DNA of 64,000 bases. Origin: Isoetes taiwanensis (taxonomy: Eukaryota > Streptophyta > Lycopodiopsida > Isoetales > Isoetaceae). The stretch is from the NCBI GenBank assembly GCA_021234155.1, contig JAJEKV010000084.1, positions 248,001 through 312,000 of the forward strand, in the 5' to 3' direction. This document shows positions 1-64,000 of the stretch, piece by piece. The notes beneath the pieces are model-generated. The model searched no databases, had not been told where the DNA came from, and worked only from the letters and a program-made list of their open reading frames with translations. The position numbers were made by a program, and so were the translations under genes. Numbering within the stretch: position 1 is the stretch's first letter; each line of letters begins with the position of its first letter.

Positions 1-300
1 GCCTCATAGGTACCGACCGGGCGCCGTGGCCTTCTTGAAATCCGCCAAATTTCAGAAGTCTACGAGCTTCGGACGAAAGTTACCTTTTCAAAGTGCAGTA
101 CCGGGTACGAGATCGCACGGCAATTCAAGACCGATCTCCATTTCCGCACCTTTGCAATTTTACGCCCAAGAGGTCGGCCGAAGCCTACTTGGTGGCACTT
201 TTAAGGTGACGCCAATCTTTGCGCTATCCACGCAAAGAGGGTCACCATAATGCCTAAGGATCTAGCCCTCGCCCGTAGGATACGGGAGGAGCAACCTTAG
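1..300 (+). pseudogene. Histone H3-like core, decayed, 5' end off window
   Basis: The reading opens with PHRYRPG, which is residue 38 of canonical H3, and runs to a stop at 298-300. H3 landmarks follow in order: FQKST and RKLPFQ (alpha-N/alpha-1), EIA..FKTDL (positions 109-140), EAYLV (180-194, alpha-2), then [24 protein letters not shown] from 214 (alpha-3 and C-terminus). The last residues differ from canonical RGERA. Loop 1 has canonical H3 length rather than the longer CENH3 form. The landmarks fall in three frames, with shifts near 95-106, 150-175 and 200-214, so the copy is not translatable as one chain. The family forms the H3-H4 core of the nucleosome. The tail lies off the window. 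Identification as H3 is very secure; ownership by the retroelement is an inference. Confidence 0.88.
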
Positions 301-515
301 CTTACTTGCGGGAGTCCGCATTTGTAAATATTTTTTTTGTAATATTTAATAAAGAGACTTTTATTTTGAATTAAAAAGTTTAATGGTTTTTATGTTAATA
401 ATAAACTAAAGTGCTGACGCCAGTTTTTTTTTTTTTTTAAAAAAAGGGGGTTTAAAAGGGGACTCTTAAGGGTTATTTCAAACGTTTCTTTTCCTCTCTC
501 CTCCCTTCTAGCGCC
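301..515 (+). promoter_or_regulatory. Spacer with AATAAA and a splice-acceptor-like tract
   Basis: The spacer between the H3-like gene and the next ORF is AT-rich, with AATAAA at 348-353. A pyrimidine tract ends in TAG at 509-511, five bases before the ATG at 516. This looks like a 3' splice acceptor placed to deliver the second ORF on a spliced RNA. A similar tract ending in CAG precedes the H3-like ATG at 63714. The signals are visible; their use is inferred. Confidence 0.35.
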
Positions 516-857
516 ATGGCTGCCGCCGACCTTGCCGCCTGGTACCATGATGGAGAGAAATGGGATCCACAAGTTCCCTTCGATCTGCTGCAACCTTTGC
601 TATGCCAACGCATAGACCTCCTCACAAGTATGCAAAATGCATCGGGATTACGCGATTCCCTTGACTTCTACCGTATTATTCCTCACGGGATCCTCCCCAA
701 TTGTATTTGGAGCGGGAGATAGTCCGGCAGATGTTAGGCGGGGACACACATGCTTATGACGTCCTGAAGGGGAAACTCCGATGGGGAAAACACCTGCCAG
801 TAGTCCAACATCAGGGGCATCAATATCTGGAAGCTACTTTCGCCCTAGCCATCCTCA
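516..857 (+). pseudogene. Unknown ORF2 of the chromovirus, 5' part
   Basis: I do not recognise this protein. The ATG at 516 opens MAAADLAAWYHDGEKWD and reads to a stop at 722, but coding continues in another frame from about 698 (LYLEREIVRQMLGG...) up to the transposon at 858. One frameshift therefore lies near 690-700. Just before the insertion is LPVVQHQGHQYLEATFAL, which resembles LPVIYHQGQEYLLLDD in the 3' part (10091-10138), suggesting an internal duplication. The 857/9913 junction is in frame when one TCA target copy is counted, so both parts come from one gene. Confidence 0.6.
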
Positions 858-873
858 CACAAGGCCCCCAAAA
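858..873 (+). repeat. Left terminal inverted repeat
   Basis: This is the 16-bp end CACAAGGCCCCCAAAA, preceded by the TCA target copy at 855-857. It matches the reverse complement of the right end exactly. A short motif, ACTGGTAT, recurs inverted about 60-90 bp inside each end. Confidence 0.8.
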
Positions 874-1390
874 TTGAATTAGTATGATTTTTTTATATTG
901 ATTTCTTAATAAAAACTAATTCTTAAAATCAATACTGGTATGTGGGCCAAAAAGTTTACAAACCATGTCTAGTTATACAATACAGTTCATTAATGCAATT
1001 TCATAACGTGACAAACAAATATTGTTTCTTCACATGGTGTTGAAAGATAATTATTTATAGGTGGTTTTCATGACAACTTAAATATATGATGTTTGCCACT
1101 ACTTAACTTATCAAGTTTATTGAATTGATATTTTGTCACATTTATCATCTTTGGTTTATAGATGTTGTAATTTTGAGTGCATAATTAGTATGATGTTTTA
1201 TAGCGGTTAATCATCATTGTAATCTTAAGTGGATAGTTGTTATAATAATTTATAGCGATTAATCATCGATAAAACTATGCTTGGTTTAGATAAGCTGGTA
1301 TGCATATTTTGGTATGATACCAATACATTTAAACAATATTATAAATGTATCTGATTTTAGTACGATTATAGAACATTGTAAGTATACATG

Positions 1391-1490
1391 ACTTTGAATA
1401 TGGATATCTAATCGTGCTTCATATGTCAAGTTTGGTGATGACTTTGAATATGGATATCTAATCGTGCTTCATATGTCAAGTTTGGTGATG
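1391..1490 (+). repeat. Perfect 50-bp tandem duplication
   Basis: Two adjacent identical 50-bp units (1391-1440 and 1441-1490) lie in AT-rich DNA of the transposon's left arm. No mismatch is seen, so the duplication is recent. The rest of 874-2100 has no recognisable gene. Confidence 0.9.
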
Positions 1491-2104
1491 TGGTAAGAGA
1501 CGTATTCCGCCTCAATATATTAATACGATAAAGTTGGAGAACTTTGACATGCATTTTTACCACGTGATTCCAATGTGTGATGCGTGGTGACTAGTATATT
1601 TCAGCATAATGTGCATTTGTTTTTCAAATCTTGATTTTTCTTATTATGAATATTTTTATTTATGAAAGATCACAAAAGCAATAGAAGACAAAGATTGTTC
1701 AATTTTTTTTTTCCATTGAACATTCGTATCAGCATACAATAATATATCAAACAAGAATATATCAAACAAGATCTTTCCTATCTGACACTTGAAGGACAAG
1801 TCTCAAGAAAGTCCAATATATATTTTCGCAACTCGTACTAGACAACTTGGCCCTCAAATAGCAGAAGTATGTTGTTGAAAAGATTGGAGCATGCTGAAGG
1901 AAAGATATCATTGATGTGGATTACATGTACAAACTGTTGCGAGATTTTGATAGTTCGACAGCTTGTGGACCTATCTACACCAGTCGATAGTCGATATACT
2001 ATGCACGAATAAAGTCTTCATCAGCCCTACAACCATTTTCCCCCGCACATAAAAACAGAGATTTTAAGGTAGAAAAATGTTGTAAGCAAAATTTTCTCAC
2101 TTAC

Positions 2105-3800
2105 CAATTGCGACACGTTTTTTCTGGCCACCAATCCTCATTGCAACACAAAATCTGGAAGTATACACAACATCCGCAATATGTGTTCCACGTCCCACAT
2201 CATAATAAATCAAATCAACTTGCAGTAAAAGCAGCACGTGTCTTCAAAATGTAGGGTGTAACTACTTTGTTTTGGACAGAGGTCTGCTTGCTAATGTAAT
2301 AAAAAAAATAGAAGGGCTCAAGAAATCTGGAGGTACAAAGAACATCTGCAATTTGTCTTCCACAACCTATGTAATAACAATTGACATAACAATTGACGTG
2401 TGTAAAGAGCATGTACCTCCAAGATGTAGGCTGTCATTACTTTGCTCGACAGAGGAGGCTCCCAATTAATTAAAAAACTAAAAGAGCTCGAGAAATGACC
2501 CTAGTTGCTCATTTGCAATGAAAGAAACACACCTTTATAAAAATGTCAAGTTCTAGCTACTGGGGTTATTTCAAAGATTCATCTAACTTCGAAATCAAAT
2601 CTAGAAGAACCACAAATGTTGCGATGATGCAAAACTAACAGTATACATATTATTGAAAATTGAAGCTTACCTTGTCTACTCCCAATACCTTGACATCAGG
2701 CAATTAAAACTCAAGTGTTTCTTGCACTGTCATCTCACCAATGTGCAAATCGTGCTGGCTAACATAACCAGACAATTTACCTCTCTTGCAATTTGAACTG
2801 AAATAATAAGCAAATTTTGTATTGGCCCCACTAGCGATTAAAATTCATACTGGCTCCACTAGTAGAGTTACAACAGTTTCAGTCCATAATATTTTCAATA
2901 AGTAGTTAACAGAGAAAATGTGAAGTTAAGCATGACATGTCCCACATGTGACAAATTTAAGAAGGAATATGAACACAAAAGTGTGAAGTTACGAGCACAA
3001 GCTATAGAAGATGTTTTATGCTGTTTCTACTATAGCGTATAATGAAAACACACCAAGGCACTGGAAAGTTCCAAATGCTTGCAGCATGCAATGAATGTCT
3101 AGGAATAGTAAGCTGAATACCTTGATAGCAGCACAAATTGCATCACCGTTAACACCATTAATCACCTCCCTACACTGCATCACTGTTAACAAGAACAACT
3201 CCATCAATCAGCTCCCTGCACAGGCGGAATGTTTCTCACCAACTTGTTTCACAAACGTGCATTATTGAGGAGAAACGTAACATTGGATATCCAATATAAA
3301 GCTGTTTACCTTGTATAGGTCAACTGGTTTTTGTGAGATTTTTCTATTGCTGATTCAAACTCCTCTGCATCTGCCGGCATCTGCTTGGACCTTGGATTCA
3401 CAGAGGGATTCATTATCAAGGCCAGAGACACCAAATAGCTCATTTATTTCCTTTCCACCACTAGAAAATGTATCTAGTGTCATGGACATAGCATTTTCAG
3501 CCTGCTTAAGAGGGTTCCTACTACCACATCTGATGCAAGTCCAGCATCCACAATAACATAATGCAAATTGATAACAAATTGACCAGATAATTACGCAAAG
3601 ATATTGTTTGATGCCAATTCTATTTTAAACCCGCTTAGGGAGCCATACAACAAGCTGCATCATATACCTTATCGTTGGAAAACAACTTACCTGATACATC
3701 ATCGTGGCATCCGTTGAAGAACTCCAAATGATTTCCGCCGTAATGCTTTATCCTGGCAGAGGCATTTCTCCATACCGGATATTCGAACTGGATGTTTAGA
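2105..3800 (-). pseudogene. PDR-type ABCG transporter fragments
   Basis: Three exon-like pieces on the minus strand match full-size plant ABCG (PDR) transporters in order. About 3800-3691 reads VWRNASARIKHYGGNHLEFF, like a PDR N-terminus, and ends at a GTAAGT-type donor. About 2781-2707 reads GKLSGYVSQHDLHIGEMTVQ and then ETLEF, the hallmark downstream of the first Walker A. About 2150-2105 reads GGQKKRVAIG, the ABC signature without its usual serine, and ends at a GTAAGT donor. A stop follows ETLEF, and the exon before the signature is present twice in diverged form (around 2170-2220 and 2340-2400). PDR proteins are plasma-membrane exporters. Here the gene is broken, missing most exons, and sits wholly inside the CACTA-like element, so it looks like captured cargo. 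Confidence 0.62.
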
Positions 3801-5279
3801 TTGATCTTCTGTGGCGTTTCTTCTGATTCCGCTGCCCCTGCTTCTGCATATGTGACTCCAAGCGACGGCCTCCCAGCCTCATCTGCATCGGCTCATCGCC
3901 TCATCTGCATCGGCTCATCTGCATCGGCTCACCGCATACATCATCTGCATCTGCTCACCTGCATCTGCCTCCCAGCATCTGCATTGGCTCATCTGCATCG
4001 GCTCACCACCCACCATGCTCGGCCGGCTGCCGCCACAAATCTGTAAAATTACCCAAGGTCCAAAAAAAATTCGAACAAAACCCTAACTCCTATTTTCCGC
4101 TAAACCATTGACAAAATCATAGCAATAGATAATTTGCGAACCTTAGGACTATACTACTACATGGATGAGCATTTAAAATTATGAGTGATTTTTGAAATAG
4201 AATGCTCATTCTTGACTTAAGAAATTCATTACGCAAGCAAGACACAAGTATATGAATTCAACATTGGGAATGAAGGCATAAGGTTCAGGTTCTTGAAGTT
4301 CATGCCTAAATTTGGAGAGGGTTCATTTGCGGTTAATTTGTCATGATTAAGGTTTTTGGATTGAAATGTGTGGATTTTTTGAAATAGGTACTTTATGCGA
4401 ATGCTGATACTTGATAACATACGAAAGCCGTCTAAGCATACGCTTTGATTTATAACTTTGTCCACGCTTAAAGTTCTAAAAGCAGGACACAGTTCCTAGC
4501 ATTGGAAATGAAGGCATAAGGTAAAAGTTTGGGAGAGGGTGCACGTTGCTAAGATCGAAATATGGTAAAAGCATATCAATGATATGCTCATCCGTTCAGG
4601 AGTGCTGCGAATGTGTGGGCATGTTTCGTGAACCACGTGTGGTGCCATAGGCAACTACCTCATAGTGTAATAATATACCTCCAGCTCATAGTTAACCACC
4701 ACATGTGATTCAATCGTGTAGGCATGTTTCCTGAACCACGTGTGATGCCATAGGCAACTATGTGTTATGAGAGGCCACTTGTTATGACCACATAGTTGGG
4801 GAAGGAGTAGGATAGTTAACTACCTATTTAATCTATGAATACATAAGGTGACAACAACCACGGGTGCTGCAAACATGTGGACATGTCTCGTGAACTACGT
4901 GTGGTGGCAACCACCTGTTATGAGAGGTCACCAAAGCATTTAAATATTGAAATGTAAAAGAAGTGGTCATGTGTATAAATACACACGATGTTTAATGACT
5001 ACAAAGTTCGAGGAAGAATAGTACAGTTAGCAAAAGAAGGAATCACTCAAATAAGTTTATCCAGCGTTTTGTAACTACATAGTAAAGGGCAGAATATAAT
5101 AGTTAACTATCTAAGCATTACCTTAAGCTCAACGGTGACAACCATAGGTTCTGCAAACGTGTGGGCATGTTTTGTGAACCACATGTGGTGGCATAGGCAA
5201 TCACTTGTTATGAAAGGTCACCAATTCATTCTAAAATTTTGAAACATGGAAAGAAGTGGTCATTTAAATGGTCATTCAA
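3801..5279. repeat. Non-coding cargo with dispersed short repeats
   Basis: No gene was recognised. Around 3870-4010 a CATCTGCATCGGCTCA-type motif repeats irregularly. From about 4600 to 5230 a module containing CGTGAACCACGTGTGGTG and TTATGAGAGGTCACC recurs at least four times (near 4620, 4725, 4870 and 5160) with divergence. These look like decayed tandem or subterminal repeats of the transposon. Confidence 0.5.
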
Positions 5280-7030
5280 AACCGACTTGTTACGTGCAAC
5301 TAGCCGACCTTTCGCTCAATGCACTCTTCGCCTAGTGCGCTAATCTAAACGTGGCATGTACTTAGCAATAGAGGCATTTGATCCATCTTCTGCTCTTCAA
5401 ACATGTGTCCTAGGGTAACTCTGGCCTTCTAGATTTAATCACGATCCGAGAAAACCCTGCATGCAAGCTCTTAACCACTCCAATGGCAGGGAAGGTTGCC
5501 AAAACCTAAACCCTACATATGTAGTAGGGTTGAAGTATCGGGACACCAAAACTGCTCCATCTGCTAATCCCATCGTCCAAATAGTAGCTCGTGTCCCAGG
5601 AGATATCTTCGAAAAAAAAAATGAACATCCATCGCACAAATGTGACAAGCCCCCAAATTTTCCCCTCCCTGACGTAGGGACATGGCGTGTTCCTCTAGTT
5701 CGGCCACTCTACCGAGCTCGAAATATGGATTTGACTTCGCGCATGAGTCTAAAGCATTAAATTTACTATAGGGACCAACTATTATGACCAACAGAGCCAA
5801 ACCCAACTTGCTATGTGCAACTAGCCGACCTTTCGCTCAATGCACTCCTTGCCTAGTGCACTCCTCGTCTAAATGTAGCATGTGCTTGGCAATAGGGGTG
5901 TTTCATCGATCATCTGCTCTTCAAACATGTGTCGGAGGGTAATTCTGGCCTTCTAGATGCAATCGCAGAGTCGAAATGTCGTTCCCTGCCTTTCTGGCAT
6001 GGCTGGTGGTACGTTGTCCAGCTTGTTACGAGCCATCGCAATGGAGAAACTTTGGAAACGGTGCCTGGGGAGTGTTTTTTTGTTCTCTCTCTTGGGATCT
6101 CTTTTCAGACCCTCGAGGAAACCCTGCACGCAAGCTCTTAACCACTCCAGAGGCAGGGAAGATTGTCAAAACTTAAACCCTACAGATGTAGTAGGGTTTA
6201 AGTATCGGGGCATCAAAAAAGCTCCATCTGCTAATCCCATGTCCAAATGGTAGCTCATGTTCCATGAAACATCTCAAAAAAAAAAAAAAAGGAACATCAG
6301 ATGTGCCAACCCCAAAATTTTTCCCTTTCCAAAGTAGGGGCACGTCGGGGACATGGCGTGTCCCTCCAGTTCGGCCACTCTACCGAGCTTGGAATGTGGT
6401 TTTGACTTCGCCCATGAGTTTAAAGCATCAAACTTACTCTAGGGACCAACTATTATAACCAACAGAGCCAAACACGACTTGCTATGTGCAACTAGCCGAC
6501 CTTTCACTCAATGCACCTCGCCTAGTGCACTCCTCATCTAAACATAGCATGTACTTAGCAATACGGGCATTTCATCAATCATTTGCTGCCTAGTTCTGGA
6601 TGCAACCGCAGAGTCGCAATGTCATTCCATGCCTTTCTGGCGTGGCCGGGGCACTACGTCCAGCTTGTTATGAGCCATCACAGCGGAGCAACTTTTGGAA
6701 CTGGTGCCTGGGGAGTGTTTTTTTGTTCTCTCTCTTAGGGTCTCTCTTTAGACCCTCGAGGAAACCATGCATGCAAGCTCTTAACCACTCCAGATGTAGG
6801 GAAGGTTGTCAAAACCTAAACCCTATAGATGCAGTAGGATTTAAGTATTGGGGCACCAAAACTGCTCCATCCATCTAAATGGTAGCTCATGTCCCAAGAA
6901 ATATCTCAAAAAAAAAAAAAAAAAAAAAAAAAAAGGACATCCATTGCACGGATGTGCCAACCCCCAAATTTTCCCCTTTCTGACATAGGGGCCTGTCGGG
7001 GACATGGCGTGTTCCTCCAGTTCATGTTCC
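5280..7030. repeat. Three-unit array of 0.5-0.7-kb repeats
   Basis: Units start near 5280, 5805 and 6470 with CAACTAGCCGACCTTTC. They share in order GCTCTTAACCACTCC, CCTAAACCCTA, an A-run (5612, 6275, 6908) and GGGACATGGCGTGTTCC. Units 1 and 2 end with GTTCGGCCACTCTACCGAGCT; unit 3 breaks off before it. On the minus strand that end reads AGCTCGGTAGAGTGG, resembling a tRNA A box. No real tRNA or open protein frame is present. The array is a locally amplified repeat, possibly SINE-related. Confidence 0.6.
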
Positions 7031-7508
7031 TATAGTTTTAGAAAAAATGAGTTGCAATGGTTGAACGTGGTTTACAAAATGTTAAAGATAAGATAAGAGT
7101 TTAAAGATAAGATAAGATAAGTCTTTTAACGTCCACGGAAACGCAATCGGGTTATGGGACCAGAACAAAAAAAGAGGGCATGAGTCCTCACAAAGCTCAG
7201 AGGCTGCCCCCCACAACAAATCACAAATGAGAACAAACAGAAAAATAGAAACTAAACTAGAGCGAATCTCATGGATCAGAAGGCCACTGATCATGAATAA
7301 AAGGAAAAGCAAATTGTCGTGAAGCTCTAGCTGTCAATGATCAAATATTCATTTTTTCAAACTATTGGATTTTGAATTATTGAGCGTTATAATACTTGTG
7401 CCTATTTGCTTTGTGAAAAAAAATATCATAGCTTAGAATGATGGGGAAATCGATCGTGAAACTTTGCTCGAAGCTCAGGGTTTGCAAATTGATGATATCA
7501 TGAATGTC
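7031..7508. other. No recognisable feature
   Basis: AT-rich transposon interior. A short run of GATAA repeats lies near 7087-7120. Nothing else was identified. Confidence 0.5.
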
Positions 7509-7522
7509 AAAATGTATAGGCT

Positions 7523-8610
7523 TGGGATCACGTGCGTGTGCTCTTCCAGCTAGATTATGCCTCAGTTTATCACCACTCTTCTCCTTTCTTGTGGGTTCCT
7601 CTACCCCCTGCGTACTTGCCCTTGGCTGCCACTGTGCATGCTCGGACGCAGGCCCGTTGGAGGCGAGCTGCTGTGCTCACCTTGGAGGATTGGTATTGGG
7701 ATGGTCAGCTAGCTTCGTGGGAGTTCTTTCGAGCTCGCTTTCGCCTGAAGGACAGTGACCGGGCTATCTGGGAACAAGTGGCGGGGAGTATTCCGCTACA
7801 CATACCTATAGTCCCTCAGGGTGATGTGGTGGTGCAGGTTTGGAAGGTTCATCCAGATGTTGTATCTTCTTGTTTTGTGCGGTCTTGTTACCGGGTGTTG
7901 GCTATTCATGACACTCTGCCCCCTTCAGGCAAGTGGTCTCTGCAGCTTCCGGGTTCTCGATGGCGCTCGGTTTGGACGTGGACATGGAGCTCACTTCCCC
8001 ACCGGGTTTTCGGATGCTTCGTGGCGGTGGTGCACCCATTTGTATCGGGGTGAATGTCCTTGTGAGTCGGGTTTAGGCGGGTGTGAGCCCTCTTTGCCCT
8101 TGTTATGGCCTTCATCGTGAGGCTGTGGAGCATTATGCGGTTTTATGCCCTCACTTGCGTGTTGCCCGGGATTGGGTCGGGCTCTGTTTCGGGTGAGATT
8201 GAATAGCCAACAATTGCTTTGCTTCATGTATATCCCGGTGCTTGGCAGCCAGATGGCAGCAAGCCTTGCATCCTCTGTCGTGGCTTGGTTGGTGTGGTTG
8301 ATTTGGAAGCGGGCGGCGGTTGTGGATCTTCGGGGATTCAGCAGACTGCGACCTCTCCGATTCCTCGACTTCGGTACAAGCTATTTCAAAGCTTTTGGTG
8401 TTCCGGGATTAGTAGAGCGGAAGTTTTCCATTTGGCGGGACTTCTTGGGTGTGGTAGATGGTGATGGCCAGTTTGTACAGCAGTAGAGTTGCAGTTGTTG
8501 TGGAGTGTCGAGGTATCACTGTCTCTTTGGGGCAGTTCTCCTTCCTCCTCACTTGCTTTGTAACATTACCATTCTTTTAATATATTGCTGACACAGTTCT
8601 TCAAAAAAAA
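7523..8610 (+). mobile_element. 5'-truncated LINE 3' end with target duplications
   Basis: The insert is bounded by AAAATGTATAGGCT at 7509-7522 and again at 8611-8624, and ends in an A-tract at 8603-8610. These are hallmarks of target-primed integration. Broken frames across 7550-8470 resemble the C-terminal part of plant L1 ORF2 seen at 28262: first the region ending WEQVAG, then RFGRGHGAHFPTGFSDASW in the zf-RVT zone. Several frameshifts break the coding. It was truncated on arrival, inside the CACTA-like element, and is therefore younger than it. Confidence 0.8.
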
Positions 8611-8624
8611 AAAATGTATAGGCT

Positions 8625-9896
8625 CATAAAATTCTTGTGTTTTGTATTGGTTTAAAACATAACAAATTATATACAAGACTTGAAGGTTGGTGAATGCATG
8701 GGATGAATCTTTGACCTAATGATGTTTTGGATGAACGAATGTTTTGACCTAGTGATTTTATAAGAAAAATCAAATGTGGTCACAAAAACCATTGAGATTT
8801 ATGTTGGCTAAAATATAGGTCGGGTGAGCCAATTGGATTCGAGAGGATAAATAAGAACAAGATTGCATCCATCAGTTGAAAAGAAGCCGAATCCATTCTT
8901 GGAAAAATAAATTGGATTTACAGATGCAATTAAGATCATGCTTTGAAATCAAGCTTGTTTTTGTGTTTTCCATTGCTGCAATAAAGTCTTGCTTATTTAA
9001 TATAAGTGAAGCATGTTGTTCTAAGTTTTTGCCTACCTGAAGCTACTTATTTGAAGTATCCATGCATCTAAAATTTGAACATTGCTCAGGAATATCAAAG
9101 TCTTACGCTCGACATTATTTTATGTTTTACATTAGAACATTATAGTTGCTCGAGGAAGTTGCTTGATGTTGATGCTATAACTCTTCACCATTCGGATAAA
9201 ATATGTGCATGCTCTCAATACGTGTACTAACTAGTATATCATAGAGGATACATTGAAAAAGGTAAGTACAAACATACACTTGCCCCAATATAAAGCTATG
9301 CTACATATAATGTTAGAAAACAAAAAACAAAGCATAGACACCATGCAACCAGTAAAAGTCAATGTACATAATGCAAGTTTATAATTACAATTAAGGATCA
9401 CGCTCTAAAAGTAGGGCAAAATCAGATATAATAGTCAGAATTACTAGTTAACATAAATAACTATGCTCAAAGTCAGTAGTGACATTAAGGATTGAAACAA
9501 GTATATTAAATAAACAACTACTCAAACCAACGTAATATACCGCTAATAACCATAGTAAATAAGCAAGTGACAAAAACCATAGCACACTTGCAAAATCAAA
9601 TATGGTTCTCCAAAAACTAGGAAGGATTAAAACTAGGTTAAGAATTATATATGATAATGATAAACTAATATGTAAAATCATCTTAAATTGTAATATTAAC
9701 AATGTACTCTTAAGAACCACCTCCTAAACTAGTAATAACTTTAAGAAACTAGCGTTAGATACAAAATTAGTATAAGAACTATGATCATACTAGTAGTGAT
9801 TATGAAAGCCATATAGTTTTCCTTGATATTGTGAATTGCATGTAGTAAAAACCACTCTTATACTGGTTTCTATCATAATTATGAATACGAGTTAAT
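8625..9896. other. CACTA-like element right arm, no gene seen
   Basis: AT-rich DNA with no recognised protein or RNA gene on either strand. Confidence 0.5.
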
Positions 9897-9912
9897 TTTT
9901 GGGGGCCTTGTG
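9897..9912 (-). repeat. Right terminal inverted repeat
   Basis: This is the reverse complement of the left end, followed by the second TCA target copy at 9913-9915. Confidence 0.8.
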
Positions 9913-10951
9913 TCATGGACCAATACGTTGAGGATGAGACTTTGCCTGTAGAGAAGGGCAAACTGCCAGAATCCTCCGAGGAGGGGGATGATGAGCATAT
10001 AGGGATGGGCGACTTTGCCCGTTGGAAAGAGCTAGCAGAGGAGTTACCACCGCGCCGTGAACAAGCTATAGGCTTGTCAGGGTTAGACGGCCTTCCAGTT
10101 ATCTATCACCAAGGGCAAGAGTACCTTCTCTTGGATGATATTATCTGGACGTATCATATGGTGGCCGGATTTCGACGCAAGCGCAAAGACCATGTACTTT
10201 ACGAGCTTGCGGAGTATTGTATGGATGATTTTATCGACTTCACCTCTACCGAGCTTCCTTCGGAGGTGCACCACCTTCCGGTTCCGTCGGGGAGACCATA
10301 GAAACCCGCGAGACTCTACTACGCCGAGACTTTGTGATGCGAGGCACCGCTTCCGCGGCTGCACGAATGCCTTCCGCGGCTATGGGACCTCACGTCCCAA
10401 ACATTAATATGGTTGAGGTTCCCTCCGACTCAGATGATGAGGGTGAAGATTTATATCATAACCCTGCACACAAGAAGGAGGAGCAACAGGAGCTCAAGGA
10501 GGAAGAAGTCCCCATGGACTTGGATAAGGAGGTGGCAGCATCTGAGACTCCGCAAGGGAAGGTGCTGGGTAACCACCTTACCCGTTTCTTTTTGTCGGCC
10601 TTCCGATATGGGCAAGTCCTCTTCATAGCCCGGGATCTAGGGCCAGAGGCTGAAGCTTCATGGTGGGCCCTCCGTGCACTCTCTACACTGGCCGGCCACA
10701 AGAAGCTTCCCTATCGTACGTTTACTTATGTACTCGTACGACGGGATCTTGCCCTGACGGCCTTGGGTCAGGATATTGCGCCTTGGATGGGAATGAAGCT
10801 CCTCACGGCAGCCCCATTGGCCGTTGCCTATCCACCCGAGGTTGCATCTGTTGCGGCTGCCACAGTAGACCCTGGGGTTACTCTGCTGCGACACCGACCG
10901 CCTCCACCACCTCCTAGGGCTAAGGATAAAGAGGCAGGGCCTAGTTCCTAG
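9913..10951 (+). pseudogene. Unknown ORF2 of the chromovirus, 3' part
   Basis: This continues the gene split at 857. The first frame (MDQYVEDETLP...) stops at 10299-10301, but coding continues in a second frame from about 10275 (GETIETRETLLRRDFVMRG) to the stop at 10949-10951, so there is one frameshift near 10270-10290. Visible parts are an acidic segment, the second HQG-YL motif (10091-10138), a strongly acidic stretch VPSDSDDEGEDLYHNP then KEEEQQELKEEEVPMDLDKE (about 10417-10535), a hydrophobic/aromatic block FRYGQVLFIARDLG, and a proline run before the C-terminus. No family is recognised. Acidic tracts occur in histone chaperones, which would suit an H3-encoding element, but that is speculation. 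Confidence 0.6.
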
Positions 10952-10974
10952 ACTAATGGTGCTATACAAATTTT

Positions 10975-11120
<146 letters not shown>

Positions 11121-11236
11121 GTCTATTATGAGATTTTGGATTGGCAACTCTTTGGTCCCTATTGAAATATGGTGTACCTTATTTACTTATTAAATACAAA
11201 ATTCCCTTGAGGAGTACAACTGAATTGTTTTTTTTT

Positions 11237-11776
11237 ATGACATCCTCTTCCAAAGCATTAAAGTTTAGAATATACTGGAATTACAAAATGTTCTCTATTC
11301 ATTCCAACTATGTTGCAGAGGAAACAATTTGGGAATATGAGGAGAGAATCACCGATATGGTTAGGAGAGACGATCCCGGACCACCGGACCAAGACTATGG
11401 CCAGAGATATGGTGAATATCCAGAGTGGGAGGAAGGCTATGAAACCGAACCACCGCCACCAGGGGAACTCTACGACCCTGACAAAGGGCTGGAGATAGTT
11501 AACATCCTTAGGGACCGAGCTTTCGAGGATCTGAAAATGACCCTGTGTCGTACCTGGGACTACTGGAATATGAGCAGGCACGAGGCTTTCGAGGACGCCA
11601 ATGATCACCTTTGGCAACTCTTTTATGCTATGCGAAGGCTCTTTAACCTTCTGATTATCAGCCCGACATGGGAGTACCAAGCAATCATTGTTCAAGCCTG
11701 GGCACGCTATAAACTCGTCCGAGCTGTACGGGAGAGTACCCGCTACGCGATCCTGTACCCCTTCGCCAACCCCTAA
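11237..11776 (+). CDS. Unknown ORF3 of the chromovirus, about 179 aa
   Basis: I do not recognise this protein. I chose the ATG at 11237 (MTSSSKALKF) because the frame further upstream runs into the TA repeat. The central region is acidic and proline-rich (RRDDPGPPDQDYGQRYGEYP, then EPPPPGELYDPD). The C-terminal half looks helical and aromatic-rich (MTLCRTWDYWNMSRHEAFED, LWQLFYAMRRLFNLL, WEYQAIIVQAWARYKLV). No membrane anchor, zinc site or catalytic motif is evident. AATAAA follows at about 11917. It is open end to end, unlike its neighbours, and lies between ORF2 and gag on the same strand. It could be an accessory protein of the element or a relic of host DNA. Confidence 0.5.
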   Translation: MTSSSKALKFRIYWNYKMFSIHSNYVAEETIWEYEERITDMVRRDDPGPPDQDYGQRYGEYPEWEEGYETEPPPPGELYDPDKGLEIVNILRDRAFEDLKMTLCRTWDYWNMSRHEAFEDANDHLWQLFYAMRRLFNLLIISPTWEYQAIIVQAWARYKLVRAVRESTRYAILYPFANP

Positions 11777-12007
11777 GCTTGGTCTCTTCCGTTATGTTTT
11801 CTTTGTTGCTGTTACGCTGTGTGCGAATAGAACTTTAAGAGTTTCCACTGTACCATACCTACTTTCGTCTTAACCCATGTAACCATCGACTCGTTTTGTA
11901 CTCAACTTGAATGAAATAAAAATATTGTTTTCTGTTTGTATATTCTTTTTGTCTCGATTATTTTAAAAGGATTGTACATTAATGTAAATCTGCTTATATA
12001 TTCATGA

Positions 12008-13190
12008 ATGCTCCCTATAGACGGTGTACGTAACGCCGCTTGGCAAACACCCTCCAACGCCAGTAGGCTCACCCCTGAACAAGAATTGATGTTAATGAAG
12101 AGGCAACTCGGCGAATTACAGGCCTATGTGTTGCATACCAATCCACTGCAACAAACTCAGGAGGACGGACCGGAATTACCTCCGCGACCATTGAGTCCAC
12201 CTGCACAACAGCCATCTTCTCCCAGAGCTAGCCCTGTACCTGTACAAAAGAGGACTCATGCTAAGCGTCATCGAAGTTCCTCTAAGGATAGTGCCGCTTC
12301 CTCACATTCAACCACTTCGGTGTCTTCGGGGTCATCGCTATCAGACAGTGACCATTCGAGGCGTAAGGATAAGGAATACCGAAAAACCGTTGACACAGCC
12401 ATAACTAGTATATGGAAGAACCGAAAGCTGGCTCAGTTTGATGGGAAATCCAGAGGAGGCTTGAATGCAGAATCTTGGTTGGATGAGATGAAGGAATTTG
12501 GGAAGTCCTATGGAATGACAGAGAAAGACACAGGGAAGGTCGCCACCACCAACCTTACCGGAGCTGCCCGTATTTGGTGGAAGGGTTACGCCAGAGCTAA
12601 GCACACAGGGCGGGAGCGGATGCAAGTTCAAGAAGTTTGCTAAGGCTTTTAAATCGCATTACGTGCCTCGTGCGCACAAATGCCAACAGATTCAGACCTT
12701 CTACAGGTTGGAACAGAAGGGCATGTCCGTGCAGGCCTACACTGACGAATTCATGCGTTTGAGGTTATATGTACCAGGAATGAATGAGAAAAGGGCAGTA
12801 GAGGGCTATATTGAAGGGTTGGCCCCATCCATTAAACGCATGGTCAAGGCCATAGACCCAAAGTCGATGCTTGAGGTGGAAGCTAAGGCATTAAGCCTTG
12901 AGGAAGACATGCCAAGGAACCAAAGATCCGCGACCTGCTCCTTACTCGCGACCCACGGCCGTCCACACCTTACAAACCCGTTAAGCCAAGTCCGGGGCCC
13001 TCTCAGCACAATTCTTCACGGCGCCCGGGGAGAAGAAAGTCGCCTTTAGCACGCCAGATAAGCAGAACAATGCCGGTAAGGAAGTTCGGGGCCTCTTACA
13101 GTCCATTCCTAAAGAGGCCAGAGAACAGCTCCGCCGGGATAAGGCATGCTACCGGTGTATGAGGCCTGGACACTTCATGCAGAATTGCCC
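12008..13190 (+). pseudogene. gag: Chromovirus gag with CCHC zinc knuckle
   Basis: Gag packages the element RNA into virus-like particles. The N-terminal half (12008-12643) has a coiled-coil-like start (LTPEQELMLMKRQLGEL), a proline/serine-rich linker with basic KRTHAKRHRSSSK, and the start of the retrotransposon gag domain (LAQFDGKSRGGLNAESWLDE, AARIWWKGYAR). A frameshift near 12640 moves coding to the next frame (IQTFYRLEQKGMSVQAYTDE, MNEKRAVEGYIEGL) up to about 12930. A further shift precedes the knuckle CYRCMRPGHFMQNC at 13147-13188, which matches CX2CX4HX4C. At least two frameshifts make it non-functional. An upstream AATAAA near 11917 and the lack of a convincing start context leave the true N-terminus uncertain. 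Confidence 0.85.
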
Positions 13191-13205
13191 GTACGCCAGC
13201 TGGCC

Positions 13206-13770
13206 ATGGCCGACCTTGATTGGGAAGATCTGGAGTCCAATCTCCCTGCGGAGGACGAGGCTCCCGAGTACATTCACGGTGCGTCTCATATTCTTGCCGC
13301 TATAGAAACAGGCAACGCTGAAAATCAGCCTTCTGTTATTTCTACAATAGGCCAAGTAGACAGTAAGCCCTTCATAATTTTGATGGACACGGGTAGTACG
13401 CATAATTTTGCTTCTCCTAGAATGGCCCAGGTACTGCAGCTGGAAACATTGAGATCCCGACCTAAGCCAGTCACATTAGCCAGTGGTAAGATCAGACACA
13501 CTCATGGCCGCCGTATTAACCTTAAGATCACGGTTGCCGAGTGCACCGGTTGTCTTGGGTCTTTGAGTTAATGGACATTGGTAAATATGATCTTATTGTT
13601 GGAATGGAGTTTTTAGCATCTGCCAAGGCCAACATAGGCCGTGAGAAACGGAGGTCACCTTCAACGCCCGCTAATGGAGCACGTGTGACTATAAAAGGTG
13701 ATTCATTCCACTCCCGCTATGCGATCAATGTCAATAAAGCAGTTAGGAAAAGCTATACGCAGGAATGAAC
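13206..13770 (+). pseudogene. Chromovirus aspartic protease
   Basis: A retropepsin domain follows the knuckle. The catalytic motif is LMDTGSTHNF, with the Asp codon at 13386-13388, and it follows a typical strand VISTIGQVDSKPFIIL. The flap-like stretch (VTLASGKIRHTHGR) is present. The second half, with the conserved DLIVGMEFLA, lies in another frame at 13575-13620, so a frameshift near 13560 splits the domain. The enzyme would cleave Gag-Pol; this copy cannot be intact. Confidence 0.85.
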
Positions 13771-13772
13771 TC

Positions 13773-15213
13773 CTTTGCTTCATTAAACTTGCTTCCATTG
13801 AGTCTGACTCCAAGCAGAAGCAAGTCATCGACGCCTTACCACCAGACATTGCTACCCTTCTTCGGGAATTTAGCGATCTTTTTCCAGATGAGATCCAGAA
13901 GCTTCCTCCTTTCAGAGGGGTAGAATGTGAGATAGTTCTACAACCAGGTACTAAGCCTACCAGCAAGGCCCCGTACCGAATGAGTCCTCCAGAGTTGGCA
14001 GAGCTTAAGAAACAACTTCAAGAGTTATTAAACCTAGGTTTTATTCGGCCTAGTGTTTCACCATTTGGCGCTCCTATTCTTTTTGTCAAGAAGAAAGATG
14101 GCTCCTTAAGGATGTGTATTGATTATAGGCAACTCAATAAGCATACCATCAAGAATCGCTATGCTTTGCCTAGGGCAGATGATCTTATGGGGACCCGATT
14201 CACGGGGAGCAAAATATTTCTCAAAGATTGATTTGCGCTCCGGATACCATCAGATAAGGATAAAGGAGGAGGACATTCATAAGTCTGCTTTTCGCACTAG
14301 ATATGGGCATTATGAGTTTACCGTCATGCCTTTTGGATTGACCAATGCCCCTGCAACGTTTATGAGGTTGATGAATGACATCTTCCGCCAATACTTGGAT
14401 GACTTTGTTGTTATTTTCTTTGATGACATTCTCATCTATAGTAAAACCTTGCAGCAACATGAACAACATCTTCGATTAGCTTTGCAAAAGCTAAGACGCC
14501 ATCAGCTCTTCGCCAAGTTTTCTAAATGCAAGTTCGCCACTCCGAGGGTAGACTATTTGGGGCATATTATTTCAGCAGAGGGAATTGCTACAGACCCAGC
14601 CAAAATAGAAGCAGTAAAGGATTGGCCCATTCCAGCTAATGTTTCAGAGGTCCGGAGTTTCTTGGGGCTCGCAGGATATTATCGGAAATTTGTTAAGGAT
14701 TTTGCAATAATTGCCGCACCTCTTACTAATCTCACAAGGCATGAGAAAGTGAAGGATTGGATGGAACATTGGAAAGCAAAAGTCCAAGTCGGCTTTCAGA
14801 AGCTCAAGGATGCTTTAACATCTACACGGTCCTCACCTTGCACGATCACGAAAAGGATAAATCGGTAGCCACCGATGCTAGTAAGATAGCTACCGGTGGA
14901 GTCTTAATGCAGGAAGGGAGAGTTGTTGCCTACGATTCAAAGAAGATGAATGATGCAGAGCAGCGATATCCTACCCATGATCAGGAGTTGCTGGCAGTTG
15001 TTCGTGCTCTCCGTATTTGGAGACACTACCTTCTTGGTAGAAGGTTTCAGCTCGATACGGATCATCAGAGTCTCCGCTATCTATCCACCCAGCCAAATCT
15101 AAATCTCCGTCAGCGAAGATGGATGGAATTCCTCGAGGAATATGACTTCGAGATTGTATACAAGCCAGGGAAGCACAATGTGGTTGCGGATGCTTTGTCA
15201 CGTCATCCCTTCA
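13773..15213 (+). pseudogene. pol: Chromovirus reverse transcriptase and RNase H
   Basis: RT motifs appear in order: [34 protein letters not shown], then after a frameshift near 14190 [37 protein letters not shown] and catalytic [12 protein letters not shown] at about 14408-14443. The connection [20 protein letters not shown] and [12 protein letters not shown] follow. RNase H starts after a second frameshift near 14850: [14 protein letters not shown] (first Asp), EQRYPTHDQELLAV (Glu), TDHQSLRYL (Asp) and VADALSRHP (last Asp). All polymerase and RNase H carboxylates are retained; only the frameshifts break it. Confidence 0.92.
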
Positions 15214-15321
15214 TAACCCGGACCCATTGTAACGCCATTTCCACACTCACCAGCGAGTTTGGGAAGCAGATAGAAACAGACCACGGCCCGCGGATCCCGA
15301 TTACGTATTATTTGGGAAAGT

Positions 15322-16760
15322 TTGAGTAAGGAAGCCCGTACCAATAAAGAACGTGAAGCATTCCGTTCATATAAGAAAGAGGGCAATTTGTTATATCACA
15401 AAGATAAGTTGTGTGTTCCAGCGACTTCAGGGGTGCGAAAGCTGATTCTCCATGACACACACAACAGCCCTATAGCGGGACATGCGGGTTTTATGAAAAC
15501 TTACTTTAAGATCCGCTCCAGCTATTTTTGGCCTTCGATGAAGAAGGATATTGCTAGGTACATCAAGCGATTAATGGGGTTTGTCGGCAAACCAAGGCTG
15601 AGCAATTAAGAGTTCGGGGGAGTTGCAACCTTTGGATGTGCCCAACGCCAAGTGGGAAGTCATAACCATGGATTTCATTGTGGGCCTTCCACGCCTTTGT
15701 CGCGTGGATATGATGCATTAATGGTGGGTGGTCGACAAATTATCAAAGATGGCTCACTTCACCGCCATGTCGCACCACGGACACCGCATTCGACACCGCC
15801 TTGCTCTTTGCAAAAGAAATTTTCAGGTTACACGGGGATGCCGAGAGTAATTGTATCGAGATAGGGATCCTAAGTTTGTCGATTGCATTACGGAAGGATT
15901 TCTTCACCACCATACTGACCAAGCTTGCCATGAGTACAGCTTACCATCCTCGGACGGATGGTCAAAGCGAGCGTGTCAATCATTATTATCGAAGATATGC
16001 TTTCTGAAGCTATGTATGGAGTAAAATGATCACAATGGGCGGATTATATTTATCCGGTAGAGTTAAGCCTATAATAAAGATCTGGCGGGGAGTCTTTAAA
16101 GATGTCTCCCTTCATGATAAATTATGGCTATCAATGTCTTACTCGGACCGTGGCATAACCACGTTTCTAAAGTAGAGGTCTCTCAACAACTCCTTTTTAG
16201 AAATCACGGGCCTTGGTGGAGGAAGTTCGGGGGTTACTTATTGGCCGCTTGATCGTCGAGAAGAGTCTAGCGGATAAGCACCAAACCCCACGAATCTTCC
16301 GGTGGGCGAATCGGTTTGGCTTAAGATCAAAGTAAAACAAGCCAAGCTTAAAATTGGTAATCTTAAGAAGTTGGCACCCGGATGGGCTTGGGCGTTCAGG
16401 ATTACTGAGCGCTGCGGGGGCTGAGGCATGTCGCTTGGACTTGCCACCCGGCTTGAAGATCCACAAGGTCTTTCCGTGAGTCTTCTGAAGCAACACCCCT
16501 GATCCGGAGGAGGTTTTGGATACCCCAACTCTCCTAGAAATGATCAAGAGCAAAATGAAATAGTGCCCGAAGCTCTTCTTGACCGAGCTTACAAACAGAC
16601 CAGAAGGACTCAAATGTTGCAATACTTGGTCAAGTGGAAGCACTTACCAGTTGAAGATGCTACCTGGGTGATGAAGCTAGACCTTGAGAAGCACTATCCG
16701 GACTTCATGCGGGAAACTCAGGGCCGCACCATCAACGATGCTATCAACCCCGCTCCCGGC
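15322..16760 (+). pseudogene. Chromovirus integrase with C-terminal chromodomain
   Basis: The HHCC zinc region reads LILHDTHNSPIAGHAG... YFWPSMKKDIARYIKR (about 15440-15590). The core is scattered over frames: VITMDFIVGLP (first Asp, about 15660), RDPKF near 15865 and AYHPRTDGQSERVN (catalytic Glu, 15943-15980). A decayed C-terminal part around 16200-16500 keeps traces of the VWLK/GPF region. The last frame, 16563-16730, ends in a chromodomain: MLQYLVKWKHLPVEDATW then LDLEKHYPDF. The YLVKWK aromatic core is intact. Chromodomains of this class bind methylated H3 tails and steer integration to heterochromatin. Many frameshifts make the protein dead. Confidence 0.88.
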
Positions 16761-17400
16761 GGTAAGCTTGAAGGCTTGATTTGTCGAGAATCATGTTCTA
16801 GGGGGGTAGATGCATCGTATATTATAATAATAACCAATGATGAGATCACCTTTGTGTTCTCTAGGACATGGTGTATTGTTGATGGTGACATGACCGCGAA
16901 TTGCTTAAAAAGCATTTAGTAAATAGACTGCGTTCATTCCGGCTATACGGGGAACTGAACCATTCCTTATGCCACAATGAATTGCAAGCCGTAGACATGA
17001 TAGGTTCCCTTCTAGATGCTTTTTCTTTTATTTATAGGGGGTGGTCCCTTCAACCACAATTTAATCATATTATTAACCTGCGGGTATGTTGATGTGTGCA
17101 GGCCAGTGAACAGATCGTCACCTGCCACCCAACTTTTCCCGTATTGGTTTTGTCTACATCTGTGATTTTTGTTATCCTAATGTTTTAAATCGGACTTTGG
17201 TCCTAAACTCTCTTGATGATAAGCTGTATAAGGCACCTTGGTGCTTGTACTTTGATATTTTCAACTTCGATGTATTACTATCCGAAATACTATAATTTCA
17301 AAGTATTCATGTTATATTTTTTTAACTTCATTTTATAATTCAGTTGTTCACGTATGTCTTCAATTAGCTAACCTCAATGCTGAGGACAGCATTATTTTTT
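16761..17400. other. Untranslated region between pol and 3' LTR
   Basis: No open frame or RNA gene was recognised. It lies between the chromodomain and the polypurine tract. Confidence 0.5.
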
Positions 17401-17414
17401 TTAGGAGGGGAGAA
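17401..17414 (+). promoter_or_regulatory. Polypurine tract
   Basis: A purine-rich run (TTAGGAGGGGAGAA) abuts the 3' LTR. It primes plus-strand DNA synthesis in LTR retrotransposons. Confidence 0.85.
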
Positions 17415-19029
17415 TGTGACGTTCCATGTAGTTATACGGTCTCCGTCACGTACTTATACGGGACACGTACAAATACAAGCACGTCACCACGCTACCATGG
17501 GGGTAGGGGAACTTAATTGCAACCTAGGGGGTTACCTTAAAAAGGATTAAATTAGCTATGCTAATTTAACACATTAATAATAATAACCTATAACCTAGGA
17601 AATTAGGCTAATTACCATTTGGGAAGGCGCCACCTGCCCCAATCGATTGGGCAGCATGGGGGTTGCCAAGTTTGGATGCCAACTTGACCCCTATCCCTGG
17701 GATTGACTCCTGAAGATCGACCAAGGAAGGCCAGGAGCCGGCGCCATATACACCCAGAGAATCACCATAACGATGCGTCCCTCGTGAAGCAACAGCTGAA
17801 TTCTCAACTCCCAGGAGATGGAGGCGCCCCATGGAAATGAGTCCAGCCAGAATTCAGGTAGGTGGCTATGTGAATTCTAGATAACGCTTGGTTGTGTCCG
17901 TTTCTCTGTTCTCTTTGTGATTCAATCATAGAAACTAACCCTTGATTGTACAAGCCTCTTTATATTCGATTCTGGTTTCTACTCTGAAAGGATGGATTGT
18001 TAGTTCTTTTTTTAAATCTGACTCTGAAACGGGGGGATTACGGGGGGTAGAGACCTCTGAGCCGTGTATTGAAGTATGCTCCTAGATAGCGCCATACAGA
18101 GAGTCCCATTAAATGCGGCACTGTGCACAAGAGCCCACCGGGTCCTAGATGCTATGGTCTGGCTTAGCACCAGACAAGGAACACAGTGGTGACATGAGGG
18201 GTGGGGTCTTGCACGAGCATACAAGGCTCCTGAGACTCCTACAGTGGGCTAGGCCTGATAGCCGGTCACGTAGAGGGCCGGGTATGGGTCTGACACTCCC
18301 TGGGTGTAGAGGTGTGATCCGTATGGAGCACCTTGCACTTTGAGTAGATTTAGGGTGAGTAAGTCGGGTACGGATGCGGGGGTCGCTGATGCGGCACGTA
18401 TTCTCTAGCTCACCCATGGAACCACCGTGTGATTACGGAAGGGGCGCTTCCCCGGACCTGCCTCATCGGACCAAAGGCCATGAACCCAGAGTAGGCTCAA
18501 AAGGGTGATCCCTTGGACCTGCGTCTCCGGAAGGCTATAGCGAAGCCATAGCATGAATTGACCCATCTGCAAAGTGTGCACAGGAGGGGCGGATGGAGTG
18601 GACAACCCTAGCCGATGTTCTATGCCAGCCAACGCCATGCCAAGACTCGGTCCGCTGATCTCTTGAGGCCCAGCCGTCAGTCGATCCTCACTGGAGTCTG
18701 AGCCGGGGTAGAACCTGGGTTTTGGGCGTTTTCTTAGGATTAGATGCATATTCTATGCCGTTGGTATTTTGGATGGGTGCGCCACCCTTCGTGGTGGTTA
18801 TTTATGTATATTCGTGCTGTGTGCTAACCCTTGTATTCATGCTTCCGCGACGTAGGAGTCCCATTGAAGGCGTGGGCCGAATGACCCCTTCGTGTCCTTC
18901 TTCGGGCCTCATTTCATAGATGGCCCGAAACAGACGGAGGGCCCTGCTCATGGTGAGATGATCGCCATGGGAGGGGAAAGTCCCCGTATGTATACGTCCG
19001 AGGGTCGTATATATTCTGGGAGCGTCACA
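17415..19029 (+). repeat. Chromovirus 3' LTR, 1615 bp
   Basis: Starts TGTGACG and ends CGTCACA, a 7-bp inverted terminus. It is homologous along its length to the LTR at 61547-63165; both contain GCACAGGAGGGGCGGATGGA (about 18578 and 62759) and the same terminal words. The first 90 bases contain several TGACG/CGTCA elements, the core recognised by bZIP factors. The solo end here follows the purine tract, identifying it as the 3' copy. Confidence 0.9.
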
Positions 19030-19527
19030 GGAACAAGAAGAAGAAAACAGAACAGAAGAGAACAATGAGAGGAAAATGATAAGCTTCCTTGATGTCAATG
19101 ATGAACATACATGAGCTCTCGCAATCGAGAGAAGACTGAAGAGAGACAAGACTCAAAACTCATCTAAAAATCATGTGCTAGCTCTACTCATATATATAGT
19201 ACAATGGCCTTTGGCCCAATATAGACACACTGACTGATCTCGGTGCCGACTCCTGGAAGGAGGCCTGATTTGCAGGAATGTTGGCGGTGCCTCTTGAAGT
19301 GCCTAGAATCTCGTTGGCCGCCGGCCGGGCGGTGTGATGTGCCATCACCTGAGCCATCACTTGTCCGAGCGGGCCCTCTTGTTGACGGGCCTTGAGGCTT
19401 TGATTGCGTGGTCTCTACCTTGGTCTTCTGCTGGGCTTTGGACGGCTGACCCGTGCCTGTCTGTGGATCCTTAAGCTTGACCTGGTCCGTCGTATGCATG
19501 AATAGTCCTGTACCAGGAGGCACAGGA
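19030..19527. other. Unresolved repeat, possibly a minus-strand LTR piece
   Basis: Between the chromovirus LTR and the LINE. On the minus strand a TATATATGAGTAGAGC stretch (around 19200) is followed by a pyrimidine-rich leader ending near 19030, which resembles a promoter plus R-U5 of an LTR. No primer site or coding domain is visible to prove it. The minus-strand frame over 19188-19523 is low complexity in composition and unrecognised. Confidence 0.3.
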
Positions 19528-21858
19528 CTAACAAGTCCAGGTCCAGATGGTCTGCAGCCAGAATTCTACAGGGAATTCTGGGAAATCATGAAGAAGGATT
19601 TAACTATTTTCTTCAAAGGTGCCTGGAAGGCTTACAAGTTAAATCCAGCCATTAATGCAGGTCATATAGCCTTGATTCCCAAAGTTGACTGTCCTGAAGA
19701 GATTGAACAGTGGAGACCTATCTCTCTCACAAACACAACTTACAAGGTGTTAGCTAAAATTTTAGCTAACAGATTAAAAGCTGGGTTGCAGTCTGTTATC
19801 AATCCATGCCAATCTGCTTTTCTTCATGATAGGCACATCTTGGATAATTTCATTGGAGCCACTGAAGGTCTTCACTGGAACAAACAATCTAATCAAGGTT
19901 GTATGCTTTTGAAGCTTGACTTCAAAAGAGCTTATGATACAATCAGTTGGGACTTCCTTAAGAGAGCTATGCTGCACCTTGGTTTCTCGGAAAAAGTTTA
20001 TGAAAAAATCTGGGGAATGAATATAACAGCTTCATCAGCCTTGTTAATTAATGGTTCTCCAACAAAGCTATTTGACTGTAGAAGGGGAGTCAGACAAGGT
20101 TGTCCCCTGGCCCCCTATCTTTTTCTTATTGTTGCAGAAATGGTGACCAGACTAGCCAACAGGTTGCATGAACAGCAGAAGATCAAATGTTTGGAACTAC
20201 CACATGAGGGAGGCCCTTTCATTCTTATGCAATATGCTGATGATACTTTTGCCTTTTTAAAGGCAGAAGATGATAGCCTCAAAAACTTCATTTCTGCCCT
20301 GGAGCTATTTGGTGATGCATCTGGAGTTAAGTTAAATAAAGCAAAATCTGCCATTATTTTGGAATCTGATTTGTCAGAAATACAAGGCATCAAAATCATT
20401 GGTAACACTCAGGCTACCAAGATCTTAGGAATCCCAATCTCTCTGAATATGTCAATCCATGGCTTATGGGATTCCATTGTTACAAGAATCAAGAAAAAGT
20501 TGCTTCTGTATCCCTCCACACTCTCACTAGCAGGAAGGGTTGAAATTGCAAACTCTGTTATAGCCAGCGCTCATGTTTTCTTCTCTTCAGCAATGATTGC
20601 TGACAAGGCCTCCTACAAATGTATAGAAGTGGCTATAAGAAAATTTATTTGGCAGGGAGCTCATAAGGTTGCCTGGACAGATTTAATCAAATCAAAGAAA
20701 GATGGAGGACTAGGTTGCAAAGACTTGTTCACCCAAGCCCAAGCTCTAGTAGCTAAGATGATCTGGAGGGCAATCTACTCCACAAACCCCTCACCTGCCT
20801 TAAAGTTGGTCCAATACTGGGTTAGGGAATCCCATCCAGTAGGCAGCTCAACAATTAAACATCAGTTGCCAGACTCTGCCTTTTTTCAATTCTCCCCTAA
20901 AGCAGGTACTTCAATGATTATGAGGAGGATGATAGCTGCTTGGAATGAAGCTGCACTATGTTTCAGAGCTCCAGAAATTGATTCCAGGTGCCAGCAGGTC
21001 AATCTTTTTTGGCATCCTTGTTTTGTTGAGGAGGAAAATGGTTGCATGGCTTTCAAACATCCTCAAAAATACATGCAATGGTATAGGGCTGGAATTAGGT
21101 ATGCTGCAGACCTAAGAATAGAAAACAGATGGCTGTCTTGGGATGAGGTCAAGGATAAAATAAAAGGCTCCAAGGTAGACAGAGATATCTTTCAAGCTTT
21201 TATGAATGTGCTGCAGCAATATCAGGAGTTGGCTATGAACTCCAACTATTGGACTTTGAGTGGCAGTATTGGATATAAGGTCAGTACCATCTACAAAGGA
21301 CTTTTAAATCCTAAATCCTCAAGAGCTACCCTGATGTGGAACTGTAGTGAGGGTCAATTAGCAAAGAATTGTGCTAAAGGTTGGAAATCCTACATGGCAA
21401 GTAAAATTCAGACATTTAGATGGCTGATCCTACATCAAAGTCTTCATACAAATGCTACAAGGAGTAAATATGATCAGAATACTTCAATGTTGTGCCCTTT
21501 AGGGTGTGGAGAGAAGGAAACATCCAATCATGTCTTCCAATGCCCCTGGCTCCAGGAGTTCTGGACTTGGACTTCTCAGCTGAATAAAGGTTCACTTGGT
21601 GATCTGAGGCATTTCTTAGAAACTGAGTCGAGAATAGTGATAACCACAAGGGCCTTATGCTGTTGGTGCATATGGAAACATAGAAACAGAGTGGCAATAG
21701 AAAAGAAACAACCAAATCTCACCTGGTTCAAAGTCAATTTGTTACAGGCATTAACAGACTCGGCAAATGCACACTGGCTAAAGGGAAAAGCTATGACAAA
21801 GAATGGGATAGAATTGGGAAGTTCTGTGGAAATTTCAATTTCTTCTTTTTATTACTAA
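19528..21858 (+). CDS. LINE ORF2 reverse transcriptase, N-terminally truncated, about 776 aa
   Basis: One uninterrupted frame. RT motifs: SPGPDGLQPEFYREFW (19531 on), HIALIPKVDCPEEIEQWRPI, MLLKLDFKRAYDTISWDF (motif A), RRGVRQGCPLAPYLF (motif B), catalytic YADDT at about 20233-20247, and the thumb TKILGIPISLNMS. The zf-RVT region near the C-terminus reads KIQTFRWLILHQSLHTNATR then CPLGCGEKETSNHVFQCPWL (about 21405-21560). Plant L1 ORF2 is normally about 1250-1350 aa with an N-terminal endonuclease, so roughly the last 60 percent is present. The frame reads open upstream to 19453, but that part is flanking sequence. Absence of stops over 2.3 kb suggests a recent insertion. Confidence 0.92.
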   Translation, partial: LTSPGPDGLQPEFYREFWEIMKKDLTIFFKGAWKAYKLNPAINAGHIALIPKVDCPEEIEQWRPISLTNTTYKVLAKILANRLKAGLQSVINPCQSAFLHDRHILDNFIGATEGLHWNKQSNQGCMLLKLDFKRAYDTISWDFLKRAMLHLGFSEKVYEKIWGMNITASSALLINGSPTKLFDCRRGVRQGCPLAPYLFLIVAEMVTRLANRLHEQQKIKCLELPHEGGPFILMQYADDTFAFLKAEDDSLKNFISALELFGDASGVKLNKAKSAIILESDLSEIQGIKIIGNTQATKILGIPISLNMSIHGLWDSIVTRIKKKLLLYPSTLSLAGRVEIANSVIASAHVFFSSAMIADKASYKCIEVAIRKFIWQGAHKVAWTDLIKSKKDGGLGCKDLFTQAQALVAKMIWRAIYSTNPSPALKLVQYWVRESHPVGSSTIKHQLPDSAFFQFSPKAGTSMIMRRMIAAWNEAALCFRAPEIDSRCQQVNLFWHPCFVEEENGCMAFKHPQKYMQWYRAGIRYAADLRIENRWLSWDEVKDKIKGSKVDRDIFQAFMNVLQQYQELAMNSNYWTLSGSIGYKVSTIYKGLLNPKSSRATLMWNCSEGQLAKNCAKGWKSYMASKIQTFRWLILHQSLHTNATRSKYDQNTSMLCPLGCGEKETSNHVFQCPWLQEFWTWTSQLNKGSLGDLRHFLETESRIVITTRALCCWCIWKHRNRVAIEKKQPNLTWFKVNLLQALTDSANAHWLKGKAMTKNGIELGSSVEISISSFYY

Positions 21859-21861
21859 CTG

Positions 21862-22230
21862 ATGCCAATGGTTTGCTTCATAGAACAAATGAAGAGAATG
21901 ATTGAAACTGGTGCTCCCTCCAGATGGGGACATGATCGATTGTCAAGGGATGAGGTAGCTGATACTTTCATTATGTTGAAGCAGGAAGTGGTACACGCTA
22001 TGGCTATACAGAAAATGCTGAAGAGGAGGGATGTTTGGCGTTTCAACAACCTCAAGCCGTACTTTACACGACTTTTTCATAAATGGCAGCAGAGGAGGGA
22101 GGCACACATTTTACTGCTCCTTGATTTCACCTCCTTCTCCATTAAACACTTAGATCGGATGCTATGCATCTTTGGCAACTCGGCTGTTGCTGATCTAACC
22201 ATACAGGATCTTATGGAGGCGTATGACTAA
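21862..22230 (+). CDS. Unknown 122-aa ORF downstream of LINE RT
   Basis: The ATG lies three bases after the RT stop (TAACTGATG), inside the same LINE and before its A-tail. The product starts MPMVCFIEQMKRMIETGAPS and looks helical and basic (MLKRRDVWRFNNLKPYFTRL, FHKWQQRREAHILLLLDF), ending IQDLMEAYD. I do not recognise it. It is not the RNase H that some plant L1 elements carry, since no DG/E/D pattern is present. The close stop-start spacing would allow reinitiation. It may be a third ORF of this LINE family or a captured 3' piece. Confidence 0.45.
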   Translation: MPMVCFIEQMKRMIETGAPSRWGHDRLSRDEVADTFIMLKQEVVHAMAIQKMLKRRDVWRFNNLKPYFTRLFHKWQQRREAHILLLLDFTSFSIKHLDRMLCIFGNSAVADLTIQDLMEAYD

Positions 22231-22458
22231 GACTATTGGATAGTTTGACAGTTGCCTCTTTTTTGATAACTGTTTACATTGTATCTCATAACTAACTTTT
22301 CAGTTATGATTTAAAATTATGCTGCTAATGTTAAATTTTGAGCAACAGTGGAGGTATATCTCTAGATTCCTCCAGGTGATCTTTTCACCTTTTTTCCTTA
22401 TGTATCTTTTTTAGATGAAATATAAAAACCACCGTGCCTTCAAAACAAAAAAAAAAAA

Positions 22459-23085
22459 GATAGTCGGAATTGCCTGGCTGCTTTGTTGATTTTGCAAAGG
22501 CCTAGACACTATACCTTGGGAAAAGCCATGGGAAAGATTGAGACAGTTGAAGGCCCCTATGGATCTATAAAATGTGGTCTACAGGTTGTATAAGACTTGT
22601 TCTCAAGACAATTGACATCGCACTACCAACCATTCAACATTAGTATTGGGGTCCACCAGGGATGCCCACTCGCCAATGCTGGTGGTCTTTACATTGACCA
22701 GTCGGAAGGTTGATTTGCTAAACATAGGGGCGGTGGGACTTGCTCATGTACCAGATCATTAGGCAGCTCATATATGCCAACAATGTGGACCTCTTAGCCT
22801 ACACCTCGAATGACATGCAGTGCCACCTGGATGCCCTAGATGCTTTTCGCCAGCCCATTGACATGGGCATTAACTTAGCCAAGACTAATGTGCTGCTCGT
22901 CTCATCCTAGCACCAGCCAACCTCTCATTCGTTCAATTATCAAGGAAAAAAGAGGAGATGACACCGATCTACAACGAGGGTGGAGTTTCCTTCTACCAAC
23001 TACTGGGGCACTTCTATGCGTTTACAAGTGACAGTGTGTTGAAAGGCACTGTGTACAATGTAGAACAAACAGTCACAAAGCAGAA
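22459..23085 (+). pseudogene. Second-family non-LTR RT fragment
   Basis: Decayed copy of the RT family seen complete at 29395-32060. Shared stretches are TTTGTTGATTTTGCAAAGGC (motif A, VDFAK), GGGGTCCACCAGGGATGCCC (motif B), TGTGGACCTCTTAGCCTACA (after motif C) and GTGGAGTTTCCTTCTAC (about 22980). Stops occur in all frames, so it cannot code. It is clearly a different family from the L1-like element before it. Confidence 0.75.
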
Positions 23086-24480
23086 CTATATGAGTGCATT
23101 CAGGAATATATGTCCTACGTCTAGTGTCATCAATAGAAGAAAACATTAAAAGATTATATTGCAATCATCACTAAGGCTACGGTTAAAAATAATTCTAGAT
23201 TTTGCTCTGCTTCAATTTCATTTTATATAAAAGAATCCCAATGCCATTGTGACCTCCCTCCCCTCCCCTCCGTGCTTGGAGGGGGGATTTCATTACAATA
23301 AAGTTTATTATAAGCCATTAAGATAGGCAAAATTAACAAGGTGCTACGCACGGAGGGTTGCCCTCCAATTTCTCGAGGGTGAAGTGGCCTAAATCATAAA
23401 TCAAACCGTGAAGTCATATTTTCACAATATTTAAAGATAATTGAGTTAGGCCGAAAAAATTGAACCTCAAAAGATGCATTCTTGCAATTAGACTACAATT
23501 TTGGTTCTATTGGTAGTTGCTAGCCAAAACCTTCTATAAATTGCAAACTTATGGACTCAAGCTTGTGTACCTTAGAGCTTGGATTCCATTCCAATAACTA
23601 AACTTTTTCCAATGGACATGGTTGTCTGGGTCTACTTGTGAGGATTTGCACAATAGTGTTTGGTTGGGTTAAGTTGTTTTTGCTATTACCTTTGACTTTT
23701 TGTAGGTTGAGTACAAGAGATCATGTTAGTGTTATTGGACATAAACATCCAAGTGAAGCACAATGTTGTATATCAAGCCTCAATGCTTGTTGTGCTTCTA
23801 GTTATCTATATGAAATTTCCATTTCATCTTTGCTATTATTGAGATCTATTGGAAAAAATAGAACGATATTTGCAATTTGTCTTTACATACAAAACCTGTT
23901 TGCGATCCAGTAACGGAATATTCATTCCAGTAATGGAATATTCATAGCACTTGTTGGCTATTCCTTCTAATTATTTCGTCGGCAACAATACCTATGGTAA
24001 AGAGGAAATGATATTCACGAGTAAGTTTCTTGATATAATGAACGATTAACATGTGACAGCCTCCAAGTTGTACATACTAAAATTCTTTGTTAATATAAAT
24101 TTTCATGGTGAATTTTATAAGTCGAGTTGTTGCATTTGAATTCTCTCTCTGTTGCCTTGCCGTATATTATCACATGGGATGGGATAATGGAATTGAAAGG
24201 AATAATATTTTAACAGTGAAAATGAATTCAACATGATATACTTCTCTCACGGATCTGGCAACTCCAACTTTGTTGAGGGAAGGCATGTAAAATTTCATTC
24301 CAAAAATCTCCATTTGTTTCTACCTCTCTATATACTCCTGGTTAGAGAAGTCTCGGCGGCTTCAAATTGCGGACAAAAATAATGGTCGAGGAAAATGAGA
24401 GCCATGGAGCCAAGCACAAACAATCATCCGACCATGATGTAGTTACAACTGTGGAAACACCTTGAAGATAATACAATATT
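23086..24480. other. No gene recognised
   Basis: AT-rich DNA. A CT-rich/AG-rich inverted segment lies at 23250-23290, and a short direct repeat of GGAATATTCAT lies near 23916-23945. The open stretches are short and unrecognised. Confidence 0.5.
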
Positions 24481-25012
24481 AGGGCTTAAGAAGGCATTGA
24501 TTGATTACTCGCTTTTTTTAATCGAGCCTTGACCTTGTTGCTAGCAAAGTGAGGTCCGTCACGAGAAGTTATAGAACAGATAAATGAGCTGGAAGCTAAG
24601 ATTCCTACCTTGGCTCCTACAGATGCACGGCAACTGCTCAATGGAAAGTGGATTCTAGTGTAAGTTGTTCATTTCCCATGTAAAAAAATCATGAAGCAGA
24701 ACCTGGTCAATATCCACACATATCATCACTTCTTCCTGGTTAACTGTCTCTTTAGTTAACTTGTGCAATTTTCTGCTATTGTTCTTTGTGCTCACGAACA
24801 CAAATGTGATGTCTTGAGATACACTTCTGGTCGAACTTTTCCCCCTTCTTGCAGCAGGAATCTTGCTCCTTGTCAAAGTTCCAGAAATCTCGCAAACCAT
24901 TGATGCCGAAGCATTCAGTGCCCAAAATTCCGTCACCTTCTTTGGGCCTTATGCATCAACTTCCTTTTCTACTACAGTATCTTTTGAAGTTCGCAGCCCA
25001 CAATGAGTACAG
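24481..25012 (+). pseudogene. Plastid-lipid-associated protein (PAP/fibrillin), decayed
   Basis: Two exons of a PAP_fibrillin domain. Exon A ends at 24659 and contains LKKALID (24487 on), then after a frameshift [13 protein letters not shown] and [16 protein letters not shown], with a GTAAGT donor at 24660. Exon B (about 24821-25012) restarts with YTS, shifts frame, then reads [34 protein letters not shown] and [11 protein letters not shown], ending at a GTAAAAG donor. Family members coat plastoglobules and thylakoids and bind lipids. The transit peptide and C-terminal exons were not found. Two frameshifts and an in-frame TGA at 25004-25006, where the family has Arg (CGA), mark a pseudogene. 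This is nuclear plant DNA. Confidence 0.82.
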
Positions 25013-25815
25013 GTAAAAGTTAAATGCTTCAAAACTGCCATTTTTGAAATCAAATAACAAAATATATCAAATAGACATGCTACTACATAATAAGAATGCA
25101 TTCTATATCTACGTTTGCAACTTCAACAAATCAACATTAGAACATGCAAAGCATTTCTGTAGAGAGAAAAAATTAACAGTCGGATATTGCTTTCCTTTCC
25201 CATGAATATTGTGTTACAATGCAACTCTAGTGGCTTCTCATAATCATGACTTATACAACTACAAAAGGCTTCCAGATCTAAAAGGGTAAGAAACAATTCC
25301 TAATTTACCACAAACACAAATTTATTCGAAAGCATAAACCTGCAATGAAGATCAATTTAAATGCACTGCCATTAAATCTAGTCTTTGAAAAGCAACCTCA
25401 GTCATAAAGGCTCCTGAACTTTATGACCTAGATAGAGATTGTTAATGTTTTAATGATGATATTCTTTTTCTTGTAGATTGTCATCTTAAGCAAGAGAGCA
25501 TGCACAAGGTGCATTATCCAAGGGTGTTGTAAGCCATTTGCATTATCAATCATGAAGCCTCTATTCTTTGCCATGAAAAATCACTAGATTAGCTTCATGC
25601 AGTGCCAAATATGAAGAATTTTTTTATCCAACAAATCTTTATATCTCGGGCTCGTGTAGTTTTTTCATGTTCCTTATGCTCTGTAAATGCAACCAGAACA
25701 TAGAACAATTACCTAGCCCTGTTCTAAAGCAGTAGATATGTCCAATAGGAATTAATAATTTTTCTTAACAGTAGCAACGTTACTAGGATATGTATAAAAC
25801 CCCAAAATATCATAC

Positions 25816-25940
25816 CTTTGAGGCTCTTGTTTAACCACAAACCAGCGGCTAATATACAGTCTTGAAATTTGCTCTTTGCTAAAACTTGAAGTCGCACCCA
25901 AAACACGAATATTCATAATGGACTGGCCACTAAGCAAATC
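25816..25940 (-). other. Candidate unassigned exon, 125 nt
   Basis: On the minus strand a TTTTGTTTTAG acceptor precedes an open 125-nt block that ends at AAAG|GTATG. It reads DLLSGQSIMNIRVLGATSSF and continues SKEQISRLYISRWFVV, with balanced composition. I cannot assign a family and no neighbouring exon was recognised. It could be a chance open block. Confidence 0.3.
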
Positions 25941-27379
25941 CTAAAACAAAAACGCATTATCATCATGTTTCTTAATAAGTTCTAAAATAAAATTCCTTTT
26001 GTACCAGCTAAGTAACATGTCCAACACTACATCAGTAATAATTTTAGTATTTCTGGATTAGAAGATCCACCCAAATTGCATGTGTGGGAAGACATCACAG
26101 TCCCATGGCTTCATTATGGTTTTTACAGCCTTTTTCCTTTACCCCAGATGCAAGTATTCTTAGCCCCTCTATTCTATTTATTTACAAAAATACTTGCCAT
26201 AAGTACATGGGAAGCAGCATTTAACCAATCTGTTCTGACACCCCATAAGTTTTTCATCTACTAAACAATGCTCCCACTGCTTCTTCATGAGTTGGGCATG
26301 GTGCAATCTCCCTGCTTCATGCAAAAGCAGGAATAATTCTACTGCAAAATTTATCCCTAATATCCCTTCAAGGCAGAAGTAATGCAGAAGTAACACAAAA
26401 CATGTCTGTTCCTAGTGCCTAAAAATGGATAGCCACAGCCAAAGACAACGTTTTTGAACTGAAGAAGAAGAAAAGGAAGAAGTTTCCAAGAAAAAATTCG
26501 CATTGTGGTTCCATGCAATACCTGGTTCTGTGGATTAAACAGAGGATCTGTTAGTTCATATCAGCACTTGCATTTTTTGCCGGATTTCCTATATCAGTCA
26601 CTTCCTTGCTTCCTAGGCTTAACCGCTTTCTAGGCCTATATAGATTCGCTGAAGTTGGATTTGCATTCCCATTTGCTTCCGTTATCTCTGAAAGGTATTT
26701 TGCTTGCATGATCGCATCGCTTCTGCTTGTTCACTCCTGCCCACAAGTGTTTTATAGACAAATTTTTACAGAAAAGGATGCCTCAAATGATATCTCCATA
26801 CATGTACATTGATGAGAAGATGAGGCCCTCCTACACCCATCAGAAAGACTTGGATTCAGGTAAGCTTCTTCACTCTTTGATTCCCTTACCCGGTTGGAAC
26901 GTCCGAGATCCAGAATGCGCGAGACCGCCAGTTTACAGGTAGCAATGGGTTTTGAGCAGTCACCAGCATATCCTAGGTATATTCTAACATATACCTAGGA
27001 TATGCCATAAACCCACATAAACAAGGGTTTGCCCCCTTAGGGGCAACCCAATAAATAGAGGTATGTACTTGGCAAACAGGAGTTATTAGCACATTTAGCA
27101 TAAAGTGCATACATCCAATTAGTACAAAAACGAAAAAAGTTTGATTTACAAAACGTTGCATGCTGATTCTTGTATTCTTGAATAAGATAGTGTCCCAAGT
27201 CATAACTGAGTATGTATATCCATCATTTTTTGCAGATATGATGCCAGCAACCGTATTGAAACCGTGTTCAACATCACATGCAACGATTGGTTGGGCCGGA
27301 CCAACTCGGCATAACGTGTCCGAATATGTTCATACACTGGACAACTCTAGGCTAAGATCAAATCCCTAAATCCGACGGC
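25941..27379. other. No gene recognised
   Basis: Mixed-composition DNA with only short open stretches on both strands. A palindromic ATATCCTAGG(TATA) segment lies near 26970-27005. Confidence 0.45.
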
Positions 27380-27720
27380 CTGGATCAAAAGCCCCAAGTA
27401 AAGGGGCTACTTGAGGCATCACAAGGTGGCTCCATGTACGCCATCGATCTCGCACATACGATGGCCCAGGTGGCGACACCTCAATCTTCACCCACAAGGG
27501 GGCTGCTTGATGTGGATTTATGTGGCACTGTCTTAGCCTTCAATCTCAGATCTGGATGGCCCAGACAGTGACACCTCAAATACTGGACCACTGGATAAGG
27601 GGGGAGCTTAAATAGTGGTTCAATCCAGGACGTCCATCTCAGATCTGGACGACCCAGATGGCACACCTCAAAATATTGGAACACTGGATACAAGGGGGTG
27701 CTTATATAATTGTATATATA
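27380..27720. repeat. Imperfect tandem repeat of about 80-110 bp
   Basis: Three diverged units share ATCTCAGATCTGGA(T/C)G, GGCCCAGA and ACACCTCAA..., followed by CACTGGATA and a G-run (near 27430-27510, 27540-27610 and 27630-27710). Non-coding. Confidence 0.6.
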
Positions 27721-27738
27721 TAAGAGATAAGAGATATG

Positions 27739-29361
27739 GACATTGGATACTCCGACTCCGGTGTGTGTTCATGATTATCCATGGAAATTACTTGCACATG
27801 GACATGACATCAAGTTGTTGGGGATTCCAGTTGGCATCCATGTTACTATGGGAGCTGCATGGGAGGAGATCATTAAGGGTTTGGAGAAGCACTTGTTCTG
27901 GTGGTCCACCGCAAAGTTATCGGGTCGCATTACAGTGGCCAAGTCAGCCTTAGTAGTACCCACGTTTATATGGCATCTATACTGCAAGCCCCGCAGAACA
28001 AAGTACGTGAGCTCCTTGCAATAGTTCGAAACTTTATATGGGCGGGTACTGAGGAAGGTTTTGTATGATGGACTTCTTACTGCAGAGCAAAGTCCTTATT
28101 TCAAAGTTCATTTGGAGACTCCTAAATGGTGAAGATGATTCTCCTGGTTTACGCTTTCTTAAACAAGCTCTTGGTCACTATATCCCTCTAGGCAAAAAGG
28201 CTGTCAAACCAGATTTCAGACTCTGCTGCTTTTTCCAAGTGCTTCTCCATTTTTTCATGGCTTGTTGACAGCATGGGAGGCAGTCAAACATCTTTTCTGG
28301 CCATGCCCCTCCATCCACGACCTATTGGAGACTCCATGGTGGTGGGCACCACTGCCTCCAGACCCCTTAGCAGCTCCACTGGCAGCATCATTTCATCCCC
28401 TTACACAGAGACGATGGATTCTGGCAGGCGTTGTCTCTATTCAAGCATGGTATGAAGCGGGTCGCCTACTATCTTGGCCTGAATTTCAGGCAAAGTTCCT
28501 GCTCGCCCATTGGGATGTGTCTCTATGGGAGAAGGTCGCAGAACATTTGCCTCTTCTAGTGCAAGTTGGTGTTGCTGAAAGAGTGCCATGGGACAGTCAT
28601 GAAAATATTCACAAAAGCAAGCACTTTGTCAGATCAGTATATCGCCTTCTTTTAGCACCACAGCCCCTCCAGTTGCCAGAGCGGCACCTACAGGTTCCAC
28701 AACGCACTTTGTGTCGTACATGGCGGTGGCTTTGGGATAGGTTGCTCCACCCTAAAGTCTCTGTACTATGGTGGCAGGTTATCCACAGGTGCCTGCGCAT
28801 TAATGCCTTCCAACATCGCTATGATCCTTGCATATCTGCAGTATGCCCGCTCTGCCTTTCAGCCGTTTAGACTCTTGAGCACTGTCTCTTTGATTGTCCA
28901 GAGGTTCAACCAGCGTGGTCCTGGCTACAAGGCTTGTTTAACAGTACTTTGGACTGCCAATGCATCCTCTTGGCTTCCTATCCTAATGCATAGCCCTCAG
29001 CTAAACAGAGGGCATTCAATCTTGGTTCTGGTTGGCTCCTATGGTCAATATGGGAGCGTCGCAGACACCACATCTTCTAAGGCATTTATTCATCTGCACA
29101 TGGTGTTATTACGGTGGCCCAGATAGCCTATGAGTGCTCCTCTCTTGATTCAAAAATGATGGAACGCATCTGGATTCGGTATCTTCGAATTGATTCTTAT
29201 CGTTAGTCTTCCTTTCTGGAGTAAGCACATTGTGTTCCAGGCTCGTGCTCCTGTGGCATCTTCTTTGTGCTTATACAGTTAGATGAGACATGTAAACTTT
29301 GTACTTTTTATCTGATTAATAAACTTTTTGGCTTTCGTCCGTAAAAAAAAAAAAAAAAAAA
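27739..29361 (+). mobile_element. 5'-truncated L1-like LINE with A-tail
   Basis: Flanked by near-duplicates of AGAGATA-AGAGATAT at 27723-27737 and 29371-29387 (two-base length difference) and ending in an A-tract at 29343-29361. Only the 3' part of ORF2 and the 3' UTR are present. It separates the upstream repeat array from the second-family RT fragment that starts at about 29395. Confidence 0.8.
27768..28930 (+). pseudogene. LINE ORF2 C-terminal part
   Basis: Starts in the RT thumb (HDIKLLGIPVGIHVTMGAAW, STAKLSGRITVAKSALVVPT). After frameshifts near 28020 and 28250, a long frame (28262-28870) carries FHPLTQRRWILAGVVSIQAW, LLAHWDVSLWEKVAEHLPL and the zf-RVT block RTWRWLWDRLLHPKVSVLWW then DPCISAVCPLC. 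The same frame types recur at 7550-8470 and 34430-35550, so these three are one LINE lineage of different ages. The catalytic half is missing. Confidence 0.85.
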
Positions 29362-29394
29362 GGGAAAAAAAGAGATATAAGAGATATATAATGG

Positions 29395-32236
29395 GTCATG
29401 CATGCAGTGGAACTACTTAGAAAATGAAACACCCCAGGGGGGCGGGAAAACCAGGGGGGTGGATCTAGTGTGGTGGACTATGTGTTGGTGCCTGAGCAGG
29501 ATATGCATGTCATCAAGCACTTTCAGGTGGGAACAACTAATCGGGATGAAGAGATCGACTCAGACCACTTACCACTTTACTTGAAGTTGGCTTGGCAGGT
29601 TGTGCGAACCCCCGGTGCAACAACTCCTCACATGCCTCAGCTGCGATTGGATTATGAACATGCAGGGGCTTATGCCCAGATGCTTATAGATGACCTGGCA
29701 GAAATTTTGCAATATCCTACACTAGAGCAAATGCGGGGGCGGTGGCCCGATGTGCTTAGGAGGCTGGCGAGAGGTGCTTTGGGATAAGCGCCCCGTGACG
29801 GACCTCAAAGAACACAACCTTCCCCGCGTAATCAATGGTTTGATCACGAGTGCAAGGAACAAAAACGGCTCCGCCAAGTCCGCAGAACCACTTTTTACGC
29901 CCACATGCGGTAAGACATTACCGCATCTTCCCTAAAGCTAAGAAAGCGGGTACATTGCAGCGCATCAAAGGGAAATGTTTTACCTCCTGGAACGTCACCC
30001 TAGGACCTTCGGCGAAGGGTTCTTAGAAAGCGATCTGACCCACGGGGAATATCACTCCCGGCGATGGAGGCAATACTTGCAACAAATATCATAACCCTCG
30101 GGGTGCACATGCGGCATTACCCTTGCAAGAAGGCCCAGTCTTTGGAAATCACAGTCCGGGCGTGGAACAAGGCTTACAACGTCTTGCCAATGGGAAAGCC
30201 CGGACTTGGATGGTATGCGGGCGAGAATTGCTTAAGTGGGCGTCCATAATACCGATCTTGACCGCCTTGTTCAACAAGGCATTACAGGAAGGCTTCCCGC
30301 TGCAGTGGACCAATAGCAGAGTTGTTCCCATCTATAAGGCAGGTGACCCACACTGCCCAGCCAATTACCGAACAATCATGGTCAGTTCGGTGTTTGCAAA
30401 ATTGCTTCTTTGGGATTCTCGAGCGGCGGTTGGCGGAGCTGGCTGGCGAGGCGGCGAGGTCGCGGGCCCTCACCCGAGGCGAGGATTGAGACCTCGGCAC
30501 TCAACCATTGACCATATCTTCCGCGTTCTGCGAACTTCGATTGAAGGCGGCGAGGCTGCCGTCAGGATCTATATTGTTGCTTTGTGGATTTTGCGAAGGC
30601 GTTTGACAACTATGGGCAAGACTGCAACAGCTGGGGGTTCCTGTAGATTTGTAGAATGCAGTGTACAGGCTATATGAAAGATGCTCGGGTCGGTTTGTAG
30701 CGAGACAAGCCAACCATTTGATAGTAGTATCGGGGTTCGTCAGGGATGCCCTCTCTCCCCAACATTGTTTGGGCTCTACATTGATCAATTGGAGAGCTAG
30801 CTTGCTGATAATGGGGGCGATGGAGCTCACCTTCTCTATCGGTCATCGACCGGTTAATATATCTTGATGATGTGGACCTCCTAGCTTACACACCAGGCAG
30901 ACATGCAACGACATCTCGATGCCACGGACACATTACGCCAAGCAACCGATATGCGCGCGTCAACCTGCCAAGACTAAGGTGGTTTTCATATTATCTTCCG
31001 TCGGTAGAGGGTCCCCTCCTTCCGATTACCAAGGCGAGAATGTGGAAGTTGCATCCACATACAAGTATTTGGGAGTGGAGTTTCCTTCTACTATGCCTTT
31101 GGGACACATCCATACGTCTACAGTGGCCGGTGGAAGGCACTATATGCAATGCAAAACAATAGTCATAGAGCGGAGTTGTATGATTGGGCCCATCAGTCAC
31201 ACCTGTTCAAGGTCTTAGTAGAGCATGTCCTTTTATACGGGGTGGAAGTATGGGGCCTAGTAGTGTCACTTGCTACTTGGAATGACTTGGAGCAGGTCCA
31301 GAAAGCCTTCTTAGTACGAGCACTAGGGGTGAAGTCCACAGTCCCATATCAAATTCTACTGCAGGAGACAGGATTCTTGCCTCTTCACAAGGCGGCCCTT
31401 GATCGCCACATTGTCTATTTTCAGAAGGTGGTCAATATGGACGATGCTCGTCTCCCTAAACTAGCTTATATCATGTCAATGGGGCCGCAGCGCCTCAAGG
31501 CCTGCTGGAGGGAAAAGAGAGCTCAATGGTTGGCTAGATGGAATGCGCTTGAGAACGCAGTGCATACATATGCAAGCAGAGGCGGTCGCCATAGCTTGAG
31601 GCAATATCTTGGCGCTTGCTTCCTCAGCAAGCTTTGGGATGCCAATGCCCTTGAACATATCAAGACAGCACACTATCAGCGCCACATAAATCCCACATTG
31701 GAACGAGGCCCGCAATGCTACCTGCGTACCCACTTGCCCATGAAAAGGCGCACTCATTGCCTCCATTCGCACAGGGGCACATCATCTTCGAATTGAGATG
31801 GGCAGATGGATTGGTGAGCCGTGCCGGGGCGAAAGTCTATCAATGCTTTGCCAAATGGGAGTCATTGAGGATGAATCTCATACCCTTCAAAGTTGCCCAA
31901 AGATATGATCAAATTCCGAGTTGGTCGGGCACGGCCACCGTTACATGTGACATTGAGCCGCGGCATCCGATCCGGTCTTTGGGATCATACCTTCAGGAGG
32001 TTATGGACATGCGAGATCAGCTATGTCCTCGGGCACACACTTGACATATATATATATACATTGATGTATACTTGTACAGTTTGACAGCATTCTTATTACT
32101 GCCACGGTTTTTCCCTCGAAAACCCTTGGTGAGGGGTTTTAACCCGACAAGAATAAGTTTGTTTGCGCCCTTAATGGGTCCCATAGGCCGATTGGCCTCA
32201 GTGGACGATAAAAAATCATTCTCATTCTCATTATTT
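29395..32236 (+). pseudogene. Second-family non-LTR retrotransposon, endonuclease tail to RT C-terminus
   Basis: Decayed element with multiple frameshifts. The end of an AP-type endonuclease is seen (VVDYVLVPEQDMHV, then DSDHLPLY at about 29555-29578). RT follows: LLKWASIIPILTALFNKALQ, VVPIYKAGDPHCPANYRTIM, motif A CFVDFAKAFD-like at about 30580, motif B GVRQGCPLSP at about 30732-30760, motif C YLDDVDLLAY at about 30859, and KYLGVEFPST. A long C-terminal frame (31149-31796) reads VLLYGVEVWGLVV, QKAFLVRALGVKSTVPYQIL and RSWRRDKRAQW-like sequence. It then shifts to LRWADGLVSRAG. The 3' end carries TA repeats and an ATTCTC-type repeat near 32215-32236. It is unlike plant L1; its clade needs a tree. 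Confidence 0.78.
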
Positions 32237-34425
32237 TTGTAGAAGAACATGGAATGCGATCATTCATACTATATGTCAATCATAGACTTATCGATATTGG
32301 CTCCCTATTCCCCTATTAAATCATAGAAATGCTTAAGAGCATTTCATATACGAAATAGTTGTGATGAAGGCATAAGGAAGAGGGACATCAATAAATTCAA
32401 AGAATAGGAGTTGAACCCACTATAATAGTGTGAAATAGTTATAGAGCTCACGCAATAAGGCTACATCTACATCTACATTTTGTCCCATAACACCACAACA
32501 AAACAATGATATGGCAACATTAGAACTCATGGGATTGAATCATGATTACAAAAAGAAAGTAAGCATGCCAAAACCATAGGCTGGGAGTGCAAATTAACTA
32601 TAAATACACCACGCACTCTAAAAATACTATTGGCATACCGTCACCCAGTTATATCAACACAATCATATGCAAACCAAAGTAAAATGAATGTATATTTATA
32701 CATTTTATGCGATGCCAAAATAATTGTGATGGAATTATAAGGAAGAGGGGCATCAATATATTCAAAATGTGGGAGCGGAACCCATTATAATAGCGAGAAA
32801 TATTTATAGAACCAACACAACAAAGCTACACCTACAATCAATGTTAATCTGGAATTGAACCATGATTACAAAAATATTGACCACCTGCCACTGCAAATTC
32901 AAAAGCGATTAAATATGCCAAGAACCTCAAAACTAAAAGAAGTTGAATATGAAAGATTACACATGGTTTCGCAAACCCTAGATGCTTTTTGACGCTAGAT
33001 AAACGGTAAGGCTCTCATGTGAAAAGACCTATGTGGCCACAAAAAAAAAAAAAAAAAAAAAAAAATGTGCCTTGACTATTGATTGATCATAGAAATCCAA
33101 AAAGCCCTATGCAATTTACTCAAAATTATGCCTTCTTCATCTCCTATATGGTGCATTTGACCAAAAAAGCATATGGTCATGAACAACACAAAAGGAGGGG
33201 CGACAAAAAGAAAGAAGTAATATAGAACAAATGAATCACAAATGCATGTGAACAGAAGTTGAGATTGATTAGCTAGAGGGACCTTTGCATGCAAAATCAT
33301 GTTAATGTAAACTTGAGATTCATTGGATGTAAAATGGTCTCACATACAAAAGCATGTGGATGGAAAACTAAGATTGACCAGGTAAGAACATACAGTGATT
33401 GGCAGAGAAGGTGCTATGCATGCATGGGCATAGGTATGTATGTCCAAACTAAAAGTGCATGCAAAAGCATGTTAATATAAACTTGAAATTCACTGGATGT
33501 AAAGTGGTCTCACATACAAAAAGCATGTGGATAGAAACCTAAGATTGACCGGGTGAAACGGGACATATGCATGCATTGACTAACAGAGAAGGGTGCTATG
33601 CATGCATGGGCATAGACATGCATGTCCAAACCAAAGGTTAAGAGGGCAAACTAACTAGAAATATAAAGCGTGCTCTATAAATACAACTAGCATACTCTCA
33701 TAGAAATACAACACTCCAATCATATTGTGATATAGAATGTTTTAACTGTCAATATGATTTGAAAAAGATGCATTCACCATCAGGGTAAATTTTAAGGGCC
33801 CTAAACCTACGAAAAGACAAAAGTTTATAGTTTTTTTTTTCTCGCAAAGTCTGATAGAATAAACCCTTTAGTTATCTTCCTACTTGACTAAAATGTAAAA
33901 TTTATATGATATGAAATTCTTGCATTGGCTAAACATACGAAAAAACAAAAGTTTATAGTTTTTTTTTTTTTCTGGCGAAGTCTGATAGAATAAACCCTTT
34001 AGTTATCTTCCTACTTGGCTAAAATGTAAAATTTATAAGATATGAAATTCTTGCGTTGGCGAAGTTTTCTTGTTTGCTAGCTAAAGTGCAATTATTTAAT
34101 TCAAATTTTGGGCACTCATTAGTACATGAATGACGACTTATTCAATATGTTTCTATTACAAAATGATAACAAAGATGTTCAAAGTACAATTCATATAGAA
34201 CTAACAATACCATTTGAAGTAACACACACGTTGAAGTTGGGGTCAAATCCATCCAAATGACTAACTAGTGCAGGGAGCCCTTTAGGGTCAACAATTTCAA
34301 AAACAAATCACGATTACTTATAGCTTAGAATGCTCATTACATAACATTTTTCATAATGCTTAATCTAAACAGCTTATAGATTCAAAATCAATATCCATCA
34401 AAGCATGATTAAGGTAGCTGCTATC
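32237..34425. repeat. Gene-free DNA with three local duplications
   Basis: No gene was recognised. A diverged duplication links 32340-32560 and 32700-32880 (shared GAGGG(A/G)CATCAATA and GAACCCA.TATAATAG). A second unit of about 175 bp is tandem at 33286-33455 and 33459-33640. A third unit of about 130 bp is tandem at 33797-33928 and 33933-34060 (shared ACAAAAGTTTATAG and TCTGATAGAATAAACCC). An A-run lies at 33041-33065. Confidence 0.6.
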
Positions 34426-35600
34426 ATGGGAGGCATTTCAGTTAAAGTTTTTGTTGAGACGATGGGATAGAGCTCTTTGGCCAAAAGTTGCGGACTATCT
34501 ACAGCCTATTCTGCCACACCAAGAAGATATTGTGATATGGGTTTGACATGAGGAGGTTAAGGAGTGCGAATTTGTGAACTCTACGTATATATAGCACAAT
34601 AACAGGGGGTTCCAAAAGGATTTGATATGGATGTAAAAATTACAATTCCTGAAACCATAGACCATATATCCCTAAAACAATTCAATGGGTTGTTATAAAA
34701 AAAACATAGATTCAAGATAGAAAATAATCACATTGGCTCACTGGGTATTAGGACATTGAGTTATTTTGGTAGAGATTTGAGCCCACGTATTTCATATTTT
34801 AAAATCTTAGGCAAAGCCATATGGAGGTTCGATATTCCTTCAAAACCTTAGGCGAACTCGTATTTCATATTTCAAAATCATAGGCGCCTCCAATCATAAA
34901 TGACAGAGGCCCCAACAGACGATTTGGGCCGTAGGATAAACGAATCTGATGACTATGGTAGTCCAGAGTGCACTTCATTCTAATAAGTCACCATTTCAAC
35001 TCATTCCTTCAATGGCAGCAGATGTGGTATTAGACATGGCATAAGCTACTTCATCCTAAAGTGACGGTTCATTGGTAACAGATTCTTCATAGATGTATTT
35101 GGGTTAACGTGCTTGTAAGTTTAACCCTAGAATATCAGATCAGTGTCCGGTATGCAGACCTGAATCTACGACCATTGAGCATTGCTTTTTTATGTGTGGC
35201 CACCTCAGACATGTATGGGATTGGTTGTTCTCTCTTTTTCATGTTTCATTAACAAACAAGTGTTCTCGGCAATTTACCTAAGTACTTAGACGGAATTACA
35301 AAGCTAGGCTTTTCATCTTGCAGCAGGGTGTTTGCTTTGGACTATTTGGAAAAGACGAAGACTGGTAATCTTTAAAGGTTTGGATGTGGCAGATAACCGT
35401 GTTCTTCAAGAAGCCCAAGGTCACATTGCTAAGTCATACCATTGTTCTTCGCTTGCCCCTCGTAAGAGGCGATTGATCTTTGAGGAGTATTTGGATGTGC
35501 TTAGGCAGGTTGCTTTACTCGATGGGTCTCTGCTTATCTGCTGAGATTTTATTCCTATCTTTGCACTTATACTTTGATTAAATAAAGTCTGATGTCCTTG
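34426..35600 (+). pseudogene. Old LINE 3' fragment
   Basis: Two separated traces of the L1-like lineage. RRWDRALWPKVADYL lies at about 34450-34500, corresponding to the WDVSLWEKVAEHL region of the copy at 28262. A zf-RVT trace at 35050-35250 reads LLHPKVTV, ILHRCIWV, then CPVCRPESTTIEHCFFMCGH. The last frame (35332-35544) reads LWTIWKRRRLVIFKGLD and ends in a stop, followed by AATAAAG at about 35580. About 0.5 kb between the traces is unrelated. Many stops and shifts show great age. Confidence 0.65.
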
Positions 35601-38600
35601 CGATTCAGAACACCATGCTGCAGCCAATCCTGGCTAAACCCTAGACATCAAGAATTTTCTCCCTTTTGGAATGGCTAAAATATTCTTTTTCTTAAAATTG
35701 ACCTTTATTACCTTTAGCCACAAAATTTAACTAAAGGTCTAAAAAGTAGCCATTTGGCGAATTTTAGCCACTCTTTAATACCCTGCTCACCATAATAGTA
35801 GTCTCACAATATAGGAGAGTCTTTGCATCATTCTCTCTATAAAGATCCCAAAAACTTCCATCAAAAACATAAAACTCATTGTGGACAAAGCAGAAAAAAG
35901 TATATATTTGTCAATACCATCATCTCTTAGCCTGTAGCGCGACTTGGTGTTTACATTGCCAGGTTACAACAGTATTGAGCATCACAAGTCACCAACATTT
36001 TCAGAACGCGTACTCCATGATCATCTCTAATGCTCATATGCAACATCTAGAAACATACATTTCAATCCATGCATCATGTTTGGAAGCTTTTTTTGGCACC
36101 TGATGCCATGTACCGATCAAGGAGTGAAATGATCTAAACCATGTCCTGGTGCCTCAAAACCTTCAAATTTATTGAACAAACTGGATTTATAGATTAGACT
36201 CTTGTTCGAAATGGCTAGTTTTGAATGAAATTAATGTAGAAAACACCAGAGTAGATTTGAAACATGCTAAAACATCTTCATGAATGTACCTACAAGATCA
36301 TCCTCTTCGACATCAGAAAGCTTCTTATACATGAATAATATCAATCTTTTGATAGGTTCATTGCATAAAACATTTGGAACGATTTAAATTGGATATATTT
36401 TTTTGAGAATACCATGATATTCAAATATATGATAGAGGTTCAGGCATATTTTGAAGTATTTTGAAGTATTTCATAAGAAGTATAACTTTGGTTTTTTTTT
36501 TAAAGCATCAATCATCATCAATCATGCTCTATACTTTGGTACATCCAAGTTCATTTGCTAGTGCAAATGTTGTATTATCAAGCTGCTGCTAAACATCAGA
36601 TATCAAACTCCTTATCTCAAACTTGCACCTATCAAGATAATATTCAAATGCACGAGTTGACACAATTGTTGGCATGCATAACAATACTCCAAGAAATTTG
36701 AACTCGATAATCTACCAAATTAAAGAACTCAAACAAAGCAAGGAACCATTTTCTATGGCTATTGCTGGGTATTTGGATTGCCCCCTATTAAGCGCCAATT
36801 CGTTAGGGGAAGGGTAGGTGCATCTTGAGGCATATTTTGGCATATCTAATGATCTGAAGGCTACAATCACTAGTTGTATTTCCGGCAGCGAAAAATATTT
36901 TTGTATTTTCCAGTATGAATACGGGCCTAAGGTTTTTAGCTTTTTGAATGCCAAAGGATTCCTTGGCCCATTGAATTTGCTTGCAAGCCCTGGCAAATGG
37001 AGCTATGTCGTGTGCATGCAGAGGGTAACGAAAAATACCCCTGTATACGATTTTTTGAAAGGAAATTTCAACCCCTTCCATATAGCCCTAACTCCTATGT
37101 ATGGGTGTGAAAATGGGTCAAAAAACCGCACTATGAGTCACTCAGGCACATTGTATGGCACCTCCAACCCCCAAAAAAAAAACCGCACAAAGACTAGCCT
37201 TGACAAAAGCCATACTAGCCACTTCTACATACCTCGGTCAATCCCTTGGTACTGTTATCTATCCGTACATGAGACCCTTTAGGTCAAAGACGGCACATCC
37301 AGTCCTTGATCTCAGGAGAATTAACAAGAAAAACCAAACTAAAAAAGGTCCACCAAACTTTTATTTTATCCAAACTATATTTGTCTTCAATACATGGATA
37401 ATCTCACATTTGATTCTGATAGACCATTAAATTTCAATTCCTTATTGAAGACATCTGCTTCCATGAATATCATAATAACCCCTAGTCATCTAACTTTGTT
37501 AATTTTGAACAGCCCTTTCAAGGCATCTTGTTCATAGGACAAAATACAAATCTTGTGTTCCATAGGCTTTACATGGATTTTTTCCAAAAGGTATAATGTA
37601 AGACGGATTCTGCTCTATCATATTGCCATTTGTCAGACTGTAATACTAAATTCGTAAGAACATCTTGCCCAATATTTCTTGTCTTTAAACTTTAGAAAAA
37701 TCCAATGACAACTGAAAAAAGGCCTCTAGCCTACATCAGCTCAGGTTTTAGGCCAAACATGTTACCTTGCCGCTAATATCTTGCAAGTTCAGTTTGAAAG
37801 CTATAAAATCAATTCAAAACCTGCCAAACAGCATACCTTATGCTCTTTTTTAAAAGCGAGAACAATGCAATTGCAAAAGCCAAGTTGCTCAAAATAAAAG
37901 GTTCCTCATCCGATATCCATCTCCAATGCTCCGAATTTGAAATGAATCGACAAAATAAGGACAATAAGAGAAGAAACCCTCGCATTACTGCGACCAACCA
38001 TGCACACGTTAGCAGTAATCCCGGTAACTGTGCAAGGGCCAAAAGGTACATATGGAGTTTCTTGGCTTATCGCCTTTCACTCATTGTACTCTTTTGCCCT
38101 TGCTCAAATAAAGAAGTAATGGAAATGAATTCAGATAATAGTCTTAAACCTATGGTCATTATGTTCAACCAATAGATTCATGTCACTTGTAATAAATCAG
38201 CTCGCTTAGGCTGCACCTCTGATCCAACTTACCATGTTGTTCAAATCAAAATGTATTCAAGTTAAAATATTACCCTGCATGATTGCTTACTGTCCCATTA
38301 AACAGAATAAGATACAGGTGCTGCAAATATACTCATAAAAAACACGAAGTATAAGCTTGAACCTCCATATCAGGTTATATGCCATATACCGTTAGTTCAT
38401 GTTAATATTTATTATTTTTGCTTAAATTCAGCAAGTAGACGTTAACACTTCATTAATACCATAATACTGCTGCTCAACTTCATAAAAAGCACAGCAACTA
38501 TACAAGCCATAAGGCTTCATATAGATCCGAAATGTTTAACCAGCTTTGGTATGCTTACTATCACTTCTACTTACTTTTGTGGCAGCATTGGCTTTTAACT

Positions 38601-41600
38601 GGACACATCTTCCCTATCTTGACATTTATATACTAAAATGACAGATTGTTTACCTGATCTTCATTATGTTGCATGCATTCCCCATCCATTTGCATTTTAG
38701 GGACCGTATGCTCAAAGGCCTGGTTGCCTTGTCGAAAATTTGGCCGTTGTTCCTATTGAATGGATAAGCCCTTTTGCCATATGGCCCATCAGCATGATCT
38801 TTTCTGGGATCAAACCCTCTTCCACGACCATGTCTTTCCATTCCTTGTGAATCGGATAAGGTGTTCATCAAGCAACATTCTCTCGAGACTAACTGTGTCT
38901 AGGCGCTTCCCTTCCGCCTTATCAGATAAATCATGCCCTTAAAGCTAGCTCCTGGATAGCTCTAGTCAAACAGTAGTACCAGTCTTAGCTATTCTCCAAA
39001 AACAAAGATCGGCCATGCCAGAAACCCTAGACAGCCCAAAAGAAACCATTTTTGCCCGTCATGGCTTTAGGCATTTTCTTTGAGTCACACCCCATGGGTA
39101 AGCATTAAACTTTGTCGTAAAGATTTCCATATAAGGCAATTTCTTAGCATTACGATGTAATGCTTGCCATCCATCCCATTAAATCCCATCATTGCATTTA
39201 TTCTTGGGTCTTGTTTCGAGGCCCATTTTTGGCCAACATTAAATTTTGCCTTTGGTATTCAACACCTTACGCAACTCCATTAATTATTTCATCCGTATCT
39301 CCAATACCTTTTATAAATGCTTAGTCCATTTCCTCTTATATGCCTTATTCACCAAGGCTATCTCCAATACCTTTTATAAATGTTTATTCCATTTCCTTCT
39401 ATATGCCTTATTCACCAAGGCCCTGCATTTATAACTTTAACATGGTCTATTCATGGCCATATGCAAAATCCATTCATAAAGGATCCCTTGCTAAAAAATG
39501 TTATTTACATCTATTAAGCATATTACTTTGCTTAGTCGGCACTTTTGCTTGTGGATCCATTCATTACATGTGATCCACTTCTACCTAAAAAAAAACAAAA
39601 CCCTAAAAAAAACCAGACCAGACCCTAATCCACACAACCCTAAAAAAAACCCTAAAACTAATGGGAGGATATTCACACCCACCACAAAAGAAGCCTCCAC
39701 CACAGGATTTGCCCCCTTTTCTAAAATCAACGGCTAACAAAAGGGTGCACTCTATAAATACTATTTAGTACACCTGGATGAATACGGCCACCAAATCATA
39801 TGAAAACCTTAGAGAAAACAGTACAAAAACACAAAAAAAACCATGTTATAATGCTAGATATTAGAACTCAGGCATGATTCCCGGCTACACTCCGCCATCA
39901 ACTTGACCGCTGCCTTGCGGATTCACTGCACATGCACTCAATGGGGTTAGTCCTCGTGATTAAGTGGGGATCCCATAGCTGCTACATGGAAACACTCTGG
40001 AATCTTGGATAACAAGAACATGAACAATGCAAAACACAAGATGCTATGGTGCAATGCTAGACAATGACAACAAAAGAAACATCACAAGCATCAGGAGCAA
40101 GGAACACAAAGCCAAAGTACCAAAACAACATAAACAAAGCTCTGGGACAATGGAAAGCTCAGCCAGCCTACAAGCAGGCCCTGTTGGCAGAGAAATGCCC
40201 AGCCAGCTCACATTCCGAGCCACATTGGCAGAATTGGTAGGGTGAACCTCGTATGCGCATACGCTTCCCAGCCCACGTCTGGCACTGGAGGACCTCTTAC
40301 CATGGAGTCAGAAGAGTTGACGTACAACCTCACCAGGAAGCTACGCCCGTGAGGAAGCCACGCCCGGTGTCACAAAGCATAGATACAAAGAACACAGATG
40401 ACATGAGAATGCCGGAGCAACCTAGGCCACCGAACCTAGGCCACCGAGGTTCCAAGTACATAAATAAACACCAAGCACTGTTACATAATGGCTGTGACAA
40501 CATGTAATGTTCATTAGTTTCCTAAATAGGTGTCTAAACTATACCCTTACCAAGGTTGCCCATACAACCTGCCCATATTGGGGTAGCAGTTTCGGTCCTG
40601 AAATCTCAATAACAACCAAACTTGTCGATGCAACATGCTCAAACAACTGCTACAAAATCGATGTAGAACTAACTTCCCAACATTATTTATTTAAGACCCT
40701 TAGCTATGGTTTTAAAGTTTTTATATTAAAAAAGCCACTTCCTTAGCTAATGGATTTGTTTTACGTGCATACAGCTTTAAAATCTACAGGGTCTTACGAC
40801 CGCAACTACTTGTAACTTCTGCCAACTGGTCCCTAGGCTACGCCCCCTCTCCAAGAGCCAAGAATCGCCCACCTTTAGAAGTTCTCAAATTATTACTCTT
40901 TAATTACACTTATTCTTTATTACATGTTTATTCGAAGCAATACAATTTCTTACATATATTCCCGGCTCTTGTGTTCTCCCAATCACCTGCAACTTGCCAG
41001 GACTTCCTCGATGGATGGCCTGCTAGATTCCATCATCTTATACTTCCATACTTCCTTTCTTATATCTTTATATCCTAAAATAACAACTTGTTAACAAGCA
41101 ACAATTAGCAAATATAAATATAGACATAAACAACAAAGAAAACCACAAAAGTTACAGGACAGAAACAAAGAGAGACCTCTCTTTTGACTATGATTTTGGG
41201 CATTGATTCTCTCTATAACAATGACCCATAGGGAAGTTGGTCTGTTCCTGCCCCAAATCGGCCTGATCCAAGTGGTTTTCAATCAGAAAATATCCAGCAG
41301 CAACAAATGGGTTGGGTTTCTGAAACAGATCTAGCAGCCCCCAATCTGGACCGGTTCCTCTAGAATCATGGACATTATTGATGCTAAAGCCTATCTTGAC
41401 AGATCCATAGGAGATTCACATCATTTTATGGCAATTTTAAGTCATTCTAGACTGTTCTTTGGCACTACTGTCACCATCCAACAACTACTTCCAGCTCTAA
41501 ATTCAGCCAAATAACTATTGCTTCTACAATTTCGGCCCTTTAGGAAGCCAAATCGGTCTGTTCCATGTCATTTCCAAGAGTCTCAAGAAGATCCACTTCC

Positions 41601-42928
41601 ACTTATGATGATTTTGTTGCAGAATAAAACCCTTGCTGCAGCCCATAGTTTTCCAGTTAAACTCATCTTGGATTAATTCAGGCCTCCTTTAAGCCTTATC
41701 ATGATACTTCTCATATCCAAAAGCACCTCCTGCTTGCTTACTCTAATGGAAAACCTCTCAATCACAATTCTTACAAAATCGTATGCAATTTGATTCTTAG
41801 CAGCCTATGCAAGCCTCAATTCAACCCTTAGAATTCAAAACCCCACCTGAGAAAAAGATTTGATGCAGTCTCTTCAAGCTCTGACCTCCACAGCACCACA
41901 GAACTCCAAAACCCTCTCTTGCAAATCAGCCACGTTCCCAAAAGACCTCTTTTAAACAAAAATCCTTTGCTTAAATAGATATATGCTATATATGTATCTT
42001 TATGTATTTACGTGCAACTACCTTGTACAATACTGGTTCCTAACTTCCTACCGTTACACCTTCTGAAAGTAGATGATATGGCAATCAACTGCAGCCCTCT
42101 GAAGGGGCAAGCAACCTATCTCCTACAGAAGAATCTGATATTGAATTGTGGATTATACTACAAGCGCCGTAGCTGGAAAAGCTTTCTGTACCTACTCTAA
42201 TTCGAGGTGGCAAGGGATATCATTGCGCCCCAGACTTCGGCCCTATATAGCAGAACGACCTCCACCAAAATATCCTCCTTAATAAGGATTTAAAAAAGAA
42301 AAATGCTCACGACCGTCGTGATAAAGCTTCCCATATTCCGTTTTTTTTTTCTATAGTAAGATTTTGGAAGGATTTAGATTGTCTTCATATGTTGTGAGCA
42401 TAGCTTGCTACAGTGGCACCCTGGATTATGGTCCAGGCTCAATAGCTCTACATGTATGGTGGTTTTCCTGGGGTATCATGCTCTGTTTTTTAGGGGATGG
42501 GATGGCGCGTGGCATGGCCTTGGTGTGCATGCCTTCTAATTTCGTTTCCCTCTTTCTTTCCACTGGTTTTAGTGTTTGACCAGAGGCCTGCTTCTATTTG
42601 ACGCCTAAGATGCACCTGGCCAGAATCCCCTGCCTATAGAAGGGAAATTGGTAGCCCTTGCATTTGAGGGCAAGAAATTTGATGTCATTGACACTGACGG
42701 TAGAGGCATCAGCATTTGATGCTAAGTTTTGATAGCACTGTGAGTACATCTCTTCGTATTCAGTCATAATTTGTTGGCCCCCACTCCTATAAGGTGCTTC
42801 GATATGCCCCGTCGGTGCTTGCTTCCCAGTCGTCGGCGCTACCTTTCAGTTTGTCATCATCAGGTTCAGCAACCTCTGTGCCTCTATAGTTCGGTAAGAA
42901 TCATGTTCGCATGTTAAACAAAATGATG
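35601..42928. other. Long gene-poor stretch
   Basis: No protein or RNA gene could be identified in 7.3 kb. A 63-bp tandem duplication lies at 39296-39421. CCCTAAA-like words cluster at 39590-39660 without a regular array. A minus-strand open block at 38650-38871 (GMERHGRGRGFDPRKDHADG) has exon-like composition but no partner. A plus-strand block before a GTAAGA donor at about 42895 could be an exon remnant upstream of the gypsy insertion. Old unrecognisable transposon remains are the likeliest content. Confidence 0.4.
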
Positions 42929-42933
42929 GAGGT

Positions 42934-44947
42934 TGATGGCTTACTCTTGCGAGTAGCCATCATATTTTGTCTCTAGTTTCTTTTTATCTAGCACTAATTG
43001 TTAGCTCATCTAGTTTGCATTTAGCAGGTGAACAATCAAGCAATTCAGGTCAGATAATAGCAGAGTACAAGGGATATCATACCATCATAGAAGATGCGGG
43101 CAGTGGATTTGCAGAAGTAAGTGTTTGACGAGGATACAAGTTAGCCAAGTTAGCCAAGTGAAGTTTGGTGTTTGCGCAAGTTTCTTAAGAAAAAAAAGAA
43201 AAGAAGGTTTGCCATGGATTTTCTCCATATTTTGCCCTTCTATTCCATGTTCCATGCCATGCACCTTAAAAGGCTTTTTCCTATTCTTGTTTCATATATT
43301 CCATGCCATGCATCTATAAGACCTTCTCTTGCCCTCATTCTAATGCCCATGTTCTAATGCCCATGTAGTGTTCTTATATTTCCATGGAGTTCTTCCTTGT
43401 AACCATAAGAGCAAAAAAAAAAAAGGGGGTATCAATGTCTAGTCCATGGAGCACAATCTGTGCCATTTTCTCTTCTTTTCCTACATCTTTATTTGCCAAA
43501 GTTGCCATTTGTTTTTTCATTTCCTATTGAAAAAGATCCAAAAAAAAAAAAAAAAAAAAAAGTGGTTGTCTTGTTGCTTTCCCCCTTTGCTATTGAAAAA
43601 GACAAAAAAAAGTGTTGCCGTGCATTGTTTTTTGGCTTTCATTTTCCTTTACCTTTGAAACAAAAAAAGGACAAAGAAAGAAAAGCTTTTATTGCAGGAA
43701 TGCCCTTGTGCCTCATTCTTATGTTGCCTTTATGACCATGGTGGATAAACGTGAGCTATATTAAGCCAATCATGTCCTTATCCAATCGTCTCCCAAAATA
43801 AGCATGATATTTTTATGGGCCATGTTTCAACGTAGCCAAAAGCCTTTTTGTTTCTAAAATACATTGCCTTTTTCTACCTTTTTGATTTTCAATGATATCC
43901 ACTTGCTTAGGAAATGCCCTTACAGAAAACGTCCTTATCCCTTATCTGTCCAAAATCCATGGCATGTATGTCGGTTCTGTAAAAAGAAAGAATCCATGGC
44001 ATGTATGTCGGTTCTGTAAAAAGAAAGAAGGATTTGTTACAGAAGTGGGTTTCCGAGATGATTGGAGGCAATTGCTTGAAGATTGAAGACTTCTATGATG
44101 GCTATGACACATCCCTGGTATTTTGTGAAAAATCTGAACTTTGATTTCGCTTGTTGGTTGATTCACTTGTGAATTGTTACTGTTATTGTGGCATTTTGGT
44201 GACAGTCCAGACAATTACATCACATCTCATCTACTTCTATTTTGTTATCCATAAATTCTGAACTGTTATGAGCAGTACATTTACCTTTCTATTCTAAAAT
44301 TATGCTCATGTACAAGTTAGCAGTGCTTGTGATTATCAGTTAGATCTTCTGATGTTTTCACTCTTACATTCTGCTGACAGTTAGTTTTCAATTCCTTAAG
44401 TGGTGATCTGATTTTTCTTGCTTTGAAAGTTCCCTTGGTCTTACACTTGAGGGCATGTCTTAATTGGCAAGCAGCAGCATAAGTTGAGCACTGAGTTAAG
44501 CGATTATCTGGGATTTGGCATTGATATCCACCTAGATCCCTTTGTTTAGGCAAAATCTTTAAGCAGCTAAGTCCTTTGATCAACATAAAATTCTTAATTC
44601 ATCATAAAAGATAGAGAGCATTGTGTTATATGAAATATTCTGTTTGTATGCATCACAAGGTAGGCATGCATCATCGAAATTTTATGTAGACATTGCTTGT
44701 TGCATTCTAAAAAAAAAAAGGTAAGAGACTTGGTGCATGTTTATGTAATTTACTGAATGGAGATAGCATGATGTCCGAATTGCTCTTGGTTGGTTAGCAT
44801 AAGAGTATTGATTTTATGGTCAGATGCATGTACGAAAAAGAATATATAGCAGAGGTCCCGCTTATTATTAGTGGCCCGGAGGTCCTAACCCATTGAATTT
44901 CATTTTCTCCGAGTGTGTTCTCACAAGATCCAGGCTAGTGAGAAACA
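42934..44947 (+). repeat. Tat-like 5' LTR, 2014 bp
   Basis: Begins TGATGGCT and ends AAACA. It matches the 3' LTR almost base for base, except for an internal loss near 44070 of about 210 bp that the 3' copy keeps (about 54934-55143), plus small indels. The first 29 bases fold as a hairpin (TGATGGCTTACTC, loop TTGC, GAGTAGCCATCA). High similarity implies recent insertion. Confidence 0.92.
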
Positions 44948-44951
44948 TATT

Positions 44952-44970
44952 TGGAGGTCCTACCGAGATC
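44952..44970 (+). promoter_or_regulatory. Primer binding site, tRNA-Gln type
   Basis: TGGAGGTCCTACCGAGATC lies four bases after the LTR. Its complement reads ...CTCGGTAGGACCTCCA, matching the 3' end of eukaryotic tRNA-Gln (…CTCGGTGGAACCT plus CCA) with compensating acceptor-stem differences. Confidence 0.65.
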
Positions 44971-45003
44971 CCTTCCCGAATTTCTCTTAGTGTTATTTAA
45001 ACT

Positions 45004-46130
45004 ATGGCTAGGGGAGTGATTGAGGAAGTCTGGCATGAGCAATCCTCTACAAATCAAAGTCCAAAGACTCGGCAGAAACACGAAAATACCCATTTCCCAT
45101 CCATTTCTGACTGGGGAGCGATATTAGCCCCATTAGCCAAAGATGCCCCAATCTATTATGGATCTTTAAATCCTACTGAGTTTCTTAGTGTGTTTGAGGA
45201 ATACTATGAATTGTATGGTCATAGGAGAGGGGATAAGTGTACTGTTTTTGGGAAGTGTATGAGAGGGAGTCTAAAAGGTGGCATGAATATCATATGCTTC
45301 ATGAGGGTAGTACATGGAATATTATGGCAGAATCGTTTGTAAGGAGGTTTGGTGTAGTTCTTAGCCAATCTTCTTTGGTGCAAGAATTACATCATTTTAA
45401 GCTGCAAGAAGGAGAGGGTATCACTGCTTATATAGAGAGGTTCTCGCACTATCTAAAGGTGTGCCAAGATCGAGGTGTGAAAAATGCTCTACCACATACC
45501 ATGTTTTGTTTTATCTCTGGTTTGAGAGCGAGGCCTAGGTTGTACAAATAGGTTGTGCGAGCCTTGATCAAGGCCATTTGATTCTATGACGCAGCTTTTA
45601 GTAAAGCTAAAGATTATCTTTGCATATCTTTGAGCTCGAAATTGAAGGAACAACGCATGCACCAAATTGATTTTTGGAAGGAGCAACCGCCGCTTTCTGA
45701 AAAGTACAAGTGCTACAGATATTCAACAAGAGCGAAAAAAAGAAAGACAAAGGTTCCGATAGTAGAGTGGACGAGCTGAAAGTGGAATTGGTAAAGGCTC
45801 AAAATCGCTTGAAGGGAGCAAAGAGGGACAGTTTCAAAATCTGTTACAGGATGAATTGAAGAAACAACAAGACTCCTTTACAAATCAAATGAAGATGATG
45901 ATGGAAGAAGTGCAAAAGAATATGAAAGAGTTTGCATCAAAATCAAGAGATGCTGGAGTATGTAACTATTGTAAGAAGGTGGGCCATGAAGAGAGCACAT
46001 GTTATAGGAGAGTATGCCCAAAATGTTCTAAACCCGTGGACATTATGGTAAGGAGTGCCCGGTGTGTAGCCATTGTGGTATGATTGGTCACGAAGTTAAG
46101 TTTTGTCCAATCATGCAATATGAGAAAACC
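45004..46130 (+). pseudogene. gag: Tat-like gag with three zinc knuckles
   Basis: The ATG at 45004 (MARGVIEEVWHEQSSTNQSP) opens the gag region. The retrotransposon gag domain is split: 45004-45280 in one frame (LAKDAPIYYGSLNPTEFLSV), then 45237-45551 in another (KRWHEYHMLHEGSTW, LHHFKLQEGEGITAYIERFS). A coiled-coil-like basic stretch follows. Knuckles at the end are CNYCKKVGHEESTC (45961-46002), a middle CPKC...GHYGKEC broken by a one-base loss near 46040, and CSHCGMIGHEVKFC (about 46063-46104). The protein would coat genomic RNA; it is frameshifted. Confidence 0.82.
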
Positions 46131-46439
46131 ATGGGGAAGAATGTAGTAGTTGAGAAGTCAGTGAAGTATATTGAGGCGATTCAAGAACCTGATACATCAG
46201 TGCTTGCAGTGACAAGACAACAAACATTAAAGGAGACTCAAATGCAAGTGCCACACAAGGATCACGAGAATAACATTTTACCTCCCAAACCAAGTATGGG
46301 ATCAACAAGCCATGTGCTGTCGAAGGAAGTCCAGCAAGTGGAGCATTTATTGAAGAATACAAAGGTAAGCATTGATTTGCTAACATTGTTTAAAGAAGCA
46401 CCCACCTATAAGCAGGGATTTTTAAGGTTGATGAACGAT

Positions 46440-46860
46440 AGTCAAAGTGAAGGGGCTGCACTAATGGTTTGCCAAGCCACGTTCGAAGATCCTGGTGCAA
46501 TAACATGTCAAGCTCGAATAGGTAATTTTGAATTGTCAAATGCTATTGCAGATGGAGGTTCGTGTATAAATGTTATGCCATATCATGTCATGTTGAAGCT
46601 TGGTCTTAGCGTAACTACCAAGTCCCCTTTCATAATTAGAGGCTTCACTCAAAATTGTGTTACACCTCTTGGGATAATAGAGAATGTGCAGGTCATTGTG
46701 GAGGGAGTTATTGCCAATACTGCATTTATGGTAATCTCATTCACTGAGCAAAAGGAAGATGAAGCTTATGATCTTATTTTAGGAAGACCATGGCTTTGGG
46801 CAGTAGATGCGTGCCCCGTTTGGCGTAAAGGGGCATGCACTATATCAGATGGACGTAACC
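46440..46860 (+). CDS. Tat-like retropepsin-like protease domain
   Basis: Lies within an open frame (46062-47105). The strand ARIGNFELSNAIADGGSCIN carries the catalytic-type motif DGGS (Asp codon at 46551) instead of the usual DTGS/DSGS. It is followed by VMPYHVMLKLGLSV, FIIRGFTQNCVTPLG and the second-half motif EAYDLILGRPWLW. The spacing matches retropepsin-like domains of plant gypsy elements. Gly for Thr/Ser next to the catalytic Asp is unusual and may lower activity. Confidence 0.8.
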
Positions 46861-46999
46861 AAGCTGTGATCTATACCAAGGCCAAAGCAAATGCTCAATC
46901 TCCGCAGTCCTTATTCTTAGAATTGATCACTCCCTCGCTCGAACATACTCTTTGTGCAAACCTAAACAAGTGGATTTGTAATAATGTCGGATTGCCATC

Positions 47000-47420
47000 A
47001 TCAAGAGCAATTCTATGGTTCGATGGAGGAGTATCAAGGAAATTAGAGATGTCGACTATTGGAAATGTCTTGAAGGATGAGCACGCAATATACTTGAGGA
47101 GATAAGCACCATTATTGATTATTGCACTAATAATATGGCGAATACAAAGCTCTCAATGCCGGATTGCATTTAGCTTTGCGACATGGTATTAAGGAATTAC
47201 AGGTATATGGAGACTCAGAACTAATTCTAAATCAAGTGCAGCATATCTATCAAGTTAAGGATGCCAAGTTAATGCCTTTGTATGAGGAAGCAAGAAAGCT
47301 TATAGCGAGAATTTTCCAATGTGGCATTTACTTGTGTGTCATGGACCGAAAATGAACATCTGCATTCCCTTTGCAAAGCTGCCATATTTCAGGCTCTTAC
47401 AGAAGGATTGGAAAAAGAGG
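47000..47420 (+). pseudogene. Extra RNase H (archaeal/plant type) between protease and RT
   Basis: Domain landmarks of the RVT_3-type RNase H: ILWFDGG (first Asp, 47022), then after a stop and a one-base loss near 47138 AEY/KALNAGLHLALRHGIKEL (Glu), VYGDSELILNQVQHIYQVKD (Asp at 47212), and VSWTENEHLHSLCKAA (47339-47386). The last normally reads N..AD.LA, so the fourth carboxylate is His here. Plant Tat elements are known to have gained such a second RNase H, usually described after RT; here it precedes RT. The frame breaks at about 47103, 47138 and 47330. Confidence 0.78.
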
Positions 47421-49438
47421 AAGAGTTACCATTTGGAAAGGAAATTCATTTTTGTGACATTCTAACTATAGACGCAGTGGATGAGCCTGACACTAGAACT
47501 GTTATTGTGAGTAAAAATGGACAAGAAAGAGGACTGCAGGTAGGAAAGGTAGCCACATCGGATGAAATGAATAAATTACAGTCCATGTTCCAGCAATATA
47601 ATGACGTTTTTGCATGGGAATACAGTGAGTTAAAGGGTATACCTCCGGAGATTTGCCAATTCCATATTAATCTTAAAGAGGGAGCAAAGCCAGTCCATCA
47701 TAAATTGCGCAGAATTAATCCCCATTTGCTTAAGATGGTGCATGAAGAGATCCAAAAATTGCTTTCAGTTGGATTTATATTTCCGATAGAGAATCCGAGT
47801 TGGGTGTTTTGTATTGTCCCTGTCTTGAAGAAAAATGGAAAAATAAGAGTGTGTATAGATTGTCAAGACCTAAACAGCAATACTCTTAAGGATCACTTTC
47901 CTCTTCCCTTTCAAGAAGACATTCTGTATCAGGCAGCAGGTCAAGAGGCTTATTCTTTTATGGATGGTTTTTCGGGGTTTAACCAAATTTCGATAAGAGA
48001 AGAAGATAAAGCTAAGACTGCCTTCATTACTCCTTGGGGCACATTTGCGATGAACGTCATGCCCTTTGGGTTGATGAATGCCCCGGCTACCTTCCAGAAA
48101 GCCATGATGATGGCTTATGGACCAATGCTCTCAAAGGGTCTAGGGATATTTCTTGATGATTTGTGTTTGTCAAATAGCAGGGAGCAGCATTTGGAGTCAT
48201 TGGAGAAGACATTGGAACTTAGTAGGGCTTCCCAGGTATGTCTTAATCCTGCAAAGTGCAAATTTTTAGTTGAAGGTGGAACGCTACTTGGTCATCATGT
48301 GTCTACAAAAGGCATTCAAATAGCGGAGGAGAAGCTAGAAGTCATCACCAAGCTGCCAATTCCAAAAACTGTTAAGGAGGTAAGGAAATTAATATGCACA
48401 TGTTCATTTTTGCGAGTGCACATTCCTCATTTTTCCCATAGCAAGATCATGCCAATACTGTGGACTGATGAGTGCCAACAAGCTTTTGATACAGTAATTA
48501 CCTTCATGAAGAAGAGAGGAGTTTTGAGCACCCCAGACTTGGATCAGCCTTTCATAGTATTCTTAGCCGTTACTGAGTGGGCTTGCGGTGTTACTCTATG
48601 CCAAAAGCAAGAGCGCAAAGAATTTAAAGTTATTAGTTATTCCGGAAAATTATGGAGTGCAATAGAGGCTAGATATCCCTTGCTAGAAAAGTATGCGGCA
48701 GCCTTGGTGTTTTGCTTTCAAAAGCATGAGCATCTTCTTTTGCAGCAGCATACAAAGGTGGTTGCCAAGAGGAACCCGATGAGTCTCATCAATAGTAAAA
48801 CTTTGAAAAAAGCAAAAATGCATAGGTGGATGGTGTTCTTGCATCAATTTGATTTTCATGTGAAGTTACTTACTGCTCAAAGTAATCCTAGCTCTTATTT
48901 GCCATATGCATTTCAATTTGATAATCAGGAATTAGAGGAAGAAGATAATATGCATGTTTCTCCATTAGTACATCATATTTCTGTGCACAATTCTTGGATG
49001 TTGCCTTATATTAATTTGCTTAATGATATTCCTCTGCCTACTATATACACGAAGTCTGATCTTAGAAAATTTAAATCTGAATTGCATCATTATGTTATGG
49101 TGGAAGATATTCTTTGTAGAAAGAGTGTAGCAGGCCCACTTATGCGATGTTTGAATGAAGAAGAACAGGGTTGGGTATTAGAGTCATGTCACCGAGGGGT
49201 TTGTGCAGGACATTTTGCAGGAGATGCTACAGCAAAGAGGATACTTAGGGCTGGATATTATTGGCCAACAGTCTTTAAAGATGCGCATGCTTATTGCCAA
49301 CGATGTCATGCTTGCCAGTTGTATGCCCCTAAGCGATTAAATTCTGCTCCCTTGGATACCATCCCACATATTGAGCCATTCCATACTTGGGGATTAGATT
49401 TCATAGGCCCATTGCCCCCTTCTTCTGCAGGTCACCAA
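47321..49438 (+). CDS. pol: Tat-like RT, degenerate RNase H and integrase N-terminus
   Basis: A long open frame cut by the Helitron at 49439. RT: HHKLRRINPHLLKMVHEEIQ, VPVLKKNGKIRVCIDCQDLN, FMDGFSGFNQISIREEDKAK, VMPFGLMNAPATFQKAMM and catalytic IFLDDL at about 48146-48163. The following RNase H fold (FIVFLAVTEWACGVTLCQK, IEARYPLLEKYAAALVFCF) lacks the DAS, TDH and DALSR-type aspartates, keeping only the central Glu. It is structurally recognisable but catalytically empty. Integrase zinc finger: CHRGVCAGHFAGDATAKRIL then YCQRCHACQ. The core begins WGLDFIGPLPPSSAGH (first Asp). Confidence 0.88.
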
Positions 49439-51225
49439 TCTTATATTATAATGTTATTGTGTAAGTGTTGGACCCAGCCCTAATTTGGGCGGCCCAGATT
49501 TGATGAAATCAATGGAAGAGATGATGCCACGTAAGATTCTTTAAAATAACATGGTTTTTTTTCTAGGGTTAGCGAGGGGACGTTTGAGGTTTTGATGCTG
49601 CCAGACTTCCTTTGATGCTCCCTTTGGTGCAGAAAGTAGTCTTCGAAGCAGCAGAGATGTGCCAGAGTTTGAATACATTCCCAGTCCATGCCTCACCCTC
49701 ACAGCTTGGCCATCATATCCCAGAACCGAACTCAGATGGTTGGTATCGTGGCTTCTGATATGCGGCAGCAGAATTCCGCCTTCAAGGTAAGTGGATTTTG
49801 CCATTTTTTTTTTGCTCTTCTTCTTGCTCTATGCCGGATTTGATAGATCGGTTGCTCCAGAGGCCAGTCTCTTGCCGATTTGCTTTCCTAAGGGGCTATG
49901 GAGACGGCAGAGGCTATGGCACTTGATCCCGTTTAGGGAGCCAGAAAGGAAGAAATTTGTATAGAACTCACGTATCTGCATCATCTCTTCTCTGGAGCAT
50001 CATCTCACAGATCACCAGGGGCAAACCCCTGCATCTGGAAACCTCTGTTATCATATGCAGAAGGAGAGGGCTTACAATATTAACATACCCTGGTTGCAAT
50101 GATTCGAGCAATAATACCCTGGTTATCGTACCCTGGTAATATTAACATACCCTGGTTATCGTATTAAGAGCTCTTCCAAGGCTGTACCTGAAGGCCAGGA
50201 AGCCACGTCCGCCACTTACTGTATCAACGTCTATGATGTGGCAAAATAATTCTTCTTTTATTCCCTTGATGTCGTGGAGCAAAAGCAGAAGCATACTCTT
50301 TGGATGTCTGCAGATCGGAAGCAGAACTTTTTTTTTGATTTTGTGTTGTCTGATTCATTCCAGCAATATTTCACAAAGCTTGATTTCTGAACATGATTTG
50401 CCTCTTGCTATGATCTACCCAGATTCAAAGCCTTTGCCCAAGGATGGCTAAAAATGCCAGTTCATAGCTTTGTCGGAGTTGAGTTCTTCAGAGGATTTCT
50501 ACGTTAATGGCAGGTAATTGCTACATGTAATTATTTTTACTATGAATTGTGCTTTAAACTGTAGTTGTTTTGATCTTAGCTAGCTTATAATATAGGGATC
50601 CACTCCACGAACATGTGCTTTTAGAGCTGGGTCTCTATCTACGTCAGCTTATAGTTAGATATTGCCCTTAGAATTGGTCTGGTTGAAATAGGACATGGCA
50701 GAGTTAGTTGCAGATCATTATGTGTTTTCATTCTGTCTAAAGCAGAATATAAAGATTTTGTCTTTCGCTTTTAGGGTCGAACTGTGTCCAACGGCCATGT
50801 ACAAATGCACAAAAGGGATCTGCCATTTCGTCAATTCTCTATTCCAAATTGTTTAAGCTTGGTGGGACAAAACTTGGTTAGGAACATTTGCATTGGTTGC
50901 TATTTTGATTGAATTTGCTGGTATATGATTGTGAATTTCTGCAGGAGTCTTCAAACTGGCCATATGTTCAGCCTTCCATCAGAATGTGCATGGCAGCAGA
51001 CATGTTTTGTGATGAATACCATCACATCAAGCTAAAGATATGAGGTTATGTCTCCAGCGTCCTCCAGAGATATATCTGAAAATGTTTATTGTAATTCAAC
51101 AAAGAATCTGTTGTTTTCAACAAAGGATATGTTTATTTGCTTTGGATTTGATAGGGATTGAAATGTTTTTTGACTGCTAGAATAGTTGGGAGCAGCATAG
51201 TCTTATTTCTTGCATGGTAGTCAGG

Positions 51226-51345
51226 AGACCCAAGGTGTACAAGAATAAAATCCTATTTGACTACATGTGTGCTACCTGCAAAAGACCATTTCGTCCATGT
51301 CAAGAATCATATGAGGGATGCCGCTCAGCTGATATTCAAACAGGT
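51226..51345 (+). pseudogene. Possible captured exon in the Helitron
   Basis: An open block ending in CAG|GTAAGA at about 51342. It reads KILFDYMCATCKRPFRPCQE, with a CxxC...C pattern, in one frame, and HVKNHMRDAAQLIFKQ in another. The reading frame and family are unresolved. The donor site and composition suggest a host exon fragment. Confidence 0.3.
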
Positions 51346-52504
51346 AAGATAGCATGCAAAGTTTGAGATGGTCTGTAGACTAAATGTTTATTTTCTAAAT
51401 GTTCAGCATTGCCCTGTGCCAGAAGTGTAATTTATATTTTTTCAAATAATCCTCTTATGGAGTATGCTGATCTATAAGAAAGACTCTAAGTTCATGTAAC
51501 AAAGCTAGCATGACATGGAATATTGTGCAAAGACAATGTCAAATGTAATTACTGCATATATAAAATATACAATAGTTGTTTCAAAAAATCATCTTTGCAT
51601 ATACAATAGTCATTTCAAAGAACCATTTCAATAAACAAAGCTCAAAGGGAAAAATATGCAAACAGATAATTAATTAAGCTAGGCAAAAAAATGGCCGTTG
51701 AAATAGCTCAAAAAAGAAGTTGGCATACAAATTAAAGACAACATATACGCTCCCACAAATAATTATATGGCCAACAAGTTTCCAACATTTACAGTTACCA
51801 AATTACAATTATATGGCAGGCTTTGGGTAAATTTGTAAAATGCTTAGAACTTCCTGTGAATATGTCTAAGAATTAGTGCAAAGGTATCTTTGCATGGAAA
51901 TTGAATAAAATAAACCAACAGGAGCTACAGGAATTATGCAGGTCGCAAACAAATGATTGGACTTGATTTGCATACTCTTACACTTACATGTCCCTACATG
52001 GGTAACATCATCTTTTTAGAACACTCAACGAGTTATGTTCCAGTGATGTTTGGAGACAAAGGCTGTCATAGATTAATGGGATGCCCAGACTTTGTTTACT
52101 TTGTGCACTTTTTGAGGAATGATTTTATATTTTGAAAAGACTTTGGTGTTTGTTCCTTTATATACTTACATAACTCTAATGCCATGTTCGTTTCCAACAA
52201 CTACAACTTTATACTTTAATAACTGTATTGCCATGTCCTTTTCTACAACTATGCGCCATGTCATTTTTCAACAACTACAATTTTATACTTAAATGATTGT
52301 ATTGTCATGTCCTTTTTTAACAACAACTACAAGGGTTATACGAAACGAAAGGGGGTATGGTAAAATGACGTGTGACGTGGATAAAAAGGCCCTTTTTTAA
52401 AGAACTTTCTCTTAAAATTCTCCCCTACAACGAAGATGGAAGACAATAAGGAACACACAACTTAGGTATCGAAAGATCTTGGCATTGTTATCAACCCTAG
52501 GATA

Positions 52505-52726
52505 AGACATATTTTTCGTTGCATTCAAAAAAATATATCAATTAACGTCATGCTTTTGTTTTACAGGCATCCAGAAAAATGTATCAATTAGCATCATGCT
52601 TTTGCTTTACAGGCACCTACAAAAAATGATGCAGACGATGTGCTCGAACACATTGCTCAGCTGGAGCAATCAACCGATGATTTATATGGTTCAATGACGT
52701 TATTCGATGTGAACTTGAATGAATGA
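52505..52726 (+). pseudogene. Captured terminal exon with duplicated splice acceptor
   Basis: Two near-identical copies of ATCAATTA..TCATGCTTTTG.TTTACAGGCA (about 52538-52570 and 52584-52617) give tandem 3' splice acceptors. After the second, an open block reads APTKNDADDVLEHIAQLEQS then TDDLYGSMTLFDVNLNE and a stop at about 52724. It looks like the last exon of an unrecognised host gene carried by the Helitron. Confidence 0.4.
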
Positions 52727-52952
52727 GACATCACCCTCCTACTATTGAAGGTATTTCAAGCTATGCTTTGCCAACATTTTAATGAACGAATCCAACAACA
52801 TATTCTTGGCACCCGTTCATTTTTTATCCTTTGTACAGAAATTACGAGAAAAGAGTACAAATATTAAATTGATACTGTGTAATTTTCTCATTGCAGCTAG
52901 AACTTTCATAGGCTTCCAAATTATGCCCAGCAACGCTGGGCACCATTACTAG

Positions 52953-53769
52953 TATGTCATAATGGCTACCGATTATTTTACCAAGTGGGTGGAGGCGCTG
53001 CCAACCAGAACTGCCACTGCAACAGTAACTAGTTCATTTGTGTTTCACCAACTTGTGTGCAGGTTTGGAGTTCCACAGGTACTGGTCAGCGACAGCGACA
53101 GAGACAGCCATTTCATGAACGAAGTTGTTGCAGATCTTGTTTCACAATTAAAGTTGAAGCAGAGGTTTTCAGCTGCATATTATCCCCAATGTAATGGGCA
53201 AGCAGAAAGCTCCAATAAGCAAATGATTCAGATATTGCGGAAGACAATTGAAGAACACAAAGGAAATTGGCATTCTCATATATCAGCAGCATTGTGGTCA
53301 TATAGAACTCATGAGAAACACGCCACAGGATATACACCTTTCCAATTGGTATATGGGAAGGAATCGTGTTACCTATAGAGATTGAGTCCTTGCCGTCTTT
53401 GAGGATAACCTTAGAGCATCATGGTACACAAGAAGACCCGGTTGAGGAACAAAGTTGCTAGCTTTGGAGCAATTGGACGAGGATAGGCACATGGCCTATT
53501 TGGCACAAAAATTCAGAAAAGAACAGCAACAAAGGAGGTTCAGCAAGAAGTCTCAGCATACGCAGTATTTTCAGCATGGACAATTAGTCCTTCGATGGTA
53601 CAAGCCCAAGGAAGATAACCGCAAGAAATTTCAGAGTATTTGGCAGGGACCATATGTTATTGATGAGGTGTTAAGGAATCATGCTTATGTGCTGAAGACC
53701 CTTGATGGAAAGCGACTTCATAATCCAATCAATGGTTCATCACTCAAGGTGTACTGGCCAACTGGCTGA
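52953..53769 (+). pseudogene. Tat-like integrase, 3' part
   Basis: Integrase resumes after the Helitron: ATDYFTKWVEALPTRTATAT, RFGVPQVLVSDSDRDSHFMN (second Asp), YYPQCNGQAESSNKQMIQIL (catalytic Glu), GYTPFQLVYGKE. The frame stops near 53378. A C-terminal frame (53455-53769) holds the GPY/F module: FSKKSQHTQYFQHGQLVLRW, IWQGPYVIDEVLRNHAYVLK, LKVYWPTG. No chromodomain follows. The stop/frameshift between core and C-terminus disables it. Confidence 0.85.
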
Positions 53770-53798
53770 GGGGACCAGCCAGTCGTTTTTGGGCCTAA

Positions 53799-56046
53799 TG
53801 ATGGCTTACTCTTGCGAGTAGCCATCATATTTTGTCTCTAGTTTCTTTTTATCTAGCACTAATTGTTAGCTCATCTAGTTTGCATTTAGCAGGTGAACAA
53901 TCAAGCAATTCAGGTCAGATAATAGCAGAGTACAAGGGATATCATACCATCATAGAAGATGCGGGCAGTGGATTTGCAGAAGTAAGTGTTTGACGAGGAT
54001 ACAAGTTAGCCAAGTTAGCCAAGTGAAGTTTGGTGTTTGCGCAAGTTTCTTAAGAAAAAAAGAAAAGAAGGTTTGCCATGGATTTTCTCTATATTTTGCC
54101 CTTCTATTCCATGTTCCATGCCATGCACCTTAAAAGGCTTTTTCCTATTCTTGTTTCATATATTCCATGCCATGCATCTATAAGACCTTCTCTTGCCCTC
54201 ATTCTAATGCCCATGTTCTAATGCCCATGTAGTGTTCTTATATTTCCATGGAGTTCTTCCTTGTAACCATAAGAGCAAAAAAAAAAAAGGGGGTATCAAT
54301 GTCTAGTCCATGGAGCACAATCTGTGCCATTTTCTCTTCTTTTCCTACATCTTTATTTGCCAAAGTTGCCATTTGTTTTTTCATTTCCTATTGAAAAAGA
54401 TCCAAAAAAGAAAAAAAAAAAACAAAGGGGCTGTCTTGTTGCTTTCCCCCTTTGCTATTGAAAAAGACAAAAAAACGTGTTGCCGTGCATTGTTTTTTGG
54501 CTTTCATTTTCCTTTACCTTTGAAACAAAAAAAAGACAAAGAAAGAAAAGCTTTTATTGCAGGAATGCCCTTGTGCCTCATTCTTATGTTGCCTTTATGA
54601 CCATGGTGGATAAACGTGAGCTATATTAAGCCAATCATGTCCTTATCCAATCGTCTCCCAAAATAAGCATGATATTTTTATGGGCCATGTTTCAACGTAG
54701 CCAAAAGCCTTTTTGTTTCTAAAATACATTGCCTTTTTCTACCTTGTTGATTTTCAATGATATCCACTTGCTTAGGAAATGCCCTTACAGAAAACGTCCT
54801 TATCCCTTATCTGTCCAAAATCCATGGCATGTATGTCGGTTCTGTAAAAAGAAAGAATCCATGGCATGTATGTCGGTTCTGTAAAAAGAAAGAAGGATTT
54901 GTTACAGAAGTGGGTTTCCGAGATGATTGGAGGCTGTTTTTGGAAATATGGGACTGCAACAAAAGAGACAAGAGGCATGCATTTTTCCCATTTGATCGGC
55001 TACAGAAGAAGTGCTGCGGCTGTTTTGGATCCAGGTAGTCTTTGCACAGAGGGTTTCCTTCACAAGGCCACATTTTGGAGGATATTGCTCTACCGAAACC
55101 TTGGAGGAAGCTACATTTATGTGGTGAAGATGTCTGTGTGCTGCAATTGCTTGAAGATTGAAGACTTCTATGATGGCTATGACACATCCCTGGTATTTTG
55201 TGAAAAATCTGAACTTTGATTTCGCTTGTTGGTTGATTCACTTGTGAATTGTTACTGTTATTGTGGCATTTTGGTGACAGTCCAGACAATTACATCACAT
55301 CTCATCTACTTCTATTTTGTTATCCATAAATTCTGAACTTTTATGAGCATCTCCTTTCCTTTGTTATCCATAAATTCTGAACTGTTATGAGCAGTACATT
55401 TACCTTTCTATATGCTCATGTACAAGTTAGCAGTGCTTGTGATTATCAGTTAGATCTTCTGATGTTTTCACTCTTACATTCTGCTGACAGTTAGTTTTCA
55501 ATTCCTTAAGTGGTGATCTGATTTTTCTTGCTTTGAAAGTTCCCTTGGTCTTACATTTGAGGGCATGTCTTAATTGGCAAGCAGCAGCATAAGTTGAGCA
55601 CTGAGTTAAGCGATTATCTGGGATTTGGCATTGATATCCCTTTGTTTAGGCAAAATCTTTAAGCAGCTAAGTCCTTTGATCAACATAAAATTCTTAATTC
55701 ATCATAAAAGATAGAGAGCATTGTGTTATATGAAATATTCTGTTTGTATGCATCACAAGGTAGGCATGCATCATCGAAATTTTATGTAGACATTGCTTGT
55801 TGCATTCTAAAAAAAAAAAGGTAAGAGACTTGGTGCATGTTTATGTAATTTACTGAATGGAGATAGCATGATGTCTGGAATTGCTCTTGGTTGGTTAGCA
55901 TAAGAGGATTGATTTTATGGCTGTATGCATGTACGAAAAGAATATATAGCAGAGGCCGCCTGCTTATTAGTGGCCTGGAGGTCCTAACCCATTGAATTTC
56001 ATTTTCTCCGAGTGTGTTCTCACAAGATCCAGGCTAGTGAGAAACA
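53799..56046 (+). repeat. Tat-like 3' LTR, 2248 bp
   Basis: Same start hairpin and AAACA end as the 5' LTR. It keeps the segment of about 210 bp deleted from the 5' copy and has a short duplication of TCCATAAATTCTGAACT near 55322-55385. The purine tract before it is poor (TTTTTGGGCCTAA). Confidence 0.92.
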
Positions 56047-56081
56047 TAGGTGTTCTTAACATTTCTTGCTGAGTTCCAGGT

Positions 56082-56607
56082 ATGGCAGACTACATCCCAA
56101 TAGCTATAGTCGACGGCTTCCTCGTGGTGGAGCTCGGCTTTCTGGAGGCTCTCCAGGAGTGCAGGCTTGAGAGTCTGCAGGAGCATCTTCGGAGTCGTGC
56201 TCTGGTAGAGGTGCCGCCAATTTCTATCGCCATACCCAACAGAGAGGGTTGTGGATGCATTAGGTCCCTATGAAAGTTTCCAACGTTTCCAGAATCTCCG
56301 GGCACGAGACATTCGATGAGGAGTGGGCAAAGAATCTGTTTGCCTACATTCATGAAACTGAAGTGTCGAAGGAGTTTTCTGCGAAGTGTGGCTGCAAAGG
56401 TTCTGCTGGTTCAAAGCGAGTGAAGGAGGAGCCAGATGATGGTGATTTTGTGTTCCCGGTTGAGGACCCAAGTTCTGGGAGGGTTAAGTGGTCTACCAAC
56501 AAGGTGTGTCTTCATTCGCTGCTGTTAGTTTGATGTTCTTTATTTCTGTTGCAACTAAGTCACTGCATGAACTATGCAGAGAAAACGAGGCGGCCCCAGC
56601 TGTAGTG
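56082..56607 (+). pseudogene. Broken host gene fragment, unrecognised
   Basis: Immediately right of the gypsy target copy. An acceptor-like TTCCAG lies at about 56078. Coding-like sequence runs in three successive frames: MADYIPIAIVDGFLVVELGF and LESLQEHLRSRALVEVP (56082-56245), then VVDALGPYESFQRFQNLRAR (about 56250-56315), then DEEWAKNLFAYIHETEVSKE and KRVKEEPDDGDFVFPVEDP (56319-56503). A GTGTGT donor at 56504 and a 76-nt intron to TATGCAG (56578) join in phase to RKRGGPSCSA and a stop, giving a basic NLS-like C-terminus. I do not recognise the family. Two frameshifts indicate a pseudogene. Confidence 0.45.
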
Positions 56608-56984
56608 CCTAGCTGTCGAGGATTAATGAAAGCGGAGAGTCTACTTTTTTTAGTTTTTGTTGACATGATTTCTTTGATTCCGTGGGATTTCTGAATTCCT
56701 CTCTGGTTTTGAGTTCCTGCTAGCTCCCTTGTTTCCTCGGCTTAAGGCCCTTTTTGAGAATATAAATCTAAGTTAATTGATGTTCAGTCTGTGCAGTTAC
56801 CTTCAAATTGCATGCCCACTCTTTTTGTCTTGTATTCGGTTACATGCAAATGCAACTTGTTCATGCACACAAACTATTTTTTCCTAATGTGTTCTGTCCA
56901 ATGCAATCTGCCATCATTGGTGATTCCATACCATGGAATGTCTGCGTGATTTGTACATGCAATATTTTTACATATGTAGAGTAG

Positions 56985-57545
56985 TTATGCATAGCGTATT
57001 TATACATAGAGAATTTATACATACATATTTATACATAGAGCGGATAAACATAGAGTAATTAGACATTTAGTGGAGTATTTATACATAGAGTACAGAGTAT
57101 TTGTACATGGAGTATTTGTACACAGATTAGTTATACATAGAGTATATATACATAGAGTATTTGTACATGGAGTATACATAGAGTACATGGAGTTATACAT
57201 AGAGTATTTGTACATAGAGTAAGTTATACATAGAGTAGTTATACATAGAGTATTTGTACATGGAGTATTTGTACACACATTGATTATACATAGAGTATAT
57301 ATACATAGAGTATTTGTACATGGAGTATTTATACATGGAGTATTTGTACATACATTGGTTATACATAGAGTAGTTATACATAAAGTATTTGTACATGGAG
57401 TATTTGTACACACATTGATTATACATAGAGTAGTTATACATAGAGTATTTGTACATACATTAGTTATACATAGAGTAGTTATACATAGAGTTATTATGCA
57501 TAGAGTATATATAGGGTATATAGAGTGTATTTGCCCATTCAGAAT
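56985..57545. repeat. Minisatellite array A (about 15-bp units)
   Basis: Units of the type TTATACATAGAGTA and TTTGTACATGGAGTA alternate about 35 times with single-base variants. The minus-strand open frame (CTNTLC/CITTLC repeats) is an artefact of unit length divisible by three. Confidence 0.92.
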
Positions 57546-57654
57546 TTATACATAGAGTAAATTTCCAACACACCTTGATGCCCCAAGCCATTTCCATTTC
57601 CATTTTCACTTCCAATTGTATTTCCCAACACATCTAAGCAAGGTTTTCCATTTA

Positions 57655-57877
57655 TGCATAGCATATTTATACATAGAGAATTTATACATACATATTTATA
57701 CATAGAGCGGATAAACATAGAGTAATTAGACATTTAGTGGAGTATTTATACATAGAGTATTTGTACACAGAGTATTTGTACATGGAGTATTTGTACACAG
57801 ATTAGTTATACATAGAGTATTTGTACATAGAGTATTTATATATAGAGTATTTGTACATGGAGTATTTGTACATACAT
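57655..57877. repeat. Minisatellite array B, duplicate of the start of A
   Basis: The first 100 bases nearly repeat 56991-57090 (GCATAG.GTATTTATACATAG, then the rare AGCGGATAAACATAGAG and ACATTTAGTGGAG words), so B is a segmental copy. A 100-bp unique spacer separates them. The copia LTR begins at its right edge. Confidence 0.88.
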
Positions 57878-58712
57878 TGTGATAGAAATCATGTGTCATG
57901 TGAATCTTTTTCATACAGTTGAACTCAGAACTTGCAAGCAGAAGCACAGAATAAAGCTAAAGTCACAATGAGAACATATTTGGTTAACTGGAGAATATAT
58001 TAGGCTAACTTGGTTAAGTTGGTTGAGGGTACAATACAATATTGAAGGTTATGTTGACACCATGGAGATGAGACGAGATGCAAGTAATATTAAACAAGTG
58101 TTTAATATTACTTCAATGGTTCAAGTGTTTTTTATTTTAATGGTTCAAGAGTCGAGTTCAAGCACAACGTCTGTGGGATATATCGAGATCTGAGTCAAGT
58201 TCAAGCACAACGTCTGTGGGATATATCGAGATCAACGAATTCTAAACTTAGAACTCTTATCCGATCTAAACCGACGGAGAACATGATAAATACAGATTGC
58301 ACTGATGCTGAGCAATCCATCAGACTATAGATTGAATTGACTGAAGACATTCTACGCCGAGAAGGTTCTTTGTTTGGTTCGGTCAACTGTAGCTACAGTG
58401 TTCAGGTCAATCCCGTAGCTACAGTAATATTGAGCATTAATTACTATGATTTAAGTGCAAGGTTGAGTCAAGTAATCTTTTAATACTTGTTATATTGCAA
58501 GGGATTAGGAACCATCTTGTGGCTCCCTTGCTTGCTTGAATTTTTCTAGGAAATTCATGCTTAATATCAAGTAGATACTTGATTTGTTGAAGCATAGATC
58601 ATATGTTGATCTAAATCTATTTGACTTGCTTGCAAAGCCATAATATTTATTTGTCAAGTTGCTTGTCAAGAAGTTTGTGAAGTTGAATAATCTAGTTGAC
58701 GTAATTTTAACA
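57878..58712 (+). repeat. Copia 5' LTR, about 835 bp
   Basis: Begins TGTGATAGAAATC at the minisatellite edge and ends ...TTTTAACA, one base before the primer site. It contains a 43-bp tandem duplication (about 58155-58236; TTCAAGCACAACGTCTGTGG twice). The exact 5' base is uncertain by two because of a TGTG run. Confidence 0.8.
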
Positions 58713-58713
58713 T

Positions 58714-58728
58714 TGGTATCAGAGCCAA
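58714..58728 (+). promoter_or_regulatory. Primer binding site, initiator tRNA-Met
   Basis: TGGTATCAGAGCCAA, the standard complement of the plant initiator tRNA-Met 3' end, follows the LTR by one base. Confidence 0.92.
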
Positions 58729-58744
58729 GTTGGCTTGAGCTACT

Positions 58745-59785
58745 ATGTCTACTACATTTGCAGCAAATTTGTTAAACCAAATTGAAGTATTCAAGGGGGA
58801 TACTAGATTCAAAGTTTGGAAGGAGTCTATCAAGTCTGTTCTGGAATTTGAAAAGTTGTGGCATCTTATAGATGGTAGTCAAGCTGGAGCAGTCAGTTTT
58901 GGTAATGCCAGTCCAGGTGCCAGCTCAAGTGGTCCAGGAGGAGTTGGAGTTACATGAGATTCTGGTGTATCTTCAGCTCCTGCTATTACTGTTCCAGACG
59001 AAACTAAGATTATGGAAGCACAGCAGATAATCTTGTGCAAGGTAGGAACTGCTCTTAAACTGAGGTTAAGAGGGTTGAAGCCACATGAAATGTGGCAGTA
59101 TCTTATAAGTCAATATGCGGTAAAGAGTTCTTCTCAAATTGATTTGTTGAAAAAACAACTAAGAAAGCTAAAACTATTTGAAAAAGATGATCTAACAAAT
59201 TTTTTGGAGAAGTTTGATTCAATTGTGGCAGATCTTGAAGGAGCTGGAAATGTTTTGAGTGAACAATATCAAATATTGGCACTATCTAGAGCTATTTCTC
59301 ACAATTCCCAGCTTGCAACATTAGTGAGAAATATTGCCATATCAAAGGAACATGTCTTGAGGATGATTTGAACAGAATTTGAGCAGTCAAAGGGTATGCA
59401 AGAGGATGATCAATCTCCAGAGGTGTTGTTTGCAAGAAAGCAGAAAAGAGGAGCGAGCTTTGCAAAAGAAAGAGTGGGGCTCTGCTATACTTGTAATCAG
59501 TATGGACATCTAAAAAATGAATGTCCAAGTGAAGGTAAGCAATTTAAATGCTTTAATTGTGATGGTAAAGGTCATATATCTGCAAATTGCCCAAGTCCAA
59601 AGGGTATTGGAGGAAGAGGGAGAGGTCGAGGAAGAACACAAATGGACTCTAAAAAAGGAAGGGGACGGTTCAAAGGAAATGCTAGTTTGAATATTGTGGA
59701 AGAAACAAATGAAGAAATCTCTGAGGACATTGAGGTAAAACGTGTGCTTAATGTTTCTCAGGATCTTAATAAGTATGGTAACTGA
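58745..59785 (+). pseudogene. gag: Copia gag with two CCHC knuckles
   Basis: The ATG at 58745 (MSTTFAANLLNQIEVFKGDT) lies 16 bases after the primer site. The UBN2-type gag core is clear: KVWKESIKSVLEFEKLWHLI, AQQIILCKVGTALKLRLRGL, MWQYLISQYAVKSS and LRKLKLFEKDDLTNFLEKFD. Knuckles: CYTCNQYGHLKNEC and CFNCDGKGHISANC (about 59482-59590), followed by an RG-rich stretch. In-frame stops at 58956 and 59371 interrupt an otherwise single frame. Confidence 0.9.
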
Positions 59786-60799
59786 TTTCTCATTATAGAT
59801 TCAGGAGCAGAAAAATCAGTAGTGCATGATTTGAAGATCTTAAAAGAATGTAAACAAGAGTATGTTCAAGTTCAGCTTGGAGATGGTGGGGTGCAGAAAA
59901 TTAGAGATTCTGAAATATTAGAACTGTTTGATTTGAATGGAAAAATAGTGATGCTTAAAGAAGTCTTATGTGTACCTAAACTTGTGAGAAACTTAATTTT
60001 AGTCTGCCAACTTGTGGATCTTGGTTACAAGGTTGTCTTTGAGAAACTTGAATGCAAAATATTTCTGAATAATATTTTGAAGTTTATTGGAAGAAGAGTA
60101 GGCAATTTGTTTGGATTTGACAAAGATCATATTTTGTCTATCAATCTGGTTGAATATCCTTCAAAGACAACTTGGCACAATAGGTTATGTCACAATAATC
60201 CATCTAATATTGATTTGCTCATTAAAAACAAGTTCATAACAGCAAAAATAGATGAAGGAAAAAGGCCATGTGCAGGTTGTCAACTTGGAAAGCAATCTAG
60301 GCTTGCATTTAAAAGAAATGCAAAAAGAGCTAAAAGAGTGTTGGATTTAATACACACAGATCTGTGTGGGCCTATTAATGTCACAGGAATAGAAGGACAT
60401 AGATATTTTATGACCTTTATAGATGACTTTAGCAGAAGAACAAAATGTTATCTATTGAAGACAAAAGATCAAGCCTTTGAAGCTTTGAAACTATTTATAG
60501 CTGAGGCAGAGCTGGAGACAGAAAGAAAAGTTAAATGCATAAGATCAGACAGAGGAGGAGAATACTTGTCAAAAGAATTCAAGTGGTATTGTGCTAACCG
60601 TGGTATTAAAAGGCAGTTGACTTGTAGGTATTCTCCACAACAAAATGGAGTGGCTGAAAGAAAAAACAGGACCTTGCTAAATGTTGTTCGTTCCATGCTA
60701 AAATACTCAGGTTTGCCTAATTTTCTATGGAGTGAAGCTTTGAAAACAACAGTAGTTGATGTTCAAAATATATTGTTCAAAATATATTGCCTTCTGTAA
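59786..60799 (+). pseudogene. pol: Copia protease and integrase
   Basis: Protease motif FLIIDSGAEKSVV (about 59791-59825) follows a stop at 59783-59785. The pre-integrase zinc domain is TTWHNRLCHNNPSNIDLLIK then CAGCQLGKQSR. The integrase core has DLIHTDLCGPIN (Asp), MTFIDDFSRRTKCYLLKTKD, IRSDRGGEYLSKEF (Asp) and YSPQQNGVAERKNRTLLNVV (Glu). The catalytic D,D,E set is intact. The frame ends at a stop near 60799 after the core. Confidence 0.92.
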
Positions 60800-60839
60800 A
60801 GTATAAAAGGTACAGTACCTAACATGCTATAGTCAGGGA

Positions 60840-61546
60840 AAACTCCTGGTTATGAACATTTAAGATCATTTGGTTGTTTGGCTTTTGCTCACATTCCTGA
60901 AGAAATTAGAAAAAAAACTTGATGATAGGGCATGTATTACATATCTGGTAGGCTATGATCTGCATTCAAAAGCATACAGGTTGTATGATCCTGCTCATAG
61001 AAAAATCTTGATTAGTGGAGATGTAGTGTTCAATGAAAACAAGTTTTATCGAGCAATTCCTAATATTAATGATGATATCTTGAATGATGATCAAAGTAAC
61101 ACTGATGTGAAAGAAACAGTTGAGCATACTGCTCAGACTGAATTTAAAATGCAGGATACAAGGGAAGCTCTTGACAGTGAGAGTGAAGATGGAGATGAAG
61201 ACAAAACTGAGGTACAAGATGAAGAAAGTCTATCAGAATTTGAACCTGCAGGTGAGATAACAGTGCCTGAGTCTGAGATAGCAGAACCTGAGCCACCTGT
61301 GTATTTGGAAAAGCCAAAGAGAAAAATCAGAAGAACTGAGGCTCAGATCTTGGCTGATGAGAGTAAGTTCAAATTAGAGTTGCATGGTAGAACCGAAACA
61401 GGTAGAAGCAAAAGACATCATGATAGTAAAGGTGAAATTCATTCTGTGTTTGATATTCTAGTGTTAGAGACTGATAAATTGCCAAATAATTTTGAAGAAA
61501 CTATAAAAAGTGATGATTCAGAAAACTGGAGAAAAGCTATGGAGGA
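60840..61546 (+). pseudogene. Copia integrase C-terminus and RT linker, truncated by insertion
   Basis: After a frame break, PGYEHLRSFGCLAFAHIPEE, then ITYLVGYDLHSKAYRLYDPA and KILISGDVVFNENKF, the classic copia integrase C-terminal block. An acidic linker follows (DSESEDGDEDKTEVQDEES). The frame reaches ENWRKAMEDV, normally followed by the RT fingers, where the chromovirus LTR begins. Confidence 0.88.
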
Positions 61547-63165
61547 TGTGACGTTCCAGGGGAGTATACGCTATAAATACGTATATTCTTGGACCCGTCA
61601 CCATACAAGTCTACCTATGTAGCCTTGTATGCCTTAGAAAGTGGCAAGGGGTGCACATCTAAGTTAATTGTTTAACTTAGATAACCTTATGATAAGGCCC
61701 ATTTCCACATGGCCTTATCCTATTGGGCAACCGCCACACGGTCCCATCCTAGTGGTGCCACGTGGCATGGCACGTGGACCCTCACCTATATTGGCTCAAA
61801 CCCTAACCCTAGACCCTTTTCCTGACTCTAGCACCTGAAATCTCATCTACGCGCCCGAAACCTCGATTCGAGCATCGTTCGTCATAGCATAGCCTGGTGC
61901 AGCAGCCCCTGGAAGGTGTGCACGATCGTAGAGGGAGCAAGCCTTCGACCCACGTCAAGGAGCATGGAGACGCCAGGAATGGGAGGAAGCGCTTCTGGAG
62001 CAGATAGGTGGAGTAGAGTTCATGGTAGTTCATCTGGGATTTAGCATTCCAGATGGGTTTGTATCTTGTATCTAGAGTAGAGCCATCCTAGAACCCTTGT
62101 TGAACATCTTGCACCCTAATCAAGGAACCCTAACCGTAGGTTAGATATGTATGATTAGGTTAAGATGTTCTTATGATGTTTATCATGATATGATATATGT
62201 GATGTTGGTTGATCACGTTGCTCCTCTTGTATTGGGAAGGGGGGTAGAGACCTAGGGCCATATGTAGTATGCTCCTAGTGTAGATCCCTTAGTTCCTATT
62301 AGTTGCGGCCTGTGCATAGGAACCCACCAGGCTATTGAGACTATGCTGCGACTCAGCACTACACAACAGGGCCAAAGGCAATATGGAGGGAGGATCCCTA
62401 CCGAGTGGGGGCTACGGGGGATCCCATAATGGGCTAGGCTTATGGTCGGTCACTTCGTGTGGGCCGAGCATCGGTCCGACACCTCCTGGGGCAACAGTGT
62501 CGCCCTGCCTCTCAAGAGTTGCAAGTGTTAGCTTGGCTCTCGTTTTGGGGGGTTCAGTCGGGTATGAATCGTGTATCGCCACGATTCTCTAGCCGCCCGA
62601 GGAGCCTCTAGACCCCGGGAAGGGGAGATGCAACCCTTCCTGCCTCGTCGGACCAGGGAGATGCAACCTGGAGTAGTTCCGATGGGTGATGCCATGGGAT
62701 TGCGTATCCGGAAGGCTAGAGTCATGTCAGAGTCTGATCTAGCCCATCTGCAAATTATGCACAGGAGGGGCGGATGGAGTGGTCAACCCTAGCCATTGTA
62801 TTATGCCAGCCCTCGCCATTGTTATGACTCGGTCTGCTCTACCTTGAGGCCTATCCAGTCAGTCGACTTCCTTATGAGTCAGAGCCACGGGTAGGAGCTC
62901 TCATGTTTTATGGCATATGATTATCTTCTTTGCAGCTATTGTTATGTGGATGAGCTACCCTCGAGGTAGTAGGATGTATTGATTATTGCTAGTTCTGACG
63001 ATGTTATGCTTCCGCTGTGATAGGAGCCCATAGGGGAAGGGCGCGCAATTCGTGTCCATTCCAGAGTGCGGGATAGATGGAGGGCCCGTGTGGTCGAAGG
63101 ACCGGATGGAGGATTTCCTACGGAGTGTACGGCTGCGAGCCGTATATTTAGTAGGGAGCGTCACA
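61547..63165 (+). repeat. Chromovirus 5' LTR, 1619 bp
   Basis: Starts TGTGACGTTCC and ends GAGCGTCACA, like the LTR at 17415-19029, with shared blocks such as GGGGGGTAGAGACCT, GTATGCTCCTAG and GCACAGGAGGGGCGGATGGA. Its length is within four bases of the other copy. Confidence 0.92.
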
Positions 63166-63166
63166 A

Positions 63167-63178
63167 TGGTATCAGAGC
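63167..63178 (+). promoter_or_regulatory. Primer binding site, initiator tRNA-Met
   Basis: TGGTATCAGAGC lies one base after the LTR end. It proves that this LTR is the 5' copy and that the element reads rightward. Confidence 0.9.
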
Positions 63179-63713
63179 GATGTTCTTGGTTGACCAGGAA
63201 CTAGCACTGACCATATCCTTGAAAGTAGTCTAACAGGCCCGATAGGGTGCGAAATGGAAAAAGAATTTCCACCATGGAACCTCGAAAATAGGGAAAAATT
63301 TTCTCCTAGGTAGTGGGTCCGTAAGAATAGAGTAAAAGAATGAGTCAAATTAACATTCTAGTAAAATTGGAGTGGAAATTATGAATCAGCATCAAATTTC
63401 ACCTAACACGGGTCGAAGAACCATGCCAATCCGCGACCTGGGTGAAAAATGGCGCAAATTCATAATTAACACTTCAAACCATTAGGAAAAATTCAAAATT
63501 TTAATATAATATTGTATTAAGTATATACTAATAATTAAGCATATTGGAGTAATTAATAAGGGAGGCTAATTATTAGACCTATTAATGGTAGGGGAATATT
63601 TCTAGAACCTCTTCCTTTTAAATATCCTTGCCACCTCATTTCCCCCCAAACCTTTTCCTCCACCTTATCTCTCTTAGTCAGCCTTACATCACCCATTTTT
63701 CAGACCGTCAAAT
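63179..63713 (+). promoter_or_regulatory. Leader with splice-acceptor-like end
   Basis: About 535 bases without a long ORF. A pyrimidine-rich stretch (63600-63700) ends CCCATTTTTCAG at about 63703, eleven bases before the ATG. Packaging or splice signals are plausible but unproven. Confidence 0.4.
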
Positions 63714-64000
63714 ATGGCTCGAACCAAGCAGACAATGAGGAAAGTTGGAGTGAAGCCCACCTCTTCAATGGCGGAGGTAGCAGCAGGCCGACACGGTAAG
63801 CAGATTCCACCACACCTTAGGCCAAGACCAGAGGAGGAGGCGTCGTCTTCGACGGATGACACCTTCCACCCTTCAGAGGAGGGCAGCCCCAGCAGCAGCA
63901 ATTCCTTGTCGGTCGAGACCCAGCGGACCGGCGAGACAGTCCCAGTTGGTGATCTCTCCGGCCAAGAAGAAGAGCAGGAGGACGATCAAGAGCAGCAGCA
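63714..64000 (+). CDS. Histone H3-like protein, N-terminal tail (3' end off window)
   Basis: The ATG at 63714 (context CAAATATGG) starts MARTKQTMRKVGV. MARTKQT and the following R-K are identical to the histone H3 N-terminus; Met replaces Ala7. K4 and the R8-K9 pair are kept; S10 is Val. The next 80 residues are not H3-like: proline/acidic (PPHLRPRPEEEASSSTDD), serine-rich, then glutamate/glutamine-rich (GQEEEQEDDQEQQ) to the window end. The tail is at least 95 residues, against 37 before the fold in canonical H3. Plant CENH3 also begins MARTK and has a long variable tail. The related copy at 1-300 holds an H3 fold, so a fold is predicted just beyond the window. No stop or shift is seen in 95 codons. 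Confidence 0.8.
   Translation, partial: MARTKQTMRKVGVKPTSSMAEVAAGRHGKQIPPHLRPRPEEEASSSTDDTFHPSEEGSPSSSNSLSVETQRTGETVPVGDLSGQEEEQEDDQEQQ

Follow-up and report, generated by a model that had tools for sequence, protein, structure and literature searches.

A histone H3-fold protein encoded as the 5'-proximal gene of two sister families of chromodomain Ty3/Gypsy retrotransposons in Isoetes taiwanensis

The window, i.e. the whole stretch of 64,000 nucleotides of Isoetes taiwanensis DNA that was analysed, opens on its plus strand with a remnant of a histone H3 core (positions in the window are given without prefix, those on its contig with the prefix C1094). By translation, tblastn and comparison of copies, positions 1-300 were identified as the end of ORF1 of a retrotransposon of family B, covering H3 residues 39 onward and closed by a stop codon at 298-300 (tblastn E 2e-15). 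The core is split over three frames, with PHRYRPGAVA..RKLPFQ in frame 2, FKTDL and a longer piece in frame 1, and EAYLVAL in frame 3, and this copy is therefore a pseudogene. The earlier note had read an H3 core from residue 38 to the C-terminus at this position; the run to the C-terminus stands, but the core begins at residue 39 and is broken. At the DNA level the remnant matched best to ORF1 of family B (72% over 606 nt, 262 bits), whereas the matches with host H3 genes were weaker (49 bits for 67% over 275 nt, and 58 bits for 83% over no more than 54 nt).

Downstream of the remnant and on the same strand, ORF2 starts at 516-857 (MAAADLAAWYHDGEKWDPQVPFDLL..., ATG set by eye) and its remainder, located by copy comparison, lies at 9913-10950. 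The two parts are separated by an insert of about 9 kb (858-9912), which is missing from a second, nested family-B copy described below, the matching blocks stopping at 857 and resuming at 9913; within the insert, partly repeated blocks that are 80% alike were noted at 5447-7023. The genes for gag and aspartyl protease follow at 12008-13571 (PF19259/PF03732 in 12519-13046; protease in 13143-13568) and that for reverse transcriptase at 13695-15609 (PF00078 in 14110-14865; RNase H and the start of integrase by eye), all with broken frames, and a chromodomain closing pol at 16503-16919 (PF00385, E 1e-8). The Pfam set of this copy, PF19259/PF03732, PF13975/PF08284, PF00078 and PF00385, is that of a Ty3/Gypsy chromovirus. 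The 3' LTR at 17415-19030 (plus strand) pairs with a 5' LTR at C1094:244674-246290, left of the window, with 93.6% identity over 1646 columns, and the 5-bp target duplication GGAAC was found at both ends of the element (C1094:244674-267030). Since the H3 remnant sits between paired LTRs flanked by GGAAC, it lies inside the element, and it has the same orientation as gag, protease, reverse transcriptase and chromodomain; its position in the element and upstream of a co-oriented chromoviral gag-pol, as proposed in the earlier note, was thus borne out. The window copy is collinear with the nested family-B copy through the H3 core and the start of ORF2 (to 857), and then through the end of ORF2, gag, pol and LTR.

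An element of a second family, family A, begins near the right end of the window. Its target duplication GAGGA (61542-61546) lies within a Copia-type pol gene, its 5' LTR occupies 61547-63165 on the plus strand, and its 3' LTR is at C1094:333592-335220, beyond the window. The LTR is followed on the plus strand by the primer-binding site TGGTATCAGAGC (63167-63178), which we take to be of the initiator-Met type, and by the start of ORF1 at 63714-64000 (MARTKQTMRKVGVKP..., ATG-ARTKQT), which encodes the H3 tail and an acidic linker; the H3 core at C1094:312463-312843, past the window edge, is in a different frame from its tail. What had been taken for a second copy of the same LTR family is an H3-bearing element of a sister family, the LTRs of A and B being 76.6% identical over 261 bp with common ends, TGTGACGTTCCA...GCGTCACA; the H3-tail reading frame is there as described, but starts about 540 nt past the primer site rather than immediately after it. 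Nested in this family-A element is the family-B element at C1094:314714 to 327219, flanked by the duplication ACCTC, in which the H3 core is open and the start of ORF1 is in another frame. ORF1 is thus broken in all three copies closest at hand, i.e. the window B, nested B and window A copies.

Several other elements were noted in the window. The Copia-type element (58958-61622, by eye) is split by the family-A insertion at 61547, and its pol resumes past C1094:335225. A second Ty3/Gypsy-like element at 42934-56048 is young, its end repeats (42934-44069 and 53799-54934) being 99.2% identical, and no H3 match was found in it by tblastn. An open frame of 802 codons at 19450-21858 has a LINE-type reverse transcriptase sequence (by eye), and minisatellite-like repeats at 56949-57879 are open over long frames on either strand (VIHRV.. 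and CITTLCI..).

Two sister families, A and B, of chromodomain Ty3/Gypsy retrotransposons encode an H3-fold protein as their 5'-proximal gene. In family A, ORF1 encodes MARTKQTARK joined to an H3 core, which ends in RIRKEYP, by a variable, low-complexity charged linker about 180-270 residues long; the ORF is unbroken in L015, with 288 aa as it stands. In family B, ORF1 of about 420 aa opens with a domain of some 190 residues, followed by a charged and then a basic, ARKS-bearing stretch and lastly by an H3 core ending in RIRGEHP or RIRGERP, and is unbroken in L043 (420 aa). A third H3, type C, distinct from A and B, was found at one locus (L071) and probably belongs to a further element family. 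The proteins of B and A matched H3 chains in PDB (E 4e-53 and 9e-29, respectively) and PF00125 (E 5e-41 and 9e-29). Over residues 49-133 the alignment with a host H3 (L069) is free of gaps, with identities of 57/85 (A), 75/85 (B) and 71/85 (C). CENH3 has a longer loop 1 than H3; an identity of the element proteins as CENH3 was ruled out, because A, B and C align gap-free with host H3 over these 85 residues and have no loop-1 insertion.

A selection of H3 positions known for contacts with DNA, for the H3:H3 bundle and for chaperone binding was then compared. All 14 DNA-contact positions are kept in B, 13 in C (K64R), and 12 in A (changes at L65 and F84), and the eight positions of the H3:H3 bundle are kept in all three types. 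The chaperone stretch 86-91 is altered in all three (SLTTRV in A, TFAILA in B), and A in addition carries K56Q and K79V and is without the entry segment Y41-R42-T45 (by eye). As to the tail, most family-A copies retain residues 1-9 and diverge thereafter, with K4 and K9 present in 13/13 LTR-picked copies that have an H3 start; family B begins with MANTKS, without R2 and K9. A comparison of the H3 core with protein sequences gave 5762 matches, and the 120 listed among them were histone H3, H3-like, other histone or nameless proteins, none being named as a mobile element. The N-terminal 290 residues of family B gave no match among 2163 candidates in a search of 5.8 billion proteins, nor did its N-terminal domain match Pfam; a 102-residue piece of the family-A tail gave no match in a search that admits only proteins of similar length. 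One scan of IMG/VR contigs with ORF1 of L043 gave one distant H3 match (38%).

The genome (G000; 1,658,258,908 bases on 1110 contigs) was searched for further copies. The 150 best of 9246 candidates scored for the family-B core were all 93-100% identical to the query, and the 150 best of 9661 for the family-A core were 86-100% identical; these counts of at least 150 per family are lower bounds biased to the best matches, the remaining candidates being unscored and possibly overlapping between queries. A total of 133 of the 150 family-B matches were free of stops. Of the premature stops in the family-B core, 13/17 were TAG (by eye), an excess as expected if deamination of methylated C decays CAG sites. 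The canonical H3 query detected 15 intronless, near-canonical genes (96-98% identity over all 136 residues) and a further 135 listed matches at 71-86%, which include the type C locus and were taken as element type without individual check. A host histone gene as a mere neighbour was ruled out, the 15 near-canonical genes (two of which, L068 and L069, were fetched) being separate from the elements.

The regular presence of H3 was examined at loci picked by LTR DNA alone, using the best 30 of 40 scored family-A LTR matches. Fourteen of these are 5' LTRs, and an H3 start was found downstream of 13 of them and at none of the other 16 loci, in agreement with the expectation of the earlier note that family members carry H3 after the 5' LTR and that chance adjacency is unlikely. 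The start, of the ATG-ARTKQ type, lies at offsets 568-1199, counted from 15 nt ahead of the end of the LTR match, and the primer-binding motif is intact in 13/14 5' LTRs and altered in one (L013). The sole exception is L005, a 5' LTR without an H3 start in 1500 nt downstream; another family-A LTR (L030) was noted 20 kb from it on the same contig and strand. Among 30 family-B loci, the N-terminus of ORF1 was found at 30, ORF2 downstream at 29, and the leader upstream at 28; having been picked by H3, these loci show its context and do not address its absence. The full sequence from LTR to LTR was read in few copies.

Selection on ORF1 was measured across copies, as the earlier note had envisaged, by pooled pN/pS for 12 LTR-picked family-A copies with codons in the frame of L015; two of the 14 5'-LTR loci, L004 and L005, were excluded as having no aligned tail, and the core was covered in full in three copies (two from longer fetched stretches), in part in six, and not at all in three. 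The value was 0.056 for the histone fold (codon bootstrap 0.016-0.116) and 0.262 for the linker (0.211-0.312), and, within the tail, 0.063 for ARTKQTARK and 0.268 for residues 11-36; shifted frames gave 1.2-19. Eight of the nine ARTKQTARK codons vary silently, and the peptide is altered in only two of the 12 copies (L004, outside the 12, reads MARSKQTMRK). The fold and ARTKQTARK of family A are under strong purifying selection. In family B, pN/pS was 0.037 for the core, a value biased because the loci were picked by core protein score, 0.111 for the N-terminal domain, which unlike the core was outside the search query, and 0.265 for the charged stretch. These low values indicate constraint on the family-A H3 at either end and, in addition, on the new domain of family B. 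The ARKS residues of family B are well represented (A 28/30, R 29/29, K 30/30, S 27/30), and ARKS was considered as a mimic of the H3 tail; this was rejected, the stretch having a pN/pS of 0.27 and being no more constrained than its surroundings.

The pol genes of the two families are 71% identical over 2.8 kb, and ORF2, a candidate partner gene of H3 located between H3 and gag (L032:7338-8726 and L032:2609-3574) and without a Pfam match, is homologous between A and B in a single comparison (21%, E 2e-8), so that the H3-ORF2 layout is common to both. The chromodomain ends pol in family B (PF00385) and in one family-A copy (by eye). The K2P distances between paired LTRs were 0.014, 0.026 and 0.035 in family A, and 0.037 (nested copy) and 0.068 over 972 bp (window copy) in family B, indicating recent to moderate insertions. 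In ORF1, A copies with LTRs that match the query at about 88-95% showed a silent divergence of about 0.42-0.50 from one another, and that between A and B was near saturation, indicating that the H3 gene has been carried through a long history of the elements. Comparison of LTRs and coding parts among the LTR-picked loci (L001-L030) suggests that these have probably been recombined or exchanged between element lineages. The common layout and the homology of ORF2 favour a single capture of H3 in a putative common ancestor of A and B. A tree of H3 over 85 columns separated the element H3s from seven host and outgroup rows (support 89/89, not starred) and placed family A on a long branch (100/100), but cannot settle a single capture; the only change against host H3 common to A and B is Y54F.

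Hosts silence transposons through the tails of H3. An element with its own selected H3, in which the K4/K9 peptide and the fold are kept and the middle is drifting, would be a direct counter-move to this silencing. The best explanation of the element H3, to which we give about an even chance, is that, together with H4 of the host, it enters nucleosomes and changes chromatin in the element's favour. The ORF1 protein would be made from the full-length element RNA, pair with host H4, and be assembled into nucleosomes on element DNA, whether freshly made cDNA or copies already integrated, and possibly on host chromatin as well; the pairing with H4 and the entry into nucleosomes are predicted from the residues of the fold contacts, which are mostly kept. 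Changes in the tail, in the entry/exit region and at the chaperone site might then interfere with the marks or the compaction by which the element is silenced, and the K4/K9 tail that family A retains may show readers and writers a displaced H3 tail. Since ARTKQTARK is kept, enzymes acting on H3 tails, or readers of these, are likely to matter for family A. Counting against this explanation are the loss of the Y41-R42-T45 segment in family A, the start of family B without R2 and K9 and its ARKS stretch that selection does not set apart, the full coverage of the core in only three of the 12 LTR-picked copies, and the broken ORF1 of the copies closest at hand.

Alternatively, the element H3 could mark element chromatin as a self-made landing pad, onto which the chromodomain of the element's own integrase steers new copies. 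The terminal chromodomain of pol in both families, the insertion of a B element within an A element with its ACCTC duplication, and the selection on the K4/K9 peptide of family A are all in agreement with this reading; however, a single nesting event is involved, nesting is common in plants according to the available text of PMC6911290, and family B lacks ARTKQTARK, and we regard it as possible but improbable. About the same low probability is given to a soluble decoy, in which H3 tail and core titrate H3 chaperones, methyltransferases or readers and silencing of new copies is delayed without entry into nucleosomes. Such a decoy would account for selection on the peptide that K4/K9 enzymes read and for the changed chaperone stretch 86-91 in A, but the kept DNA contacts and H3:H3 bundle would be needless for a pure peptide decoy. 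It can be suggested only tentatively, as a somewhat doubtful proposal, that the element runs its own chromatin, depositing an H3 variant on its own copies, evading or rewriting host silencing marks there and having this self-made chromatin read by its integrase chromodomain, in the manner of a private histone code.

Condensation of element RNA or cDNA by the basic histone fold in a virus-like particle is unlikely: a basic domain is indeed encoded 5' of gag and B has a charged stretch, but Gag already contains a CCHC zinc-knuckle sequence (by eye) and the conservation is specific to H3, not merely to basic character. Carriage of a host H3 captured by chance and without function would fit the decay of the window copy, and mobile elements are known to capture genes (PMC6431247, in the part available); it is nevertheless very improbable in view of the difference in pN/pS between fold and linker within one ORF (0.056 vs 0.262) and of H3 in two diverged families and at 13/14 sampled 5' ends. 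That a host H3 gene lies next to an element by chance, or through an assembly artefact, has a negligible probability, since many contigs carry the scored matches, at least 150 for each family, and the 15 near-canonical H3 genes are elsewhere. Natural selection has kept the H3 core of these elements, and a parasite of the genome thus appears to produce a chromatin protein of its host in a version of its own. Whether mobile elements are able to set their own chromatin state thereby becomes open to test.

In the open-licence literature searched, no retroelement encoding a core histone was found among the papers listed, and the earlier note knew of no described plant retrotransposon with H3; the available text of a review of viral histones (PMC9145170) contains no word beginning with "retro", and the main text, as available, of the two Isoetes genome papers (including PMC8566536) no word beginning with "histone". 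On the basis of that literature, H3 as the gene of a retroelement is rated as categorically new, its nearest functional kin being single viral H3s. Plant chromoviruses with CHD_I or CHD_II chromodomains, including elements of Selaginella, share with the present elements the LTR, gag, protease, reverse transcriptase, integrase and C-terminal chromodomain, but no histone gene is mentioned in the available part of that report, whereas here H3 and ORF2 precede gag (PMC3350952). Giant or gene-capturing retroelements such as Burro are likewise of Gypsy type with captured or accessory ORFs; a histone is absent from the text of that review as available (PMC6431247). Histone mimics with ARSK or ARKS, such as influenza NS1, also show an H3-tail motif on a pathogen protein, but, as described in the available text, this is a short motif on another protein, while here it is joined to the H3 fold (PMC10208167). 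Single H3 genes have been described, in the accessible part of PMC9145170, for the DNA viruses xenomavirus, Dishui Lake phycodnavirus DSLPV1 and sylvanvirus and for three MAGs. These resemble the element proteins in being a lone H3, with a fold 73-87% identical to host-type H3 and a partly extended or divergent tail (PMC9145170), but the present genes belong to LTR retrotransposons with reverse transcriptase, chromodomain and many genomic copies in at least two families, and in family A the extra segment lies between tail and fold and not only before the fold. The best functional precedent for the element H3 is the bracovirus histone H4 (CpBV-H4), a parasite-encoded core histone that, according to the available text, joins host nucleosomes and changes host expression via its tail (PMC5423620); it differs in being an H4 and not an H3, and in being encoded by a wasp-borne polydnavirus.
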